From Ignavibacteriales bacterium (GTDB lineage: Bacteria > Bacteroidota > Ignavibacteria > UBA10030): a stretch of DNA of 64,000 nucleotides. A program made the position numbers and the translations under genes. This document shows, piece by piece, positions 1 to 64,000 of this stretch; the stretch's first letter is position 1, and each line of letters starts with the position of its first letter. Where the stretch lies: the NCBI GenBank assembly GCA_026390575.1, contig JAPLFR010000001.1, positions 310,001-374,000 on the forward strand, given 5' to 3'. Below the pieces are notes generated by a model. That model was given only the letters and a program-made list of their open reading frames with translations, did no database searches and had not been told where the DNA came from.

Positions 1-30
1 GGCAAGGCAGAAATTCTCACCTTGTCCTAA
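1..30 (+). CDS. map: C-terminal end of type I methionine aminopeptidase (partial)
   Basis: The first 30 bases read in frame 1 as GKAEILTLS followed by TAA. Methionine aminopeptidases commonly end in a motif like EILT, and map commonly sits just before infA in this gene order. Only nine residues are visible, so the call rests on that tail and on synteny. The enzyme would remove the initiator methionine from nascent proteins in the cytoplasm. Confidence 0.55.
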   Translation, partial: GKAEILTLS

Positions 31-36
31 GGTAGA

Positions 37-255
37 ATGGCGAAGCAAGGACCTATTAAAGTTGATGGAGTGATAACGGATACGCTGCCGAACGCAACGT
101 TCCGTGTGAAACTTGACAACGGTGTAGAAATCTTCGCTCATATCTCCGGTAAGATGCGGATGCATTACATCAAGATTCTTGTTGGAGATCGTGTGACGGT
201 GGAAATGTCGCCGTATGATTTATCGAAAGGTCGGATTACGTATCGGTATAAATAA
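37..255 (+). CDS. infA: translation initiation factor IF-1
   Basis: A 72-aa OB-fold protein that binds the 30S A site during initiation, with IF-2 and IF-3. It has the usual family length and the usual opening ([13 protein letters not shown]) and end ([10 protein letters not shown]). It starts 6 bp after the preceding stop codon and is followed by rpmJ, the classical order. The ribosome-binding site (AAGGTAGA directly before ATG) is weak, as expected for a translationally coupled gene. Confidence 0.97.
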
Positions 256-313
256 ATTTCGAAAGTGAACATTTGAATTTCGAAATCGTACAAGTGCAAC
301 AGAGGAACATTCT

Positions 314-427
314 ATGAAAGTTCGATCATCAGTAAAAAAGTTGTGTGAGAATTGCAAGATCATCCGGCGAAAAGGTGTTGTGCGGATTATCTGCAAGAAT
401 CCGAAACACAAACAGCGGCAAGGATAA
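314..427 (+). CDS. rpmJ: 50S ribosomal protein L36
   Basis: A 37-aa reading frame beginning [15 protein letters not shown] and ending KHKQRQG. It shows the zinc-ribbon ligands of the C+ form of L36: CxxC near residues 11-14, C28 and H33. L36 sits in the large subunit near the peptidyl-transferase region. An AGAGGAA ribosome-binding site lies about 7 bp upstream. Position between infA and rpsM is canonical. Confidence 0.97.
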
Positions 428-442
428 ACAAGGAGTAACAAC

Positions 443-826
443 GTGGCTCGTATTGCTGGAGTAGATTTACCGAAGAATAAATGTACCGAAATTGGCCTCA
501 CGTATATATACGGTATAGGCCATTCTGCAGCGCTGGAGATCCTTGAAAAGACAAAGATCGATGGCGCCAAGAAGGTTGGCGATTTGAACGATGAGGAAGT
601 AGCTGCAATTCGCGCTATCATTCAATCGGACTTTAAAGTGGAAGGCGCGTTGCGCAGTGAGAATCAGCTCAACACGAAGCGGCTGATGGATATTGGCTGT
701 TATCGCGGTTTGCGCCATCGTAAAGGTTTGCCAGTTCGCGGCCAGAGGACGCGCACTAATTCTCGTACAAGAAAAGGTAAGCGAAAGACAGTTGCCGGCA
801 AGAAAAAAGCACTCGAGAAGAAGTAA
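443..826 (+). CDS. rpsM: 30S ribosomal protein S13
   Basis: A 127-aa protein that binds 16S rRNA in the head of the small subunit and contacts the P-site tRNA and L5. It begins with GTG behind a good AAGGAG site and reads [14 protein letters not shown]. The helix-two-turn-helix core and the basic C-terminal tail ([17 protein letters not shown]) are present, and the length is normal. It lies 15 bp after rpmJ. Confidence 0.97.
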
Positions 827-862
827 TAATTTTGTAGAGATTCTTTCAAAAGGATAATTTCA

Positions 863-1258
863 TTGGCTAAACAAACAGCACCAGTTACAAAGAAAAAAAA
901 GAAAGTGCATGTTGATGCAAACGGAAAAGCATTCATCAAGGCAACTTTCAACAACACAATCGTGACGCTGACAGATACGTATGGCAACGTTATCGCGTGG
1001 TCAACATCTGGGAAAAACGGATTTAAGGGATCACGGAAAAGCACTCCATTTGCTGCTCAGGTTGCCGCGGAAGCAGCTGCCAAAGAAGCGCGTGATCTTG
1101 GACTTCGCCGTGTTGAAGTGTTTATCAAAGGACCGGGCGGCGGACGAGAAGCAGCCGTACGTTCATTGCAAACCGCAGGATTGGAAGTAACATTGATTCG
1201 TGATATTACGCCAATTCCGCACAATGGATGCCGTCCACCAAAACGTAGAAGAGTGTAA
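863..1258 (+). CDS. rpsK: 30S ribosomal protein S11
   Basis: A 131-aa protein of the small-subunit platform that binds 16S rRNA with S18 and S6. It starts with TTG behind an AAAGGAT site. The conserved core ([46 protein letters not shown]) is intact. The N-terminus carries a lysine run (about residues 10-14), common in this phylum. The TTG start is supported by the ribosome-binding site and by family length. Confidence 0.96.
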
Positions 1259-1328
1259 AATATTTCCAATTGCCGATTTTCAATTTAGAAATTGGATATC
1301 GCAAATTGACAATTCATTTAGGAGAATT

Positions 1329-1958
1329 ATGGCAAGATACATTGATGCCAACTGCAAACTGTGCCGTCGGGAAAAACAAAAATTGTTCTTAAAAGGAACA
1401 AAGTGCTTAACGGAAAAATGTCCGCTTGAAAAACGGAATTATGCACCGGGTCAGCATGGTCAATCTCGTCGATCGCGGATTTCCGAATATGGCGTACAAT
1501 TGCGAGAGAAGCAAAAAGTTCGCCGGATGTACGGGATTTTGGAAGCGCAATTCCGAAATTATTTCCATCGGGCATCTCAGCAGTCGGGTCGTACTGGCGA
1601 TGCTTTGGTGAAAATGTTGGAACGCCGTATTGATAATGTTATCTATCGGCTGGGGTTTGCACCGTCGCGCAAAGCGGCACGACAACTGGTTGTCCATCGG
1701 CATTTTACGGTGAACAATCATATTGTCGATGTTCCATCATATCTTATTAACCCCGGCGATGTCATTCAAGTACGGGATCATGCCAAGAAGTTGGCCCTTA
1801 TCCATGATGCTATGAAACGCGTGAAAGATACTTCGATGCTGCCGTGGTTGAGTATTGATAAGGCGACGATGACCGGTACATTTTTGAATATTCCGGAGCG
1901 CGCGGATATTCCATTGAATGCAAACGAACAGTTGATTGTTGAGTTGTATTCGAAATAA
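1329..1958 (+). CDS. rpsD: 30S ribosomal protein S4
   Basis: A 209-aa protein that nucleates assembly of the 30S body and often acts as a translational repressor of its own operon. The start is the ATG at 1329 behind GGAGAA; the open frame reaches back to 1200 but overlaps rpsK. It is the zinc-binding form, with Cys pairs in CKLC (about residues 9-12) and CLTEKC (about 26-31). An S4 RNA-binding domain follows at about 97-160 (ERRIDNVIYRLGFAPSRKAA). Confidence 0.96.
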   Translation: MARYIDANCKLCRREKQKLFLKGTKCLTEKCPLEKRNYAPGQHGQSRRSRISEYGVQLREKQKVRRMYGILEAQFRNYFHRASQQSGRTGDALVKMLERRIDNVIYRLGFAPSRKAARQLVVHRHFTVNNHIVDVPSYLINPGDVIQVRDHAKKLALIHDAMKRVKDTSMLPWLSIDKATMTGTFLNIPERADIPLNANEQLIVELYSK

Positions 1959-2022
1959 TTAAAAACTTAACTATGAGACAGAAACTTTTATCCGCCTCGA
2001 TGAACTCGGGAAAAGGAAGACT

Positions 2023-3006
2023 ATGAGTACCCTGCAAATGCCTGAAAGAGTCGAACTGGAACAGTCGACATATTCCGTTACCTCGGGAAGATTCACACTT
2101 CAACCGTTGGAAAAAGGATTTGGAGTGACCATTGGAAATTCGATGCGCCGTGTCTTGTTGTCATCGTTACCCGGCACAGCGATTACCGCAATTCGTGTTG
2201 AAGGAATTCATCATGAATTTTCTACCATTAAAGGAATGGTCGAAGATGTCTCCGATTTTATTCTGAATCTGAAACAACTTCGGATCAAACCGATTAATAA
2301 AAAAGCGGCAAAAGTGACGGTGCATGTGAAAGGCCCGGGCGAATTGAAGAGCGGCGACCTTCAAAAGTTTTCATCTGAAATTGAAATCTTAAATCCGGAC
2401 TACCATCTTGCTTCGTTGAATAAAGATGCCGACTTCGAGATTGAGTTGCGCCTCGGCCGCGGAAAAGGGTATGTTCCTGCCGAAGAAAATAAGTCGGCAG
2501 ATCTCCCGTTAGGAACAATCGCTATCGATTCAATCTTTACACCTATCGTGAATGTGCACTACACGGTTGAACCTACTCGCGTCGGCGGGCAGACTGACTT
2601 TGAGAAACTTGTTCTTGATATTGAAACCGATGGTTCCATAACGCCAGAAGAGGCGGTCACCCACGCAGCGAAAATATTACGAGATCACTTGCAGCTCTTC
2701 ATTAATTTTGGCATAGAACCGGAAGCCGAAAAAGCAGAAACAGAACAAGAAGCAGAAGTGGGCAGAGTACGGAAAATTTTGAAAATGTCTGTGGATGAAC
2801 TGGAACTATCGGTACGTTCGCACAATTGTTTACGTTCAGCGAATATCAAAACACTGGCGGATTTGGTACGGCGCAGTGAATCTGAGTTATTGAAATTCCG
2901 TAATTTCGGACGTAAGTCTCTGGCAGAGCTTTCCGAGATAGTTGAACAGCATGGATTAATATTCGGAATGGATGTGGACAAATATTTAAAAGAAGGCAAC
3001 GACTAA
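2023..3006 (+). CDS. rpoA: DNA-directed RNA polymerase subunit alpha
   Basis: A 327-aa polymerase alpha subunit. The N-terminal dimerisation domain (about residues 10-235, including the GFGVTIGNSMRRVLLSSLPG loop) builds the core enzyme. An acidic linker (about 235-248) leads to the C-terminal domain with two helix-hairpin-helix motifs (about 255-320), which binds UP elements and activators. It has normal length and sits between rpsD and rplQ as usual. It opens MSTLQMPERVELEQSTYS behind GGAAGA. Confidence 0.97.
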   Translation: MSTLQMPERVELEQSTYSVTSGRFTLQPLEKGFGVTIGNSMRRVLLSSLPGTAITAIRVEGIHHEFSTIKGMVEDVSDFILNLKQLRIKPINKKAAKVTVHVKGPGELKSGDLQKFSSEIEILNPDYHLASLNKDADFEIELRLGRGKGYVPAEENKSADLPLGTIAIDSIFTPIVNVHYTVEPTRVGGQTDFEKLVLDIETDGSITPEEAVTHAAKILRDHLQLFINFGIEPEAEKAETEQEAEVGRVRKILKMSVDELELSVRSHNCLRSANIKTLADLVRRSESELLKFRNFGRKSLAELSEIVEQHGLIFGMDVDKYLKEGND

Positions 3007-3027
3007 GTCGTAGAAGGAAAGTGAAGT

Positions 3028-3585
3028 ATGCGTCATCAAAATTCTGGGCGAAAACTTAAACGAACAAGCAGCCATCGCAAAGCAACGCTTGCAGCACTGT
3101 GCACTGCTTTGATTGTCCACAAGAAGATCAAAACCACCGTTGCGAAAGCAAAGGAAACGAGGATGTTCGTAGAGAAAATTATCACACGGGCAAAGAACGC
3201 TGTTGCAGGAGAAATTGCACCTGACAAGAAAAATATATCAGCCCGGCGTGAAGTGTTTGCAGCTCTGCGGAGCAAAGAGGCAGTGTCAACATTGTTCAAG
3301 GATATTGCACCAAAGGTTGCTGCACGTCCAGGCGGATATACGCGAGTTGTGAAACTCGGCAGACGATTAGGCGATGGTGCTGAACTTGCTGTGCTGGAAC
3401 TTGTCGATTTTAATGTTGGTCAAGAAAAAGCGGCAGCAAAGGCGGCGAAGAAATCTGCTGTTCGTACAAAGAGTGCATCAAAAACAAAGAAGAGTACCGA
3501 TACGGCAACCTCTTCTGATATCCCTGAGAAGGCAGCGAAAAATACACCGGAGACTAATGCAGGATCACCTCCGGTTGCGGAATAA
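3028..3585 (+). CDS. rplQ: 50S ribosomal protein L17 with long basic tail
   Basis: The first ~118 residues are a standard L17 (MRHQNSGRKLKRTSSHRKA to ELVDFNVG), which lines the exit tunnel region of the 50S subunit. Residues ~120-185 are a Lys/Ala/Ser/Thr-rich low-complexity extension. The 185-aa length is longer than the ~120 aa seen in many bacteria; such tails occur in Bacteroidota-type L17. It is the last gene of the ribosomal block and is followed by a hairpin terminator. Confidence 0.95.
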   Translation: MRHQNSGRKLKRTSSHRKATLAALCTALIVHKKIKTTVAKAKETRMFVEKIITRAKNAVAGEIAPDKKNISARREVFAALRSKEAVSTLFKDIAPKVAARPGGYTRVVKLGRRLGDGAELAVLELVDFNVGQEKAAAKAAKKSAVRTKSASKTKKSTDTATSSDIPEKAAKNTPETNAGSPPVAE

Positions 3586-3598
3586 TATGGAGAACAAA

Positions 3599-3628
3599 AA
3601 AGGATAGCATATTGCTATCCTTTCTTGC
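3599..3628 (+). terminator. rho-independent terminator after rplQ
   Basis: A perfect 9-bp stem (AGGATAGCA / TGCTATCCT, 3601-3609 with 3613-3621), extended by A-T pairs, around a 3-base loop, then a T-rich stretch. It closes the ribosomal operon 14 bp after the rplQ stop. engB starts 23 bp further on, so some read-through is possible. Confidence 0.85.
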
Positions 3629-3650
3629 TTTTGTTGTGTAGGAGAAAAGT

Positions 3651-4280
3651 ATGCTCAAGATTGCATCAGCAGAATTTTTGCAGGGTGTAGTCGATCTTCG
3701 GCAGCTTCCGAAGAACGAATTACGCGAGATCGTATACATTGGACGTTCAAATGTCGGCAAGTCTTCTTTGTTGAACAAGATGTGCAACAAGAAGAACCTT
3801 GCGCGCACGAGCACCATCCCGGGAAAGACGCGTGAGATTAACTATTATATCATCAACAACGATTTCTATTTTGTTGATTTACCGGGATATGGTTATGCCA
3901 AGGTACCTGAACAGATGCGCGCAGGCTGGAAGAAGTTGATCGAAGATTTTTTGAAGCGTGGCGAACCGGTCGTCTTAGCAATGCAGCTCATCGATTCACG
4001 CCAAGAACCGACACCGTTGGACCTGATGATGATGGATTGGTTAGAGTATTATGAAGTTCCTTACCTGCTTGTTCTTACGAAAGCGGATAAGCTGCCGTTT
4101 AGTAAATTAGGGAAGCAAATAGAAACATATAAAGAGCGCTTCCAAAGTCAGTTGACTGATGGATGCTGCCGCGGTATTGTACCCTTTTCGATTGTGAGCG
4201 GCGATGGACGTGTGGAATTGCTCAAATATATCGATCTCAATTTGCAGACATCCCCGAAAAAGAAGAAGGAAGCAGTGTAG
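3651..4280 (+). CDS. engB: ribosome biogenesis GTPase EngB/YsxC
   Basis: A 209-aa TrmE-Era-EngA-EngB-family GTPase needed for assembly of the 50S subunit. G motifs are visible: G1 GRSNVGKSSLL (about residues 32-42), G2 threonine in TSTIPGKT, G3 DLPGYGYAK, G4 TKAD and G5 near IVSGDGR. Length is normal. It lies right after the ribosomal block, on the same strand and behind the rplQ terminator, with an AGGAGAA site before ATG. Confidence 0.95.
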   Translation: MLKIASAEFLQGVVDLRQLPKNELREIVYIGRSNVGKSSLLNKMCNKKNLARTSTIPGKTREINYYIINNDFYFVDLPGYGYAKVPEQMRAGWKKLIEDFLKRGEPVVLAMQLIDSRQEPTPLDLMMMDWLEYYEVPYLLVLTKADKLPFSKLGKQIETYKERFQSQLTDGCCRGIVPFSIVSGDGRVELLKYIDLNLQTSPKKKKEAV

Positions 4281-4307
4281 CGCTTTACGTTCTATTCCTT
4301 ACTCAGA

Positions 4308-4338
4308 AACCTCGAGCTAACACTCGGGGTTTTTTTGT
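4308..4338 (+). terminator. rho-independent terminator after engB
   Basis: A 9-bp stem (AACCTCGAG, 4308-4316, with CTCGGGGTT, 4323-4331; one G-U pair), a 6-base loop and a run of seven T. It lies 28 bp after the engB stop and ends the translation gene block. Confidence 0.9.
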
Positions 4339-4669
4339 TTTATGGAGAAAATTGAGAGGAACTTCTTTATTCGTTTGAGGGTTTAATAGCGTTCCTGTTT
4401 TTCACGCAAGAGCTTTTCATTGGCACGCATGTATAATTATTTTCAACATTTATGAAAAAGAGCTTGACAAATAATGCAACAAGATATATATTCCTTTAAC
4501 TAATAACGCACACAACTTAAGAAGGAGGTGGCGATATTTCTTGTGCAAAATTTCTTTACACACGTAAAGATTCTTATCTTTTTGTAACCAACCCCATGTT
4601 TTTTCTTTTCAGAGACAGAAATAAATTAAATATTCTGTCCTGTCGTATCATTTATAATATGGAGGAAAT
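4339..4669. other. gene-free leader region of the secretion cluster
   Basis: About 330 bp without a convincing gene. It holds the promoter at 4464-4492 and, about 25 bp past the likely start site, a strong Shine-Dalgarno-like run (AGGAGG, 4523-4528) that is not placed in front of a normal start codon. The leader to the first gene would be about 170 nt long. Confidence 0.5.
4464..4492 (+). promoter_or_regulatory. predicted housekeeping-type promoter of the secretion cluster
   Basis: A perfect -35 box TTGACA (4464-4469), a 17-bp spacer and a -10 box TATATT (4487-4492). It follows the engB terminator and precedes the lipoprotein gene, so it is the likely start of the 4670-12967 transcript. Predicted from sequence only. 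Confidence 0.65.
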
Positions 4670-5371
4670 ATGAAACTTTTCCTGAAGTTTGGGCTAACGC
4701 TTTTGTTAAGTATTGTGCTGACGTTTTATATTATTGGGTGTGTCGAAACAGACAACCCAGCCATTAGCACGGTGGATCAACGGACTAATGTTAAGTTTGT
4801 GAATCTTTCAAATCTGGGCACATCGATGAACGTCAATATCGATGGAAACTCAGTTGCGGCGGTAAGTTATGGTGCTGCTTCGAGTTATTTAGATCTTGCT
4901 GCTGGAACCCGGACGTTCGTTTTTGCATATGGTACCAAGAGCGATACAGTGCAAAGAGCATTAGATCCAAATGCAAAATTTTCTGTCTTCAGTGTTTATG
5001 AACCTCTGAATGGAGATTTAGTTCGCACGTATTATTTTTCCATGGAACGACAGACGTATAGTGGTTCTGTTACGTATGTCCCACAAAAAGTCCTCGTTCG
5101 ATTCCTCAATTTAACAAATGATACAACGGCAACAAATGTAAATGTTGTTCTGTCGGATACAAGTGATCATAGTACGACTGTTGCAATAGGTGGAAATACC
5201 GCTTATATCCAATCCGATCTTAGTGCAAATCCAAGCTTTGTAATAAATGGCCGCTTCAATAACACTCTTGTGACGAAGACTCTATTATCTGCAGAAGGTA
5301 GGTATGCAGTCGTTCTCAGCGGCAATAAAGTGGCAAATTCTCTTCACGCAACTGTGTTCAAAGAAGACTAA
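4670..5371 (+). CDS. DUF4397-domain lipoprotein
   Basis: A 233-aa predicted outer-membrane or periplasmic lipoprotein. The N-terminus is a hydrophobic signal (residues 2-23) ending in a lipobox-like YIIGC, so Cys24 would be lipidated. The rest resembles DUF4397, beta-rich domains of unknown function often anchored at the surface in Bacteroidota: VKFVNLSNLGTSMNVNIDG, then a second similar repeat from about residue 140 (VLVRFLNLTNDTTATNVNV). It has a GGAGGA site and lies 18 bp before the TonB receptor gene. A role with that receptor is inferred from position only. Confidence 0.7.
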   Translation: MKLFLKFGLTLLLSIVLTFYIIGCVETDNPAISTVDQRTNVKFVNLSNLGTSMNVNIDGNSVAAVSYGAASSYLDLAAGTRTFVFAYGTKSDTVQRALDPNAKFSVFSVYEPLNGDLVRTYYFSMERQTYSGSVTYVPQKVLVRFLNLTNDTTATNVNVVLSDTSDHSTTVAIGGNTAYIQSDLSANPSFVINGRFNNTLVTKTLLSAEGRYAVVLSGNKVANSLHATVFKED

Positions 5372-5389
5372 GGAAAGAAGGAGGATTGT

Positions 5390-8362
5390 ATGATGAAAAA
5401 ATATGCAATATTGCTCTTAATGTCCTTTCTATGTTCAACCATTGTGTATGCTCAGTATGGAAAAATATCGGGAAAAGTAACCGATCAAGAAACCAAAGAG
5501 CCGCTGGTTGGTGCAAATATTATTTTGGAAGGAACTGTTTTCGGCAGCGCAACAGATATTGACGGTGGATTTAATATCCTCAATGTTCCTGCCGGAACAT
5601 ACGATATCAAAACTTCCTACATCGGGTATCAGACTAAAACGATGACGGGAGTAAAAGTTGTAGCAGGGTTAACACGAAGTATTGATATTGTTTTGTCCAA
5701 TACATCTGTTCAAGTTCAAACAGTTGTTGTTGTTGCAGAACGACCCTTGATTGAAAAAAGCGCAACCAACGCGGTACGTGTCCAGGTATCAGAGGATATG
5801 GAAAAACTGCCGGTGCGCGGTGTGCAAGGTTATTTTACACTCCAACCTGGAGTTGTTTTACAAAACGGCATTGCTTATATGAGAGGCAGCCGTAACGACG
5901 AAGTCGGTTTCCAGGTAGAAGGTGCCGATGTTCGTGATGTTGTAGGAAATGTGGGGCGAAATAACGTCAATAGTAATCTCATAACCACGATCCCGGAAGC
6001 TCTAGAAGAAATAGGAATTCAATCCGGCGGGTTTGGTGCTGAATTTGGCGGTGCCAGTGCCGGTATAGTATCTCAAACTTTTAAAACAGCCGGCTCCAAA
6101 TTAAATATTACGCTCCTTGCAGAAACCGATAATTTTGGAAATTATCCCGGAAAAAAAGTCCTCAATACTTTTTCCTACGGATACTCAGATTACGTTTTGA
6201 CAGTTGGCACTCCGATCTTAAGCGATAACATCAAATTATTTGCCGCTCTAGAAAATAACTTCACGCGTGATCGTGATGGAAGTTATTGGTTCTGGACAGG
6301 CGCAGATTTTGGATATCTCTATGATAACGGATTAAGTGCTGGCAGCAGCCACAGAGGCGATTCTGCACTTGTGAGTTGGGTCGATGGCAATGTGCCGGGC
6401 AGAATGAATAATAGGTTTTCTGCAAACGGAACATTATTGTTTGATTTCAAACCGCTCCAGGTTCGTTTGGCAGGGGCATTTTCTTCTTCTAAGAATTCAA
6501 ACAATAATTTAATCCGGAACATGTTCGATCTCGATCGAGTTTTTGTCGGTGATAATAGCAACTTGCTGTTGAATGCGAAGGCTAATTATGCCCTTACAAA
6601 GAACACGATCTTCGAAGCAACCATAAATTATACTGATCAACGCAATAAAGGGTATGATCCTACGTTTGGTGATAATCTCATGCAGTATTCAGATAGTAAT
6701 GCCGCAGCGCAGCATGGCTGGACATATCCGACATTGACCCAGCCGCCATTACCATATAATTTTAATGGATTCACATTCCTCCGTCCTGGTGCTCTAGTAG
6801 CTACCTTATATAGCAAGGACAAAAACCAAAAAATTGAAGGATCTGCAGATGTAATTTCTATCATGGGCACACACGAGTTCAAACTTGGCGCTTCATATCA
6901 ATATTGGACTATTTCCCACTATGATATTGATCCTTCAACAGTATATCCAAATGTGGTTGTTGCTCCTGATATTGCCAGAGATCCGGCGCAATATGCCAAA
7001 TTGTTACGATCATTGAGTCAAGTAAACAATTATGGCTATGATGAATTTGGTAATTCATTAACAAGCGGTCCGGATGGTCCTAAACATCCATCTTTTATGG
7101 CAGCATATATTCAAGATAAAATCGAATTGGCAGATCTGATTATTAGTGCCGGTTTAAGATTCGATGCTATGAACTTAAATGGCTGGTCATTTGGCAATGT
7201 CAATGACCTGGGATATAATGGTGATCAATATCTCCTCGATCAACCAAGCACAACCGGTACCTTTACATATATTGAACCCCGTATCGGATTCTCTTTCCCA
7301 GCATCCGATAGGACAGTTTTCCATCTGCAATATGGAAAATATGTCGAGGCACCGCCATTGTTCACAACATTTAGATCACGTGCAGCTGCTGTGTATCTTT
7401 TCCAGGGCGGTCATTTCTTTACAAACCCCCTTGGATTTAATATAGAACCAGTTCGAACAACACAATATGAAATTGGATTTCAGCAGCAATTTAGTGATGT
7501 CTCGGCATTCGATATGACCGCATTCTATAAGGATATTACCGGCCAGCTGCAAGTAGCATATTTTCCGCAAGGTGCAGGATCGTCTGTCGGTAATTATTAT
7601 GCATACACTAACGGCGATTTCCAAACGGTTATGGGTTTGGAGTTTAGCCTGCGTGTAAGAAGAATTCAGCGTATGCAGGCTCAAGTTAACTATACATTAC
7701 AAGATGCCAGAGGTACAAACTCATTTGCCAACAGTTCTGCTTCGTTGTTGAACGCCACTGGCGGTACAGTAATACCAAGCCAGGTCGTTCCAACTGATTA
7801 TGCCCAGACGCATCGCGGATCTGTTTCGTTAGATTATCGCTGGGGGAAGAATGATGGAGGTCCAATTCTCGAGCAATTTGGTATCAATTTCCTGTTCACA
7901 TTTAACTCAGGCCATCCCTATACACATGCAACCGGAACAGGCGGACAGCAAGGTGTTGACCTCGGCTCGCTGCTGAACGACGGTGATGCCCGTACACGTT
8001 TCCCGCTTGAGCCGATCAATAACTCAACAACACCTTGGGTGTATCAACTTGATTTGCGATTGGATAAAACGTTTTCTATCGGTTCGACAAGCTTGAACAT
8101 CTATGTGTACGTTCAGAATTTGTTGAATACTCAAAACGTCACCAACGTTTATTATCGCACAGGTAATGCGTATGATGATGGATGGTTGAGTGATCCAGTT
8201 GCAAGCGGTAAAACCGTTAGCAATCCGACGTACGGCCAGACATATGAGCAGTTGTATCAAGTAATAAATCTCCAAAATAATCAAAACCAACAACGTCTGG
8301 GTGGATTTGTGAACTATGGTGCTCCTCGCCAGTTGCGCGTTGGTGCAAAATTAGAATTATAA
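5390..8362 (+). CDS. TonB-dependent outer-membrane receptor with carboxypeptidase-regulatory-like N-domain
   Basis: A 990-aa beta-barrel receptor. It has a signal peptide (about residues 1-22, ending VYAQ), a CarboxypepD_reg-like beta-sandwich (about 25-105, GKISGKVTDQETKEPLVGAN), a plug domain (about 125-230, including MRGSRNDEVGFQVEGADV) and a large barrel to the C-terminus (RQLRVGAKLEL). Such proteins import or handle large substrates at the outer membrane, energised by TonB-ExbBD. It sits between a lipoprotein and a large T9SS-type secreted protein, an arrangement seen in SusC-like or export-related loci. The substrate cannot be read from sequence. A GGAGG site precedes a double ATG; either Met could be the start. 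Confidence 0.88.
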   Translation: MMKKYAILLLMSFLCSTIVYAQYGKISGKVTDQETKEPLVGANIILEGTVFGSATDIDGGFNILNVPAGTYDIKTSYIGYQTKTMTGVKVVAGLTRSIDIVLSNTSVQVQTVVVVAERPLIEKSATNAVRVQVSEDMEKLPVRGVQGYFTLQPGVVLQNGIAYMRGSRNDEVGFQVEGADVRDVVGNVGRNNVNSNLITTIPEALEEIGIQSGGFGAEFGGASAGIVSQTFKTAGSKLNITLLAETDNFGNYPGKKVLNTFSYGYSDYVLTVGTPILSDNIKLFAALENNFTRDRDGSYWFWTGADFGYLYDNGLSAGSSHRGDSALVSWVDGNVPGRMNNRFSANGTLLFDFKPLQVRLAGAFSSSKNSNNNLIRNMFDLDRVFVGDNSNLLLNAKANYALTKNTIFEATINYTDQRNKGYDPTFGDNLMQYSDSNAAAQHGWTYPTLTQPPLPYNFNGFTFLRPGALVATLYSKDKNQKIEGSADVISIMGTHEFKLGASYQYWTISHYDIDPSTVYPNVVVAPDIARDPAQYAKLLRSLSQVNNYGYDEFGNSLTSGPDGPKHPSFMAAYIQDKIELADLIISAGLRFDAMNLNGWSFGNVNDLGYNGDQYLLDQPSTTGTFTYIEPRIGFSFPASDRTVFHLQYGKYVEAPPLFTTFRSRAAAVYLFQGGHFFTNPLGFNIEPVRTTQYEIGFQQQFSDVSAFDMTAFYKDITGQLQVAYFPQGAGSSVGNYYAYTNGDFQTVMGLEFSLRVRRIQRMQAQVNYTLQDARGTNSFANSSASLLNATGGTVIPSQVVPTDYAQTHRGSVSLDYRWGKNDGGPILEQFGINFLFTFNSGHPYTHATGTGGQQGVDLGSLLNDGDARTRFPLEPINNSTTPWVYQLDLRLDKTFSIGSTSLNIYVYVQNLLNTQNVTNVYYRTGNAYDDGWLSDPVASGKTVSNPTYGQTYEQLYQVINLQNNQNQQRLGGFVNYGAPRQLRVGAKLEL

Positions 8363-8398
8363 TATTCAACATTTCTGAATGTTCAGGAGATAGATACT

Positions 8399-11300
8399 AT
8401 GAAGTCACAAATAAAGTTGATAATCTTGCTGCTTTCTTTGATTGTTTGTGGGTTCCTTTTTTCTTCAGCGAAAGAAAATCCTAAACGATCAACAGATCTT
8501 TCAAAAACCAATATTGGAGTCCAGAAATACGCACTCATGAATGCAAATAATATTACTTCATTTGTGCGAGGAGATGGATTCTTCAACTTTCTGATTGCTG
8601 CCTCATGGAACGGAGAATTTCCGCGGGGATCAGGCGTTGGCTCGATTTATGCTGAAGGCATTGTTTTCGGTGGATTCTGTAATGATGGTCTTTTCTCTCA
8701 ATCGCTCCGTATTACCGGTAATACATACTTTAACGGTATGCGTGCAGGATCGATCACCACAGATGCAGCTGGGAATAGCACAGGCGTGGATCCTCTTACA
8801 GCCCCGACCTCGGTAGTCTTTGCAGTGAGGCCTGATATGCCGCCGACAGTGGAAAGCTTTCCTTCACTATGGCCGGATCTTACAACTGATGCAGCAACTT
8901 TTAATATAGTTGCAACTCCGTCTGCTTCGCAAATCCAAGCTGTCGCTGCGAGCTATTTTGCAGATTGGAAAAATTGGCCGGCATCAAAAGGAGCACCGTG
9001 GTATATCGATACGGTAGGTGTTGTGCGAAACGACGGTGGTTTCTCACCTACAAATCCTCACCATATTCCCGGGATACCTGGTGCAACAAAAACTATCTGG
9101 AATGTTTGCAACGATCTTGATAATAATGTTACGCTGGTATTTGCTGGTTCACCCCCCCAGGGTATTGAGCAGCAGATGACTATGTGGGCATATGCATCAT
9201 CGACACCGCTCAATAATATTATCTTTAAGCAGGTCAAGCTGATCTATAAAGGAAATATTGGCGCTCCGGCGAATTCACAAATCGATAGTATGTATATCGT
9301 TCAATGGTCAGATCCGGATAATGGAGATGCAGGTGATGATTATGCCGGAAGTGATTCTACGCTGAACTTGGGATATGTCTATAATTCGACTACCAAGGAT
9401 GCAAAATACGCAGCAAAAGGATTGCCTGCCCCGGCAGCGGGATATGCATTTCTCCAAGGTGCTGCAAAATTCACCGGCAATGCATCAGATAGCGCTGTCG
9501 TGAACTTTAGATGGAGACATGGATATAAGTATTATCTCACTACTCCACTTTCGGCGTTTGACTATTTCGCCGCTAATTCACCAATCAGCGATCCGGATGA
9601 TGCCACGTATGATGGCACAAAGCAATGGTATAATTTGATGCGCGGTAGTATTCCACGTCCGGAATATCCAGCTGATGAGAAGTTTTATACCACATCCGGT
9701 TATGCGTCCGCTCATAATATCGTCACGAATTATTGTATGAGTGGCGATCCAACAACCCGACAGGGCTGGATTGATGGAATTGATATACAAGCAGGTGACC
9801 GCAGGATGGTGAGCGTCCATGGACCGTTTACACTCACTCTCCACGACACAGCTGAGGTTGTCATAGCACTCGTGGGTGGTGTTGGTGCAGATAATCTTAC
9901 CAGCGTTAAAGTTTTGAAATACAATACTACATTTGCTCAATTTGCATTCAACAACCTCTTCGTGTTGCCCTCACCACCGCCTAATCCAACGGCTGAAGTC
10001 TCAAGTCTGGATAAGGAAATAATATTAAATTGGGCAAATGCCGGTGCAAAGGTCATTGAAGCAAGCAACAATAGTAATTTCAAATTCCAGGGATACAATG
10101 TCTATCAACTTCCTTCTCCATCCGCGGATAAGAGCTTGTGGGTGCGCTTAGCAACCTACGATGTTCCAGGTGATAACGTTACAGTTATTATAGCACCGGT
10201 GTTGGATATTAATTCTGGTGTTATCGTCACTGCACCTGTCCAGTATGGAAGTGAGAGTGGAATCAGTAGAACATACACGGTCGATAGAGATAATATTCTT
10301 CAACGACCTCTTGTGAATGGACAAGAGTACTATTTTGCTGTCTCAGCGTACTCATATAATAATAAGTGGAATGACCCGACTTCAGTTTTTTCGGCTCCAT
10401 TCCCCTCATTAGAGAGCCAGCCCATTGTCATCACAGTGGTTCCAAAATCAAATGACCCAGGAGTGTCATTATCAACATCGAGCGGTGATACTCTTGCTGT
10501 AACTCATACAAGCACAGGCGTATTGAGTGAAGGGGCAGTATACCCGATCGTCGTTGCTCCGGATAAATTAAATGGTCATACATACAAGGTAACATTCCAA
10601 ACGGTTGGTTCAGCAACGCATTGGAGTGTAATCGATTCCACTGATAATAATCGAGTTGCATTAGCTGACCAGTCCAATTCATCTGGTGATGCAAATTATC
10701 TGATAGTCGACGGAGTTCAGGTAAAAGTATTCTCTCCAGCAGGATTTAAAGATTTTATTGAGACTGCGAATGGAAGCGGAACACTTGCTTCACCTGTCTA
10801 TGCAGCTTATGCATTTAACAGCAGCGGTTTCCCAAATACAGGAAATTATCCCGCAGGAGATCGTCCTCCAGCAACTGAACAAGTGAGCGGAGCGTATTGG
10901 GGTATTCATACAGGGGTTACCGGTGCAGCAGATAACGCTAAATTTAGTTATTTCGTATCACGAGTTTTAAGAAGTGGCGCGAACAGCCCACGTTTCTCGG
11001 GTCGTGATTTTGAAATACGCTTTACAGCCGCAGGCAGCTATGCGTATGATGCTTTCGGAAACGATGTGATCTTGCATGTTCCGTTTGAATTATGGGACTG
11101 CGGAACGAGTCCTAGTGCATCCGATGATATCAAGCTCATTCCCCTTGTCTATGATGTCAATGGAGATGGTGTATGGGGTCTCGATGGTACAACCCATCCA
11201 ATTTCGGGTGGCAATAATGATCCTGAGACAGATTGGATTTATTGGTATCGTAATTCAACCATGACTCCGGGCACCGGCGAATATGATTCTTTCGCTGCAG

Positions 11301-11881
11301 CCGTTGTAGCTGGAGATACTGTAGGTGCAAAAAATATTGCGGGCGGCGGACCGGAAATATTTGCCCGTATGGTGCTTGTTGGATGGAATCTCGGACTCGT
11401 AACCGATCCAACGTTCCCGTTAAATATACCAGCGGCAAAGAGATTGCCGGAGACAGGAACAGTCTTCAGAATCGTGAGCATGAAACCGAGTGCTCCAGGC
11501 GATGTCTTCATTTACACAGCAACAGCACCGACGTATAGTGCAGACAATGCAAAAGCAGATGTTGAAAAAATCAATGTCTTCCCGAATCCATACTATGGCA
11601 TGAATTCGAGAGAATGGAATCGGTTGAATAAATTTGTAAAGTTCAACCATTTACCGGGAAATGCAACAATTCGAATCTTCAATCTCGCCGGTGTATTGGT
11701 AAGGACTATTCAAAAGACTCCTGACATGGGACAATTCGCAACCTGGAATCTCCGAAATGAAAGAGCTATTCCAGTTGCAAGCGGCATATACATAGTCCAT
11801 GTTGATATGCCGGACATCGGAAAAGTAAAAATCTTAAAACTTGCACTTGTTCAAGAAGAACAAGTTTTACCAACATACTAA
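8399..11881 (+). CDS. large secreted protein with C-terminal T9SS/FlgD-like sorting domain
   Basis: A 1160-aa exported protein of unknown function. It has a signal-peptide-like N-terminus (hydrophobic residues 6-24). The central body is beta-rich and I do not recognise it, except for a probable fibronectin-like segment around residues 525-680. The last ~95 residues (from VFPNPYYGMNS; then RIFNLAGVLVRTI and ASGIYIVHVD) match the type A sorting domain that directs cargo through the type IX machinery to the cell surface. It lies 36 bp after the TonB receptor gene and just before a PorV-like gene, fitting a co-expressed surface system. Confidence 0.75.
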   Translation: MKSQIKLIILLLSLIVCGFLFSSAKENPKRSTDLSKTNIGVQKYALMNANNITSFVRGDGFFNFLIAASWNGEFPRGSGVGSIYAEGIVFGGFCNDGLFSQSLRITGNTYFNGMRAGSITTDAAGNSTGVDPLTAPTSVVFAVRPDMPPTVESFPSLWPDLTTDAATFNIVATPSASQIQAVAASYFADWKNWPASKGAPWYIDTVGVVRNDGGFSPTNPHHIPGIPGATKTIWNVCNDLDNNVTLVFAGSPPQGIEQQMTMWAYASSTPLNNIIFKQVKLIYKGNIGAPANSQIDSMYIVQWSDPDNGDAGDDYAGSDSTLNLGYVYNSTTKDAKYAAKGLPAPAAGYAFLQGAAKFTGNASDSAVVNFRWRHGYKYYLTTPLSAFDYFAANSPISDPDDATYDGTKQWYNLMRGSIPRPEYPADEKFYTTSGYASAHNIVTNYCMSGDPTTRQGWIDGIDIQAGDRRMVSVHGPFTLTLHDTAEVVIALVGGVGADNLTSVKVLKYNTTFAQFAFNNLFVLPSPPPNPTAEVSSLDKEIILNWANAGAKVIEASNNSNFKFQGYNVYQLPSPSADKSLWVRLATYDVPGDNVTVIIAPVLDINSGVIVTAPVQYGSESGISRTYTVDRDNILQRPLVNGQEYYFAVSAYSYNNKWNDPTSVFSAPFPSLESQPIVITVVPKSNDPGVSLSTSSGDTLAVTHTSTGVLSEGAVYPIVVAPDKLNGHTYKVTFQTVGSATHWSVIDSTDNNRVALADQSNSSGDANYLIVDGVQVKVFSPAGFKDFIETANGSGTLASPVYAAYAFNSSGFPNTGNYPAGDRPPATEQVSGAYWGIHTGVTGAADNAKFSYFVSRVLRSGANSPRFSGRDFEIRFTAAGSYAYDAFGNDVILHVPFELWDCGTSPSASDDIKLIPLVYDVNGDGVWGLDGTTHPISGGNNDPETDWIYWYRNSTMTPGTGEYDSFAAAVVAGDTVGAKNIAGGGPEIFARMVLVGWNLGLVTDPTFPLNIPAAKRLPETGTVFRIVSMKPSAPGDVFIYTATAPTYSADNAKADVEKINVFPNPYYGMNSREWNRLNKFVKFNHLPGNATIRIFNLAGVLVRTIQKTPDMGQFATWNLRNERAIPVASGIYIVHVDMPDIGKVKILKLALVQEEQVLPTY

Positions 11882-11932
11882 CATATGTATATGACTGTGA
11901 ATTGTCTCCACACATATTATAAGGAGCGAATT

Positions 11933-12967
11933 ATGAAAATGAGATTTTTTCTAATATTCATGTTATTTGTACTTGTGCTTGTAGCACCTCTTGCTACAGT
12001 AGCTCAAGATAAGGCAGGAACTTCAGGAGCTCCTGAACTGCTTATTAACCTTGGCGCAAAAGAGGTAGCAATGTCAGGAGCGCCTATTTCCTCCGTGATG
12101 GGAGTAGATGCCATCTATTGGAATCCTGCTGGTCTTGATTACAATTCCACAGGTGCAAGTGTGCTATTTTCCCACCGGTCGTATATTGCAGATATCGGTA
12201 TCAATTACCTCGCCTTAGGTTCAAAACTCGGAAGCTTTGGGTCTGTAGGTTTAACCCTGCGTACCTTTGGGATCGGTGACATCAATGTGACGACAGAGGA
12301 CCAGACGGATGGGACAGGTGAAATTATCTCACCGACGTTCTTCGTACTGGGAGCTACCTATTCAAAGCAACTGACTGACAATGTCAGCGTTGGCGCGAAT
12401 TTTAATATCGTCAATGAAAGCTTTGGCAGGGTAAGCGCATCCGGCATTGCAATTGATGCTGGTGTACAATACCGAAATCTCGGTGGAGTAAAGGGCCTTG
12501 GTGTTGGTGTTTGTGTAAAAAACATCGGGACTTCTATGCAGTACGGCGGTTCTGGGTTATGGGTCGCTGCAGATGTTCCTACTTCACAGCGCGGTTTAAC
12601 GCCTTATAAAGTTGAAGCAGCAAGTTATCAGATGCCCTCTATCATCGAAATTGGGCTGGGATATCATATGGACCTTGGCCCGAGCAGCGGTTTATTGCTC
12701 AGCGGGGCATTTACGAATGATAACTATGGAATTGACCAATACAAAGTAGGCGCCCAACTTGGTTTTGTCAATTCGCTGTATTTACGTGCCGGGTATGTAT
12801 ATAGCACAAGCCCCAATGGATTAAAATCTATTTTCCAAAATTTCACAATGGGATTTGGAGTTGATCTAAAGGAATACTTGGGTGTTCCGCTCAGTGTTGA
12901 TTATGCATACGTACCTGTTCAATACTTCGATGCAAACCAAATTTTTGATATTCATTTAGACTTCTAA
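11933..12967 (+). CDS. PorV/PorQ-like outer-membrane protein (UPF0164-type)
   Basis: A 344-aa predicted outer-membrane beta-barrel. The start is the ATG at 11933 behind a perfect AAGGAG; the frame is open back to 11885 but lacks a site there. A signal peptide covers about residues 1-25. The mature protein opens with the family pattern: LLINLGAKEVAMSGAPISS, then the AIYWNPAGL motif. PorV shuttles T9SS cargo to the attachment complex; relatives are common next to T9SS substrates in this phylum. It is therefore likely to serve the upstream 1160-aa protein, by inference. Confidence 0.75.
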   Translation: MKMRFFLIFMLFVLVLVAPLATVAQDKAGTSGAPELLINLGAKEVAMSGAPISSVMGVDAIYWNPAGLDYNSTGASVLFSHRSYIADIGINYLALGSKLGSFGSVGLTLRTFGIGDINVTTEDQTDGTGEIISPTFFVLGATYSKQLTDNVSVGANFNIVNESFGRVSASGIAIDAGVQYRNLGGVKGLGVGVCVKNIGTSMQYGGSGLWVAADVPTSQRGLTPYKVEAASYQMPSIIEIGLGYHMDLGPSSGLLLSGAFTNDNYGIDQYKVGAQLGFVNSLYLRAGYVYSTSPNGLKSIFQNFTMGFGVDLKEYLGVPLSVDYAYVPVQYFDANQIFDIHLDF

Positions 12968-12994
12968 CATCAAGAACTGATAATTGCATTCGAG

Positions 12995-13029
12995 AGCCGT
13001 CAATGACTGATCATTGACGGCTTTTTTTT
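12995..13029 (+). terminator. rho-independent terminator after the PorV-like gene
   Basis: A perfect 12-bp stem (AGCCGTCAATGA with TCATTGACGGCT) around a CTGA loop, followed by eight T. It ends the unit that begins near 4490. Confidence 0.93.
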
Positions 13030-13106
13030 GTTTGCTATTGGAAAAAGCAGTAATTTATATAAGTTTGATACAGAAATTGAACACTCTATTCACGGTGAAA
13101 GGTCAA

Positions 13107-14477
13107 ATGAAGAACATCATAGTATCACTCTCCTGTGTATTCCTTTTTTCTCTTTTATCTGCAGAAGTATATACTCAGAACACACATCCGGACAAATTTA
13201 CTTTCAATGTTGTCTGTAATCGATTTTGGCAAAGTGATTCGACAGCCTTTCTTGAAATTGGAACAGTATTCTATACTAAACAAATCGCTCTTGCTAAGGA
13301 TTCGACCGGATATAGGGGAAATATTGAATTAAGAATCAAAATTAAAAATACGTTGACGGATAAATATGTTCGCGCAGAGAGGTTCCACTTGCCTTTTGTT
13401 CTCCAAGATACTCTCTCGGCACAAATCGATAAATCGATTGTAAATAAATTCACCTATGTCCTGGAATGTGGATCATACCTGTTGGAGCTTGGAGGGTTCG
13501 ATCAGTCCAGCCCGTCTCGCAACGATAGTGTGAAAATACCAGTGACGATTTTTCCCCGGCCGCAGATGGTTGCGCTCAGCGATCTCGATCTTTCATCGAA
13601 TATTTCAGAATCAGCCGACAAGACCAATCCATTTTATAAAAACTCATTCCTCGTTGTTCCCAATCCAACGTTGGTTTTTGGAAGAATAAATTATCCCGTT
13701 GTATTCCACTATGCGGAAGTGTATAATCTCCATAAGGATTCCCTGTATACGATCGACATAGCAGTGAAGGATCAGGATGGCAAAATCCAAAAAAGCACAA
13801 ACAGACAAAAACGCTATGGAGTGGAAAATGCAGTCGAAGTCGGTACGACTGCTATCATGAATCTGCCGTCCGGCAAATACCTGTATCAAGTTCGTATTCT
13901 TGATGGTTGTCTGAAAGAGGTCGCAAGTGCCAAAAGGCAATTCTTTATTAATAACCCCCACGTAAAACAAGCGACGTCACGAATCTCAGTAAAGGCAGCT
14001 GAATTTATTGGAGCAACCGCTGATGAGTTGGCAAAAGAATTCCGAACGGCGAAGTACTTGGCAACGGATCAAGAAATTAAAATGTTTTCGAACATTTCTT
14101 CTGTGGAAGGGCAGCGTGAATTTCTTGCGAAATTTTGGTCTGACATCGAGAGTGGGCAACATGGGCAGACAGATTTTACCCGTGCAATTTATTTAGACCG
14201 TGTCCACACTGCAAATCAACGATATCGTGCATTTGGAAAAGAAGGCTGGCAGACAGATCGCGGACGAGTGTATCTTTTGTATGCTGAACCAGACGAAATT
14301 CAGAGGTTCCCCAGTTCTGAAAATGGCAAACCGTACGAGATATGGAATTACAATCAAATTGAGAGCGGCGTTATTTTCGTGTTTATCGATCGAAACGGCT
14401 TCGGAGATTATACGCTTTTCCATTCGACAAAGCGCGGTGAAATTCAGGATGATTCATGGCAGAATTATTTGCAGTAG
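13107..14477 (+). CDS. GWxTD-domain protein
   Basis: A 456-aa exported protein with a signal peptide (about residues 1-21). The start is the ATG at 13107 (MKNIIVSLSCVF) with AAAGG upstream; the longer frame from 13014 overlaps the terminator and is unlikely. The C-terminal ~130 residues hold the GWxTD domain: the motif GWQTDRGRVYLLYAEPDEI, then PYEIWNY and FVFIDRNGFGDY. The domain is typical of Chlorobi/Ignavibacteria/Calditrichaeota proteins, and its function is unknown. Its 3' end overlaps the next gene by 22 bp, so the two are translationally coupled. Confidence 0.8.
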   Translation: MKNIIVSLSCVFLFSLLSAEVYTQNTHPDKFTFNVVCNRFWQSDSTAFLEIGTVFYTKQIALAKDSTGYRGNIELRIKIKNTLTDKYVRAERFHLPFVLQDTLSAQIDKSIVNKFTYVLECGSYLLELGGFDQSSPSRNDSVKIPVTIFPRPQMVALSDLDLSSNISESADKTNPFYKNSFLVVPNPTLVFGRINYPVVFHYAEVYNLHKDSLYTIDIAVKDQDGKIQKSTNRQKRYGVENAVEVGTTAIMNLPSGKYLYQVRILDGCLKEVASAKRQFFINNPHVKQATSRISVKAAEFIGATADELAKEFRTAKYLATDQEIKMFSNISSVEGQREFLAKFWSDIESGQHGQTDFTRAIYLDRVHTANQRYRAFGKEGWQTDRGRVYLLYAEPDEIQRFPSSENGKPYEIWNYNQIESGVIFVFIDRNGFGDYTLFHSTKRGEIQDDSWQNYLQ

Positions 14478-15328
14478 CGGTTTGTCTGCTTACCTGGTTG
14501 TCGCCTGCATCTGCACAGCCGGCTGATTCTGTTCTAGTGGAAGATTATGCTGTCGGTTCATTCCAGCGGGCAACGCGCATTGAACTGGGAACGCAAGGAT
14601 CAATATTTGTTCTTGACGCGGACGAGAACAAACTTTCGCTTTTTTCTAACCTTCAGGATGCTCCAAAAACACTTGGAGGGTTTGGCTGGTCATCGTCTTC
14701 GTTCGATACACCCACAGGTGTTGCAACGGACGGAGTAAATGTTTACGTCTCCGATTTTGGCAATCATCGAATTCAACGCTTCGACCGGGATTTCAATTAT
14801 ATATCATCACTGTCTACAAGAGATACTTCCGATGTTGTCTCTCGATTTGGTTATCCTCTTGATATTGCATTATCCGAGCTTGGAGATTTGTTCATCCTTG
14901 ACGGCGAGAATATCCGCGTGATGAAGTTCAATGCTCAAAACTCCTTCGAGCGTGCAATCGGTGATATGAATGCTGGAAAGGGCAAGCTTCAAAATCCTCT
15001 GAGGCTCGTTGCAACAAATTCCCGAATTTTTGTCGGTGAAAAAAACAAAGTACTTGTGTATGACTATTTTGGCAACTATCTCGGAAGCGTTGGCGAAGGT
15101 ATAATACACAGCCTCAGCGGGTTCACGATGCTGACGAACGGAATTCTTGCTGCTTCAAATGATACGATCTGGTGGTTTACGCGCGAGGGCGCTTTGCAAA
15201 ATATTTCATCACTCGATAATATTATTTCTGGAGAACGAATAGATCAAATCCAAGATATCGCGAGTAATGGAAAACAATTATTTATCCTATCGCTCCATAG
15301 GATTCACGTGTTCAGAATGAGTTATTGA
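14456..15328 (+). CDS. NHL-repeat / six-bladed beta-propeller secreted protein
   Basis: A 290-aa exported protein. The N-terminus is a signal peptide (MAELFAVAVCLLTWLSPASAQ). It is followed by repeated propeller strands of NHL type, for example DTPTGVATDGVNVYVSDFGNHRIQRFD and a related LDIALSELGDLFILDG blade. NHL propellers bind proteins or ligands; no catalytic residues are evident. It starts inside the 3' end of the GWxTD gene. No function is assigned beyond an extracytoplasmic binding module. Confidence 0.7.
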   Translation: MAELFAVAVCLLTWLSPASAQPADSVLVEDYAVGSFQRATRIELGTQGSIFVLDADENKLSLFSNLQDAPKTLGGFGWSSSSFDTPTGVATDGVNVYVSDFGNHRIQRFDRDFNYISSLSTRDTSDVVSRFGYPLDIALSELGDLFILDGENIRVMKFNAQNSFERAIGDMNAGKGKLQNPLRLVATNSRIFVGEKNKVLVYDYFGNYLGSVGEGIIHSLSGFTMLTNGILAASNDTIWWFTREGALQNISSLDNIISGERIDQIQDIASNGKQLFILSLHRIHVFRMSY

Positions 15329-15345
15329 TTTCCGGATCTCAAATC

Positions 15346-15374
15346 TTGACATTCGTTTTTAATTACACTAATTT
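15346..15374 (+). promoter_or_regulatory. predicted promoter of ssb
   Basis: TTGACA (15346-15351), a 17-bp spacer and TAATTT (15369-15374). The downstream box reads TAATTTTG, which also fits the TAnnTTTG box described for Bacteroidota. ssb begins 50 bp downstream behind AAGGAGG. Confidence 0.65.
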
Positions 15375-15423
15375 TGAACTGTATTCTTGATAAACCCACT
15401 ACCTACTTTAAGGAGGAAACACT

Positions 15424-15855
15424 ATGGCATCTAAAAGCGTTAATAAAATCATTCTTATAGGAAACCTTGGACAGGATCCCGAACTGCGTTACACGAGCAG
15501 CGGGGTTGCCGTCGCGTCCTTTTCGATGGCAACGAGTGAATCATGGAAAGATCAAGATGGAAATGTTCAGGAAAAAACTCAATGGCATAAACTTGTTGCG
15601 TGGAGGAAACTTGCTGAAATTGTGGGCGAGTATTTGAAAAAAGGCAGCAAAGTCTATGTCGAAGGGCGCATTCAATATAGGAGTTATGACGATAAGAATG
15701 GCGTTAAGCGGGATGTCACAGAGATCGTTGTAGATCAGATGCTTATGCTGGATTCTAAAGGTGCGAGTCATACAAGTGGAGCATCTGCTTCTGCTCCATC
15801 GCAGCCTCAAACCGAAGACGCTGGTCCCGATAAAGTGGATGATTTACCGTTCTAA
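15424..15855 (+). CDS. ssb: single-stranded DNA-binding protein
   Basis: A 143-aa OB-fold protein that coats single-stranded DNA and recruits replication and repair partners. The fold opens [21 protein letters not shown] and continues [22 protein letters not shown] short flexible linker leads to the acidic tip DDLPF, the docking peptide for partners such as RecG, RecO or exonuclease I. Normal length. It has its own promoter and a strong AAGGAGG site. Confidence 0.96.
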
Positions 15856-15954
15856 GGTGTACCTGAGTTACTATAGAGAGTGAATCGATAGTGTTGCTTT
15901 TTCTTTTCAAGTTTGCTAAGTTAACGTCAATGTAATTTGTTCATTTTCATAATC

Positions 15955-16172
15955 AGTTCTGGTGTCCCGATGCACAGCGTGCATCGGGATGAAAAGGGAA
16001 TTCTGTACATCCCGGTACATAGAGTTCATCGAGATAAAGCAGAAGCTGCCCCGCAACTGTAATTCTGATCCTGCGTGTCGCAGGATTCTATCTTCAACAT
16101 AAAAGTCACTTTGGTGCCTCAGGTGCCATGGGAAGGCGAGTTGAAGATCGGAAGAGCCAGGAGACCTGCCAG
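15955..16172 (+). ncRNA. cobalamin (B12) riboswitch aptamer
   Basis: The core signatures are present in order: GGTG at 15961, GGGAAT near 15994, the GCCCCGCAACTGTAA block (about 16049-16063), CACT near 16111, GGGAAGG near 16130, and the B12 box AGCCAGGAGACCTGCC at 16155-16170. These match the adenosyl/aqua-cobalamin aptamer family (AdoCbl-type). It lies directly upstream of a terminator and of a BtuB-like receptor, so it is expected to shut off receptor expression when B12 is plentiful. Confidence 0.93.
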
Positions 16173-16235
16173 AGCATTGTGCCTCAGTATCCTTCGAGGG
16201 AAGGTGATTCATGCATGTCTTTTTTGATGAGTGTG

Positions 16236-16271
16236 AAGCCCCAATCTTTAATGAAGGTTGGGGCTTTTTTC
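16236..16271 (+). terminator. riboswitch expression-platform terminator
   Basis: A 12-bp stem (AAGCCCCAATCT with AGGTTGGGGCTT, one G-U pair) followed by six T. It lies between the B12 aptamer and the receptor start codon, so it is probably the regulated terminator of the switch. The competing antiterminator was not worked out. Confidence 0.85.
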
Positions 16272-16303
16272 ATTCACATCATTATTCAAAGGAGACATGT
16301 TCT

Positions 16304-18478
16304 ATGCGATACAAATGCAACACAACTGTTTTCTCAATCCTCTTTTTTTCCGTTTCGGTCATTGCAGCCGAAAATGACACGACAAAGATCTACAAAGCTG
16401 ATGAAATCGTCATCACTGCAACACGAGTAAACAGACCGATGTTTGATATCGGTCGTAATGTAAGCGTTATTACTTCAAAGGAATTCCGGGTTTCGCCATT
16501 GAATGATATTGGCGATGTATTGAGTAAGGAAGGAGTGGGTTTTATTACTGGTGCCACTTTGAATCCGGGAATGCAACAAAGTCTTTTCCTCCGCGGGGCA
16601 AATAGTAATCAGACCTCTGTTTTTTTCGATGATATTCGGCTGACTGATCCCTCGAGCACGAACAATGCACCGAATCTTATTGAATTATCACTGGCAAATG
16701 CAGAGCAAATCGAAATTGTTCGCGGCGCGCATAGCACTTTATATGGTTCATCTGCAATTGGCGGAGTCGTGAATATTATTAGTCGTTCAAACCAATTACC
16801 TGGTTTCCATATCGAAGCAGACATGACGGCGGGTACTTTTGGATCTCAAACATCTGCTCTGACAGAAAATATTTTCCTTAATTATTCGCTGCCTGCTGGA
16901 ATGTATGTGAATGCGGCTTTAGTCAATTCTGGAGTCAAAGGATTGGATGCGACTATAGATACGGTTACTCGTTCTTCGGTTTATAAGAACCGTGATCGTG
17001 ATGGTTTTCATAAACTCAATGTTATCGGCAAAATTGGCTTTAGAAATGAAGACTGGGACTTGCACCTGTCTTTTCTCCAGGTTCAGGAGAAAGCAGATAT
17101 CGACAAAGGAGCGTTCAGAGACGACAACAATGCCCGTCTTGATTTTGAACGTCAGCTATGGACTATCGGGACATCGTATACTATAAACGATGGAATGAAA
17201 TTAAAGTACATCGGCGGATATTCTCCGATACAGCGACATACCATAGATGATTCGTCAGTTGTTGATCTGCTGGGGACTACCGACCATAGCTTTTCTGAAG
17301 ATACCTTCAAAGGAACTACCTCGAGCCATGAAATCCTTTTTGAGGCCGGTATGTCTGCCGTGCGTACGGTCATAGGGTTGGGAACTCAACGAGAAACGAT
17401 GACGCAGCAATCATATCTCTATCAAGGGAGTGTATTTGGAGCCTATGAATCGAGAACAAATTTAGACACACTTCATTTGAGTTCAACACTCAATCATATT
17501 CTCTTTCATACAGAGATTGACGGAACAATTCTGGCTGAGGAATTGAAGAACCTCACTATTGTTCTTGGACTCCGTATGAATCATCATAGCTCCTATGGAG
17601 ATAATTTGACCTATGAGGTAAATCCTTCATATAGAGTTTCTAAGAATTCCTTGCTTTTCATATCCTTTTCAACTGGATTTAATGCGCCGTCACTCTATCA
17701 ACTATTTTGCCCAACAACCTACTACACTTCGGACATTACACGAGGAAATGTTTTGCTTCATCCTGAGACCTCTTCATCTGTTGAGCTTGGGTGGAAGTAC
17801 CGGTTGAGTGATCGGGCGTATCTTATGATTTCATATTTCCACACACTAGTAGAAAATAGTATTGAATATGTATATCTCTGGGACAAAAATATTGGTCTTG
17901 ATACACTAGGAAACAACTGGATGAGAGATGATTATCGCGGTGATACGTATCTCAATCTTGGAAAACAGACAACAAGTGGATTGGATTTGATATTTGATGT
18001 CCATCTCACTGACTTTCTGACAATTGCCGGTTCAGCTTCTCTCATAACAGGTAAACTAGCCTATTACCCTGAAGATATTCAAAATCAACATATTGAAGGG
18101 AATCATGTCCAGCTTTATAGTAACGGTGCCTTCGTTACTCGGGAGATCGAAACAATGAACTTGGTACGTCGCCCGAGTTCTTGTAACGTAAATATTCAGT
18201 ATAAACCGATGACAGCTTTACTTACGCAAATTGATATCAGATATGTTGGTTCTAAATATGATGCATATTATAATAATGCAATTGGTCCTTATGGAGCGCT
18301 TGATGTACTCAAGCTCAACGATTATACACTTATTGATTGTGCAGTCCGTTATGAGATTCATACATATCTTTCGCTGAATGTACGTGTTGAGAATATTCTG
18401 GACACTCGATATTCTGAGGTACTCGGCTATACAACAAAAGGCAGGGCATTGTATGTGGGCACGCAGTTGTCATTTTAA
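16304..18478 (+). CDS. btuB: BtuB-like TonB-dependent vitamin B12 receptor
   Basis: A 724-aa outer-membrane receptor for cobalamin or related corrinoids. The start is the ATG at 16304 behind AAAGGAG; the frame is open back to 16211 but that stretch contains the riboswitch terminator. A signal peptide (about 1-22) is followed by a TonB-box-like ADEIVITATR, a plug domain (about 45-165, LRGANSNQTSVFFDDIRL and STLYGSSAIGGVVNI), then a barrel ending in YVGTQLSF. B12 specificity is inferred from the riboswitch. The next gene is a DUF6580 membrane protein. Confidence 0.88.
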   Translation: MRYKCNTTVFSILFFSVSVIAAENDTTKIYKADEIVITATRVNRPMFDIGRNVSVITSKEFRVSPLNDIGDVLSKEGVGFITGATLNPGMQQSLFLRGANSNQTSVFFDDIRLTDPSSTNNAPNLIELSLANAEQIEIVRGAHSTLYGSSAIGGVVNIISRSNQLPGFHIEADMTAGTFGSQTSALTENIFLNYSLPAGMYVNAALVNSGVKGLDATIDTVTRSSVYKNRDRDGFHKLNVIGKIGFRNEDWDLHLSFLQVQEKADIDKGAFRDDNNARLDFERQLWTIGTSYTINDGMKLKYIGGYSPIQRHTIDDSSVVDLLGTTDHSFSEDTFKGTTSSHEILFEAGMSAVRTVIGLGTQRETMTQQSYLYQGSVFGAYESRTNLDTLHLSSTLNHILFHTEIDGTILAEELKNLTIVLGLRMNHHSSYGDNLTYEVNPSYRVSKNSLLFISFSTGFNAPSLYQLFCPTTYYTSDITRGNVLLHPETSSSVELGWKYRLSDRAYLMISYFHTLVENSIEYVYLWDKNIGLDTLGNNWMRDDYRGDTYLNLGKQTTSGLDLIFDVHLTDFLTIAGSASLITGKLAYYPEDIQNQHIEGNHVQLYSNGAFVTREIETMNLVRRPSSCNVNIQYKPMTALLTQIDIRYVGSKYDAYYNNAIGPYGALDVLKLNDYTLIDCAVRYEIHTYLSLNVRVENILDTRYSEVLGYTTKGRALYVGTQLSF

Positions 18479-18544
18479 AAGCAGTCATTTGATTCAAAAA
18501 GGAAAATGCAGTATAATAAACCTATTCATTTTGATGGAGGATGT

Positions 18545-19066
18545 ATGCGTAATATTCTATTTGGTTCTGCTTTGATTCTTGCCGCCGCGCTATCCCGTCT
18601 TCTTCCGCATCCGGCTAACTTTACTCCGATTGCGGCGATGGCATTAGCCGGAGGTGTCTATTTTAACAAACGAGTCGCTCTTGTTATTCCGCTTGCTGCG
18701 CTTGTTATAAGCGATATAGTTATTGGATTTCACAATACCATTTTCTTTGTCTATGGAAGTTTTGTACTCATCGGAGTCATAGGTTTATGGTTGAAATCGT
18801 ACAAGAAACTTTTACCTATCCTAGGAGCTACGCTTCTAAGCTCAAGCCTCTTTTTTGTTATTACAAACTTTGGTGTGTGGCTTACCGGCGGCGGTTGGTT
18901 CTATCCGAAAACCTGGCAAGGATTGATCGAATGTTATACACTTGCTATTCCATTCTTCCGAAATACGATTGCTGGAGATTTAGTGTATACGGGTGCCTTG
19001 TTTGGTCTGTTTGAATTCTCTCAATATGCTGTACGGCTGTTCGAGAATACAACTGTCAAAATATAG
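18545..19066 (+). CDS. DUF6580 membrane protein, possible corrinoid transporter S-component
   Basis: A 173-aa protein with about five to six hydrophobic segments. The start is the ATG at 18545 behind TGGAGGA; the open frame from 18506 has no site. It resembles the DUF6580/putative transport family, whose members look like substrate-binding (S) units of ECF transporters: ALSRLLPHPANFTPIAAMAL at the N-terminus, a conserved GG in VWLTGGGWFYPKT, and FFRNTIAGDLVYTGALFG. It follows the B12-riboswitch-controlled receptor by 66 bp. An inner-membrane step in corrinoid uptake is therefore plausible but inferred. Confidence 0.65.
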   Translation: MRNILFGSALILAAALSRLLPHPANFTPIAAMALAGGVYFNKRVALVIPLAALVISDIVIGFHNTIFFVYGSFVLIGVIGLWLKSYKKLLPILGATLLSSSLFFVITNFGVWLTGGGWFYPKTWQGLIECYTLAIPFFRNTIAGDLVYTGALFGLFEFSQYAVRLFENTTVKI

Positions 19067-19409
19067 CAAGATAATTAGTCGTCAAGAAATATGAACGTCA
19101 GGTTAGCTCTCTACGATGCTGATCTGGCGTTCTTGTTTATAGATTAGTTCATGCTCGTCATTGTTATGTTTCCATTGCGTTTTCTCGCATTTATCGGGCT
19201 TCTTTTGCCTTTTTCTTCTATAATTTTTATAGAAAAAGGTTTATATTGAACACCACAAAACTATAACGCAATCACGTTTCCGAAAAATAGAATTTGTGTC
19301 GCGATTCTCCATCCATAGCTTCCCGCAAATCACTTCCGCAGAAGACTATCCCTTCGCACACATCTTTTTGGAGACTCATCACCTCAAGGATTGAGGGAGA
19401 GAGGACGTC
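19067..19409. other. intergenic region before gdhA
   Basis: About 340 bp with no gene. It holds the terminator at 19093-19136 and a second A/T-rich inverted repeat (TTCTATAA / TTATAGAA, 19216-19223 with 19227-19234, extended outward by CCTTTT / AAAAGG). The second could be a weak terminator or a regulator site for gdhA. No clear -35/-10 pair was found. Confidence 0.4.
19093..19136 (+). terminator. probable terminator after the DUF6580 gene
   Basis: A 15-bp stem with three G-U pairs (GAACGTCAGGTTAGC, 19093-19107, with GCTGATCTGGCGTTC, 19118-19132), a 10-base loop and a short T-rich tail (TTGTTTAT). It closes the B12 unit. Confidence 0.7.
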
Positions 19410-20750
19410 ATGTCTGATTATATCAACAAGGTAATTGCCAATGTGAAGGCGAAAAACTCCAACGAACCGGAGTTCCATCAAGCAGTAGAAGAAGTATGTG
19501 AATCTTTGGAGCCGGTCTTCGCACGTCATCCGGAGTATCAAGCGGCGCGGATTCTTGAGCGTATGACTGAACCCGAACGCACCATCATCTTTCGTGTTCC
19601 CTGGATGGATGATCAAGGAGATATTCACATCAATCGTGGATTTCGCGTGCAGATGAACAGCGCAATCGGTCCGTATAAAGGCGGACTTCGTTTCCACCCA
19701 TCTGTCACACTGAGCATCCTCAAGTTTCTTGCATTCGAGCAAGTATTCAAGAACAGTCTCACAACGCTGCCTATGGGCGGCGGCAAAGGAGGTTCGGATT
19801 TTAATCCCAAAGGAAAAACCGATAATGAAGTGATGCGCTTTTGTCAGAGTTTTATGACGGAACTGTACCGTCATATCGGTGCAGATATAGATGTGCCTGC
19901 TGGCGATATCGGGGTGGGCGGCAGGGAAATCGGATTTTTGTTTGGGCAATTCAAACGGCTTACAAAAGAATTTAACGGCGTGTTGACGGGCAAAGGATTG
20001 AACTGGGGCGGCTCGCTTATCCGGCCCGAAGCAACGGGATTTGGCGTCGTTTATTTTACGGAAGAAATGTTAAAGACGAAAGGTATGAGCATTGCCGGAA
20101 AAACCGTAGCGGTTTCCGGCTTTGGCAATGTTGCATGGGGTGCAGTCACAAAAGCGAACCAATTGGGCGGCAAAGTGGTAACGCTTTCCGGTCCGGATGG
20201 ATTTGTCTATGATCCGGATGGCATCAAAGGCGAAAAGATAGATTATATGCTTGAATTGCGATCGAGTGCAAAGGATGAAGTAAAATCTTATGCTGATAAG
20301 TTCAAAGTACAATTCTTTGCAGGCAAGCGTCCATGGAATTTGAAAGTTGATGTTGCAATCCCATGCGCGACGCAGAATGAATTGGATGAGAATGACGCAA
20401 AAGAACTGGTGAAGAATGGCTGCGTCTGTGTGTGCGAAGGAGCAAACATGCCGACGACCATGCAGGGCTTCAAAGTGTTCCATTCTGCTGGAATATTGTT
20501 CTCTCCCGGTAAAGCATCCAATGCCGGCGGTGTTGCGACATCAGGATTAGAAATGAGCCAGAACAGCATGCGCTTGCCATGGCCGAAAGAAGAGGTTGAC
20601 ACTCGGCTGCATCAAATCATGAAAAGCATACACGCCACGTGTGTACAGACAGCAGAACGTTTTGGTGAACCGGGGAACTATGTCATGGGCGCAAATATCG
20701 CCGGCTTTTTAAAGGTCGCCAACGCGATGCTTGAACAAGGCTTGGTATAA
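19410..20750 (+). CDS. gdhA: NADP-type glutamate dehydrogenase
   Basis: A 446-aa hexameric-type enzyme catalysing 2-oxoglutarate + ammonia + NAD(P)H to glutamate. Conserved parts: the glutamate/2-oxoglutarate site (GPYKGGLRFHPSV, PMGGGKGGSDFNPKG with catalytic lysines), DVPAGDIGVGGREIGFL, and a Rossmann segment AVSGFGNVAWGA. Length and the KGKTDNEVMRFCQSFM stretch fit the ~450-aa GdhA (family I) class, mostly NADP-specific. It stands alone, with a GAGAGG site before ATG. Confidence 0.95.
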   Translation: MSDYINKVIANVKAKNSNEPEFHQAVEEVCESLEPVFARHPEYQAARILERMTEPERTIIFRVPWMDDQGDIHINRGFRVQMNSAIGPYKGGLRFHPSVTLSILKFLAFEQVFKNSLTTLPMGGGKGGSDFNPKGKTDNEVMRFCQSFMTELYRHIGADIDVPAGDIGVGGREIGFLFGQFKRLTKEFNGVLTGKGLNWGGSLIRPEATGFGVVYFTEEMLKTKGMSIAGKTVAVSGFGNVAWGAVTKANQLGGKVVTLSGPDGFVYDPDGIKGEKIDYMLELRSSAKDEVKSYADKFKVQFFAGKRPWNLKVDVAIPCATQNELDENDAKELVKNGCVCVCEGANMPTTMQGFKVFHSAGILFSPGKASNAGGVATSGLEMSQNSMRLPWPKEEVDTRLHQIMKSIHATCVQTAERFGEPGNYVMGANIAGFLKVANAMLEQGLV

Positions 20751-20872
20751 CAGAGGGATACTCGAAATTTTTGACATTACGATAGATGGCGCACGTATCT
20801 TTGGTTGCATGAACAACAGCGCAGGGATAGCGGCGCCATTTTCATATTTATGAAATCTTGAGTTTATACATT
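20751..20872. other. intergenic region after gdhA
   Basis: Holds an inverted repeat ATGGCGC (20786-20792) / GCGCCAT (20833-20839) followed by TTTTCAT. This could be a long-loop terminator for gdhA. A TTGACA at 20771-20776 has a possible TATCTT 19 bp further on, a poor spacing. Confidence 0.3.
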
Positions 20873-23863
20873 ATGAATCCTATTGAACAATTATCAATAG
20901 AAGATATTTACGGGGGCCGCATCAAGTCGTTTCAAAAGTTGATGCGCTTTAAAGTACGGGATATTCTGCTTGTTGCAAGTCTGTATGACCAATATCTTTT
21001 TGAAGAAGACGGCAGATTATACGAATTGATTCGGCAGGAATTTCAGGTTCTTAATCTCAGCCATCCGCCGGAGATCACGCATGTGACGAGCGGTGAAGAA
21101 GCGATTGAACTTCTCACTTCCGGCGAGAATTTTGATCTCGTTATTACCACATTGCACATTGAAGATATGCCGGTCATCCGGTTTGCACAAAAAGTGAGGC
21201 AAACGGGCATCGATATTCCGATGATCCTGCTGGCGTATGACAATCGCGAAAAAAAAGAAATAGTGACTAATTATGACACGTCTGTGTTCGATCGCATCTT
21301 CATCTGGCATGGGGATTACCGCCTGCTTGTTGCGATGATTAAATATGTTGAAGACAAACTCAACGTCCAAAGTGATACCGCGATGGTTGGAGTGCAGGTT
21401 ATTATTCTTGTGGAGGACGATATTAGTTTTTATTCTTCCTATTTGCCGCTTCTTTACACGCAGATTCTGAACCAATCGCAGCGGCTTATTTCAGAAGGCG
21501 TCAATCTGACACATAAATTTCTCAGAATGCGCGCGCGGCCGAAGATATTGCTTTGTTCGACCTATGAAGAAGCATGGTCATGCTTTGAAAAGTATGAAGA
21601 GTACGTGCTCGGCGTTATTTCGGATATTGATTTTCTACATGATGGCGAAAAAGATCCGAACGCTGGATTTACATTTGCTGCATCAGTGAAGGAGAGAAAG
21701 GAAGACATTCCCATCCTTCTGCAATCGGGTGACACGCAAGCAGCAGCGAAAGCGTCTGAACTTGGCGCGGGGTTTTTGCAAAAAGGTTCACCGACATTGT
21801 TACGCGATCTCACAGATTTTGTCATGAACCATTTTGGGTTTGGAGATTTTATTTTTCGCACGCCGGATGGAGTGGAAGTTGGAAGAGCCGCAAATTTGAA
21901 GCAGCTCGAAGAACAACTTCAACTCGTTCCCGATGAGTGTATTCAATTCCATGCGAGGCGGAATCATTTTTCGAATTGGCTCAAGGCGAGGACTGAATTT
22001 TGGCTGGCGCATAAACTTCGTCCGCAAAAAGTGGAAGACTTTGCGACGATTAAGGAATTACGGAATGATTTAATCGGTGCTCTGCGGTTATATCAGGAGA
22101 CACGCCAACGCGGCACCATCACAGAGTTTTCTAAGGAATCATTCGACCTCAGGAACAGTTTTGCGCGCATCGGTACCGGCTCTGTCGGCGGTAAAGCACG
22201 CGGATTAGGATTTGTTAATACTCTTATCAATAATTATAATCTTCGCGATAGATTTGAAGGCGTGGAAATATCTGTTCCATCGGCGGTCGTCGTTGCCACA
22301 GATGTCTTTGATAAATTCATTCGAGAGAATCAGCTGGATAAAATTATTCTTGAAGCAAAGGACGATGAGGAACTTCTTCAGCGGTTTGTCGACGCGCCGT
22401 ACTTCCCGCCTGATGTGATTTTCAAGCTGATAGATTTTCTTGCTATGTCACACGAGCCGCTCGCTGTGCGATCATCGAGCTTGTTGGAAGATTCGCAATA
22501 CCAGCCGTTTGCAGGTGTGTACCAGACGTACATGATTCCAAATAATAATTCTGATCCGACAATCCGGCTGAAAGAATTATTAGAAAGTATCAAACTTGTC
22601 TATGCGTCAACTTTTTCTCAAAAAGCCAAAGATTATATGAAGGCAACGCCGTACCGGTTAGAAGAGGAAAAAATGGCGGTTATTGTTCAGCGAATGGTTG
22701 GAACGTCGCATCACAACCGATTTTATCCGGAGTTTGCCGGTGTTGCAAAGTCGTACAATTTCTATCCCGTGCCTCCTCAGAAATCTGAAGATGGAATTGT
22801 GCAGGTGGCGTTAGGGTTGGGATTCACTGTCGTGGAGGGGCGCAACTCCGTGCGTTTTTGTCCCAAATTCCCGCGCCATCTCTTGCAATTTTTCTCAACG
22901 AAAGAAACTGTACGCAATGCCCAGCAGGAATATCTTGCGCTTGATCTCACGTCCACATTCAGTCACGAAAACCATGAAACACCGGATGTGATGATTAAGC
23001 ATTATGATCTGAGCACGGCGGAAGAAGATAATACACTCTACTATGTCGGTTCCACGTACTCACCGGAGGATGATTCGGTGTACGATGGTGTATCACGTGC
23101 AGGGAAGCGTGTCGTGACGTTTGCTCCGGTGCTGAAGCATAAGATATTCCCCTTACCTGAAATATTAGATTTGATTCTCGATATGGGGACGTGGGGGATG
23201 GGCACGCATGTCGAGATAGAGTTTGCCGTCAATATGAATACACAGCCCGGCACGCCGAAAGAATTCGCAATGCTGCAGATTCGTCCATTAGTGATGAGCC
23301 TTGAATTCGAAGAACTCGATGTCGATCAATTCAATCGTGAAAATCTCATTTGTCAAAGCGAGCAGGTGCTTGGCAATGGCGCCATCCAGGATATTTATGA
23401 TGTAGTGATTGTGGATGCAGAACGGTTTGAGCGATCGAAAAGCAAAGAGACTGCTCGAGAAGTGAGCGAAATTAATACTCGGCTGCTTGCAGAGAATAGG
23501 CCGTATGTGTTGATCGGCGTGGGAAGATGGGGAAGTATGGATCCATGGCTTGGCATTCCGGTGACATGGGATCAAATTTCCGGCGCGGCGGTCATTGTTG
23601 AATCGGGTTTCAAAGACATCGATGTCACGCCATCGCAAGGATCACATTTCTTTCAAAACATTACTTCATTTCGTATCGGGTACTTCACGGTCGATACCTT
23701 GCATCATCTCGGCTTTATTGATTGGGAATGGCTGAAATCGCAACCCGCATTGCAAGAGTTGAAACATGTCCGTCATCTTCGATTTGAAAGATCCATCATT
23801 GCAAAAATTAATGGGCGAAAGAACAAAGGCGTGATAGTAAAACCAGGAAAACAGGACTCGTAA
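20873..23863 (+). CDS. receiver-like and PEP/pyruvate-binding (PPDK_N) fusion protein
   Basis: A 996-aa cytoplasmic protein. Residues ~20-150 resemble a degenerate receiver. Residues ~175-330 resemble a second receiver that keeps likely phosphorylation residues (acidic VEDD, Asp in GVISDIDF, Lys in GFLQKGSPT). Residues ~430-810 are the ATP-grasp pyruvate-phosphate-dikinase N-terminal domain (GSVGGKARGLGFVN; LAVRSSSLLEDSQYQPFAGV). The phosphohistidine swivel and PEP-binding TIM barrel of real PEP synthase are missing. The C-terminal ~190 residues form a conserved cap (YVLIGVGRWGSMDPW, PSQGSHFFQNI). Probably a nucleotide-dependent sensor or kinase rather than a PEP synthase. The ATG at 20873 is preferred over a TTG at 20858. 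Confidence 0.75.
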   Translation: MNPIEQLSIEDIYGGRIKSFQKLMRFKVRDILLVASLYDQYLFEEDGRLYELIRQEFQVLNLSHPPEITHVTSGEEAIELLTSGENFDLVITTLHIEDMPVIRFAQKVRQTGIDIPMILLAYDNREKKEIVTNYDTSVFDRIFIWHGDYRLLVAMIKYVEDKLNVQSDTAMVGVQVIILVEDDISFYSSYLPLLYTQILNQSQRLISEGVNLTHKFLRMRARPKILLCSTYEEAWSCFEKYEEYVLGVISDIDFLHDGEKDPNAGFTFAASVKERKEDIPILLQSGDTQAAAKASELGAGFLQKGSPTLLRDLTDFVMNHFGFGDFIFRTPDGVEVGRAANLKQLEEQLQLVPDECIQFHARRNHFSNWLKARTEFWLAHKLRPQKVEDFATIKELRNDLIGALRLYQETRQRGTITEFSKESFDLRNSFARIGTGSVGGKARGLGFVNTLINNYNLRDRFEGVEISVPSAVVVATDVFDKFIRENQLDKIILEAKDDEELLQRFVDAPYFPPDVIFKLIDFLAMSHEPLAVRSSSLLEDSQYQPFAGVYQTYMIPNNNSDPTIRLKELLESIKLVYASTFSQKAKDYMKATPYRLEEEKMAVIVQRMVGTSHHNRFYPEFAGVAKSYNFYPVPPQKSEDGIVQVALGLGFTVVEGRNSVRFCPKFPRHLLQFFSTKETVRNAQQEYLALDLTSTFSHENHETPDVMIKHYDLSTAEEDNTLYYVGSTYSPEDDSVYDGVSRAGKRVVTFAPVLKHKIFPLPEILDLILDMGTWGMGTHVEIEFAVNMNTQPGTPKEFAMLQIRPLVMSLEFEELDVDQFNRENLICQSEQVLGNGAIQDIYDVVIVDAERFERSKSKETAREVSEINTRLLAENRPYVLIGVGRWGSMDPWLGIPVTWDQISGAAVIVESGFKDIDVTPSQGSHFFQNITSFRIGYFTVDTLHHLGFIDWEWLKSQPALQELKHVRHLRFERSIIAKINGRKNKGVIVKPGKQDS

Positions 23864-24059
23864 ATAATAAAGAAGATCTGAAAAGTATGAAATAAATTCG
23901 TTTCTCAACGAGAACCAAATTATCGATCGCTTCTCCTCGTTGTGGGTTTCGAGTTTTTCATCTACATTCATGCCAATAAATATTCTCAGTAATCTTCCGA
24001 AAATATTATCACTCGATCACACGTAACTTTCGGAAGTATTAACACTTTATGGAGTCTGT

Positions 24060-26084
24060 ATGAGAACCTCTTTGATATTCTTTATTGCTTTGCTTTTCGC
24101 AAGTATGACCTATGCCCAGCCTAGGCATGCCATCACATTTGATGATCTCATCAGTTTCGGGCGAGTTTCCGATCCTCAAATATCTCCGGATGGAAAAAAT
24201 GTTGCATTTGTTGTCACTTGGCAACTGAAAGAGGAAAACAAGTCTACCAGCAGCATCTATGTAGTGAATGTCACTGGCGGCGATGTCCGTCAACTGACGA
24301 ATGCCAAAGGCGGAAACAATTCTCCGCGTTGGATGCCGGATGGAAAAACTATTGCCTTTATTTCCACGCGGGATGGTGAATCGCAGATTTGGACGATTTC
24401 TATCAACGGCGGAGAAGCAAAAAAAGTATCACATATCGCAACTGAAGCGTCCGGGCTTATTGTATCTCCTGATGGAAAATGGTTTGCGTTTTCTTCAGAT
24501 GTTTATCCTGATTGTTTGACTGAAGACTGCAATGCAAAGCGTCTTGAAGCTGTTGAGAAGAGCAAGGTAAAAGCAAAAATATTCACGACATTACCATATC
24601 GAGTCTGGAATGCATGGAAAGACGGCAAACGCAGCCACTTATTTATTATGCCATCTAGTGGTGGAAAGGCGATTGATGTGACCCCAGGTGAGTATGATAC
24701 ACCACCCATCGATCTCGGCGGTAACTGGGATTATGCTTTCTCACCGGTTAGCAAAGAAATCGCATTCACAAGGAATCCAGACACGCTTGTCGCAATAAGT
24801 ACAAACAACGAAATTTATATAGTTCCGTTAACCGGGGGAACGCCAAAGAACATTTCCAACAATCCTGCAAACGACAGTCAGCCATTGTATTCGCCCGATG
24901 GTAAATATATTGCATATAGAATGATGAGGCGGGCTGGGTTTGAAGCAGATCGACGCGAACTTGTTCTTTATGAACGTGCATCAGGAAAGCTTGTCAACCT
25001 TACAGAAATGTTAGATTACAGCATCAACGATGTCGTCTGGTCGCCGGATTCGAAATCGCTATTCTTCAACGCTGACGACAAAGGCAATGTTTCGATTTTT
25101 AAAGTGACAGTGAATGGTAATAATGTAACAACAATTCTCGATAAAGGTTTTAATACTTCACTGCGATTAACGCCCGATGGTAAGACAATGATTATCACAG
25201 AAGAAACAACCAAGTTACCAACAGAGCTTTTTAGAATGGATATTGATGGTAAGAACTTGAAGCAGATCACTTTTATCAACACAGAAAAGATTTCTCAATT
25301 AGAGATGAATTCATTGGATAACTTCTGGTTTGATGGAGCCGAAGGAACACGTGTACAGGGCTTTTTATTGAAGCCGCCATTCTTTTCCGCTGGAAATAAA
25401 TATCCGCTGATATTTCTCGTCCACGGCGGGCCGCAAGGGCAATGGGGCGATGATTTTCACTACCGGTGGAATGCACAGATGTTTGCATCGCGCGGGTATG
25501 TTGTGGTTATGATCAATCCGCGGGGCAGTACCGGCTACGGGCAGAAATTCACAGATGAGATTAGTAAAGACTGGGGCGGCAAAGTGTATGAAGATTTGAT
25601 GAGTGGATTGGATTACGCACTGAAAACGTATGCGTTCATAGATAGCACTCGAATGGCTGCAGCCGGCGCTTCGTACGGCGGTTATATGATGAATTGGATT
25701 CTTGGACATACGGATCGCTTTAAGTGTATTGTTTCGCACGATGGTGTTTTCAATCCGGCGAGCGCGTATGGATCGACGGAAGAGCTTTGGTTCAACGAGT
25801 GGGAATTTGGTGGAACGCCGTACAAAAATCCGGAGTTGTATAAGAAGTGGTCACCACTGGAATTTGCACGGAATTTTAAAACCCCGACACTTGTCGTTCA
25901 TGGCCAGCAGGATTTTCGATTAGACGTGAGTGAAGGATTCCAGTTGTTCACAGCACTCCAGCGGCAAGGAGTGAAATCAAAAATGCTGTATTTTCCAGAT
26001 GAATTTCACTTTGTGGCAAAACCACAAAATTCCGAGTTGTGGTATAAAACGGTTTTGGATTGGATAGATGAGAATACAAAGTGA
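24060..26084 (+). CDS. S9-family serine peptidase (acylaminoacyl/dipeptidyl-peptidase type), exported
   Basis: A 674-aa exported peptidase with a signal peptide (about residues 1-19, ending MTYAQ). A TolB/DPP-type beta-propeller covers about 30-400, with repeated SPDGK blades. A C-terminal alpha/beta-hydrolase domain follows with a visible triad: Ser538 in GASYGGYM, Asp618 in HGQQDFRLD, His650 in PDEFHFV. Such enzymes cleave short peptides from the N-terminus, probably in the periplasm for peptide use. A GGAG site precedes the ATG. Confidence 0.9.
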   Translation: MRTSLIFFIALLFASMTYAQPRHAITFDDLISFGRVSDPQISPDGKNVAFVVTWQLKEENKSTSSIYVVNVTGGDVRQLTNAKGGNNSPRWMPDGKTIAFISTRDGESQIWTISINGGEAKKVSHIATEASGLIVSPDGKWFAFSSDVYPDCLTEDCNAKRLEAVEKSKVKAKIFTTLPYRVWNAWKDGKRSHLFIMPSSGGKAIDVTPGEYDTPPIDLGGNWDYAFSPVSKEIAFTRNPDTLVAISTNNEIYIVPLTGGTPKNISNNPANDSQPLYSPDGKYIAYRMMRRAGFEADRRELVLYERASGKLVNLTEMLDYSINDVVWSPDSKSLFFNADDKGNVSIFKVTVNGNNVTTILDKGFNTSLRLTPDGKTMIITEETTKLPTELFRMDIDGKNLKQITFINTEKISQLEMNSLDNFWFDGAEGTRVQGFLLKPPFFSAGNKYPLIFLVHGGPQGQWGDDFHYRWNAQMFASRGYVVVMINPRGSTGYGQKFTDEISKDWGGKVYEDLMSGLDYALKTYAFIDSTRMAAAGASYGGYMMNWILGHTDRFKCIVSHDGVFNPASAYGSTEELWFNEWEFGGTPYKNPELYKKWSPLEFARNFKTPTLVVHGQQDFRLDVSEGFQLFTALQRQGVKSKMLYFPDEFHFVAKPQNSELWYKTVLDWIDENTK

Positions 26085-26206
26085 GAAAAAAGAGGTAAAT
26101 AGAAGAAGATAGGTGGAAGAAGATAGCGGGTAGATGGTTTAAACGACTGGTTACTGAAAACTGACGACTGCTAACTGATTTGACGACAACGATGGAGGAA
26201 TTTGCA

Positions 26207-27835
26207 ATGAAGAAAATTAAAGTTTCAAAGAAAGCTGGAAAGAAAATCATCTCAAAGCGCAAACCCATCCTCAAAGTGAAACGGACGGTTCAGAAAAAAA
26301 CTTCGTCTCCAATGTCTCAATTCAAAGAAAGTATGCTGACTCTCATCAGTGAGACTTCGACAAATTTACCTCCAGACATTAGGCGGGCATTAAAATGGGC
26401 AATTGAGCGCGAGACTCCAGGAAGCCAGGCAATGCTGGCATTGCAGGCGATGGCTATTAATACGGATATGGCATGCGATAACGAAGCGCCGATTTGCCAG
26501 GATACGGGAATGCCAACCTTCGAAATAAAAACACCGGCTGGCACCAACCAGCTATTCATGCAGAAGGAAATAAAGGAAGCGATCGTTGAGGCGACGAAGA
26601 TTGGGAAACTTCGACCGAATGCAGTTGATTCTCTTACTGGCAAGAACAGCGGGAATAATCTTGGAGATGGCTGTCCGGTAATGCACTTTGAGCAGTGGGA
26701 GGAAAAAGAAATTGAAGTGCGATTGATTCTGAAGGGCGGCGGATGCGAAAATAAAAACATTCAATACGCTGTGCCATGCGAACTGCCAAACCTCGGCAGA
26801 GCAGATCGCTCTTTAGATGGTGTCCGCAAGTGTTTGCTTCATGCTGTCTGGCAGGCGCAGGGACAGGGATGCAGCGTCGGTGCAATCGGTGTTGCGATTG
26901 GCGGAGATCGCGCTTCCGGGTATCATTACGCGAAGCATCAGCTGTTCCGTTTGCTTGACGACATCAATCCGAATCCAGAACTTGCAAAACTTGAAGACTA
27001 CGTTTTACAAAACGCCAACAAACTTGGCATCGGTACTATGGGATTTGGAGGATTATCAACTCTCATCGGTTGCAAGATAGGATCTTATCATCGCCTGCCT
27101 GCATGTTTCTTTGTGACGGTGGCGTACAATTGCTGGGCTTATCGCCGGCTCGGTATGATTTTGGATGCAAAGACCGGAGCAATTAAGAGATGGCTTTACA
27201 AGGAAGATACGCCAGTGATGCGCATGGCAAAAGAAGAAAGCCTGCCGCTCACCGGGCGTGAGATTCCACTTACGATGCCGTTGTCCGAAGACCAAGTGCG
27301 TGCACTAAAAGTCGGCGACGTTCTCCTCTTGAGTGGAGTGATGCACATGGGACGCGATGTCCTTCATCATCATTTAATGACGCACGACTCACCGGTGAAT
27401 CTTGATGGAGGCGTGATTTATCATTGCGGTCCGGTTGCGCTCAAAAAAGGCGACAAATGGTCAATGAATGCGGCCGGTCCGACAACAAGCATTCGTGAAG
27501 AACCATATCAAGGTGAAATCATTCGCAAATTTAAAGTTCGTGCAGTGATCGGCAAAGGCGGGATGGGAGCAAAAACACTTGCTGCGTTAAAGGAAGCCGG
27601 TGCAGTATATCTCAGCGCGATTGGCGGTGCAGCGCAATATTATGCTCAATGCATCGAAGAAGTAGAAGGTGTCGACTTGCTGGAATTTGGCGTTCCGGAA
27701 GCGATGTGGCACGTACGCGTTAAAGATTTTCCCGTGATTGTCACGATGGATGCGCACGGCAACAGTCTCCATGCAGATGTGGAGAAAGCTTCTGCAGCTG
27801 AGCTTGCGAAATTTGCAGAACCGGTGATTGTATAA
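26207..27835 (+). CDS. fumA: class I (iron-sulfur) fumarate hydratase
   Basis: A 542-aa enzyme interconverting fumarate and malate in the TCA cycle; alpha and beta parts are fused. The alpha part (about 45-330) has cluster-ligand regions (ICQDTGMPTFEIK; NLGDGCPVMHF; GFGGLSTLIGCKIG). The beta part (about 350-535) has LLLSGVMHMGRDVLHHHL and GKGGMGAKTLAALKEAGAVY. The start is the ATG at 26207, with GGAGGA 7 bp upstream. The first ~36 residues are unusually lysine-rich and lack homology I recognise. The symbol is by similarity; fumB is equally possible. Confidence 0.9.
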   Translation: MKKIKVSKKAGKKIISKRKPILKVKRTVQKKTSSPMSQFKESMLTLISETSTNLPPDIRRALKWAIERETPGSQAMLALQAMAINTDMACDNEAPICQDTGMPTFEIKTPAGTNQLFMQKEIKEAIVEATKIGKLRPNAVDSLTGKNSGNNLGDGCPVMHFEQWEEKEIEVRLILKGGGCENKNIQYAVPCELPNLGRADRSLDGVRKCLLHAVWQAQGQGCSVGAIGVAIGGDRASGYHYAKHQLFRLLDDINPNPELAKLEDYVLQNANKLGIGTMGFGGLSTLIGCKIGSYHRLPACFFVTVAYNCWAYRRLGMILDAKTGAIKRWLYKEDTPVMRMAKEESLPLTGREIPLTMPLSEDQVRALKVGDVLLLSGVMHMGRDVLHHHLMTHDSPVNLDGGVIYHCGPVALKKGDKWSMNAAGPTTSIREEPYQGEIIRKFKVRAVIGKGGMGAKTLAALKEAGAVYLSAIGGAAQYYAQCIEEVEGVDLLEFGVPEAMWHVRVKDFPVIVTMDAHGNSLHADVEKASAAELAKFAEPVIV

Positions 27836-27873
27836 TAGATAATAAAAAGAAATGCACGAATGGAGTATTCCAG

Positions 27874-28161
27874 ATGACGGAAGAAGAGTACCGCGGTAAA
27901 TGGAAAGATGCCGGGCCCATTGAAATTAAAATGATTGAGAAGCATGGGAAATGTAAGCATCAATTAGGTGACACGTTCCAATACCAAACTCCGTATCAAA
28001 GACCAAATGAAGTATGCTTTGCATTGCTTCATATTCTTGATCTGTATACCTGGCGGGTGGCACAAGGCTTCCCTTCATGGGAAAAAGATGACGGAGGCGT
28101 GTACCGAATTCATTGTCCTTCAAAGCTCGGAACTGTGTGGGAAATGAAGAAGGTGAAATAA
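27874..28161 (+). CDS. TIGR04076-family small protein
   Basis: A 95-aa cytoplasmic protein matching the TIGR04076 family: KHGKCKHQLGDTFQY near residues 23-37, then CFALLHILDLYTWRVAQG, and a final VYRIHCPSKLGTVWEM stretch. The function is unknown; the two conserved cysteines (about 27 and 48) may bind metal. It lies 38 bp after fumarase and 9 bp before the ybaK-like gene. Confidence 0.7.
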   Translation: MTEEEYRGKWKDAGPIEIKMIEKHGKCKHQLGDTFQYQTPYQRPNEVCFALLHILDLYTWRVAQGFPSWEKDDGGVYRIHCPSKLGTVWEMKKVK

Positions 28162-28170
28162 ATAAGTTCA

Positions 28171-28665
28171 ATGCTGAAAGAAGATTATCCAATTACTCCT
28201 GCAGTTCGATTTCTTCGTGAGAAAAAGATTGCATTTATTCCGTTTCTCTATCGCTACGAAGAACACGGAGGCACGCATCAGTTTGCAGCGGAGTTTCATG
28301 TGCCCGATCATCAAGTTATCAAGACATTAGTTTTTGAGACAGATCAGAAGAAACCGATGCTCGTGCTGATGCATGGCGACAAAGAAGTCTCCACGAAACA
28401 GATGGCGCGCATCATCGGAGTAAAACAAGTGACACCGTGCGATGCCAACACAGCGCAGCGTCACACCGGCTACCAGTTCGGCGGAACAAGTCCGTTCGGA
28501 ACGCGCCATCAATTGCCTGTCTATGTGGAAAAGACTATATTAAACCTACAAAAAATCTATATCAATGGAGGAAAACGCGGTTTCATTATCGAGATCACAC
28601 CGCTCAGTCTTTGCGCGGCTTTAGAGATCACTGAAGTTGAAGCGGCAATTCTTCACAACTCATAA
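28171..28665 (+). CDS. ybaK: YbaK-type aminoacyl-tRNA deacylase
   Basis: A 164-aa member of the YbaK/ProX editing family that hydrolyses mischarged tRNA, typically Cys-tRNA(Pro). It has the usual opening (TPAVRFLREKKIAF), VIKTLVFETDQKKPMLVLMHGD in the core, and the glycine-rich YQFGGTSPFGTRHQLPVYVE segment. Length is normal. It starts 9 bp after the TIGR04076 gene and ends 12 bp before the DUF4010 gene, so all three are probably cotranscribed. Confidence 0.85.
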   Translation: MLKEDYPITPAVRFLREKKIAFIPFLYRYEEHGGTHQFAAEFHVPDHQVIKTLVFETDQKKPMLVLMHGDKEVSTKQMARIIGVKQVTPCDANTAQRHTGYQFGGTSPFGTRHQLPVYVEKTILNLQKIYINGGKRGFIIEITPLSLCAALEITEVEAAILHNS

Positions 28666-28677
28666 GCAGGAGAAGAT

Positions 28678-29919
28678 ATGGAATTAGGAACAATTGAATG
28701 GACCGTACAACTTCGGTTCATTATAGCTCTTGCGCTTGGCTTCCTTGTTGGCCTCGAAAGAGAAAGTATAAAAGTTGACCAAAAGCTTGTTTTTGGCGGT
28801 GTGCGCACACATCCTATCATCAGCATGTTTGGTTTCGGATGCGCATGGCTGTACCAGATCGGGGCAACTGCTATGCTGCCCGTGGGATTATTGGCGATTG
28901 CCACACTCACCGGCATTGCTTTCGTCGCAAAAATCCGTGTCGATCGTTTTGGCACCACAAGCGAGGTCTCTGCATTACTCACATTTGTCACAGGTGCATT
29001 GGCACTGCTGGTAGATGTATGGATAGCGATGGCGTTGGGTGTCATGAATACCATGCTGCTCTCAGAAAAAGCCATGCTCGAATCCTACGTGGAACGGCTC
29101 AGCAAAGTGGAGTTTTTGGCAACAGTCAAATTTATTTTGGTGACTGTCATTATTTTGCCTGTCCTCCCAAACCAAGAATTTACACAATTCCATATCAATC
29201 CATTCAAAATCTGGCAAATTGTTATCATCGTTTCCACGCTGGGGTTTGTCGGATATTTATTAGAGAAAAAATTTGGATCCAAGCTCGGATTATGGATGTC
29301 GGGAATATTCGGAGGCATTGTTTCTAGCACGGCGGTAACGCTTTCAATGGGGCATATGGCAAAGCGAAATCCATCGCGCAGCAGCAGTGCATTGCAGGCG
29401 GCATTGCTTGCAAGCAGTGTGATGTATCTCCGTGTGTTAGTGTTGATCTGGTTCATCAATGCCTCGTTTATTCCAAAACTCTGGCCGCGTTTTGTTTTTC
29501 TTGCGGCCGTGGGCGTTGTGTTGTCGCTGCGAATAACCAGGAAGGAACTGCCTGCATCAGAATCGGAAGTGCCGGATTTACAGAACCCCTTTGAAATCCG
29601 TCCTGCAATTGGTTTCGCATTGCTCTTTGTCCTTCTCTCTATCGTAACAAGATTCGTGAAATCCACTCTGGGAAATTCCGGACTGCTGGCTGTATCCGCG
29701 ATCGTTGGTGTCTCTGATATCGATCCCTTCATCCTGTCGTTAGTGCAGGGATCGGACGGAACAGTACATATATTTACGTCGGCAATTATTCTTGCGATGA
29801 TGAGCAACACTATTGCAAAAGCAATTTATTTTTGGTCACTCTCTCCGATGACAAGGAAAGAGACTGCGTTGAAGTATTCCATCTATGCAGTGCTCCACAT
29901 CCCGTTTATAGTATGGTAA
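28678..29919 (+). CDS. MgtC/SapB-N plus DUF4010 membrane protein
   Basis: A 413-aa integral inner-membrane protein with about 11-12 hydrophobic segments. The N-terminal ~150 residues resemble the MgtC/SapB domain (LGFLVGLERESIK and the FVAKIRVDRFGTTSEVSALLTF region). The rest matches DUF4010 (LWMSGIFGGIVSSTAVTLSM; VSAIVGVSDIDPFILSL). The function is unknown; related proteins are linked to magnesium homeostasis or transport. An AGGAGAAG site precedes the ATG. Confidence 0.8.
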   Translation: MELGTIEWTVQLRFIIALALGFLVGLERESIKVDQKLVFGGVRTHPIISMFGFGCAWLYQIGATAMLPVGLLAIATLTGIAFVAKIRVDRFGTTSEVSALLTFVTGALALLVDVWIAMALGVMNTMLLSEKAMLESYVERLSKVEFLATVKFILVTVIILPVLPNQEFTQFHINPFKIWQIVIIVSTLGFVGYLLEKKFGSKLGLWMSGIFGGIVSSTAVTLSMGHMAKRNPSRSSSALQAALLASSVMYLRVLVLIWFINASFIPKLWPRFVFLAAVGVVLSLRITRKELPASESEVPDLQNPFEIRPAIGFALLFVLLSIVTRFVKSTLGNSGLLAVSAIVGVSDIDPFILSLVQGSDGTVHIFTSAIILAMMSNTIAKAIYFWSLSPMTRKETALKYSIYAVLHIPFIVW

Positions 29920-29975
29920 CAAAAGCAGTGAACGATGAGGAACATAGTACATATATATCCACGAGCGGGGCAGCC

Positions 29976-31055
29976 ATGACATTCTCTAAAATATCTCAGT
30001 GTGGTGTTTTAGTACTTGCTTGTTTGTTGTCATTATCCTGTTCAACGACATCCTACAGAGAAGTGTATCCCATGCTCACAGACGGCAGATACGATTCTGA
30101 ATTTCCATATCGCGGATGTTCTGAACAACTTGAACGGATTTCAGAATCTGTAAGGATGGTCAGTTGCATTGCATATTATAAAAGCTGGGTGTTTCCATTA
30201 GAGGCAAAAATCCGCCTCAAAGACATCCACGATCCATTCTTCAAAGAAAAAGCAGAAAAAGAAGTGTATTTGAATCAGGTTGCATCAGGAAGTGCGACAG
30301 TGATATATTATGAGAATAAGAAAATTGCAATGCTGACGTGCGCACACGTTGTCGACTTCAACGATACAGTGTATACTTTTTATCGTGGAGAAGATAGGCA
30401 ACAAACAGAATTCATCCAAAGTATCGCTTTGAAAGATCGCCAGATAAATTACGCCAGTGCAATTCCGGGAGCGCGTAATTTAGAAATCTTAGCGCTCGAC
30501 AAAGAAAATGATATGGCAATTTTGGGACAGAGAATCGAATCCTCTGGTGTTTCTGCTATTACTGTTTTCGATTATCCGATCGGAAAGGCAAAAGAACTTG
30601 AATGGGGAGCGTTTGTATACTTGTTTGGATACCCTGCCGGATATCGGATCGTGACAAAAGCAATTGTCAGCAATCCTAACCGGGATAAATATGGATCATT
30701 CCTCACAGATGCTGTTTTCAATAGGGGATTCAGCGGAGGCATTGTGCTCGCCATCCGCGATGGCGTTCCGAATTTTGAATTAGTGGGAATGATGAAATTA
30801 GTTCCCGGACGTCAACAATACTATTTGACTCCTGCCAAGGTAGGGGAATCTATTGAGTTTGATTCCACTATTCCATTTAAAGGCGATGTGTATGCTGAAA
30901 GTCGAACTGATATAATTTATGGTGTAGCTCCTGCAATTCCGGCAGAATTAATAGTAGATTTTCTACAAACGAATCAATCCAAGCTCATCGGCCAGGGATA
31001 TGATTTGCGATCTTTTCTCGAACGCCCGTCCATTGTAAAGCCAGAGAAAAAATGA
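29976..31055 (+). CDS. trypsin-like serine protease lipoprotein
   Basis: A 359-aa exported protein. The start is chosen at 29976 because it gives a clean lipoprotein signal (MTFSKISQCGVLVLACLLSL, then SC). The frame is open further upstream inside the previous gene, and a Met overlapping its stop codon (29913) is the alternative. The S1-type triad is plausible: His in LTCAHVVD, Asp in DKENDMAIL, Ser in RGFSGGIV. It may be a periplasmic or outer-membrane quality-control or processing protease. Its stop overlaps the start of the PduS-like gene by 4 bp, so the two are coupled. Confidence 0.7.
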   Translation: MTFSKISQCGVLVLACLLSLSCSTTSYREVYPMLTDGRYDSEFPYRGCSEQLERISESVRMVSCIAYYKSWVFPLEAKIRLKDIHDPFFKEKAEKEVYLNQVASGSATVIYYENKKIAMLTCAHVVDFNDTVYTFYRGEDRQQTEFIQSIALKDRQINYASAIPGARNLEILALDKENDMAILGQRIESSGVSAITVFDYPIGKAKELEWGAFVYLFGYPAGYRIVTKAIVSNPNRDKYGSFLTDAVFNRGFSGGIVLAIRDGVPNFELVGMMKLVPGRQQYYLTPAKVGESIEFDSTIPFKGDVYAESRTDIIYGVAPAIPAELIVDFLQTNQSKLIGQGYDLRSFLERPSIVKPEKK

Positions 31056-32365
31056 ATCTTGTAGAAAGCATACGCACAGCCGGTGTTGTTGGATGCGGCG
31101 GTGCTGGATTCCCTTCTCAAGTGAAAGCCGCATCGAAAGCAGACATTGTCGTTGCCAACGGGGCGGAGTGCGAACCGCTTCTTCACAAAGATTTAGAATT
31201 GATGATGCGGGAGCCGGAGGCAATCGTAGGCGGAGTGAAATTGTTGATGTCGGCGACAGGTGCGCAGCAGGGAATCATCGGTGTAAAAAAGAAGTATGAA
31301 GAGAAGTTAGATGGAATAAAATTAGCACTGCGCGGGACGAATATTACAGTACAATTTCTTGGAGATTATTATCCGACAGGCGACGAATATGTGCTTGTGT
31401 ACGAAACAACGAAACGTCTTATTCCTCCGCAAGGAATTCCTCTCGATGTCGGCGTTGTTGTACACAACGTAGAAACACTTCGGAATCTCCATCGCGCAGA
31501 TCAAGATCTTCCGTCCATCACAAAATATATTTCCGTAGCCGGTGCTGTTGCGCATCCTTCCACATTTGAAGTACCTATCGGTATATCATTCGCCGATGTC
31601 TTGAAAGCGGCGGGAGGCGTTACAGTTCCTGATTATGCAGTGTTCGTAAGCGGAATCATGATGGGAAAACTCGAAACAGATATGACGCTTCCGATCACCA
31701 AAACCTGCGCGGGACTGATCGTTCTTCCAACGACACATCGACTTGTGCAAAGAAAAAGCTTACCAGCGGACGCGATGCATCGCATTGGAAAATCGGCATG
31801 CGATCAATGCAGCTTCTGTACGGAGTTCTGCCCGCGCTATTTATTAGGGTATGATGTTCAGCCGCACAAAGTCATGCGGAGCTTGTCCTTCACAGCTACG
31901 GGAGAAGATATTTGGAATCAATCGGCGCAATTGTGCTGCGCGTGCGGTCTATGCACACTGTATGCCTGCCCGGAAGATCTCTATCCAAAGGAAGCTTGTG
32001 ATAAGGCAAAAAGCGATTTACGTACGAAGGGAATAAAATGGAGTGGCGACCGCGATGTTCATATTCATCCAATTTATGACGGAAGGCATGTCCCGCTGAA
32101 AAAGCTCGTAGCCAAATTGGGAATAGAAGAATATGACGTGCTGGCTCACTTTGTCGAGAAAAAATTCTCTCCTGATCAAATCCGGCTGCCGCTTTTACAG
32201 CATCTTGGAGCGCCCGCAAAAGCAATTGTATCGATCGGACAGCGAGTAAATGCTGGTGAAGCTGTCGCAGATATACCGGAAGGAAAACTTGGTGCACGCA
32301 TTCATGCGAGCATTGATGGACAGGTGAAAACAGTAGATGGCGAGATTGTTATCGAACGAGCTTGA
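31052..32365 (+). CDS. PduS/RnfC-like flavin and iron-sulfur oxidoreductase
   Basis: A 437-aa protein close to PduS, the cobalamin reductase of propanediol microcompartments, and to RnfC. N-terminal: FMN/NADH-binding part (GCGGAGFPSQVK; VVANGAECEPLLHKD). Middle: SLBB domain (about 145-225). Then two 4Fe-4S motifs (CDQCSFCTEFCPR near 250-262 and CCACGLCTLYACPED near 290-305). C-terminal: barrel-sandwich domain (GQRVNAGEAVADIPEG). It would pass electrons from NADH through flavin to the clusters. It is coupled to a protease gene upstream and followed 14 bp later by a PduT-like shell protein. Confidence 0.85.
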   Translation: MNLVESIRTAGVVGCGGAGFPSQVKAASKADIVVANGAECEPLLHKDLELMMREPEAIVGGVKLLMSATGAQQGIIGVKKKYEEKLDGIKLALRGTNITVQFLGDYYPTGDEYVLVYETTKRLIPPQGIPLDVGVVVHNVETLRNLHRADQDLPSITKYISVAGAVAHPSTFEVPIGISFADVLKAAGGVTVPDYAVFVSGIMMGKLETDMTLPITKTCAGLIVLPTTHRLVQRKSLPADAMHRIGKSACDQCSFCTEFCPRYLLGYDVQPHKVMRSLSFTATGEDIWNQSAQLCCACGLCTLYACPEDLYPKEACDKAKSDLRTKGIKWSGDRDVHIHPIYDGRHVPLKKLVAKLGIEEYDVLAHFVEKKFSPDQIRLPLLQHLGAPAKAIVSIGQRVNAGEAVADIPEGKLGARIHASIDGQVKTVDGEIVIERA

Positions 32366-32379
32366 AAGATGAGACGACC

Positions 32380-32931
32380 ATGGAAATGAACGCAATAGGA
32401 TTAATTGAATTAACTAGTATTGCGGCTGGTTTTAATTCTGCTGACGCAATGCTGAAAGCATCTGCTGTGGAATTAATACTTTCGCGCAGTATATGCTCCG
32501 GCAAATATATGGTGCTTATAGGCGGCGATGTGGCAGCAGTGCGTGCGAGTGTTGACGCGGGAAAAGAAGCAAGCAGGGGAATGATCATAGATACATTTGT
32601 TATTCCGAATATTCATCCGGATATATTCCCTGCTATTTCCGGTACAACGCAAGTGCAGATGCTCGAAGCGCTTGGAATTGTTGAATCGTTCAGTGTTGCT
32701 TCGCTTATCGAAGCTGCGGATGCCGCTGTCAAGACTGCACGCGTACAATTGATAGAAATTCGTTTGGCGATGGCGCTCGGCGGAAAAGCATTCGTTACAA
32801 TGACCGGCGATGTTGCTTCCGTGAAGTCCGCGGTTGATGCTGCAGCGGCGGTGTGTTCGGAACGTGGATTGTTAGTGAACAAAGTTGTCATTCCTAATCC
32901 GCGCAAAGAATTGTTAAAAGAAATCGTCTAA
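32380..32931 (+). CDS. PduT-like tandem-BMC shell protein
   Basis: A 183-aa protein made of two bacterial-microcompartment (BMC) domains, about residues 4-88 (MNAIGLIELTSIAAG, MVLIGGDVAAVRASVDAG) and about 95-180 (ALGIVESFSVASLIEAAD, VTMTGDVASVKSAVDAA). Such proteins form trimers in a shell facet. Cys39 in RSICSGKY matches the position of the PduT cysteine (Cys38 in Citrobacter) that holds one 4Fe-4S cluster at the trimer pore. With the PduS-like protein upstream it would conduct electrons across a shell. The ATG at 32380 is preferred over a TTG at 32362. No other shell or core-enzyme gene is in the window. Confidence 0.87.
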   Translation: MEMNAIGLIELTSIAAGFNSADAMLKASAVELILSRSICSGKYMVLIGGDVAAVRASVDAGKEASRGMIIDTFVIPNIHPDIFPAISGTTQVQMLEALGIVESFSVASLIEAADAAVKTARVQLIEIRLAMALGGKAFVTMTGDVASVKSAVDAAAAVCSERGLLVNKVVIPNPRKELLKEIV

Positions 32932-32982
32932 ATTATTATTCCCTAGAGTGAACTTTTTTCCAGTACCGCCGTATTACTGTGC

Positions 32983-34134
32983 GTGAAGAAAAAATCAAAT
33001 AGTAACACCATGACCCCAAGAATACCTCGTTTTCTTCAAGGTTTGCACAATATTCTTACCCGCGATCTCACATGGGATGATTTAAATAAATCACTGAATG
33101 AAGATATGCGCGGGATGTACGAATTCTATACAAGAAGCATAAAATCAGTTGAGGGGGAGCGAAGAGGAATAAAACGATCGGTTAAATTTGTGTGGCATCT
33201 CTTCGTTGCTTTCCTCTTGAAACTTACACCGCCGCGGCGGTTGATGTATGCCATCGCGTTTGTGTTTATTATCGTTGCAGTGTCGGAAGGCAAGACTGCG
33301 TCTGCGGTCTATTCTTTTATCATTGTTACATTTTTATTAGCAATGGAGCTTGCCGACAAACTGATTACAAAAGATGAATTGGGTATTGCACGGGACATTC
33401 AACTGAGTCTTCAGCCGGATAGCGATGTGATCGTTCCGGGATATCAACTCGCCGCGCATAGCGAAGCGGCAAAGCAGGTCGGCGGCGACTATTATGATAT
33501 TCTCAATCTTTCGGATAGCAGTACGCTGGCTGTCATTGGTGATGTGTCCGGGAAAGGTATTTCATCGGCGTTGTATGTCGTAAAGATGCAGACGGCTCTT
33601 CAGCTCTATACAGCTGAAACGAACGATCCTCGGGAATTACTCATTCGGCTTAATTCGCATGTGTTCGGACAGCTGAAACGAAATTATTTCCTTTCACTTC
33701 TCTTGGTAAAACTGCTTTCCGATGGAAAAGTGGAATTGTGCCGTGCAGGTCATCCGCCGGCTCTCTTGTGCCGGGCAGCTGATAAGTCTATTACATGGCT
33801 CAAGCCCAATGGCATTGCTGTGGGGATGGCGCCCTCATCTAACGGCGATACTGGATCTGAGCAGAAGACAAATTGTTTTGGTAATTCATTAGAAACACAG
33901 TCTGTTCAATTGGAACAAGGCGATGTGCTTTTCCTTTTTACAGATGGCGTGATCGAATCAGTCGATACGGATGGAAAAGAATATGGACTGGAAAGAATTG
34001 CTGATCTGGTCAAATACTGCGCAGGAGAAACAGTGGAACAAATGCGTCAGCATATTATTAGCGAACTCACCCGGCATCGCGCAGGAGCGGATCTGAGAGA
34101 CGATACTACATTTGTGCTTTTGAAACGGACATAA
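32983..34134 (+). CDS. PP2C-type (SpoIIE/RsbU) membrane-associated serine/threonine phosphatase
   Basis: A 383-aa protein. Residues ~75-135 carry hydrophobic segments (LFVAFLLKL; LMYAIAFVFIIVAV; SFIIVTFLLAME). A SpoIIE phosphatase domain follows from about 140, with metal-binding signatures QVGGDYYDI, VIGDVSGKGISSA, RAGHPPALL, LFLFTDGVIES and LRDDTTFVLL. Such phosphatases act on anti-sigma-factor antagonists in partner-switching pathways; no partner is nearby. The start is uncertain: GTG at 32983 without a clear ribosome-binding site, or ATG at 33010. Confidence 0.85.
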   Translation: MKKKSNSNTMTPRIPRFLQGLHNILTRDLTWDDLNKSLNEDMRGMYEFYTRSIKSVEGERRGIKRSVKFVWHLFVAFLLKLTPPRRLMYAIAFVFIIVAVSEGKTASAVYSFIIVTFLLAMELADKLITKDELGIARDIQLSLQPDSDVIVPGYQLAAHSEAAKQVGGDYYDILNLSDSSTLAVIGDVSGKGISSALYVVKMQTALQLYTAETNDPRELLIRLNSHVFGQLKRNYFLSLLLVKLLSDGKVELCRAGHPPALLCRAADKSITWLKPNGIAVGMAPSSNGDTGSEQKTNCFGNSLETQSVQLEQGDVLFLFTDGVIESVDTDGKEYGLERIADLVKYCAGETVEQMRQHIISELTRHRAGADLRDDTTFVLLKRT

Positions 34135-34135
34135 C

Positions 34136-34861
34136 TCATTTCAGGTTCTTCCTGGTTGTAGCAGACGAATCTACACTCTTCTGTGTCTTCAGTAACTCAC
34201 TCACTTTAGAAAATATAAATCCTTTAGCGCGAAGCGCTTGAATAATCTCCGGTAAAACCTCGGCTGTGTGCCAGCCCCGGCCATTTATGTGCATGACGAT
34301 AATGGAACCATTTCGTGCGCTTGTGGCAACGTACTGAATAAGGCGTTCTCTCGAGATTGTAGAGTCCGGATCGCCGGATGCGAGATCGTACATTACTGTG
34401 GTAAGCCCAATGTTCTGTGTGATGGAATCAACTCGCTGATCTGTCTCGCAATACGGAGGGCGAAAAAGTTTTGACGAAGTTCCAGCAATACTCTTCAACA
34501 GAGTTTCCGTTCGTTCAAGCTCCTGCCTTATGCTGTCATCTGAAATTGTCGTACAATGCGGATGTGAATAACTATGGTTGCCTAACTCAAATCCCGGTAC
34601 CAGTGCAAGTTTCTTTGCAATGTTTCGATGTTTGACAATCCATTTACCGCTGAGGAACAATGTTGCAGGCACACCGGAATCAATAAGAGTTTTGACTATA
34701 CGTTCATCAAATCCGCCGTGTGTATAAGAAGGGCACGCATCGAACGTCAGTGCAATCTTCTTTTCGTGTCTGGAACCATGGAATAATACCTGCGCATTGG
34801 CTTGTTGAGGCTGCAGTAAAACAACACAAAGAAGAAGGATCATTTGGAAGAGTGATATCAT
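34136..34861 (-). CDS. exported polysaccharide deacetylase (NodB domain)
   Basis: A 241-aa protein with an N-terminal signal segment (ISLFQMILLLCVVLLQPQQA). The NodB domain has motif 1 as LTFDACPSYTHGG, motif 2 as GNHSYSHPH and motif 3 as FRPPYCETD, with a late IVMHINGRGWHTAEVLP motif. It would remove acetyl groups from N-acetylated sugars in peptidoglycan or exopolysaccharide. The second Asp of the usual TFDD is Ala, a known variant. It runs opposite to its left neighbour, ending 1 bp after that stop. Confidence 0.85.
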   Translation of the reverse strand: MISLFQMILLLCVVLLQPQQANAQVLFHGSRHEKKIALTFDACPSYTHGGFDERIVKTLIDSGVPATLFLSGKWIVKHRNIAKKLALVPGFELGNHSYSHPHCTTISDDSIRQELERTETLLKSIAGTSSKLFRPPYCETDQRVDSITQNIGLTTVMYDLASGDPDSTISRERLIQYVATSARNGSIIVMHINGRGWHTAEVLPEIIQALRAKGFIFSKVSELLKTQKSVDSSATTRKNLK

Positions 34862-34882
34862 AAATTAAAAGAGCAAGGTGTG

Positions 34883-34915
34883 TATATAAAAATGCCTCTT
34901 AGAAAGCAAGAGGCA
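34883..34915 (-). terminator. rho-independent terminator of the 57-aa peptide gene
   Basis: A perfect 8-bp stem (TGCCTCTT / AAGAGGCA) with a 7-base loop; on the minus strand it is followed by TTTTTATATA. It lies 28 bp past the stop codon of the small gene at 34943-35116. Confidence 0.85.
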
Positions 34916-34942
34916 CATAGTAAGTTCACTTTGAATTCGTGT

Positions 34943-35116
34943 TTAGTGGAATGAATGTCCTCCTCGAACATGGCCTGCTGTAACACTCAAGCCAATGCGT
35001 TGACGATTCGTGATCTGGTTTCTGAGTTTTAACTTAAACTCAGTGCTTTCCAGTTTTCGTTGGAGCATCTTGCTTGTTTTTAGCTCCTTCGGCAGTTGTA
35101 CGTTTGCAGGTTTCAT
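34943..35116 (-). CDS. 57-aa basic peptide, unknown function
   Basis: The reading frame starts MKPANVQLPKELKTSKML and ends AGHVRGGHSFH. The start at 35116 is chosen for a strong GGAGGGG 2-3 bp upstream and because a good promoter lies just behind it; the longer frame from 35173 has no such site. It is Lys/Arg-rich, has no signal peptide and no Cys, and has a His/Gly-rich tail with three His in the last nine residues. I do not recognise the family. Its own promoter and terminator argue that it is a real gene. A leader-core peptide layout is possible, but no modification enzyme is adjacent. Confidence 0.6.
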   Translation of the reverse strand: MKPANVQLPKELKTSKMLQRKLESTEFKLKLRNQITNRQRIGLSVTAGHVRGGHSFH

Positions 35117-35174
35117 TAACCCCTCCTTATGTTTATGTAAGAAGAATAAACTAATGAATTCAGGTACCTGCAAG

Positions 35175-35203
35175 ATGATACTGACTTGCTATACAATTGT
35201 CAA
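35175..35203 (-). promoter_or_regulatory. predicted promoter of the 57-aa peptide gene
   Basis: On the minus strand: TTGACA (35203-35198), a 17-bp spacer and TATCAT (35180-35175), near-ideal housekeeping boxes. The expected transcript starts about 50 bp before the ATG at 35116. Confidence 0.7.
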
Positions 35204-35247
35204 GTGCTAACTCAAAATTTCTTTTACAGTGCAGTCAGTACTTTTTT

Positions 35248-35358
35248 GAGAGTATCGGGAAGAAATTCCCGACACCACAAATTATGGATACGGGTGTGCG
35301 GCATAGGCCAGAAAATCCGCCGCCGAAGAATCCACCGACAGAACCAGCAAAGTAAAAC
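35248..35358. repeat. composite intergenic repeat, copy 1
   Basis: A short hairpin (TCGGGA AGAAAT TCCCGA) followed by a 72-bp segment (35287-35358) that recurs at 35734-35805 with a single mismatch. The minus strand of the 72-bp segment is open and reads glycine-rich (FYFAGSVGGFFGGGVSGL), so it may derive from a gene end. A related 49-bp tail follows at 35461-35509. Confidence 0.75.
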
Positions 35359-35460
35359 GAATCCCAACCCCCCGTTCCGATTGAACTGCATCGGAACTTC
35401 CCCCCTTCAATTTGAAGGGGGGATATGGGGGGTTCGGTTTTATGGAATGACAGTATAGAC
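35359..35460. repeat. C/G-run hairpin between repeat parts
   Basis: A nested inverted repeat: CCCCCCTTCAA / TTGAAGGGGGG inside AACCCCCC / GGGGGGTT arms (about 35368-35432). The equivalent place in copy 2 holds a different hairpin (CCCTCCCCTATAGGGGAGGG, 35820-35839). Confidence 0.6.
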
Positions 35461-35539
35461 GCGATCGATTTGCCTACCGGCTTGTTGTGTGAATGTCCTG
35501 ACCGATCCTAAAAAAGACGTAGTTCTACGAAAAAAGATA

Positions 35540-35663
35540 GTGGGCTATTTTAGATTCCCGCTTACAATCCGCGGGAATGACATTCTTCTTTCTTTTTGTC
35601 ATTCCCGAATGATTCTATCGGGAATCTATCTTTAAAATAATTAACTTTGTGAAAATAGCCCAC
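35540..35663. repeat. 124-bp nested palindrome, MITE-like
   Basis: Terminal arms GTGGGCTATTTT (35540-35551) and AAAATAGCCCAC (35652-35663) are perfect inverted repeats. Inside are TAGATTCCCG (35551-35560) / CGGGAATCTA (35619-35628) and the pair CGGGAATGACA / TGTCATTCCCG-like. It encodes nothing and sits between the two composite repeats. Confidence 0.75.
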
Positions 35664-35696
35664 AACCCCGAAAACACATCAATTATTATTCCTAGT

Positions 35697-35934
35697 GAGT
35701 GTCGGGAAACAACTCCCGATATAACAAATTAAAGATACGGGTGTGCGGCATAGGCCAGAAACTCCGCCGCCGAAGAATCCACCGACAGAACCAGCAAAGT
35801 AAAACCAACCCCTCCCTTTTCCCTCCCCTATAGGGGAGGGGTAGGGTGGGGTTGCAGTTCGGTCTGGTGAAATGACTTTGTATCCGTGATCGGTTTGCTC
35901 GTCGGTTTATTGTGTGGATGACCTGACCGATCCT
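35697..35934. repeat. composite intergenic repeat, copy 2
   Basis: The same order as copy 1: a TCGGGA/TCCCGA hairpin (about 35702-35719), the 72-bp segment (35734-35805, 71 of 72 identical to copy 1), a C/G hairpin, then the tail at 35886-35934 ending CCTGACCGATCCT. A third hairpin unit follows at 35937-35966, and a third tail fragment lies at 36840-36870. Confidence 0.75.
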
Positions 35935-35992
35935 TGAGAGTGTCGGGAAGAAATTCCCGACACCACAGCGTATGGATATAGTTAAACGGTAA

Positions 35993-36739
35993 TTATTGTT
36001 TGGAGAGTTTTAAAAGATGCTGCCGTGCTTCATCCTGCTGGTATTTCTCGCGAAGGCTTTTCGGCTGCATTGCCAGGATGTGACGCAGGGAAGAGGCGGC
36101 TTGCCCCGTATCTCCCATCGCTTGATAGGTCAAGTAAAGTTCGAAATACGCGTATGAATTAGCCGGATCGTAATGCAGTGCGGTTTTCAGATTCTGTTCC
36201 GATGCCGTTAGCGTTCCGGATAGGTTTTCGCCGAACACTACGCGGACAATGCCTTTCTCGATCCAACTGAGCTTGGATCCTTCCCGTTCGAAGATGGCAC
36301 GAATGACATACGGATATGAAAACGTTGAATCCCGCTCCAGCGATTTCTGCACATGCTGCTTTACTTCTTTCCCCATGGCAATCTTCTTCCAAACTCCGAT
36401 GAAGGGCAGAAGACTTCCTTTGGCAAGAGCGTTCCAGAATTGCGTCTCCGCACTGTCGGGATAATAATGCGCAAGCGAGTCTGCATACATGACGGCTGTG
36501 CGGTATTCCGATTCCGACACTTTATCGTTCCACAGATGAATTTTTCCGTTGTCGTTATAGATGCGCACCATCCGGAGGAGCGTAGTATAATCTGTCGGGG
36601 ATTCTTTGTATGCCTGTCCGTATTCCGTCAATGCATTCTTGTTGTCGAGAGCAAGATAGTATTCATCACCGCGTGCCAGATGATTTGCACCGGGCGGATG
36701 AGCGAAGAATAGGATGAGAGCGATGTATAAAGTGAACAT
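35993..36739 (-). CDS. TPR-repeat protein
   Basis: A 248-aa protein with a short N-terminal hydrophobic stretch (MFTLYIALILFFA), probably exported or membrane-anchored. Tetratricopeptide repeats are visible near residues 22-55 (ARGDEYYLALDNKNALTEYG), about 58-100, and 185-225 (LKTALHYDPANSYAYFELYL, then TYQAMGDTGQAASSLRHIL). TPRs mediate protein contacts; no enzymatic domain is seen. It lies alone between repeat-rich stretches. Confidence 0.7.
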   Translation of the reverse strand: MFTLYIALILFFAHPPGANHLARGDEYYLALDNKNALTEYGQAYKESPTDYTTLLRMVRIYNDNGKIHLWNDKVSESEYRTAVMYADSLAHYYPDSAETQFWNALAKGSLLPFIGVWKKIAMGKEVKQHVQKSLERDSTFSYPYVIRAIFEREGSKLSWIEKGIVRVVFGENLSGTLTASEQNLKTALHYDPANSYAYFELYLTYQAMGDTGQAASSLRHILAMQPKSLREKYQQDEARQHLLKLSKQ

Positions 36740-36890
36740 AAATATGTCGTATAGTACTTGCTATTATTATAAACATTTTCGTCTTCATATAAAACATACA
36801 TTTGTCCTTAGTGAGTTCCACGCAACCCACCATCACGCTGACTTGTTGGGTGATCGTCCTGACCGATCCTGGATCTCTCATAGTCGCTAC

Positions 36891-36946
36891 TGCTCATAGG
36901 CTCATCTGCTCACATACTCATAGACTCACAGACTCATTTATTCATA
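36891..36946. repeat. degenerate 8-bp tandem repeat, block A
   Basis: Seven consecutive 8-mers of pattern NNCTCAtN (for example TGCTCATA, GGCTCATC, GACTCACA). It is the first of three blocks of the same repeat. Period 8 rules out ordinary coding. Confidence 0.75.
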
Positions 36947-37140
36947 ACCTCGTTCCCAAACTCCGTTTGAGCGTATAAAATCATTCCGGCGTTAGCCGGA
37001 TGCTATAAAAACGCAGACATTATAATAGCTAATATATCAAGGACCTGCTTCGAAATAACCGTGGAAGCGGAGCTTCTGTAAGTTTCAATCCCAAGCAGAA
37101 CTTGGGATCGAGAATAAATTTTAAGAGTCGTGTCATCTAT

Positions 37141-37188
37141 TACTCATTTACTCAAAGGCTCATTGACTAATTTACTCATAGTCTCAAT
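37141..37188. repeat. degenerate 8-bp tandem repeat, block B
   Basis: Six consecutive 8-mers (TACTCATT, TACTCAAA, GGCTCATT, GACTAATT, TACTCATA, GTCTCAAT), the same family as blocks A and C. Confidence 0.72.
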
Positions 37189-37350
37189 GTCTCTGCGCCA
37201 GAGGCCTGCCCGCCGTTCCACTTTGGCAGGCGGGCGCATCCGCCTTTGGTGGAAATCTCTCATAGCCGCTACTATTTATTTACTCATACTCTCATAATAT
37301 CAATATCTCTTGGTCTTAACAGCGCCTCAGTTCTTCTGCTTACCTGTTTC
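37189..37350. other. spacer between repeat blocks B and C
   Basis: Holds a GC-rich hairpin (GCCTGCC / GGCAGGC, around 37203-37232) and further scattered CTCAT units. No gene seen. The whole 36740-37763 interval has no convincing protein gene. Confidence 0.4.
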
Positions 37351-37438
37351 TACTCAACAACTCATAGACTCAAAGACTTAACTACTCATAGGCTCAACTG
37401 CTTACTGGCTTATTCGCTCATTGGCTCTTCTGCTCACT
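37351..37438. repeat. degenerate 8-bp tandem repeat, block C
   Basis: Eleven consecutive 8-mers of the same family (TACTCAAC, AACTCATA, GACTCAAA and so on to TGCTCACT). It ends exactly where a possible promoter (37438-37466) begins. Confidence 0.75.
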
Positions 37439-37466
37439 TGCATCTCAAGTAAAGCATTGTTACCAT
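37438..37466 (+). promoter_or_regulatory. possible promoter of a noncoding RNA upstream of the reverse transcriptase
   Basis: TTGCAT (37438-37443), a 17-bp spacer and TACCAT (37461-37466). The match to consensus is only moderate. Its value comes from the terminator-like hairpin on the same strand about 140 bp further on. Confidence 0.35.
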
Positions 37467-37472
37467 AACGGT

Positions 37473-37645
37473 GGTTTTGCAGGTTGTACCCGTTGGGAGT
37501 TCGGGATTCAACTTTACCTCTGATAGAATTTCACAACAAGAACAGAAAGTCCATCCAGGGACTTATTCTACCGGGCAAAGCGCGTTACAAAAAATTTCGA
37601 GAAGCCTCCAACGATCTTTTAGGAAAAGAACGATGGAGGCTTTTT
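37473..37645 (+). ncRNA. candidate noncoding RNA of the reverse-transcriptase locus
   Basis: The stretch between the possible promoter and the terminator hairpin has no plausible protein gene: the frames present lack a ribosome-binding site and family resemblance. It contains local hairpins such as AGTCC/GGACT (about 37547-37562). Several defence reverse transcriptases use an adjacent structured RNA, so this is a reasonable template or guide candidate. The boundaries are guesses. Confidence 0.35.
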
Positions 37646-37646
37646 G
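37602..37646 (+). terminator. strong hairpin terminator upstream of the reverse transcriptase
   Basis: The stem AAGCCTCCA (37602-37610) / TGGAGGCTT (37634-37642) continues inward with CG/CG and CTTTT/AAAAG pairs, loop AGG, and is followed by TTTTTG. The nearest upstream gene is on the other strand, so on the plus strand it ends no known gene transcript. Confidence 0.75.
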
Positions 37647-37763
37647 TGTTTATTGCGAACAATATATAGACAAAGTCTGGCTGGTCATCCATTAGGTTGC
37701 GTTTTGAAATAATAAGGCAGCATTCATTAGTAGAATAAAAGCGTCGAAGTATGGGGATAGGCT

Positions 37764-39836
37764 ATGCTAAGTTCTGATTTAAAGGAGGCTTTTTCACAAG
37801 AAAATATTGAACAAGCATGGTTGTGGACTAGAACAAATTCGAATAGAGAATATAAGCAGTACTTCCGACATATCTATCGAGCTTATGCAATTACAATTCC
37901 ACGATCTCTTCAGTACTTGCGTAATAGATTAAACAAAGAAACCTTTACTCCATCTTATGCTACAAAATTTTATTTCCCCAAGAAGTCTGGTATCCTGAGA
38001 CCTTACTCTCTTCTTTGTGTAGAAGATCAGATAGTTTACCAAGCATTGGTCAATATTGTGGCTAATAAGCTGGTAAGACAAGTTGGCTCAAGATATCAAA
38101 AAAGTATTTTCGGAAACTTATATGCTGGCAAAAAAAGTCTATATTTCTATCAAGATTGGCGAAAAGGATACGGAGCGTTCTCTGAAGTCATCAGAGATAC
38201 AGTAGATCGTGGTTTTATCTATTCAGCTTCATTTGACCTTACTGCTTGTTACGATTCAATTGATCATAAAGTCCTCTGCCATTTTCTTGAAAAGCTTGGT
38301 CTTCAGAAGGAGTTCTGCAAGTTTCTTTGTGATTGTCTTCTTCATTGGACTGTGGCACAAAATGAACGTCCAATATTTATTGGTCATGGTATTCCTCAAG
38401 GCCCATTACCCTCTGGATTGTTATCTGAAGTTGTTTTAAGGCATTTTGATGAAGATAAGCGCAATCCAAGACAAATTACCTACTTCCGTTATGTTGATGA
38501 CATCAGACTTTTTTCAAAATCAGAATCTTCGCTTCGAAGTGAACTTGTCAAGCTTGATAAAAGCAGTAAAGAAATTGGTCTTTTCCCTCAAAGTGGAAAG
38601 ATAGAAATACACAAAGTTAAAAACATCGATGAGGAGATTAAAAGCATAAGTCATCCTCCTGAATGGGAAGCAATGTCTTTTGATCCAAATCAGAAATCAA
38701 TTAGAGATAGACTTGTCAAATTAACACCACGATATAAAGTTTCGAATGAAACTCGATTCAAATATGTTCTTGGTCGCGCCGCACCAAAAGCTGAACTTGC
38801 TGAGCGTCTTCTAAAGGTTGTTGAGAAGCAACCACATCTCTATCGTTCAATATTTGGCCACTTAACGAGAGCACCCAAACTCTCCTCAAAGGTATCTTCT
38901 CTGTGTATTAAATTACTTAAGACGAACGATCTTTATGCTTCATTCTCTGCTTCGCTTATTCGATCTGTGCGCGATAATCTAAATAAAAAGCAGTTACCTA
39001 ATTTATACAATTATTGTCGATCTCGTCTTAATGGTCGATTTCTTACGAGCGATCCCGAGCTTCGAGCTGTTGTTGTCGGCGTGCTTCTAAAAAACGGTAA
39101 ACTCACATGGGCTCAAGCCAAGTACAATGTTTCTTGGAGTCAAAGTTGGTGGGTTCGTTCAGCAATTATCGGTGATATTAATATTTCTCTAATCGGTATT
39201 CCTTCTTACCAGAATTTAATTGATTTACTAATGCGAGATCGATCGCCAGATGTGTCAGTAGTTGCAGTTGAGCATCTTCTTAGTGCAGCACTTCATCCTG
39301 CAGGCAATCTCGGTGAAATTAATATCATAGGGCAATATGGTCTTCGCAATGCAGGTGAAACTGGAAGAGTCGTTGAAGGAGTTTGCATATTATCTCGCTT
39401 CATTATTTCCACACTAGGAAATCGAACTGCAGGAATACGTTGGAAGAATATTTGTGGCAATAAATATACCGATATCCTCGGTAAAATTGTACGTTGGGCT
39501 GCTTATGCGCAAACAGATGCAACTGCCTGGGTGAATCTAACTGACACAATTAATGATTTAATTTTGGATAGGCTTTTTCAGCATGATAGTACAATTGGTA
39601 ATCGTATCCTTGGTAATTTTGGTTCAGTCATGCAAGCCGGTAGTAGGTTTGCACATAAATATCCTTTATTGTACAATGCAGTTATCACAATACATAAACG
39701 TCGCCTCGAATCAGATCTAAGTCATGCGATAACAAGAGGATCAGGACGAATAACTCGACCAATTCGTTTTAAAGAAATTCCTAGGCTTAAGACACTACTC
39801 TCGTCTGGATATAATGAGCTTTGGAGAAAGTGGTGA
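37764..39836 (+). CDS. reverse transcriptase of the unknown-group/DRT/Abi type
   Basis: A 690-aa RNA-directed DNA polymerase. The RT core lies in residues ~60-285: SGILRPYSLLCVEDQIVYQA (near 75-94), motif A FDLTACYDSIDH (157-168, catalytic Asp158), motif B GIPQGPLPSG (209-218), motif C YVDD (243-246), and IGLFPQSGK. The C-terminal ~400 residues are all-helical and repeat-like, as in Abi and DRT antiphage enzymes. There is no maturase, intron RNA or integrase. It is followed 62 bp later by a 232-aa partner. A defence role by DNA synthesis during phage infection is inferred; the exact group could not be assigned. Confidence 0.85.
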   Translation: MLSSDLKEAFSQENIEQAWLWTRTNSNREYKQYFRHIYRAYAITIPRSLQYLRNRLNKETFTPSYATKFYFPKKSGILRPYSLLCVEDQIVYQALVNIVANKLVRQVGSRYQKSIFGNLYAGKKSLYFYQDWRKGYGAFSEVIRDTVDRGFIYSASFDLTACYDSIDHKVLCHFLEKLGLQKEFCKFLCDCLLHWTVAQNERPIFIGHGIPQGPLPSGLLSEVVLRHFDEDKRNPRQITYFRYVDDIRLFSKSESSLRSELVKLDKSSKEIGLFPQSGKIEIHKVKNIDEEIKSISHPPEWEAMSFDPNQKSIRDRLVKLTPRYKVSNETRFKYVLGRAAPKAELAERLLKVVEKQPHLYRSIFGHLTRAPKLSSKVSSLCIKLLKTNDLYASFSASLIRSVRDNLNKKQLPNLYNYCRSRLNGRFLTSDPELRAVVVGVLLKNGKLTWAQAKYNVSWSQSWWVRSAIIGDINISLIGIPSYQNLIDLLMRDRSPDVSVVAVEHLLSAALHPAGNLGEINIIGQYGLRNAGETGRVVEGVCILSRFIISTLGNRTAGIRWKNICGNKYTDILGKIVRWAAYAQTDATAWVNLTDTINDLILDRLFQHDSTIGNRILGNFGSVMQAGSRFAHKYPLLYNAVITIHKRRLESDLSHAITRGSGRITRPIRFKEIPRLKTLLSSGYNELWRKW

Positions 39837-39898
39837 AATACTAAAAGCTGCCTTTTTATTGAACGTGTTTTGTACCAATTTCCTAAGAGAAAATATAA

Positions 39899-40597
39899 AT
39901 GAAGATCAAATCAGAATATACTGGAACGATATTGTCGGTCGGATATGTGCATCTTAACCCATTTACCGCAACAGAATCACAATTAAAGGAGCTCTCTTCA
40001 ATACGTGAAAGAGTAATACCTGTGATATCTGACATCTATAAGATGAAAGTTCAAATAATCTCAGACTATGAAGAAGGCTCTCTTAAAAGTTGGCTTTGGA
40101 TTGCAGGTACTCTTTATATTGGCATTGGCAACTATGGTGAATTCCGTAGTGGGGTCGAATATCTTGCAAAAGACGCTAAGATGGTCGCAGAAAAATTAAA
40201 CGAATTGGTTATCCACGATTTCAAGCCCAACGAGTCTCAAATATTTCGAGTTGAGAGACGTACGGCTGTTCCTGGAATTCTAAAAGTTGTTATACACAAA
40301 GTTGATTCTCTTGCTGCAAATATCAACGATATGTCTCCACACCAAGTCAAGGAGCAATTGCTCGATATAGACCACACTCTCCAACGTGCTGTTGATCTCT
40401 CTAGCGTTAATGAAGACCAGACATATATGATAAAAGAAACCATTAATCTTCTTGATGAACATTTTCCTGTTCAACCAACAAGTCAGCAACAGAATAAAAT
40501 ACCTGTATATGCTTGGCGAAAGGAACTTGAACTATTAGTTCAAGAGACTCAATCTTCAGAATCCAGAAGAGTCATCAGTAGAATTTATCTTCACTAA
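39899..40597 (+). CDS. 232-aa partner protein of the reverse transcriptase, unknown function
   Basis: No named family recognised. Visible features: a central EEGSLKSWLWIAGTLYIGIG segment (about residues 58-77) with one hydrophobic stretch that could touch membrane, then NYGEFRSGVEYLAKDAK (about 78-94), RVERRTAVPGILKVV (about 120-134), and a helical C-terminal part. The EGSLK...YGxFRxGxxYLxKDA pattern seems familiar from proteins beside reverse transcriptases, but I cannot name it. It is on the same strand, 62 bp after the RT, so cotranscription is likely. An effector or accessory role is inferred. Confidence 0.55.
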   Translation: MKIKSEYTGTILSVGYVHLNPFTATESQLKELSSIRERVIPVISDIYKMKVQIISDYEEGSLKSWLWIAGTLYIGIGNYGEFRSGVEYLAKDAKMVAEKLNELVIHDFKPNESQIFRVERRTAVPGILKVVIHKVDSLAANINDMSPHQVKEQLLDIDHTLQRAVDLSSVNEDQTYMIKETINLLDEHFPVQPTSQQQNKIPVYAWRKELELLVQETQSSESRRVISRIYLH

Positions 40598-40631
40598 AAA
40601 GAATTTTCAATATGAATATTAACAAAACATA

Positions 40632-40804
40632 ACCTAACCAGGCGCTCCCGCCAAATAAGATGGCGGGTAAGCAAACTCAACTTGTCCAAGTGATTGAATC
40701 ACGCGAAGTGCGATACTAAATTTGAAAGTAAGGAACGTGAGTTCATTTCATTATCAATAAGGTGAAAAATATCAACGTCGCAGCTTTGCGCCAGCCCGTT
40801 AAAC
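40632..40804 (+). repeat. integron attC-like element, copy 1
   Basis: Begins ACCTAAC (fits RYYYAAC, 40632-40638) and ends GTTAAAC (fits GTTRRRY, 40798-40804). Next to these are GGCGC (40641-40645) and GCGCC (40788-40792), which can pair as the inner arms. It also has an internal CCCGCC/GGCGGG hairpin. At 173 bp it is longer than most attC sites. The first 57 bp of the pairable part recur at 42044-42100. No integrase gene is in the window. Confidence 0.4.
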
Positions 40805-40820
40805 TTTTTCGAGGAAATTG

Positions 40821-42047
40821 ATGAAAGCTTGGGAAAGGCGGTTGAAGGATTTATCGATGATACTCAACACCTGCCATAGGTATTATTTTGAGCCTGAGCG
40901 GTTTCGCTTGAGCTTAAATCAATTTCTTCAGACTTCGAGAACGGTGACTTTCATTATTCAAAAGAAAAAGGATGAAATCCCAGATTTTGATAAGTGGTAT
41001 GAGCAGGCAACTTTATTTTGGAAACATGATAAAATTCTCTTGTGGGCTAAAGACTCAAGAAATGTAATTGAGAAGATGGGCGATCTTGATCTATTTAGTT
41101 TTATCAAAATATCTTTGGTGAGATCGTACATTGAAGCTCAGGATACAGTTGTTCAAATTCAAGAAGATAAATATCTCTTCGTAGCAATAACAGAAATCTA
41201 TAACTATTTGAAAACGGAATTGACCTTTATTTCTGATGATGAATGGGCGATAAAAGTCGAACGCCGGTGGACAGCAAATACGCTCCCCAATGAAGAGCTA
41301 TTATGGGTTCTCAATATGATATATTATCACCAGTATCAAATCTGCAAAGAAGCTTGTAATCAAGTAGGATCAACTCTGTCGACTGAAATTCCCGAACCAA
41401 TAGAAATGGACACTGGGTTAAAGGATTCACGTCATATCCGCTATATAGACTCGGAAGGCCAAGAGTTTAAACAACTCAAGGCTTTTCGAATTGATAGAGA
41501 TCCCGGATTCAAGGCCAATAAAAAGCTTCTAGATAAACAACGGGAGCGTTTTAAAAAGATAGATAACTTTGAAGTTGGTATGGAAATCCTCTCGAATAAT
41601 GCAGCAGAATTATTCATCCATGATGGATACCATATACCAATGCTTTTCTCTTTTGACTCGAAGATGAATCTGATCGACCTCATTTCAGCAGCATTCTACA
41701 ATAGCGCCGTAAAATTTATATTCTGGCGTGAAATAGCGGACCGTTTAGCAAGTCAGAATCCGTATTGCATGTATTTTGTTTCTGAAGCATGGATTAGGAA
41801 AATGCCAGATGACATCTCAAGATATCACGCAATATCAAGTCTTCCTATCAGGGGAGAGATGCTTCAAGTTGTTGGCATTACAAACAAAGGGGAATTCTTA
41901 CATAAATGCTTTGAAATCACCAGACATCGTTTTGATCATCCAACGCTTGGAGAGTGTAAATCTATATACAATGACGATGGAAAAATACCTCAGTTCCTTC
42001 AGCCAGTTGCAGAAGCAATTTCTATTAAACGAAGGGAAAATGTCTAA
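40821..42047 (+). CDS. HEPN-like protein on a possible gene cassette
   Basis: A 408-aa protein; ATG at 40821 with GAGGA 5 bp upstream. The N-terminal ~110 residues resemble HEPN-like families (FRLSLNQFLQTSRTVTFIIQ, then WAKDSRNVIEKMGDLD near 75-90). The canonical RNase motif R-x4-6-H appears as RNVIEK without the His, so RNase activity is doubtful. The rest, including KANKKLLDKQRERFKK and a ~200-residue C-terminal part, is unassigned. The stop codon lies inside the CTAAC of the second attC-like repeat, and the gene begins 16 bp after the first one, the layout of an integron cassette. A link to the RT genes is inferred from proximity. Confidence 0.55.
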   Translation: MKAWERRLKDLSMILNTCHRYYFEPERFRLSLNQFLQTSRTVTFIIQKKKDEIPDFDKWYEQATLFWKHDKILLWAKDSRNVIEKMGDLDLFSFIKISLVRSYIEAQDTVVQIQEDKYLFVAITEIYNYLKTELTFISDDEWAIKVERRWTANTLPNEELLWVLNMIYYHQYQICKEACNQVGSTLSTEIPEPIEMDTGLKDSRHIRYIDSEGQEFKQLKAFRIDRDPGFKANKKLLDKQRERFKKIDNFEVGMEILSNNAAELFIHDGYHIPMLFSFDSKMNLIDLISAAFYNSAVKFIFWREIADRLASQNPYCMYFVSEAWIRKMPDDISRYHAISSLPIRGEMLQVVGITNKGEFLHKCFEITRHRFDHPTLGECKSIYNDDGKIPQFLQPVAEAISIKRRENV

Positions 42048-42100
42048 CCAAGCACTCCCGCCCAACAAGATGGCGGATAAACAAGCTCGGCTCATCCAGA
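42044..42100 (+). repeat. attC-like repeat, copy 2 (half element)
   Basis: An ungapped 57-bp match to 40634-40690 (44 of 57 identical; 12 of the 13 differences are transitions). It contains GTCTAAC (42042-42048) but no matching GTTRRRY site was found within ~150 bp downstream, so it may be truncated. Confidence 0.5.
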
Positions 42101-42195
42101 AGGAAGAAAAGATTTATCGGCTGCTGGTGGTGAAGGTGAAGTATTTTGAGTGGAGAAAGCCTCGAAAAAATTAAAGTAATCTTGAAGGAATATTT

Positions 42196-43167
42196 ATGAA
42201 AGCGGTTGTATACACAAAATATGGATCGCCGGATGTTCTTCAACTCAAGGACATCGAGAAACCTGCGCCCAAGAAGAATGAAGTCCTGATAAAGATTCAT
42301 GCGGCGTCCGTCAATGCATATGACTGGCATTTCCTGACCGCTGACATATTCTTGTTACGTCTGATGGGCGGGGGACTGCTTAAACCCAAATTTACTGGAC
42401 TCGGCGCCGACATAGCGGGCCGGGTTGAAGCGGTTGGAAAAAACGTCAAGCAGTTTCAGCCGGGTGATGAGGTCTTCGGGATGGTGCGGGGCGGTTTTGC
42501 CGAGTATGCATGTGCTCTTGAAGATGGATTGGCGCTGAAACCGTCCAATCTATCGTTCGAGGAAGCAGCAGCCGTACCTATGGCGGCGGTCACTGCTCTG
42601 CAGGGCCTGCGCGATGAAGGGCGGATTCAAGCAGGACAAAAAGTTTTGATCAATGGTGCCTCGGGCGGCGTGGGAACATTTGCGGTGCAGATTGCCAAAT
42701 CATTCGGGGCTGAAGTGACCGCCGTGTGCAGCACGAGGAACGTGGATCAGGCGCGCTCGCTTGGGGCAGACCATGTGATCGATTACACCAAAGAAGATTT
42801 TACCCAAGGCGGTCAGCAGTATGACCTCATTTTTGCTGCAAACGGATATCATCCGCTTTCAGCTTATAAGCGCGCCTTAACTCCCAAAGGTATTTATGTG
42901 ATGGCGGGAGGATCCAAGGCACAAATTTTCCAGGCTATGCTCTTGGGATCGTGGATGTCGGAAAAAGGCGGCAGGAAAATGGGAGGCGTATCGGCAAAAC
43001 GAAGCCAAAAAGATTTGCTTATTCTCAAAGAGCTTCTGGAAGCGGGCAAAGTCATCCCCGTTATCGATAGACGGTATCCGTTACAAGAGGCAGCCGAAGC
43101 GCTTCGGTATCTTGGAGCAGGACATGCTCGAGGGAAGGTAGTAATAACTATGGAAGAACGAGTATGA
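42196..43167 (+). CDS. NAD(P)-dependent medium-chain dehydrogenase/quinone-oxidoreductase type
   Basis: A 323-aa medium-chain dehydrogenase/reductase. The catalytic GroES-like domain (about residues 1-125, MKAVVYTKYGSPDVLQLKDI and GLGADIAGRVEAVGKNV) is followed by the Rossmann domain with GASGGVGTFAVQIAKSFGA (about 155-173). The zinc-binding cysteines of alcohol dehydrogenases are absent, pointing to the zinc-free quinone-reductase/enone-reductase branch. Substrate unknown. A GAAGGA site precedes the ATG. It marks the right edge of the accessory stretch. Confidence 0.87.
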   Translation: MKAVVYTKYGSPDVLQLKDIEKPAPKKNEVLIKIHAASVNAYDWHFLTADIFLLRLMGGGLLKPKFTGLGADIAGRVEAVGKNVKQFQPGDEVFGMVRGGFAEYACALEDGLALKPSNLSFEEAAAVPMAAVTALQGLRDEGRIQAGQKVLINGASGGVGTFAVQIAKSFGAEVTAVCSTRNVDQARSLGADHVIDYTKEDFTQGGQQYDLIFAANGYHPLSAYKRALTPKGIYVMAGGSKAQIFQAMLLGSWMSEKGGRKMGGVSAKRSQKDLLILKELLEAGKVIPVIDRRYPLQEAAEALRYLGAGHARGKVVITMEERV

Positions 43168-43591
43168 TACGCTCAGGATGTTGGAGATGGAAAGTGTAGA
43201 GTCCAGCTCGTAGCTGGACAAAAAGCAGGAAAAGAACTTGAATGTCCGACTGCGAGTCGGACGCTACGTAGCTGACGATAAGCCTTGGGATGAAAAAGAT
43301 TGTGGAGTGGAAAGCGTAGAATCCGAAGATCACAACGGACAATTGTGGATGTTTTATCCGATCGGTGATCGGATTCTACGGTGAAAAGAATCGATAAAGG
43401 TTGATCCCATCCCATTCAAAACCGGTAAGACACAAAAAGAGAGAGTAGAGTCCGATGATTACATCGGACATTCCTGGATTAATCATCCGATCGGTGATCG
43501 GATCCTACGATGAGAAGATATGATGAAGGATGATCACATCGGACAATTGCGAGTGAACGATCCGATCGGTGATCGGATTCTACAGAACCAT
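43168..43591. other. gene-free stretch made largely of palindromic repeats
   Basis: About 420 bp without a gene, holding four related palindromic units (see next entry) and short unrelated spacers. Confidence 0.6.
43196..43583. repeat. family of ~64-bp palindromic repeats (four units)
   Basis: Each full unit opens GTAGArTCC and closes with its complement GGATyCTAC. Units: 43196-43267 (72 bp, more divergent, containing GTCCGACTGCGAGTCGGAC), 43316-43379 (64 bp), 43445-43508 (64 bp), and a left-truncated one at about 43528-43583. Three share the core CCGATCGGTGATCGGAT. They resemble REP-type palindromes. Confidence 0.78.
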
Positions 43592-44260
43592 TCACACACT
43601 CAAAAACTTTTCCCATCTTCTAAATAACTCAGCCGTTGCCTGCAAATCCCGAAGATTGTATTCCGCTATTTCTCGAAATCGTTTCTCGTCAGTTAATTGT
43701 TTCATATCCAATCCGGTTACGCCATGCGCTTTCGGACTTTCAATGCCGAAAGACTTGCAATAGAAATCTAAATTAAACTTGCGCAGTGCACCGTAAAACG
43801 TGAATTGTTCAAGCAAATCGCAATGAATGGACGCATCGTACCGGTACGGCATCAGGTTGCGTGTCGGTTGGACCTGGAGAATCGCAGAGCGCAGCATCAA
43901 GAACGGACAGTCGAATCCGCGCCCGTTGAACGTCACGAATTGGTCATAATGTCCGATATCCAGCCAGAACTGTTCAACAATTTCTTTCTCGCTTCCCGAT
44001 TTGAAATGCACGAGTTCATCATCCGAATGATAATCCAGCTTCTCATCCGATTGGAAAAGAATCTTGGCGCGATTCGTTTCAGGATTCAACATGCCAATGG
44101 CGATAATTTGTGCGGTGGTCGGGTAGAGACTGAGCTTCTGGATTGTTTCAAGACGTTCTGCATCTGTCTCAGCAAACTTCAGTAAATATTTTTGCTGGAT
44201 TTCATCAAACGATTCGACAGGGAAGCCAAGGGTTTCAATATCAAGCACGACGTGCGACAT
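43592..44260 (-). CDS. PolB-like 3'-5' exonuclease domain protein
   Basis: A 222-aa DnaQ-fold (RNase H-like) exonuclease resembling the family of predicted PolB-like 3'-5' exonucleases. Catalytic acids are seen in VLDIETLG (Exo I, near residues 5-12), FNGRGFDCPFLMLR (Exo II, near 114-127) and YNLRDLQATAEL (Exo III, near 200-211). It would trim DNA or RNA 3' ends in repair or degradation. It stands alone with no polymerase domain, and lies 12 bp after the AI-2E permease genes reading left. Confidence 0.8.
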   Translation of the reverse strand: MSHVVLDIETLGFPVESFDEIQQKYLLKFAETDAERLETIQKLSLYPTTAQIIAIGMLNPETNRAKILFQSDEKLDYHSDDELVHFKSGSEKEIVEQFWLDIGHYDQFVTFNGRGFDCPFLMLRSAILQVQPTRNLMPYRYDASIHCDLLEQFTFYGALRKFNLDFYCKSFGIESPKAHGVTGLDMKQLTDEKRFREIAEYNLRDLQATAELFRRWEKFLSV

Positions 44261-44272
44261 AGTATCCCCTTT

Positions 44273-45340
44273 CTAAGCAGTGATGCGGTAGTTTTTCAAC
44301 CCCCAATAGCTTTCAACAGCTGATGACTTAAGAATTGTTGCAATCGGTATGGCGAGCAGCATACCGGCAATTCCCATCATAGAGTTTCCAATGATGAGAA
44401 CTAAAATCACCGTCACCGGATGCATATCGACCGACTTGGAAAAGCAAAGCGGCTGAATGACAATATTATCGAGCAGCTGCATCAGAATGATCGAGACAGC
44501 GAGAATGGGAAATACCTGCCTGAAATCTCCGCATTGTGAAAGAGAAATCAGAATCGCCGGAACAACGCCAAAGAACGGTCCTACATACGGAATGAGATTT
44601 GAGATTCCGGCGATAATGCCGAGTAGAATTGCGTAATTCACACCGATCAGATAAAAACCGGCAATGTTCAGTACGCCGACAATAACAGAATCGAGAATCC
44701 AGCCTCGCAAGTAGCCGACGAGCTCTTTCTGAATTTTATCGAGCGCATTGAGAACCATTTCAAAGTACTTATTGGGAACCCGCTCGATGAATTTCTTGGC
44801 TGCTGTATCGCCTTCAGCAAGAATGAAGAACGTGATGAAAGGGACGATAACGAGGTTCACAAGAAATCCGGCGGCGGAAGCGAGGAACCCGCTCAATCCC
44901 TCTAATCCGCTTTGAACAAACGCATGTACTTTTTGCGTCACTGTTTCCGGATCGAGGAATGGAATATTCGCCGTTAAGCTGATAGCGGCTTCGTTCAATT
45001 TCTGGTCAAATGGAAAGTTCTTAAATCCATCGTACAATATTTGGAGCCGTTCAATGATCATTGGAATAAATACAATACCCATCAAGATGAGACTGCCGCC
45101 AATAAGAAGAAAAACAATGCTCACGGAAAATATTCTACGTATGCCGCATCGGAATTCGAGGAAAGCGACAAGGGGACGAAGAATGAACGCTGAAAGGATG
45201 GAGATGATGAGTGTCAGAACCAGATCCGGGAAGAAGGAACTAATCCAGAACCCGCCAATAATGATTCCAAGAAGGAGGAGCACCTTTACCAAAGGCCTAT
45301 TGGATGTTGCCATCATGAGACGTTTGTGTTCTGTTGACAT
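44273..45340 (-). CDS. AI-2E family membrane permease (copy 2 of a tandem pair)
   Basis: A 355-aa integral membrane protein with about seven to eight hydrophobic segments. It fits the AI-2E/TqsA-like family, whose members export or take up small molecules or ions; the name does not prove autoinducer transport. Family features include VKVLLLLGIIIGGFWISSFF, the periplasmic loop with FLDPETVTQKV, and IAGISNLIPYVGPFFGVVPA. It is clearly a paralogue of the next gene upstream (45347-46396), 6 bp away. Confidence 0.85.
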   Translation of the reverse strand: MSTEHKRLMMATSNRPLVKVLLLLGIIIGGFWISSFFPDLVLTLIISILSAFILRPLVAFLEFRCGIRRIFSVSIVFLLIGGSLILMGIVFIPMIIERLQILYDGFKNFPFDQKLNEAAISLTANIPFLDPETVTQKVHAFVQSGLEGLSGFLASAAGFLVNLVIVPFITFFILAEGDTAAKKFIERVPNKYFEMVLNALDKIQKELVGYLRGWILDSVIVGVLNIAGFYLIGVNYAILLGIIAGISNLIPYVGPFFGVVPAILISLSQCGDFRQVFPILAVSIILMQLLDNIVIQPLCFSKSVDMHPVTVILVLIIGNSMMGIAGMLLAIPIATILKSSAVESYWGLKNYRITA

Positions 45341-45346
45341 GATCTT

Positions 45347-46396
45347 TTAAGCTGTGATAGTGTAGTGTTTCAAAGCCCAGTATGTTTCCGTTGCTGACAC
45401 GCGAAGAATCGTTGCGATAGGAATGGAAATGATCATTCCTGAAACTCCCATGAGTTGATGTCCGATGAGAAGTGTGAGTACCACCGCGACAGGATGCATA
45501 TCCAGCGACTTGCCAAAACACAGTGGCTGCAGGACAAGGTCATCGATAAGCCGGACGATTCCGGTGAGAATTACAATCGGTAACACCATCCTGAAATCGC
45601 CCGTCTGCGTCAAAGATGCGAAGAGCGCAAGGCAGGCACCGGCAATAAACCCAAGATACGGAACAAGGTTGGCAATTCCCGTCAGCACACCAATAATGAT
45701 TGCATAAGGAATACCGATAATCATGAATCCTATGATTGAGATTACTCCGACAATACTGCACTCAAGAATCAACCCTCGCAGGTAGGAGACAAGTTCTTTC
45801 CCGACCTTGTCCATAATATTCAGCGACATCTCAAAATATTTATTCGGAATTTTCTCCACAAATGTTTTTATCCCAATGTCGCCTTCTGCTAAAATGAAAT
45901 ACGTGATGAAGGGAATGATGAGAAGATTTGCCAGATAAGAAACCGCAGTGTTCGTTGCATCGCCGGCAGAGAGAATGATCCGCTGTATAAACTCGTGAAC
46001 CTTACTATCAATGGTTGAGGAATTCACAAAAGGCATGTGTGCTGTCATTTCCTTTGCTGCCACGGTCAACTTCGCTTCAAATGGAAATTGCCGTAGCTGC
46101 TCATACATCAGCCGGAGGCGGGCGATCAGGAACGGAATTGTTTCAACCAATGTAAGGACAACAATTCCTCCCACCAGGAAGAAGACCACACCAATAGCAA
46201 CTCCGCGTTTCAGATTAAGTCTGGATTCTAAGATACGAACAAGCGGTTTGAGTACGAACGCTATAAGAGTGGACAGGATCAACGTTAACACAAGATCAGG
46301 AAAGAACGACGCGATCCAGAAAAGGAAAATAATAAGTCCTAAGAACGCAATGACTTTGAGAAATGGTTTGTTCGATAGGGAAGCTGAAGCAAGCAT
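45347..46396 (-). CDS. AI-2E family membrane permease (copy 1 of a tandem pair)
   Basis: A 349-aa integral membrane protein of the same family as its neighbour, with matching segments throughout (LIIFLFWIASFFPDLVLTLI, FITYFILAEGDIGIKTF, GIANLVPYLGFIAG). Tandem duplication is evident. It starts 3 bp after the recX stop in the same direction, so recX and both permeases are probably one transcript. Confidence 0.87.
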   Translation of the reverse strand: MLASASLSNKPFLKVIAFLGLIIFLFWIASFFPDLVLTLILSTLIAFVLKPLVRILESRLNLKRGVAIGVVFFLVGGIVVLTLVETIPFLIARLRLMYEQLRQFPFEAKLTVAAKEMTAHMPFVNSSTIDSKVHEFIQRIILSAGDATNTAVSYLANLLIIPFITYFILAEGDIGIKTFVEKIPNKYFEMSLNIMDKVGKELVSYLRGLILECSIVGVISIIGFMIIGIPYAIIIGVLTGIANLVPYLGFIAGACLALFASLTQTGDFRMVLPIVILTGIVRLIDDLVLQPLCFGKSLDMHPVAVVLTLLIGHQLMGVSGMIISIPIATILRVSATETYWALKHYTITA

Positions 46397-46399
46397 CGG

Positions 46400-47038
46400 T
46401 TAGCGATCCAGTGTGGTGTGAATAGTTTTGAGTGCAATCTCATAAGAAAATCCGCGGCGAAGAAGAAAATCGAGAAGACGTTTTTTTCGTTTCTCTTCGT
46501 CAATACTTTTTTTTGAGTAGTGCGTCAATTGAATTTTACGTTTTGCCGCTTGAAGTGCAGACGCCTGCTGGCTCTGCGGTGAAATCAACTCGGCAAGTAC
46601 CATATCGGCCATGGACGATGTAATTCCTTTGGCAAGCAGTTGCATCCGCAAAAGTGCCTGACCCGTTGGTTTTCGTTTCAGCCGGTCACGCACAAATAAG
46701 CGGGCAAATTCGAGATCGTTCACCATGCGCGCGGATTGAAGCTGGCGTGTTACATCTTCAGCACACGCTCGCTCGAAACCTTTCTTAATCAAATGATCGA
46801 TAATCTCTTTTGCACTTCGCTGTCGATACGACAAATAATTGATCGCAATATTTTTCGCCTGCGTCTCAGCTTCCGTCGATTTGATTTTGTCGACAGATGG
46901 CTCATCAAGATCATCGCCGGTACGCAAGCCGCACTTACCGATCGTCCAATCGCTCAGTTCTAATGCCGGTACGCCGTCGAGATGCACGCTGTACCGCTGG
47001 CGCCTTCCGCGCAATCTTTTGATTTTAGTAATAATCAA
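46400..47038 (-). CDS. recX: regulatory protein RecX
   Basis: A 212-aa modulator that binds and inhibits RecA filaments. It has the helical three-repeat architecture: LSYRQRSAKEIIDHLIKKGF (about residues 70-89), VNDLEFARLFVRDRLKRKP (about 106-124), and a C-terminal LLDFLLRRGFSYEIALKTI. recX usually sits directly after recA; here a 1605-aa secreted-protein gene lies between them on the same strand. Confidence 0.9.
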   Translation of the reverse strand: MIITKIKRLRGRRQRYSVHLDGVPALELSDWTIGKCGLRTGDDLDEPSVDKIKSTEAETQAKNIAINYLSYRQRSAKEIIDHLIKKGFERACAEDVTRQLQSARMVNDLEFARLFVRDRLKRKPTGQALLRMQLLAKGITSSMADMVLAELISPQSQQASALQAAKRKIQLTHYSKKSIDEEKRKKRLLDFLLRRGFSYEIALKTIHTTLDR

Positions 47039-47116
47039 TGTAATTACTTAGTATTAATATTACAATTCTTTTTCGACAATCCCTTATATGGTGCAGTCCT
47101 AATAAAGAATTGCCGG

Positions 47117-50100
47117 TTACTTCAATAGAATTAATTTTTTTGTTTCGCTAAACGAACCTGCTTGTAAACGGTAAAAGTAAAGCCCACTTGGCCTATTTGC
47201 CGCGTTCCATTGATATATGTATGTTCCTGCCGACTTTTGTTCGTTTACAAGAGTTGCTATTTCGCACCCTAATAAATTATAAATCTTCAAATTTACATAA
47301 CTGGATTTTGGCAGCTGATACCCGATTACTGTTGTCGGATTGAAGGGATTGGGATAATTCTGTTCAAGTGAGAATACTGTTGGTACATTAAGTGCAGCAA
47401 GCTCAACAGAAAGTGAAGCATCTGGTGCTCCATTTACTTCATTCGAGTATCCACTTTCATTTCCTGCACTATCGATGGCTGTAATGCGAAGGTAATATCT
47501 TGTACCATTCACTAGTCCTGTGAATGTCTTCGATGTATCCGCTGTTCCTCCAGTTGTTGAATCCACTTTTATTGTAGAACTTGGCGATGTGCTGCGATAG
47601 ATCCGATATCGCAAGAAGTCTGACTCTGTGTTCTTTTGCCATTTAATAGCAATAGTTTGACTAGAAGAATCCGTAACAACAAGTGCTTGTGGTGGAGCAG
47701 GTGCGATTCGATCAGCAGTTGTTGCATTTACTTCGTTCGAGTATCCACTTTCATTTCCTGCACTATCTACCGCCGTTACGCGGAGGTAGTATCTTGTACC
47801 ATTCGTTAATCCCGTGAATATCTTTGTCGTATCGGCTATTGTTGAATCCACTTTTATTGTAGGACTTGGCGATGTGCTGCGATAAATCCGATAACGTAAG
47901 AAGTCTGACTCTGTGTTCTTTCGCCATTTTATGGTGATGGTTTTGCTGGACGAATCCGTGACAACAAGTGCCTGTGGTGGAGCAGGGGCAACTCGATCTG
48001 CAGGTGCTGAATTTACTTCATTCGAGTATCCACTTTCATTTCCTGCACTATCTACCGCCGTTATACGGAAGTAGTATCTTGTACTATTTGTTAATCCGGT
48101 GAACGTTTTCGACGTATCTGCTATACCACCAGTCGTCGAATCCACTTTTGTTGTAGGACTTGATGATGTCCTGCGATAGATACGATAACGCAAGAAGTCT
48201 GACTCTGTGTTCTTTTGCCATTTAATAGCAATAGTATGACTAGAGGAATCCGTAACAACAAGTGCCTGCGGTGCAGCAGGGGCAACTCGATCTGTAGGTA
48301 CTGCATTTACTTCATTCGAGTATCCACTTTCATTTCCTGCACTATCGATGGCTGTTATGCGAAGGTAATATCTTGTACCATTCGTTAAACCTGTGAACTT
48401 CTTCGACGTATCTGCTGTTCCTCCAGTTGTTGAATCCACTTTTAGTGTAGGACTTGGCGAAGTGTCACGATAAATCCGATATCGCAAGAAGTCTGACTCT
48501 GTATTCTTTCGCCATTTAATAGTAATAGTTTGACTAGATGAATCCGTAACAGCAAGGTTGTGTGGTGGAGCAGGGGCAACTCGATCTGCAGGTGCTGCAT
48601 TTACTTCGTTCGAGTATCCACTTTCATTTCCTGCACTATCGATGGCTGTTATGCGAAGGTAATATCTTGTACCATTCGTTAATCCCGTGAACATCTTTGT
48701 CGTATCGGCTATTGTTGAATCCACTTTTATTGGTGGACTTGATGATGTGCCACGATATATACGATATCGCAAGAAGTCTGACTCTGTATTCTTTTGCCAT
48801 TTAATGGTAATAGTTTGACTAGAAGAATCTGTAACAACAAGTGCCTGTGGTGGAGCAGGGGCAACTCGATCTGCAGGTGCTCCATTTACTTCGTTCGAGT
48901 ACCCACTTTCATTTCCTGCACTATCGATAGCTGTTATTCGAAGGTAGTATCTTGTACCATTCACTAGTCCTGTGAATGTCTTCGATGTATCCGCTGTTCC
49001 TCCAATCGTTGAATCCACTTTTATTGTAGGACTTGGTGATGTACCGCGATAGATACGATAACGCAAGAAGTCTGACTCTGTATTCTTTCTCCACTTAATA
49101 GCAATAGTCTGTCTTGAGGAATCCGTGACAACAAGACCCGTTGGGGGATCAGGAATGATACTCAGGTTCTTTAAAATAGAAATGGTGGTGGACCAATTAT
49201 TTGCAACTGCAAGGTCAAGAGAACCATCGCCATTGAAATCTCCTGCTATAACTGAGGTTGGATAGCTTCCAACACTCGGCGTGGAGGTTTGTGTAAATGT
49301 ACCGCTTCCATTATTCAAGAGAATGGAAACCGTATTGGAATTACTATTTGCAACCGCAAGGTCAAGAGAGCCATCACCATTGAAATCTCCTGCTATAACT
49401 GAGGTTGTAGAGTTTCCAACACTTGGCGTGGAGGTTTGTGTAAATGTGCCACTCCCATTATTAATTAGAATGGAAACCGTACCGTAACTATTATTATTGT
49501 TTGTAATCGCAAGGTCAAGAGAGCCATCAGCATTGAAATCTCCAGCTGTGATTGAACTCGGATAACTCCCAACACTCAGCGTGGAGGTTTGTGTAAATGT
49601 GCCAGTCCCATTATTAAGTAGAATGGAAACCGTACCGTAACTATTTATTTTTTGGTTAATAACCGCAAGGTCAAGAGAGCCATCAGCATTGAAATCTCCA
49701 GCTGAGATTGAACCCGGATAACTCCCAACACTCAGCGAGGAGTTTTTTGTAAATGTACCGATTCCATTATTCAAGAAAATGGAAACCATATTGGAATCAC
49801 TATTTACCACCGCAAGGTCAAGAGAGCCATCGCCATTGAAATCTCCGGATATAATTGATCTTGGAAAGCCCCCCACACTCAGTATGGAGGTTTGTGTAAA
49901 TGAGCCGCTTCCATTATTCAAGAGGATGGAAACCGTTCTGGAACCGTTATTTCCAATTGCAAGGTCAAGAGAACCATCGCTATTAAAATCTCCGGATGTG
50001 ATTTCAGCGGGATTACTCCCAACACTCGGAGCGGAGTTCTTTGTAAATAAGCCGCTTCCATTATTCAAGAGGATGGAAACCGTGCTGGAACCGTTATTTA

Positions 50101-51934
50101 CAATTGCAAGGTCAAGAGAACCATCACCATCAAAATCTCCTGCTTTAACTGATATTGGATTTATTCCAGCAAATGGCGTGGAGGTTTGTATATACTTACC
50201 AGTGCCTCCATTGCTTTGCGTCGTAAAGCTAAGTGTATAATTCTTTGTAAGCGAATCGCCTGCCGCATTTTTAATACCGCGTGTCAATGTCGTTGTAACA
50301 ACCTCGCCGTATTTAAAAGGCGAAGTTGGCGTTATCGTTACGGTGTTAGTCGAACTGCTATAGTTGTATGTAGCTGAATGTAAGCCGCTGAGAGAACCGT
50401 TGATTTTAATTGTTGAATTGTTAAGTGTGGGAGAAATAATATCATTTGAAAAAGTAACAATGATATTTGCGTTCTTCGCAACATTGAGTGCATTGCAGGT
50501 TGGGGTGTAGGAGACGATAATGGGTAAGGTGTTTCCGGTTCCTTGAATTGTAAAGTTATATGGATTTTCATTAAAATCGTTGTTGGCAATACTTATTGTA
50601 GCCGATTGTATACTTGGCCCACTCGGATTATATCGTATAGTTAAAGTGGTCCAACTGTTTGGAGCCAGAGATGTCGTTGAAGGCTGAGAAGTCACAGTAA
50701 AATCATTTGAGCCACTGATTTGCGCGATAGGCGAACCTGTCAACCGCAATGTATCATCACCTGTGCTATATATCAAAAATTCGTGTTTCACACTACTGCC
50801 AATACTTACCGAACCGAAATCCGTACCATTAGTTACCGTTGCTATTGTATTTCCATTAGTAATGGAATTACCGTTTCCCCGGATATCTATTTCCGGCACG
50901 CCTAGTTGAACTATTGTTACTCCTATTTGTTGTAATCCACTATATGTGCCTCCCCAGGTCATTGTATGTGTGCTATAATCCCATGTGTCATGAAGGTACA
51001 CGAGATTGGTTGCATCATCGTATCCTATACCGACTATCGTATGTCCCTTAAGGTGGATCATAACCGGTCGACCGGCATCGATTTCAGCTTTGTATTGGGC
51101 AAATGTAAATCCAGCAGAAAGACCATTGTGTCCATCAATATACTGATTGTACATGTTTGTGACCGTATAACCTCTGGATTCATAGAAAAGTTTTATACCG
51201 TATCCACCATCTTCGTTTTCTACATTCCAAACTAATATATTCCAGGGTGTCGCCGGCAAGTTATCGGTTCTGAAATTGAAGATTGTTGCACCATCTAAAT
51301 TATATCCATTGGGATCTGGTACAATCCATTTGTTCGCTTTCATAAAATCGGCTGTACAATCTCCCAGAGTATGTTCTTCCCAGCCATTGGTCACAAATGG
51401 GTCTGGTCCCTTCGCATTGTATAAAATCCAATAATCATCCACATGTCCTCGTGTTGTCCGTCCATCCAGTCCATTCTGCGTGGCACTCAATGGACACTGT
51501 TTATTAGTATCTCCATTGATCACTACTGATGGCCAAGAACTATTGTCTAGCGGCATGACGCCAGCGTTGGTTTGCCCTGTGTACATATTGCCATACCTAT
51601 GTCTGTCGTAATATCCAGCTATCATAGCTGCTGAAGTAGGAGAGCAGCCAAAACTCCAGTCGAATGCAGGCACTTCCGTAATCATGTTTATACCGACAGT
51701 TTTATTCGATCGGAGCATTGATGCTGTGACTCGCACTAAACCTGGAGGTGGCTTTGGCGGGCCAGCAATGGTAATCCTATCAAACGTTGTCCCATCACCC
51801 GCTGTTATTTTTTGAATAGAAAAATACTTTTTCTGCTGCGCATTTGTTGCGTTCTGGGTCGCAACTTGGTTTTGTGCAATCAGGTTTGAACTGAGAATAA
51901 AAGCTAGTAGTGTAAGCAAGAATCGATTCATCAT
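47117..51934 (-). CDS. 1605-aa modular secreted protein: C39-like peptidase, FG-GAP, FN3 and T9SS sorting domain
   Basis: A signal peptide covers about residues 1-20. A C39-like cysteine-peptidase domain follows (about 75-345), with likely Cys97 (FGCSPTSAAMIAGYY), His298 (KGHTIVGIG) and Asp316. Then come a choice-of-anchor-D-like beta domain (about 350-470), a Big_5-type Ig domain (about 475-575), seven FG-GAP/VCBS repeats with DFNGDGSLDLA-type calcium loops (about 580-920), and six very similar fibronectin III repeats (about 925-1508, each with NTESDFLRYRIYR). It ends in a type A sorting domain (NYPNPFNPTTVIGYQLP; SGLYFYRLQAG). Probably a surface adhesin or peptidase exported by the type IX system. 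Confidence 0.85.
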   Translation of the reverse strand: MMNRFLLTLLAFILSSNLIAQNQVATQNATNAQQKKYFSIQKITAGDGTTFDRITIAGPPKPPPGLVRVTASMLRSNKTVGINMITEVPAFDWSFGCSPTSAAMIAGYYDRHRYGNMYTGQTNAGVMPLDNSSWPSVVINGDTNKQCPLSATQNGLDGRTTRGHVDDYWILYNAKGPDPFVTNGWEEHTLGDCTADFMKANKWIVPDPNGYNLDGATIFNFRTDNLPATPWNILVWNVENEDGGYGIKLFYESRGYTVTNMYNQYIDGHNGLSAGFTFAQYKAEIDAGRPVMIHLKGHTIVGIGYDDATNLVYLHDTWDYSTHTMTWGGTYSGLQQIGVTIVQLGVPEIDIRGNGNSITNGNTIATVTNGTDFGSVSIGSSVKHEFLIYSTGDDTLRLTGSPIAQISGSNDFTVTSQPSTTSLAPNSWTTLTIRYNPSGPSIQSATISIANNDFNENPYNFTIQGTGNTLPIIVSYTPTCNALNVAKNANIIVTFSNDIISPTLNNSTIKINGSLSGLHSATYNYSSSTNTVTITPTSPFKYGEVVTTTLTRGIKNAAGDSLTKNYTLSFTTQSNGGTGKYIQTSTPFAGINPISVKAGDFDGDGSLDLAIVNNGSSTVSILLNNGSGLFTKNSAPSVGSNPAEITSGDFNSDGSLDLAIGNNGSRTVSILLNNGSGSFTQTSILSVGGFPRSIISGDFNGDGSLDLAVVNSDSNMVSIFLNNGIGTFTKNSSLSVGSYPGSISAGDFNADGSLDLAVINQKINSYGTVSILLNNGTGTFTQTSTLSVGSYPSSITAGDFNADGSLDLAITNNNNSYGTVSILINNGSGTFTQTSTPSVGNSTTSVIAGDFNGDGSLDLAVANSNSNTVSILLNNGSGTFTQTSTPSVGSYPTSVIAGDFNGDGSLDLAVANNWSTTISILKNLSIIPDPPTGLVVTDSSRQTIAIKWRKNTESDFLRYRIYRGTSPSPTIKVDSTIGGTADTSKTFTGLVNGTRYYLRITAIDSAGNESGYSNEVNGAPADRVAPAPPQALVVTDSSSQTITIKWQKNTESDFLRYRIYRGTSSSPPIKVDSTIADTTKMFTGLTNGTRYYLRITAIDSAGNESGYSNEVNAAPADRVAPAPPHNLAVTDSSSQTITIKWRKNTESDFLRYRIYRDTSPSPTLKVDSTTGGTADTSKKFTGLTNGTRYYLRITAIDSAGNESGYSNEVNAVPTDRVAPAAPQALVVTDSSSHTIAIKWQKNTESDFLRYRIYRRTSSSPTTKVDSTTGGIADTSKTFTGLTNSTRYYFRITAVDSAGNESGYSNEVNSAPADRVAPAPPQALVVTDSSSKTITIKWRKNTESDFLRYRIYRSTSPSPTIKVDSTIADTTKIFTGLTNGTRYYLRVTAVDSAGNESGYSNEVNATTADRIAPAPPQALVVTDSSSQTIAIKWQKNTESDFLRYRIYRSTSPSSTIKVDSTTGGTADTSKTFTGLVNGTRYYLRITAIDSAGNESGYSNEVNGAPDASLSVELAALNVPTVFSLEQNYPNPFNPTTVIGYQLPKSSYVNLKIYNLLGCEIATLVNEQKSAGTYIYQWNAANRPSGLYFYRLQAGSFSETKKLILLK
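47410..49150 (-). repeat. six near-identical FN3-encoding repeats
   Basis: Each unit is about 285-300 bp and carries the same stretch coding NTESDFLRYRIYR and AIDSAGNESGYSNEVN. Conservation at DNA level suggests recent amplification or gene conversion within the 1605-aa gene. A second set of about seven ~150-bp FG-GAP repeats lies at about 49165-50200. Confidence 0.85.
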
Positions 51935-52173
51935 TTTTCCCCATCCCTAATTAAAAGTTGATTATCGAATGCTTTTTATTGAGGTTGTGTAAAAGTTGTA
52001 TCAATTCTTGTTTAACTCTTGCCCGACGACTGTGTAGTTCTTCAGTATATGCAGCTTATATTCTGATCCCGAAAGAATCGTGACACGATGAGAAAAATAC
52101 TCTTTATATAATCAGATATCTGGCGAATTAGTTCTCTGTTTTCTAAAAAAGATTCGTTATCAACTTATCGTGA
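51935..52173. other. gap between recA and the 1605-aa gene
   Basis: About 240 bp, AT-rich, with no gene. I saw no clear terminator for recA; it probably contains the promoter of the secreted-protein gene on the minus strand. Confidence 0.35.
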
Positions 52174-53247
52174 TTATGCTTTACTTTTCTTTGTTGCGGC
52201 AGCTGCATGTGCTTCTGTTTTTTCTGCAGCCGGTTTCGGTTCTTCACTTGTCAGTCCGAGCTGTTTGCGGAGCTCCGTATCAATTTCTTTCGCAACAGCT
52301 GGATTAGCTTGAAGAAATACTTTTACCGAGTCGCGCCCTTGTCCGATGCGATCCTCTTTATAGGAGAACCATGATCCGCTTTTCACGATAATGTTCTTTT
52401 CAACTGCTGTATCGATCAAGTCGCCAAGTTTGGAAATTCCTTCGTTATAGAGAATGTCAAATTGAGCTTCTTTGAACGGCGGTGCAACTTTATTTTTTAC
52501 AACCTTCACGCGTGTCCGGTTACCGATGACGTTGGTGCCGTCTTTGATTGCTTCGATGCGGCGGACATCCATTCGAACAGACGCGTAAAACTTGAGCGCG
52601 TTGCCGCCGGTTGTGGTTTCCGGATTTCCAAACATCACGCCGATCTTTTGGCGAAGCTGGTTTGTGAACATGACGCTGGTTTTCGATTTGCTGATTGCGG
52701 ATGTAAGTTTGCGCAGTGCTTGAGACATCAACCTTGCCTGAACTCCCATGGTAGGGTCGCCCATTTCACCTTCTATTTCTGCCCGCGGTGTCAATGCCGC
52801 GACGGAATCGATGACGATAATATCTATGGCATTACTGCGCACAAGCGTTTCAACAATTTCAAGCGCCTGCTCGCCAAACTCCGGCTGAGAAAGAAGAAGA
52901 TTGTTAACATCCACGCCCAATTTTTTTGCGTACGCAATATCCAGCGCATGCTCTGTATCGATGAACGCCGCTAATCCGCCGGTCTTTTGCGCTTCAGCAA
53001 TAATATGCAGACAAATCGTCGTTTTACCGGAGGATTCCGGGCCATAGATTTCGATGACACGTCCGCGCGGTACACCGCCGATGCCAAGTGCCGCATCCAG
53101 CGAAATAGATCCTGTGGAAATTGCATCGATCTTGGCAATGGGCCCTTCATTAAGCCGCATAATAGAACCTTTGCCGTGTTGTTTTTCGATTTGATCGATG
53201 GCAATTTTGAGCGCTTGCATTTTTGATTCTTTAATAGTTTCGGACAT
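52174..53247 (-). CDS. recA: recombinase RecA
   Basis: A 357-aa ATP-dependent strand-exchange protein, also the SOS coprotease. Walker [10 protein letters not shown] (about residues 70-78), Walker [11 protein letters not shown], the L1/L2 loops ([35 protein letters not shown]) and [14 protein letters not shown] are all standard. The C-terminus is an Ala/Lys/Glu-rich tail. A GAGAGG site precedes the ATG. It is the last gene of a pgsA-pgpA-cinA-thpR-recA run. Confidence 0.97.
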
Positions 53248-53261
53248 GGACCTCTCTCCGG

Positions 53262-53825
53262 TTAAGTGTGAAGTGGGAATGATTTCAAAATTGTGTAGAT
53301 GGAACCGCCCGGACGTAATTCACTTTTCATCAGCAAAATCTCCGAGCAACGTGTTTCAATAGGTTCAAAAGTAATGGTTTTTATCGCTTCAGTCAAGCGA
53401 ACAAAATTACGAGTTTCTTTCACTCTGCCGAGTGTAATATGCGGATGAAACACACGGTCTTCTTTGGGAAATCCGAATTCTGCACATACATTGGCTATTG
53501 CCGTTTGAAGATCAAGGACCGTTTGGTTGGCTTTTGTGCCGATCCAAACAACGCGCGGGCTGTGTATGTTGGGAAATGCGCCAATGGATTCATATGTAAC
53601 TGCACATGATGGAAATTGTTGAATTGACTTTGCCAGTGCTGCCGAAAGTAATTCGAGCTTTGATTGTTCAACGTTTCCTAAAAACACCAGCGTGATGTGA
53701 AACTTATCCTGCGACTCCCATTTCACATTCGCTTGTGTCGCTTTCAGTTTTGCTTGAACCTCGGCGATCGCCTGTTGGGCATTTGACTGAGTAGGAAGCG
53801 CAATAAATGTTCGAATACCGGGCAT
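53262..53825 (-). CDS. thpR: RNA 2',3'-cyclic phosphodiesterase (2'-5' RNA ligase family)
   Basis: A 187-aa 2H-phosphoesterase. The two signature motifs are present: FHITLVFLG (about residues 42-50) and HPHITLGRV (about 127-135). Enzymes of this family hydrolyse 2',3'-cyclic phosphate ends and can ligate tRNA halves in vitro. It sits between cinA and recA (4 and 14 bp gaps), the common cinA-thpR-recA arrangement. Confidence 0.92.
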
Positions 53826-53829
53826 CGAA

Positions 53830-55083
53830 TTAATCCGTGATCTTCAAAATCTTTCGCCGTACCAATTCCAGAGCCGCTTGAGCCGCCCGTTCTTTGATAA
53901 TTCTTCGTCCGCCGCCAAAATTGAATTGCAGCGCAAATGTTTTGTCTTTATCGGAATATCCAATCCAGACAAGTCCAACGGGTTTTTCCGTTGAACCTCC
54001 TGTCGGGCCAGCTATACCGGTAGTCGAGATACCGATATCAGTATTGGATCTGGTACGAATACCAAGCGCCATTGCTTCAGCTACTTCCCGGCTCACTGCG
54101 CCATGCTGGCTGATAAGTTCTGATGGCACATCAAGTTCATCCGTTTTTGATTTATTGCTGTACGTGATAATGCCGCGCTCGAAATAATTCGAAGATCCCG
54201 ATACATTCGTCATTCGATCTGCGATCAATCCGCCGGTGCAGGACTCGGCAATAGCAATTGTCAACTTGCGTTCGCTGAGTAATTTGCCGATGGTATCTTC
54301 TAATTCCACATCACCGGCCGCGTAAATAAATTTATCAATTGTACCACGGAGCGCTGTTTCAACACCGCGAATTTTATTTTCAGCTTCCTCTACAGAATTC
54401 GCTTTGGCTGTAATACGTAATCGCACACCAAGCGAACTTGGGAGAAATGCCAGGGTGATGCCGGAGTCCGGAGAAAATATTTTATGCACGTCGCCAATTT
54501 GTTCGGCGAGAAATGATTCAGCGATGCCTGTTGTCTTTAAAGTTCTATGGCGAATGATCAATCCGGTTTTGTGTTTTTCGAAGAAGGGAAGGACGAAGTC
54601 ATCCATCATTGCCTTCATTTCGTAAGGTACGCCGGGCATGACGATGAAATACTTTCCATCCCGCTCGAAGAAATATCCCGGTGCAGTGCCGAGCCGATTC
54701 TGAATGACAATGCATCCGCGCGGCACAAGAGCCTGGTCTTCGTTGATTTTACGAGGAGCTGATTTTCGCTGCGCAAAAATTCGTTTCACATTCTCAAGAG
54801 CTTCGTCGTTTATAATGGAATCCGTCTGAAAGAACCTGCAAACGACGCTGCGTGTAATATCGTCATGGGTTGGTCCCAATCCGCCGGTGACGGTGATGAC
54901 ATCATGAGTCGCGTATGCCTCTTGGAACGCCGAAAGAATTTCCTGCTCATCGTCGCCAACCGTTGTCATCTTGTCGCCAAAGATGCCAACGGAGTTGAGT
55001 TTTTCCGCAATGTATGCCTGATTGGAATTAATAACTTGACCAATGAGCAATTCATCGCCGATCGATATGATCTCTGCCTTCAT
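53830..55083 (-). CDS. cinA: CinA: NMN deamidase / competence-damage family protein
   Basis: A 417-aa two-domain protein. The N-terminal MoCF-type domain (about 1-170; IISIGDELLIGQVINSNQAY, TVTGGLGPTHDDITR) is an ADP-ribose pyrophosphatase-like fold. The C-terminal CinA domain (about 255-415; AIAESCTGGLIADRMTNVSG, GISTTGIAGPTGG) is the nicotinamide-mononucleotide deamidase of the pyridine-nucleotide salvage cycle. Length is normal. It is 5 bp from pgpA and overlaps operon logic with recA. Confidence 0.93.
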   Translation of the reverse strand: MKAEIISIGDELLIGQVINSNQAYIAEKLNSVGIFGDKMTTVGDDEQEILSAFQEAYATHDVITVTGGLGPTHDDITRSVVCRFFQTDSIINDEALENVKRIFAQRKSAPRKINEDQALVPRGCIVIQNRLGTAPGYFFERDGKYFIVMPGVPYEMKAMMDDFVLPFFEKHKTGLIIRHRTLKTTGIAESFLAEQIGDVHKIFSPDSGITLAFLPSSLGVRLRITAKANSVEEAENKIRGVETALRGTIDKFIYAAGDVELEDTIGKLLSERKLTIAIAESCTGGLIADRMTNVSGSSNYFERGIITYSNKSKTDELDVPSELISQHGAVSREVAEAMALGIRTRSNTDIGISTTGIAGPTGGSTEKPVGLVWIGYSDKDKTFALQFNFGGGRRIIKERAAQAALELVRRKILKITD

Positions 55084-55088
55084 TGTCT

Positions 55089-55619
55089 TTATCTCAGCAA
55101 TAATCCTTTGATCACTGGAATCATCAATGCAAGCTCGAGGATGACGTTTGCATAAACACCGGCAATGACATCATCCATCATAATGCCTATGCCGCCGTGC
55201 ATGGAATCGAACCGCCGTGACACGGGCGGCTTGATGATATCAAGAAGCCGGAAGAGTACGAATGCCGCCAGCGCCACATATATTTTTTTTGGAAGAAGAA
55301 AGAGCGAAATCCACATTCCGACAACTTCATCAATGGTCACTTCGGCTGGATCATGACCGTACCATTTTTCCATAGCCTCCGCTGCTGGAATACCGAGAAT
55401 GCATACAACGAGTGTTGTTATGCCGATGATCAGAGGTGATTCAAATCCGGGGATACAATAAATTGCAAGTGCTACAGCGCTGCCGACTGTGCCGGATGCG
55501 AAGGGTGAATATCCGGAGAAGAGAGCAGATGCAAATACCTTTGTGGCAAGTGACGGTTCAACTGCCGTCACATTTTTATTCGGGTTCAGAAAATTTGTTT
55601 GAGGACTCGTAGAGTTCAC
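55089..55619 (-). CDS. pgpA: phosphatidylglycerophosphatase A
   Basis: A 176-aa inner-membrane enzyme that removes the phosphate from phosphatidylglycerol-phosphate, the step right after PgsA. The family pattern is visible: FASGTVGSAVALAIY (about 41-55), the acidic EVTIDEVVGMWISLF (about 92-106), RLLDIIKPPVSRRFD, and GIGIMMDDVIAGVYAN (about 148-163). Its first 44 bp overlap the end of pgsA, so translation is coupled. The first ~20 residues are non-conserved. Confidence 0.92.
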   Translation of the reverse strand: MNSTSPQTNFLNPNKNVTAVEPSLATKVFASALFSGYSPFASGTVGSAVALAIYCIPGFESPLIIGITTLVVCILGIPAAEAMEKWYGHDPAEVTIDEVVGMWISLFLLPKKIYVALAAFVLFRLLDIIKPPVSRRFDSMHGGIGIMMDDVIAGVYANVILELALMIPVIKGLLLR

Positions 55620-56199
55620 GGATGGTTTTCCAATTGTCGATTATATAAACGATACCGGTCCACAAAGTAATGCCGGTGATCATCAGCATTGCAGAATTAA
55701 TGAAAGAATAATTGAGGAGCGTTTTAATAAGTCCGCTAAATTGTTCTTCAATCGATGGAGTATTTTGCGCGACATATAAAAACAAGAGATAATAGATGAG
55801 AACATATTGTGCGAAAGTTTTTGTCTTCGCCAGCTTGGATGTATCGACCGGCTTGCCTTTGTACTCTGCATACGAGCGAAGTACGGTGATGACGACATCC
55901 CGGATGACAATGATCCATACCATCCAACTTGATACTAATCCGAGATACGCGTACGCTATCAGTGCAGCTGATGTAAGGACTTTGTCAGCTAACGGATCGA
56001 GAAATGCTCCCCATTGAGTAACATACCCCCAGCGCCGCGCAAGCCATCCATCATACCAGTCGGTAATGGCGGCGAAAATGAAAACTGCAAGCGACCACTG
56101 ACGTAAAATGGAATTGGAAGATAACAAGAAGACAAGAAACACCGGAGTGAGTAAAATTCTCAGAAAGGTCAATTGATTTGGTGGTGAAAAGAATTTCAT
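55576..56199 (-). CDS. pgsA: CDP-diacylglycerol-glycerol-3-phosphate 3-phosphatidyltransferase
   Basis: A 207-aa membrane enzyme making phosphatidylglycerol-phosphate from CDP-diacylglycerol. The CDP-alcohol phosphotransferase motif D-G-x2-A-R-x8-G-x3-D-x3-D is present as DGWLARRWGYVTQWGAFLDP and LADK (about 49-73). Four to six hydrophobic segments. First gene of the run leading to recA. Confidence 0.93.
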   Translation of the reverse strand: MKFFSPPNQLTFLRILLTPVFLVFLLSSNSILRQWSLAVFIFAAITDWYDGWLARRWGYVTQWGAFLDPLADKVLTSAALIAYAYLGLVSSWMVWIIVIRDVVITVLRSYAEYKGKPVDTSKLAKTKTFAQYVLIYYLLFLYVAQNTPSIEEQFSGLIKTLLNYSFINSAMLMITGITLWTGIVYIIDNWKTIRELYESSNKFSEPE

Positions 56200-56275
56200 C
56201 GCTCGAAGACAATATTCCTGACGAATTTACCGATAGATAAACGCTCGCCGTCATGGTTGCCTCTCATAGGCGGCT

Positions 56276-56306
56276 GACAAAAAATCCCGCTGAGGGGGCG
56301 GGATTT
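56276..56306 (-). terminator. rho-independent terminator after rpmB
   Basis: A 9-bp stem (AAATCCCGC, 56282-56290, with GCGGGATTT, 56298-56306). On the minus strand it is followed by six T. It lies 26 bp after the rpmB stop. Confidence 0.88.
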
Positions 56307-56331
56307 CAAAAATTTACAATGCCCTAAAGAC

Positions 56332-56526
56332 TTATGCTGCTTTTTGAATCTTCCCGGATTTAATGCAGTTTGTGCAGACCTGAATGCTTTTGACAGCGCC
56401 AGATGCCAGCTTTACTCGTGCATTCTGAAGATTGGGGAGAAAACGTCTTGGAACACGATTATGTGCGTGGCTGACGTGATTGCCTGCCATCGGTTTCTTG
56501 CCACACACTTCACAAATTCTTGCCAT
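56332..56526 (-). CDS. rpmB: 50S ribosomal protein L28
   Basis: A 64-aa ribosomal protein: [20 protein letters not shown] at the N-terminus, [12 protein letters not shown] in the core, and [11 protein letters not shown] near the end. CxxC pairs (about 5-8 and 54-57) mark the zinc-binding form. Monocistronic, with its own terminator. Confidence 0.95.
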
Positions 56527-56757
56527 GTGCTACTCCACTCATTTCAATGTTTTTCAATTACCAAACAATATAATGAGAAAACCCACGAGAGGCAAGGAGA
56601 AATTCCGCAATGAACAATGATGCATCAAGAAGAATACATTCATAAAAAAGCTGTTCTCAAGCTCAAATTTCTGTATGAGCCATGGTTCATGCTCGAGCAG
56701 ACAATTTCAGTTGTTCCGTTGCACAAAGAATCAAATTTGGTTATCATTACAATTAGT

Positions 56758-57768
56758 ATGATCATTTTAGGAATCGAAACATCGTGTGACGAAACTTCTG
56801 CTGCGCTCGTGCAGGATGGAGAGCTCCGCTCAAATGTTACGGCAGTGCAGCTCTTTCATTCAGAACATGGGGGAGTAGTGCCGGAACTTGCATCGCGAGC
56901 GCACCAACGGATCATTGTCCCGATTGTTGAAGAAGCGCTTCGAAAAGCCTCGGTTGAAAAAAAAGAGTTAGATGCAGTTGCCGCAGTCTATGGTCCAGGA
57001 CTTATCGGATCAATTTTGATTGGTTTAAGTTTCGGGAAGGCAATGGCGATGGGGCTTGGCATTCCATTCATCGGTGTCAATCATATGGAAGCACACATAT
57101 TTTCAAATATGATTGAAGAACCAAAACCGTCATTTCCTTTCATCAACCTCACCGTGTCCGGCGGGCACACGCAGCTTGTATTGGTAAAGGATTATTTTGA
57201 ATGTGAATTGCTGGGTGAGACAATGGATGATGCGGCAGGTGAAGCCTTTGATAAGGTAGCAAAAATGCTCGGTGTCGGTTATCCAGGCGGGCCGCTTGTT
57301 GACAAGCTTGCTGCAAAAGGAAATGCGAACGCCGTCAAGTTTCCGCGTCCCTATCTTGAAGAAGGATCGCATCAATTCAGCTTCAGTGGCTTGAAAACCT
57401 CTGTGCTGTACTATTTGCGTAAAGTTGGATTTGATAAAACTGCACAAGGGAACGAACAATTTGTTGCCGATGTATGCGCAAGTTTTCAAACGGCAGTTGT
57501 CGATGTACTGATTGATAAGTTGATCGCTGCTGCAATAAAATACAGGGTGAACGATATTGCAGTATGCGGCGGAGTATCGGCAAACTCTGAACTACGCCGT
57601 CGTCTCGAAGGAGAAGCAAAAATCAATCATCTGCATCTCTTTATTCCCAGATTAGATTTCTGTACGGATAATGGCGCGATGGTGGCACAAGCTGGATATG
57701 AACGCATGCGCAAAGGATTCATTTCAAATCTTGAACTCACAGCTGAACCGAACCTCCAATTGAATTAA
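56758..57768 (+). CDS. tsaD: tRNA threonylcarbamoyladenosine synthase catalytic subunit TsaD
   Basis: A 336-aa ASKHA-fold protein that transfers the threonylcarbamoyl group to A37 of ANN-decoding tRNAs, with TsaB and TsaE. It has the family start IILGIETSCDETSAAL, the metal-binding NHMEAHIF, SGGHTQLVLVKD, and GEAFDKVAKMLG with GYPGGPLVDKLA. The frame is open back to 56617 but the upstream part is non-conserved, so the ATG at 56758 is used. It is followed 2 bp later by chorismate mutase. Confidence 0.95.
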   Translation: MIILGIETSCDETSAALVQDGELRSNVTAVQLFHSEHGGVVPELASRAHQRIIVPIVEEALRKASVEKKELDAVAAVYGPGLIGSILIGLSFGKAMAMGLGIPFIGVNHMEAHIFSNMIEEPKPSFPFINLTVSGGHTQLVLVKDYFECELLGETMDDAAGEAFDKVAKMLGVGYPGGPLVDKLAAKGNANAVKFPRPYLEEGSHQFSFSGLKTSVLYYLRKVGFDKTAQGNEQFVADVCASFQTAVVDVLIDKLIAAAIKYRVNDIAVCGGVSANSELRRRLEGEAKINHLHLFIPRLDFCTDNGAMVAQAGYERMRKGFISNLELTAEPNLQLN

Positions 57769-57770
57769 TT

Positions 57771-58082
57771 ATGGCTGATCCTAAGAAAGAAATGTGCCGC
57801 TGGCGTGATCGCATAGATGCAATTGACCTCGAGTTGGTGAAATTGTTGAATGAGCGGACGACATGCGCTGAAGAAATTGGCAATATCAAACTTCTTCTTG
57901 GGATGGATGCATATTCACCTGAACGGGAAGAAGAAGTGAAACGAAATGTCTCTGCGGCGAACTGCGGCCCCCTGTCTACAAAAGCCATCCAGCGGCTCTT
58001 CGAACGCATTATCGATGAATCACGTAGTGCTGAGCGTATTACGATGGACGAAAAAAAGAAACGTTTGAAAAAAAACGCATGA
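57771..58082 (+). CDS. chorismate mutase (AroQ class)
   Basis: A 103-aa all-helical enzyme converting chorismate to prephenate for phenylalanine and tyrosine synthesis. The pattern RDRIDAIDLELVKLLNERTTCAEEIGNIK (shown in part as RIDAIDLELVKLLNERT) with Arg at about 12-14 and the later YSPEREEEV and LFERIIDESRSAE is typical of AroQ. It overlaps the next gene by 4 bp. Stand-alone form, not fused to prephenate dehydratase. Confidence 0.88.
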   Translation: MADPKKEMCRWRDRIDAIDLELVKLLNERTTCAEEIGNIKLLLGMDAYSPEREEEVKRNVSAANCGPLSTKAIQRLFERIIDESRSAERITMDEKKKRLKKNA

Positions 58083-59107
58083 CAAACCGGATGTTCCATC
58101 GATTCGTTATTATCGCAGTTGTCGTGAGTGTGCTTGTGTTAGCGTTTGCATATTATATCTTCCTGTTGCCGTTTTATTATCATGATCCGAAAGGAAAAGT
58201 AGTGACAATCCCGCGTGGTGCATCGTTTCACTCAGCGGTTGATTCCTTAGGTAGCTCACAAGCCATTCGGAACCGATGGTCGTTTCAAATTGCCGGCCGA
58301 TTGCTGGGGTATACGAAAACAATAAAAACAGGAAAATATCTTTTTGTTTCCGGTCAGTCCAATTTCGACATCCTGAAAGATATTCGTATTGGAAAATCAC
58401 GCCTGATTATTCCGGTCACCATTCCAGAAGGATGGCGGATGGAACAGATGGCGCGCCGGTACAAACATGAACTTGGCATTGATGCAGAAAAGTTTCTTGC
58501 ACTGTGCACTGATAGTGTGTTCCTTCATGAACAGGGCATTGAAGCGAAGTCGCTGGAAGGATATCTCATGCCGGAGACGTACGCATTTTACTGGCAGACG
58601 GATGAGCGCGATATTTTAGAGCGAATGCTGGAGGGATTCAAACATTTCTATAATGATACGCTTCTTGAACGACAGCGCGAAATGAAAGCATCGCAGCAAG
58701 AAATTATCACGCTTGCTTCGATTGTAGAAGCGGAATCGAGCATTGGTGATGAACGGCCGGTCATTGCCGGTGTGTACTGGAATCGATTAAAAAAGAGAAT
58801 GCGGCTTGAAGCTGATCCGACGGTGCAATACGCACTTGGCGATGGGAAAAAATTGAACCATCGGGATTTAGAATTTAATTCGTCATACAATACATATCGG
58901 CATTATGGATTGCCGCCCGGCCCAATTAACAATCCGGGAAAATCTTCCATTCGTGCTGTGTTATTTCCTCAGCAGCATGAGTATTTATATTTTGTCGCCA
59001 CAGGTGTGGGCGGCCATCATTTCGCCAGGAGCTTTAATGATCACCAAAAAAACATAATAAAGTATCATCGCACGCGGCGTGAGTTACAGCGAGCTTCCCA
59101 GAAATGA
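58079..59107 (+). CDS. mltG: endolytic murein transglycosylase
   Basis: A 342-aa protein with one N-terminal membrane helix (about 8-29) and a periplasmic YceG/MltG domain that cuts nascent glycan strands near their membrane-attached end. Conserved: IPEGWRMEQMARR, SLEGYLMPETYAFYW, the catalytic Glu in ASIVEAESS, LEADPTVQYAL and YNTYRHYGLPPGPINNPG. It overlaps chorismate mutase and the next gene by 4 bp each. Confidence 0.95.
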   Translation: MTNRMFHRFVIIAVVVSVLVLAFAYYIFLLPFYYHDPKGKVVTIPRGASFHSAVDSLGSSQAIRNRWSFQIAGRLLGYTKTIKTGKYLFVSGQSNFDILKDIRIGKSRLIIPVTIPEGWRMEQMARRYKHELGIDAEKFLALCTDSVFLHEQGIEAKSLEGYLMPETYAFYWQTDERDILERMLEGFKHFYNDTLLERQREMKASQQEIITLASIVEAESSIGDERPVIAGVYWNRLKKRMRLEADPTVQYALGDGKKLNHRDLEFNSSYNTYRHYGLPPGPINNPGKSSIRAVLFPQQHEYLYFVATGVGGHHFARSFNDHQKNIIKYHRTRRELQRASQK

Positions 59108-60819
59108 AACAGGGCTTCATGTATTATATAATGATGTTGTATGGTGCTGCACTCTTTCTTGCGGGCTGTGCTAATCAACAGCCACCGGAAGGAGGACCAA
59201 TTGATAGAACGATGCCGGAAATTGTTTCAACATATCCAGATAGCAGCAGTATGCGAAATTTTAACGATACGAAGATCCGATTAAAATTTGATCGCTACGT
59301 GAATGAACGAAGTGTTGAAGAAGCAATCTTTATTTCGCCGTATATCGGAACGCTGGAGTTTAACTGGAGCGGGAAAGAATTAGAAATACTGTTTTCTGAA
59401 AAACTTCGATCGAACACCACGTACGTTATGAACGTCGGAACGGATGTCGTTGACCTTAATAACAACAGAATGGCGCAGGCATTTACGCTTGCATTTTCAA
59501 CTGGAAGAGAATTAGATCGCGGTGTCATCGAAGGGCGCGTATATCCCAGAAATAATGGTGATGCAGTTTCCGGTATTATGATCTTTGCATATCGATTGAA
59601 CGGATTGAATCCCGATACGCTGAATCCCATCATAGAAAAACCGGATTTTATTACGCAAGCCGGGAAAAACGGAGATTTCTTTCTTCGTCACATCCCCTTT
59701 GGGAGTTACCGCGTGTTTGCGATACGGGATGAGTATCGGAATCTTATATACGATCGTGAAGTTGATGAATATGGCGTACCGTCTGGCATCATCAATATTT
59801 CCGCTTCGGATTCGTTGACAAAAGATATATTGATGAAACTTGCGAAAGAAGATACAACCGGTCCGCGGCTTGTTAAAGTTACGGCACCGGATCGGAATCA
59901 TATTCTTGCAGAATTTTCGGAATCAATAAATCCAGCCTCCGTGAGTCTTTCATCGTTTTCTGTTACCGATACTTTAGACCGCAAGCCGCTTAATCTTTTC
60001 GCTGTGTATCCATCTCCTGCAGCGTCGAATTCACTTTTTGCGGTCACACAGAAACAAGATTCAGGCAGAGTATTCTGTCTGACCGTGCAGGGCGTAACAG
60101 ATTCTGCAAAAAATAAAATCAATCAGCTTGCGAATACACTCCTTTTTGGAAGTTCACTGAAAGCAGACTCGCTCGGCCCGCAAGTAACTACTGTGTCGGT
60201 GAAAGACAGTGCACTCGCTGTCGAGCTTCAACCGGTTTTGACGATGATATTTTCTGATGCATGTGCACAATCAACTTCACTTGATTTTGTAAATCTTTTC
60301 GACAACAATAAACAATACGTGCCTGTTGAAAAGAAATGGATCAGTGATGCAGTGGTTTCGATTCGACCAGAAAATGAATTATCGAACCGGACATGGTACA
60401 CGCTTCGTGCAGAGTTAAAACGTGTCCATAATTGGGCCGGACGTGCGTGCCGTGATTCCACAAAGTCGTGGCACTTTGAGACACTGGATATCGAAGATTT
60501 AAGCAGTGTTGAAGGAATTGTTCTCGATGAAAATAAAATAGATACCGCTGGGCATATATATATTACAGCTGTTCAAATTGGAGAGAATACTCCAAAACAT
60601 TATATTGCCGCAGCGGATGCGACAGGAAAATTTTTCTTTCCGCAAATTGCCGAAGGACGTTACGTTTTTCAATCGTTCAGAGATCGAAACAACAACGGCA
60701 CATATGATTCAGGAAAGCCGTTTCCTTTCATCTATTCGGAACGTTTCAGTTCGTTCTCCGACACGCTCAAAATTCGTTCTCGCTGGCCATTGGAAGGCTT
60801 GAAGATTGAGATGAAGTAA
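59104..60819 (+). CDS. Ig-like (Big_5) domain lipoprotein
   Basis: A 571-aa lipoprotein; the signal ends in a lipobox LAGC (Cys about residue 22), then a linker NQQPPEGGPIDRTMPEIVSTYP. A Big_5/SbsA-type Ig domain covers about 40-140 (KIRLKFDRYVNERSVEEAI; NTTYVMNVGTDVVDLNNNRM). A carnitine/CarboxypepD-like stretch follows at about 145-240, with further Ig-like domains to about 455 and a C-terminal beta domain (YVFQSFRDRNNNGTYDSGKP). Proteins like this are common in Bacteroidota next to cell-wall genes; the role is unknown. It starts by overlapping the end of mltG. Confidence 0.78.
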   Translation: MKQGFMYYIMMLYGAALFLAGCANQQPPEGGPIDRTMPEIVSTYPDSSSMRNFNDTKIRLKFDRYVNERSVEEAIFISPYIGTLEFNWSGKELEILFSEKLRSNTTYVMNVGTDVVDLNNNRMAQAFTLAFSTGRELDRGVIEGRVYPRNNGDAVSGIMIFAYRLNGLNPDTLNPIIEKPDFITQAGKNGDFFLRHIPFGSYRVFAIRDEYRNLIYDREVDEYGVPSGIINISASDSLTKDILMKLAKEDTTGPRLVKVTAPDRNHILAEFSESINPASVSLSSFSVTDTLDRKPLNLFAVYPSPAASNSLFAVTQKQDSGRVFCLTVQGVTDSAKNKINQLANTLLFGSSLKADSLGPQVTTVSVKDSALAVELQPVLTMIFSDACAQSTSLDFVNLFDNNKQYVPVEKKWISDAVVSIRPENELSNRTWYTLRAELKRVHNWAGRACRDSTKSWHFETLDIEDLSSVEGIVLDENKIDTAGHIYITAVQIGENTPKHYIAAADATGKFFFPQIAEGRYVFQSFRDRNNNGTYDSGKPFPFIYSERFSSFSDTLKIRSRWPLEGLKIEMK

Positions 60820-60823
60820 CCTA

Positions 60824-60871
60824 AACCTTGTCAAAGTTGCCGTGCGTAACTAAGTGAACTTTGACAAGGTT
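60824..60871. repeat. perfect 15-bp inverted repeat
   Basis: AACCTTGTCAAAGTT (60824-60838) and AACTTTGACAAGGTT (60857-60871) with an 18-base loop. No T-run follows on either strand, so it is not a standard terminator; it may be a processing hairpin or a short palindromic repeat. Confidence 0.7.
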
Positions 60872-61025
60872 GCCTCAGCGTGCAGCTTTTCCATTTCTTT
60901 CGAAAGGCTGCGTATGGGAATTTTAAGTACTCGTTTCTTGTTTGAGAAGATAAGGTTGAAGATGAGCGTGATTTGTTTCTCAAGCAATTATTTTTAAAAT
61001 TTTAACGGATAAATTATTCTACGCC

Positions 61026-61382
61026 ATGATTGAAACGTATATTCCAATATTTCTGATGATCGGATGTGCCATTGCATTTGGCGTCTTCATGGGTAAAGCG
61101 AACGAGTTATTTGGACCCAGACGCCCAAGCGATGAAAAACAATCTACCTACGAAAGCGGTATGGAGCCGGTGCGGACAGCACGCGAGCGGTTTTCGGTAA
61201 AGTATTATTTAGTCGCTATGCTTTTCATCGTCTTCGACATCGAAATTGTATTTATGTATCCCTGGGCAGTGACCTATAAACAACTCGGTGTGCAGGGGTT
61301 TGTGGTCATGTTTGTCTTTATCTTCATCCTGCTTATTGGTTTCTATTACGTTTGGAGAAAAGGAGCATTGGAATGGGATTAG
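61026..61382 (+). CDS. nuoA: NADH-quinone oxidoreductase subunit A
   Basis: A 118-aa membrane subunit with three hydrophobic segments, at the junction of the proton-pumping arm of respiratory complex I. Conserved: [17 protein letters not shown], with the acidic YESG, and [20 protein letters not shown]. First gene of the visible nuo operon; its stop overlaps the nuoB start by 10 bp. Confidence 0.95.
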
Positions 61383-61906
61383 AGAGTTGGATGGGTGACG
61401 GATATATCGCGACGAAGCTTGAAGATGTCATAAATTGGTGCCGTAAGAATTCTCTCTACCCGATGCCGATGGGAATATCATGTTGTGCAATCGAGATGAT
61501 GGCTGCGGCAGGGCCGAGATTCGATATTGCGCGGTTTGGCTCGGAGGTAATGCGTTTTACTCCGCGTCAATGTGATGTGATGATTGTAGCAGGAACAACA
61601 ACGTACAAGATGGCAAAAGTGGTGCGTAAGATTTATGATCAGATGCCTGAACCGAAATGGGTTATTGCAATGGGCGCGTGCACTTCCTCTGGAGGAATGT
61701 ACAGGACCTATTCTGTGGTTCAGGGGATTGACCAATTTCTGCCGGTGGATGTTTATGTTGCCGGCTGCCCGCCGCGCCCCGATAATCTTTTAAATGCGCT
61801 TATGCTTCTCCAGCAAAAAGTACAGCGGGGAGAAAGTAAGGGAACGGCTCCCGCATTCATCGGTGATTTTCACGGCCGCATCGGGTCAAGCTCAGTTTCA
61901 AAATAA
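61373..61906 (+). CDS. nuoB: NADH-quinone oxidoreductase subunit B
   Basis: A 177-aa subunit carrying iron-sulfur cluster N2, the last electron carrier before quinone. Ligands in [12 protein letters not shown] (double Cys), [10 protein letters not shown] and [10 protein letters not shown]. The start is the ATG at 61373, with AAAGGAG 7 bp upstream and the conserved [19 protein letters not shown]; the frame is open back to 61352. Confidence 0.96.
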
Positions 61907-61939
61907 TCTCCAAAAAGAAATTCGGAAGAGTACGTATTG

Positions 61940-62431
61940 ATGGAAATAATCAACGAAAAAGTTCTCAAGCAGCTCAAAACGAAGTTTGCGGATTCAATAG
62001 GAGAAGCAAACGAATTTCGCGGCGAGTTAACTCTTGTCATCCCAAAAGAGCGAATCGTTGAAGTCTGTAAATTTTTAAAGGAAGATCAGGAACTACGCTT
62101 TGAGCTCCTTGCCGATTTGTGCGGCATTGATATGAACACACCAACGAAACGGTTTGGCGTCATCTACAACTTGTTTTCGTACACGAATAAATACCGTATG
62201 AGATTAAAGACATTTACGGATGAGGAACATCCGACAGTACCGACCGTCACTGGTGTATGGGGAACCGCAAATTGGCACGAGCGTGAGACCTTCGATATGT
62301 ACGGCATTATCTTCGAAGGGCATCCTGACCTGCGTAGAATGTACATGCCGGATGAATTCGAATATCATCCGCTTCGCAAAGATTTTCCGCTGATGGGTAT
62401 TCGTGGATCGTTAGACTTGCCGAAAAAATGA
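61940..62431 (+). CDS. nuoC: NADH-quinone oxidoreductase subunit C
   Basis: A 163-aa hydrophilic subunit of the peripheral arm. It contains LRFELLADLCGIDM, FGVIYNLFSYTNKYRMRLK and the signature ETFDMYGIIFEGHPDLRRMYMPD, then HPLRKDFPL. The start is the ATG at 61940; a TTG at 61937 is the alternative. The stop overlaps the nuoD start by 4 bp. It is not fused to nuoD. Confidence 0.95.
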   Translation: MEIINEKVLKQLKTKFADSIGEANEFRGELTLVIPKERIVEVCKFLKEDQELRFELLADLCGIDMNTPTKRFGVIYNLFSYTNKYRMRLKTFTDEEHPTVPTVTGVWGTANWHERETFDMYGIIFEGHPDLRRMYMPDEFEYHPLRKDFPLMGIRGSLDLPKK

Positions 62432-63687
62432 TGGAAATAAAATCAGAACAGAGCAGCCGAAAGTCAAGAATTCTCGAAGCATTAGAGAACGAACATGTCT
62501 CTATTACGTTCGATGACCCGCTTGAGAATGAGATGGTGCTAAATATGGGACCTCAGCACCCTGCGACGCATGGTGTCTTGAGGCTGCTCATCAAGCTGGA
62601 TGGCGAGACAGTGCTGGCATCAGTTCCGGAACTTGGATATTTGCATCGCGGGTACGAAAAATTAGCGGAGAATTGCAGCTTCCATGAATTTATTCCGCAC
62701 ACAGACCGTCTGGATTATCTCTCGCCGCTTTCTAACAATGTAGCATATGTCCTTGCTGTTGAAAAATTGCTCGGCATCGAAGCTCCGCCGCGAGCGCAAT
62801 ATATTCGCACGCTTATTGCAGAACTTGCCCGTATTTCTTCCCACCTCATGTTTCTCGGTTCGCTGGCAATGGATGTCGGCGCATTGACGGTGTGGATGTG
62901 GTCATTCCGTGAACGAGAAAAGATGTACGACATTTTCGAAATAATTGCAGGCGCTCGCTTCACTACAAGTTACACCCGCATTGGCGGTTTGGCGCAAGAT
63001 ATTACAGGAGAAACACTTTCGATTATCCGCGGTTTTATCGATGATCTTCCCCAAAAAGTACTTGAGTGCGAAAAGCTGCTCAACACCAACCGGATTTTTC
63101 TTGGGCGCGTTGATGGCGTCGGTATCATCACGAAGGAACGTGCAATGGATCTTGGTCTCACCGGTCCATGTCTTCGTGCATGCGGAGTAGAACATGATTT
63201 ACGGCACGCAAATCCCTACCTTGTCTATAATGATCTTGATTTTACTGTACCGATTTACGAAGGCGGCGATTGTCTTGCGCGCTATTACGTGCGTATGGCA
63301 GAGATAAAAGAAAGTATTAAAATTGTTCGGCAAATATTGGATAAAATACCAGCCGGAGAAGTGAAAGCAGGCCAGCCGAAACAGGTGCTTCCGAATAAAG
63401 AGCGTGTCTATAAGAAAATGGAAGAACTTATACACGATTTTATGCTTATTAATTTTGGAGTGAATCCGCCTGTTGGTGAAATTTATCACGCAGTCGAATC
63501 GCCGAAGGGTGAATTGGGCTTTTACATTTACAGCAACGGCGAAGGACAGCCATGGCGGATGAAGATTCGATCGCCGTCATTTGTCAACCTTCAATCAATT
63601 TCTACAATGATGAAAGGGGCAATGATTTCCGATGTTGTGGCAATTGTCGGCAGTCTGGATCCGATCATGGGAGAAGCGGATAAGTAG
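62428..63687 (+). CDS. nuoD: NADH-quinone oxidoreductase subunit D
   Basis: A 419-aa 49-kDa-type subunit forming the quinone-binding site with NuoB. Conserved: NMGPQHPATHGVLRLL, ELGYLHRGYEKLAEN, HTDRLDYLSPLSNN, FLGRVDGVGIITKERA and GLTGPCLRACGV, plus the C-terminal DPIMGEADK. An ATGATG start allows 62428 or 62431. Length is standard. Confidence 0.97.
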   Translation: MMEIKSEQSSRKSRILEALENEHVSITFDDPLENEMVLNMGPQHPATHGVLRLLIKLDGETVLASVPELGYLHRGYEKLAENCSFHEFIPHTDRLDYLSPLSNNVAYVLAVEKLLGIEAPPRAQYIRTLIAELARISSHLMFLGSLAMDVGALTVWMWSFREREKMYDIFEIIAGARFTTSYTRIGGLAQDITGETLSIIRGFIDDLPQKVLECEKLLNTNRIFLGRVDGVGIITKERAMDLGLTGPCLRACGVEHDLRHANPYLVYNDLDFTVPIYEGGDCLARYYVRMAEIKESIKIVRQILDKIPAGEVKAGQPKQVLPNKERVYKKMEELIHDFMLINFGVNPPVGEIYHAVESPKGELGFYIYSNGEGQPWRMKIRSPSFVNLQSISTMMKGAMISDVVAIVGSLDPIMGEADK

Positions 63688-63775
63688 AACGTACGATTTA
63701 CAATTTTCGACTGACGATTGAAAAGATGTTAATACACAATCTTGTAATTTATTTTCAAGCATAATCTCATTGAAT

Positions 63776-64000
63776 ATGTTAAACGAAGAAAATCAGAAAA
63801 AGGTTGAAGAACTGCGAAAACGTTATCCAACAGCGCAAGCGCTGGTATTGCCTGTGTTATGGATGATACAGGAGCAAGAAGGTTATATTTCAGAAGAATC
63901 GATGAAGTATACCGGCACGCTTTTGAATATTCCTTACGGACACATACTGGGCGTTGTTACATTCTATACAATGCTACAAAAAAAAGCTGTTGGCAAACAT
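63776..64000 (+). CDS. nuoE: NADH-quinone oxidoreductase subunit E (truncated by window end)
   Basis: The open frame from ATG 63776 runs off the window after 75 codons. It reads MLNEENQKKVEELRKRYP, then QALVLPVLWMIQEQEGYIS and GVVTFYTMLQ, the thioredoxin-like NuoE/24-kDa opening. It lies 88 bp after nuoD, within the same operon. The 2Fe-2S cluster region is beyond the window. Confidence 0.9.
   Translation, partial: MLNEENQKKVEELRKRYPTAQALVLPVLWMIQEQEGYISEESMKYTGTLLNIPYGHILGVVTFYTMLQKKAVGKH

Follow-up and report, generated by a model that had tools for sequence, protein, structure and literature searches.

Bacterial microcompartments of the FRAG type were catalogued in 2021, when they were grouped by their shell proteins alone and had no obvious signature enzyme (Sutter et al. 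2021, PMC8217296). In the parts of that paper that treat FRAG, the shell genes lie at several places, a BMC-P triplet and the dehydrogenase AldDh are present, and the type is reported from Ignavibacteriae. It was the one paper on FRAG found by our literature search, which found no paper assigning DeoC, RpiB or AldDh cargo to FRAG. Sugar phosphate utilisation (SPU) compartments combine a DeoC-type aldolase, an RpiB-type isomerase and AldDh, with cargo and shell in one locus. The Haliangium ochraceum (HO) microcompartment has a BMC-P triplet and a main locus, and some HO carriers are described as encoding, elsewhere in the genome, an aldolase of pfam01791 whose N-terminal extension resembles an EP (HO passages of PMC8217296). 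The PduS-PduT pair belongs to pdu and GRM loci. The four-domain make-up of PduS is described in PMC6325248, and for the Citrobacter enzyme NADH oxidation, FMN, two 4Fe-4S clusters and PduT binding have been shown (PduS results of PMC2982820).

The window analysed here is a stretch of 64,000 nucleotides from an Ignavibacteriales bacterium (assembly GCA_026390575.1, contig JAPLFR010000001.1, positions 310,001 to 374,000), and it carries such a pair. Positions are counted from the first letter of the window:

29832..31055, + strand: trypsin-like protease (PF13365)
31052..32365, + strand: pduS-like gene with Complex1_51K (FMN/NADH-type), SLBB, two 4Fe-4S motifs and an RnfC-type barrel-sandwich domain
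31799..31969, + strand: segment encoding both 4Fe-4S motifs, PduS residues 250-306 (sequence and cysteine conservation)
32380..32931, + strand: pduT-like BMC-T shell gene from its ATG start (PF00936 twice, AlphaFold2, Foldseek)
32494..32496, + strand: codon of Cys39 (CSGKY), predicted pore 4Fe-4S ligand (cysteine conservation)
32983..34134, + strand: SpoIIE-type phosphatase (PF07228)

A first-pass annotation had described a PduS-like reductase next to a tandem-BMC shell protein with Cys39 at the Fe-S position, flanked by a protease and a phosphatase with no signature enzyme, BMC-H/P shell gene or aldehyde dehydrogenase near, and Pfam matches, coordinates and the 3nwg alignment bear out the pair and its neighbours. 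The PduS-like protein has 437 residues, with Complex1_51K, SLBB, Fer4_17 and RnfC_N all over their Pfam cut-offs; against NCBIfam TIGR01945 (RnfC / RsxC) it scores 231 bits, under the cut-off of 245.95. Among the best 80 of 173 relatives, Cys 40, 250, 253, 256, 260, 295, 298, 301, 306 and 316 are kept in all eighty and Cys296 in seventy-eight. PF00936 matches the shell protein twice (E 4.8e-49), and the ATG of its gene lies 14 bp past the PduS stop; Cys39 is numbered from this ATG at 32380, while with a TTG start the frame runs from 32362 to 32931. Its AlphaFold2 model has a mean pLDDT of 92.1, and the top Foldseek matches are 3nwg, 3pac (PduT, TM 0.93) and 3n79 (PduT C38S). Cys39 aligns with the 3nwg cysteine, fits the published pattern C-P/S/A-G-K/R/S-Y/F, is invariant across the fifteen rows of alignment A2 and is a cysteine in 73/73 aligned relatives, so that no loss of the Fe-S cysteine is seen. 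Of the eighty relatives, seven had no full BMC-T, five of them being cut by the record end; in the other two (L083 and L099) the record runs on beyond PduS, yet a full BMC-T was not found. A cultured relative, Stygiobacter electus (L088), has both the PduS gene and the PduT-like gene.

Tandem BMC fold and pore-position cysteine are those of a PduT, judged from the model and the sequence, with the cluster itself predicted. The pair resembles that of pdu and GRM loci in gene order, the four-domain PduS, the two 4Fe-4S motifs and the PduT fold. It differs in lying outside any pdu or GRM locus, with its partner shell encoded in trans, and the shell protein reaches 127.6 bits against the PduT equivalog (NCBIfam TIGR02526, cut-off 250.3); we therefore call it PduT-like.

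The protease stop overlaps the pduS start by 4 bp (ATGA). Of the best 80 of 173 relatives, L021 alone, the closest of them, has a protease homologue next to PduS (E <= 1e-10), and the protease is probably an unrelated neighbour. The SpoIIE-type phosphatase starts 51 bp downstream of the BMC-T gene, and in 23 of these eighty the PduS frame is overlapped or directly adjoined at its 5' end by another SpoIIE gene; the phosphatase of the window is a possible regulator. Genome-wide PF00936 and PF03319 searches found no further shell gene in the window, although a divergent CcmP-like BMC-T could escape PF00936: one such gene, in genome G082, scored only 20.7 bits.

The first-pass annotation had left two readings, a satellite module for a compartment encoded elsewhere and a free-standing electron-transfer pair. 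The same searches found four PF00936 domains genome-wide (two BMC-H genes and the one BMC-T) and three PF03319 (BMC-P) genes. Shell and candidate cargo genes occupy five places besides the window, if DeoC is counted together with the BMC-P pair:

C15: two BMC-H genes
C16: two BMC-P genes, with a tag-bearing DeoC 3.5 kb away
C1:388841-389092: third BMC-P gene
C9: acetaldehyde-dehydrogenase-like AldDh with a conserved C-terminal helix-like tail
C2: RpiB with a microcompartment-like N-terminal domain

The second BMC-H carries a Rho_N-like tail; modelled from L033 without an alignment it has a mean pLDDT of 69.5, and the VIA rows cover mainly residues 1-93. The C1 BMC-P, about 15 kb past the right end of the window, is a solitary gene, and a full locus adjoining the window was not found. 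The satellite idea is therefore supported by the shell genes and the candidate cargo with tag-like ends elsewhere, but no main microcompartment locus was found in the genome for the pair to be a satellite of.

With shell genes at four places and a BMC-P triplet, the genome agrees with FRAG. Its DeoC-type aldolase (pfam01791) and RpiB-type isomerase (pfam02502) are both N-terminally extended and, with AldDh, recall SPU. It is unlike SPU in that the genes are dispersed, PduS-PduT is present and a search for a PduL-type phosphotransacylase (PF06130) found none; it shares the BMC-P triplet with HO but not the main locus. The scattered gene set looks like a compartment that breaks down the sugar of DNA, with PduS-PduT probably its electron outlet. 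Our main reading, to which we give a probability of roughly 0.78, is a FRAG-type microcompartment with SPU-like cargo whose genes lie at six or more places and whose redox module is PduS-PduT. In the encapsulated pathway that we infer, AldDh would convert acetaldehyde, CoA and NAD+ to acetyl-CoA and NADH. PduS, bound to PduT, would take the electrons of NADH through FMN and its two 4Fe-4S clusters and hand them on to the pore 4Fe-4S cluster of PduT, and from there to the cytosol.

We then compared 197 genomes of the class, in raw counts of genomes. Both shell families are present in seventy-three; fifty-seven of the seventy-three genomes with a BMC-P match have exactly three BMC-P genes. AldDh matches above 400 bits, a line chosen after the scores were seen, occur in 68/73 genomes with both shell families and 0/124 others. 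The lowest-scoring carrier is G057 (a partial match, 421 bits), and two shell-free genomes have matches under the line (G041, 360 bits; G190, 382 bits). Five genomes have both shell families and no AldDh above 400 bits (G062, G086, G112, G159 and G193; the match in G112 has 154 bits). Their PduS proteins are 43-44% identical to that of the window, with other shell genes no more than about 2.5 kb away, and their compartments are of a different type. G004 was kept in the set: its PduS is 45% identical to the window's, but AldDh is present. Of the sixty-eight shell-and-AldDh genomes G082 is compact rather than scattered; the single-contig genomes G107, G169, G172 and G142 show scattered shell genes.

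DeoC is common by itself (159/197 genomes), and it is its tag-like N-terminal extension that follows the shell. The best DeoC match extends into the extension (query_from <= 34) in 67 of the 68 shell-and-AldDh genomes, the DeoC of the last being cut by a contig start. Such a match occurs in three of seventy other genomes (seventy of the 91 outside the 68 were compared), and none of the three has the full helix-plus-Cys extension. In the shell-free G041 and G155 the N-terminus of DeoC is helix-like but has no Cys part. Eight sequences missed by the motif pattern were examined apart: the DeoC starts of two carriers (G146 and G070) show the extension, and those of six others (G106, G062, G162, G054, G042 and G028) have no helix-and-Cys part by eye. 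Amphipathicity is modest, with a mean best moment of 0.469 (n=65) versus 0.354 +/- 0.104 in shuffles, and 23% of the N-termini lie above the 95th percentile of the shuffles. Many genomes have three or four cysteines in the extension, and we weighed this motif as a possible Fe-S site, but many later sequences have one or two.

In fifteen of twenty-one family f13 carriers DeoC and BMC-H share a contig, 7-17 kb apart (coordinates compared by hand); in G107 and G142 the distance is 17 and 10 kb. G082 has RpiB-DeoC-BMC-P-AldDh-BMC-H-...-BMC-P-BMC-P in one run, cargo and shell together as in SPU. This locus has a CcmP-like BMC-T and no PduS-PduT, and is therefore no evidence of a link between DeoC and the pair as such. 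Two same-genus genomes, G177 and G166, have no shell; they keep the order DeoC-Fmt-Def-NlpC-RpoD-DeoB, and at this otherwise unchanged locus both BMC-P genes are absent and DeoC is without the helix and Cys part. We also considered the order deoB-BMC-P-BMC-P-rpoD as a functional link to DeoB (DeoB in 27/30 and RpoD in 30/30 BMC-P loci; the thirty BMC-H/BMC-P and thirty AldDh loci examined were the best-scoring, not random). The link was rejected: in G177 and G166 deoB adjoins rpoD even without the BMC-P genes, so the neighbourhood is no proof of function.

The RpiB N-terminal domain occurs in 15/15 carriers (ten by pattern, five by eye) versus 0/5 shell-free genomes, both sets chosen for long frames, and scores far under the cut-offs of TIGR02536 and PduM. 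The AldDh tail was recognised by pattern in twenty-eight of the thirty loci and by eye in the other two; for AldDh itself the score against TIGR02518 (acetylating acetaldehyde dehydrogenase) is 614.7 bits, slightly below the cut-off of 620.1. In the KSB1 locus L073, a compact one, a 52% identical PduS is encoded alongside a gene that by eye resembles a class II aldolase, with no DeoC match, so that the module is not confined to a single cargo. These last two points, and FRAG compartments published without an assigned signature enzyme (FRAG passages of PMC8217296), would suit a scattered compartment with PduS-PduT that is real but takes its aldehyde from another, unrecognised enzyme and a substrate other than deoxyribose-phosphate. 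We consider this unlikely: the full extension tracks the shell, is missing from the two shell-free same-genus genomes, and belongs to an enzyme whose gene is contiguous with shell genes and AldDh in G082.

To our knowledge of the families, none of DeoC, RpiB and AldDh is a B12 enzyme, and the ORFs flanking the pair include none that we could recognise as one. Both points count against a role for PduS as corrin reductase, supplying reduced B12 to a B12-dependent enzyme of the compartment, as proposed for pdu; reduction of cobalamin by Citrobacter PduS is on record (PMC2982820, in its PduS results), but such a role appears improbable here.

PduS, like AldDh above 400 bits, is confined to genomes with both shell families. 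It is present in 54/73 genomes with both shell families and in 0/124 of the others, so that all 54 PduS-bearing genomes carry both, as expected of a module whose compartment is encoded elsewhere. A pair that works without any shell is therefore very improbable, and the genome-wide and class-wide searches led us to reject it, even though no other shell gene lies beside the pair in 35 of 38 relatives with at least 8 kb on both sides, a recurrence that the first-pass annotation had suggested looking for. PduS is found in forty-nine of the sixty-eight shell-and-AldDh genomes, and its absence from the other nineteen makes the electron outlet optional. Its presence follows BMC-domain number: forty-eight of the forty-nine have at least four BMC domains, and the nineteen have one to three detected, as expected if BMC-T is absent too. 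In the single exception the contig stops 70 bp away from PduS, on the side on which BMC-T is expected. That the genes are dispersed, and missing from part of the members of families f1-f3, points to a dispensable trait, but decaying remnants that make no organelle are scarcely credible when BMC-P occurs in 52/109 genera, the Fe-S cysteines are kept, parts are absent together and the matched frames in the genome have no internal stops.

A FRAG-type compartment with SPU-like cargo thus departs from FRAG as described in the passages of Sutter et al. (2021, PMC8217296) in two ways: DeoC, RpiB and an acetaldehyde-dehydrogenase-like AldDh are tied in, and PduS-PduT is an optional module. We extend this to the class tentatively, at slightly less than even odds: FRAG compartments there may be one dispersed deoxyribose-phosphate (SPU-like) metabolosome, its parts from about six places joined only by peptide tags, with PduS-PduT as an exchangeable electron outlet that makes an internal alcohol dehydrogenase unnecessary for acetaldehyde oxidation, and the SpoIIE phosphatase perhaps a link to partner-switching control. 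Co-occurrence, ends that resemble targeting signals, joint absence from sister genomes and one compact relative together give FRAG a proposed cargo, and with it a directly testable pathway. They suggest that an organelle of several parts need not have its genes clustered in order to be inherited, and that PduS-PduT, as an electron module, is gained and lost as an optional unit.

The window holds an adjacent PduS-like and PduT-like gene, 14 bp apart; the ORF coordinates and domains bear out the first-pass annotation on this point.

31052-32365: PduS-like ORF, 437 aa, with Complex1_51K, SLBB, Fer4_17 and RnfC_N domains
ATG 32380, stop 32931: PduT-like BMC-T ORF with two PF00936 domains

Both names carry '-like' because each NCBIfam score lies under the nearest curated cut-off. 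In the PduS-like protein, the two 4Fe-4S motifs together have eight cysteines (taking Cys295 as ligand and excluding Cys296), all kept in 80/80 relatives. Cys39 of the PduT-like protein, previously assigned to the Fe-S position, is likewise a cysteine in all seventy-three relatives aligned, and its CSGKY agrees with the motif C-P/S/A-G-K/R/S-Y/F given in PMC6325248. A predicted model of this protein (pLDDT 92.1, 15 sequences as input) has 3nwg, 3pac (PduT) and 3n79 (PduT C38S) as its best fold matches. The pair is ordinary in itself.

We searched the whole window genome (3.82 Mb, 16 contigs, 99.91% complete) with PF00936 and PF03319 and found no further shell gene inside the window, as expected from the earlier description of a pair without a surrounding microcompartment locus. 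Such isolation recurs in relatives. Among the best 80 of 173 PduS loci, all from named records, both genes are present on one strand in seventy-three, and in sixty-four of these the open frames lie less than 200 bp apart; five of the other seven end with the record, and two (L083, L099) do not. Where 8 kb or more was available on each side (38 loci), our queries saw no additional shell gene in 35, the exceptions being L033 (a BMC-H pair at 3.3 kb), L073 and L087. The L073 locus (8156-16645, from KSB1) is compact by ORF reading, with several genes named by eye and without a family search: three BMC-P, a tagged RpiB-like gene, PduS, BMC-T, a PduL-like gene, AldDh, BMC-H, and class II aldolase-like and acetate kinase-like genes.

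A SpoIIE phosphatase gene lies 51 bp downstream of the pair (32983-34134), and in 23/80 relatives (L047, L060, L088 and twenty others within L021-L100) one abuts or overlaps the PduS ORF at its 5' end. A partner-switching regulatory link to the pair is possible; the proximity may also reflect the mere frequency of SpoIIE genes in the group. A 690-aa ORF at 37764-39836 appears reverse transcriptase-like by eye at its centre (YFRYVDD).

Genome-wide profile searches located other shell genes, and candidate cargo was found on several contigs:

C15:62.1-63.1 kb: two adjacent BMC-H genes
C16:334.9-335.4 kb: two adjacent BMC-P genes
C1:388.8 kb: third BMC-P gene
3.5 kb from the C16 BMC-P pair: DeoC, candidate cargo, ~70 residues preceding the catalytic domain
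C9:140.0-141.7 kb: AldDh, candidate cargo, 614.7 bits to the acetylating acetaldehyde dehydrogenase model, under its 620.1 cut-off
C2:119.4 kb: second RpiB, candidate cargo, its N-terminal part with weak TIGR02536 and PduM matches far under cut-offs

Of the two earlier readings, a compartment encoded elsewhere is favored by these two BMC-H genes, three BMC-P genes and candidate cargo, and a free-standing pair is not. No PduL was found in the window genome. The DeoC extension starts with helix-like MDKQTILHLIEQVL, and the AldDh ends in a conserved helix-like tail beyond a variable linker. Directly past the DeoC helix are Cys patterns such as CTKDGICTDNLC (L010:6253-6352; DeoC loci within L195-L299), with one to four cysteines in most lineages, kept also in PduS-less genomes. 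The second BMC-H (L008:17453-18118) carries a long acidic linker and, at its C-terminus, a conserved motif with ten invariant columns across 18 aligned relatives, weakly matching Rho_N (E 5.6e-4, under cut-off); from its sequence, it is a shell tile with a possible nucleic-acid-binding tail. L107 has a shorter frame without the motif.

Across 197 genomes of the class, as raw counts ignoring kinship, PF00936 occurs in 76, both shell families in 73, PduS (E <= 1e-60) in 54 and AldDh (E <= 1e-40) in 71, 68 of them above 400 bits. This line was chosen after the scores were known; the nearest below are 382 (G190) and 360 (G041), both from genomes without shell genes, and the nearest above is 421 (G057, partial). 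AldDh above 400 bits occurs in 68/73 genomes with both shell families (these 68 being the carriers) and 0/124 of the remainder, and all fifty-four PduS-bearing genomes fall inside the 73. The five without AldDh have a PduS 43-44% identical and close to shell genes, and represent a different type. In three completely listed families (f1-f3), fourteen genomes are carriers and none of the fourteen others has AldDh; eleven of these lack a PF00936 match and three (G159, G193, G086) are of the other type. At least four BMC domains are found in 48 of 49 PduS-positive carriers (the exception, G176, is cut by a contig end), and one to three in each of the nineteen PduS-negative carriers. PduS and BMC-domain number thus co-vary in the 68 carriers, and the pair is therefore an optional module; the compartment exists without PduS-PduT.

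The best DeoC match extends into the N-terminal extension in 67/68 carriers (the last, G031, is cut by the contig start) and in three of the seventy non-carriers with printed positions (G177, G166, G041), all three lacking the full extension. G041 and G155 have a helix-like N-terminus with the Cys part missing. G177 and G166, of the same genus as the window genome, have no shell, PduS or AldDh match in the class-wide searches. They retain its gene order DeoC-Fmt-Def-NlpC-RpoD-DeoB, minus the BMC-P pair between RpoD and DeoB, and their DeoC lacks both helix and Cys part. The G177 DeoC is 82% identical and still contains some of the linker, suggesting that the tag was lost, as opposed to never gained. 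The BMC-P pair adjoins rpoD in 30/30 fetched loci (L135-L164), with deoB at the other side in 27; this neighborhood is its fixed home amid otherwise scattered genomes.

In G082, where the genes are unscattered, AldDh, extended DeoC and shell are neighbors in a single run: RpiB, DeoC, BMC-P, AldDh, BMC-H, an actin/HSP70-like gene, a CcmP-like BMC-T, a weakly EutQ-like gene and two BMC-P. PduS had no match in this genome. The scatter is no assembly effect, because single-contig genomes show the parts far apart (positions in Mb):

G169: BMC-H 3.09, PduS 1.41, BMC-P pair 2.70, AldDh 2.08, DeoC 3.75
G172: BMC-H 2.64, PduS 1.56, BMC-P pair 3.52, AldDh 1.91, DeoC 3.06
G107: BMC-H 2.32, PduS 2.05, BMC-P pair 2.42, AldDh 0.87, DeoC 2.30

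In G107, DeoC and BMC-H are 17 kb apart. By hand from printed coordinates, they share a contig at 7-17 kb in 15/21 carriers of family f13, and dispersal there is therefore only partial.

DeoC converts deoxyribose-5-phosphate to acetaldehyde, which an acetylating dehydrogenase turns into acetyl-CoA with formation of NADH. By homology, the window pair would act as known PduS-PduT, with PduS handing electrons from NADH to the PduT cluster. At +99 mV, the potential of the PduT cluster fits the role of an acceptor (PMC2982820, PMC6325248). Encapsulation, substrate and electron direction are each what we infer.

PMC8217296 describes FRAG microcompartments, reported from Ignavibacteriae among others, as spreading their shell genes over as many as six places, commonly with a BMC-P triplet, and as having AldDhs with no obvious signature enzyme; it characterizes SPU by pfam01791 and pfam02502 enzymes. 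The window genome resembles FRAG in the arrangement of its genes and contains the SPU enzymes. No paper assigning DeoC to FRAG was found in a literature search that covered few subscription journals. The pair does not stand alone: it is best read as the redox component of an organelle encoded at scattered places, with presumed encapsulation and electron direction. Organelles of this kind are known but have no assigned function, and the useful novelty is the proposed cargo.
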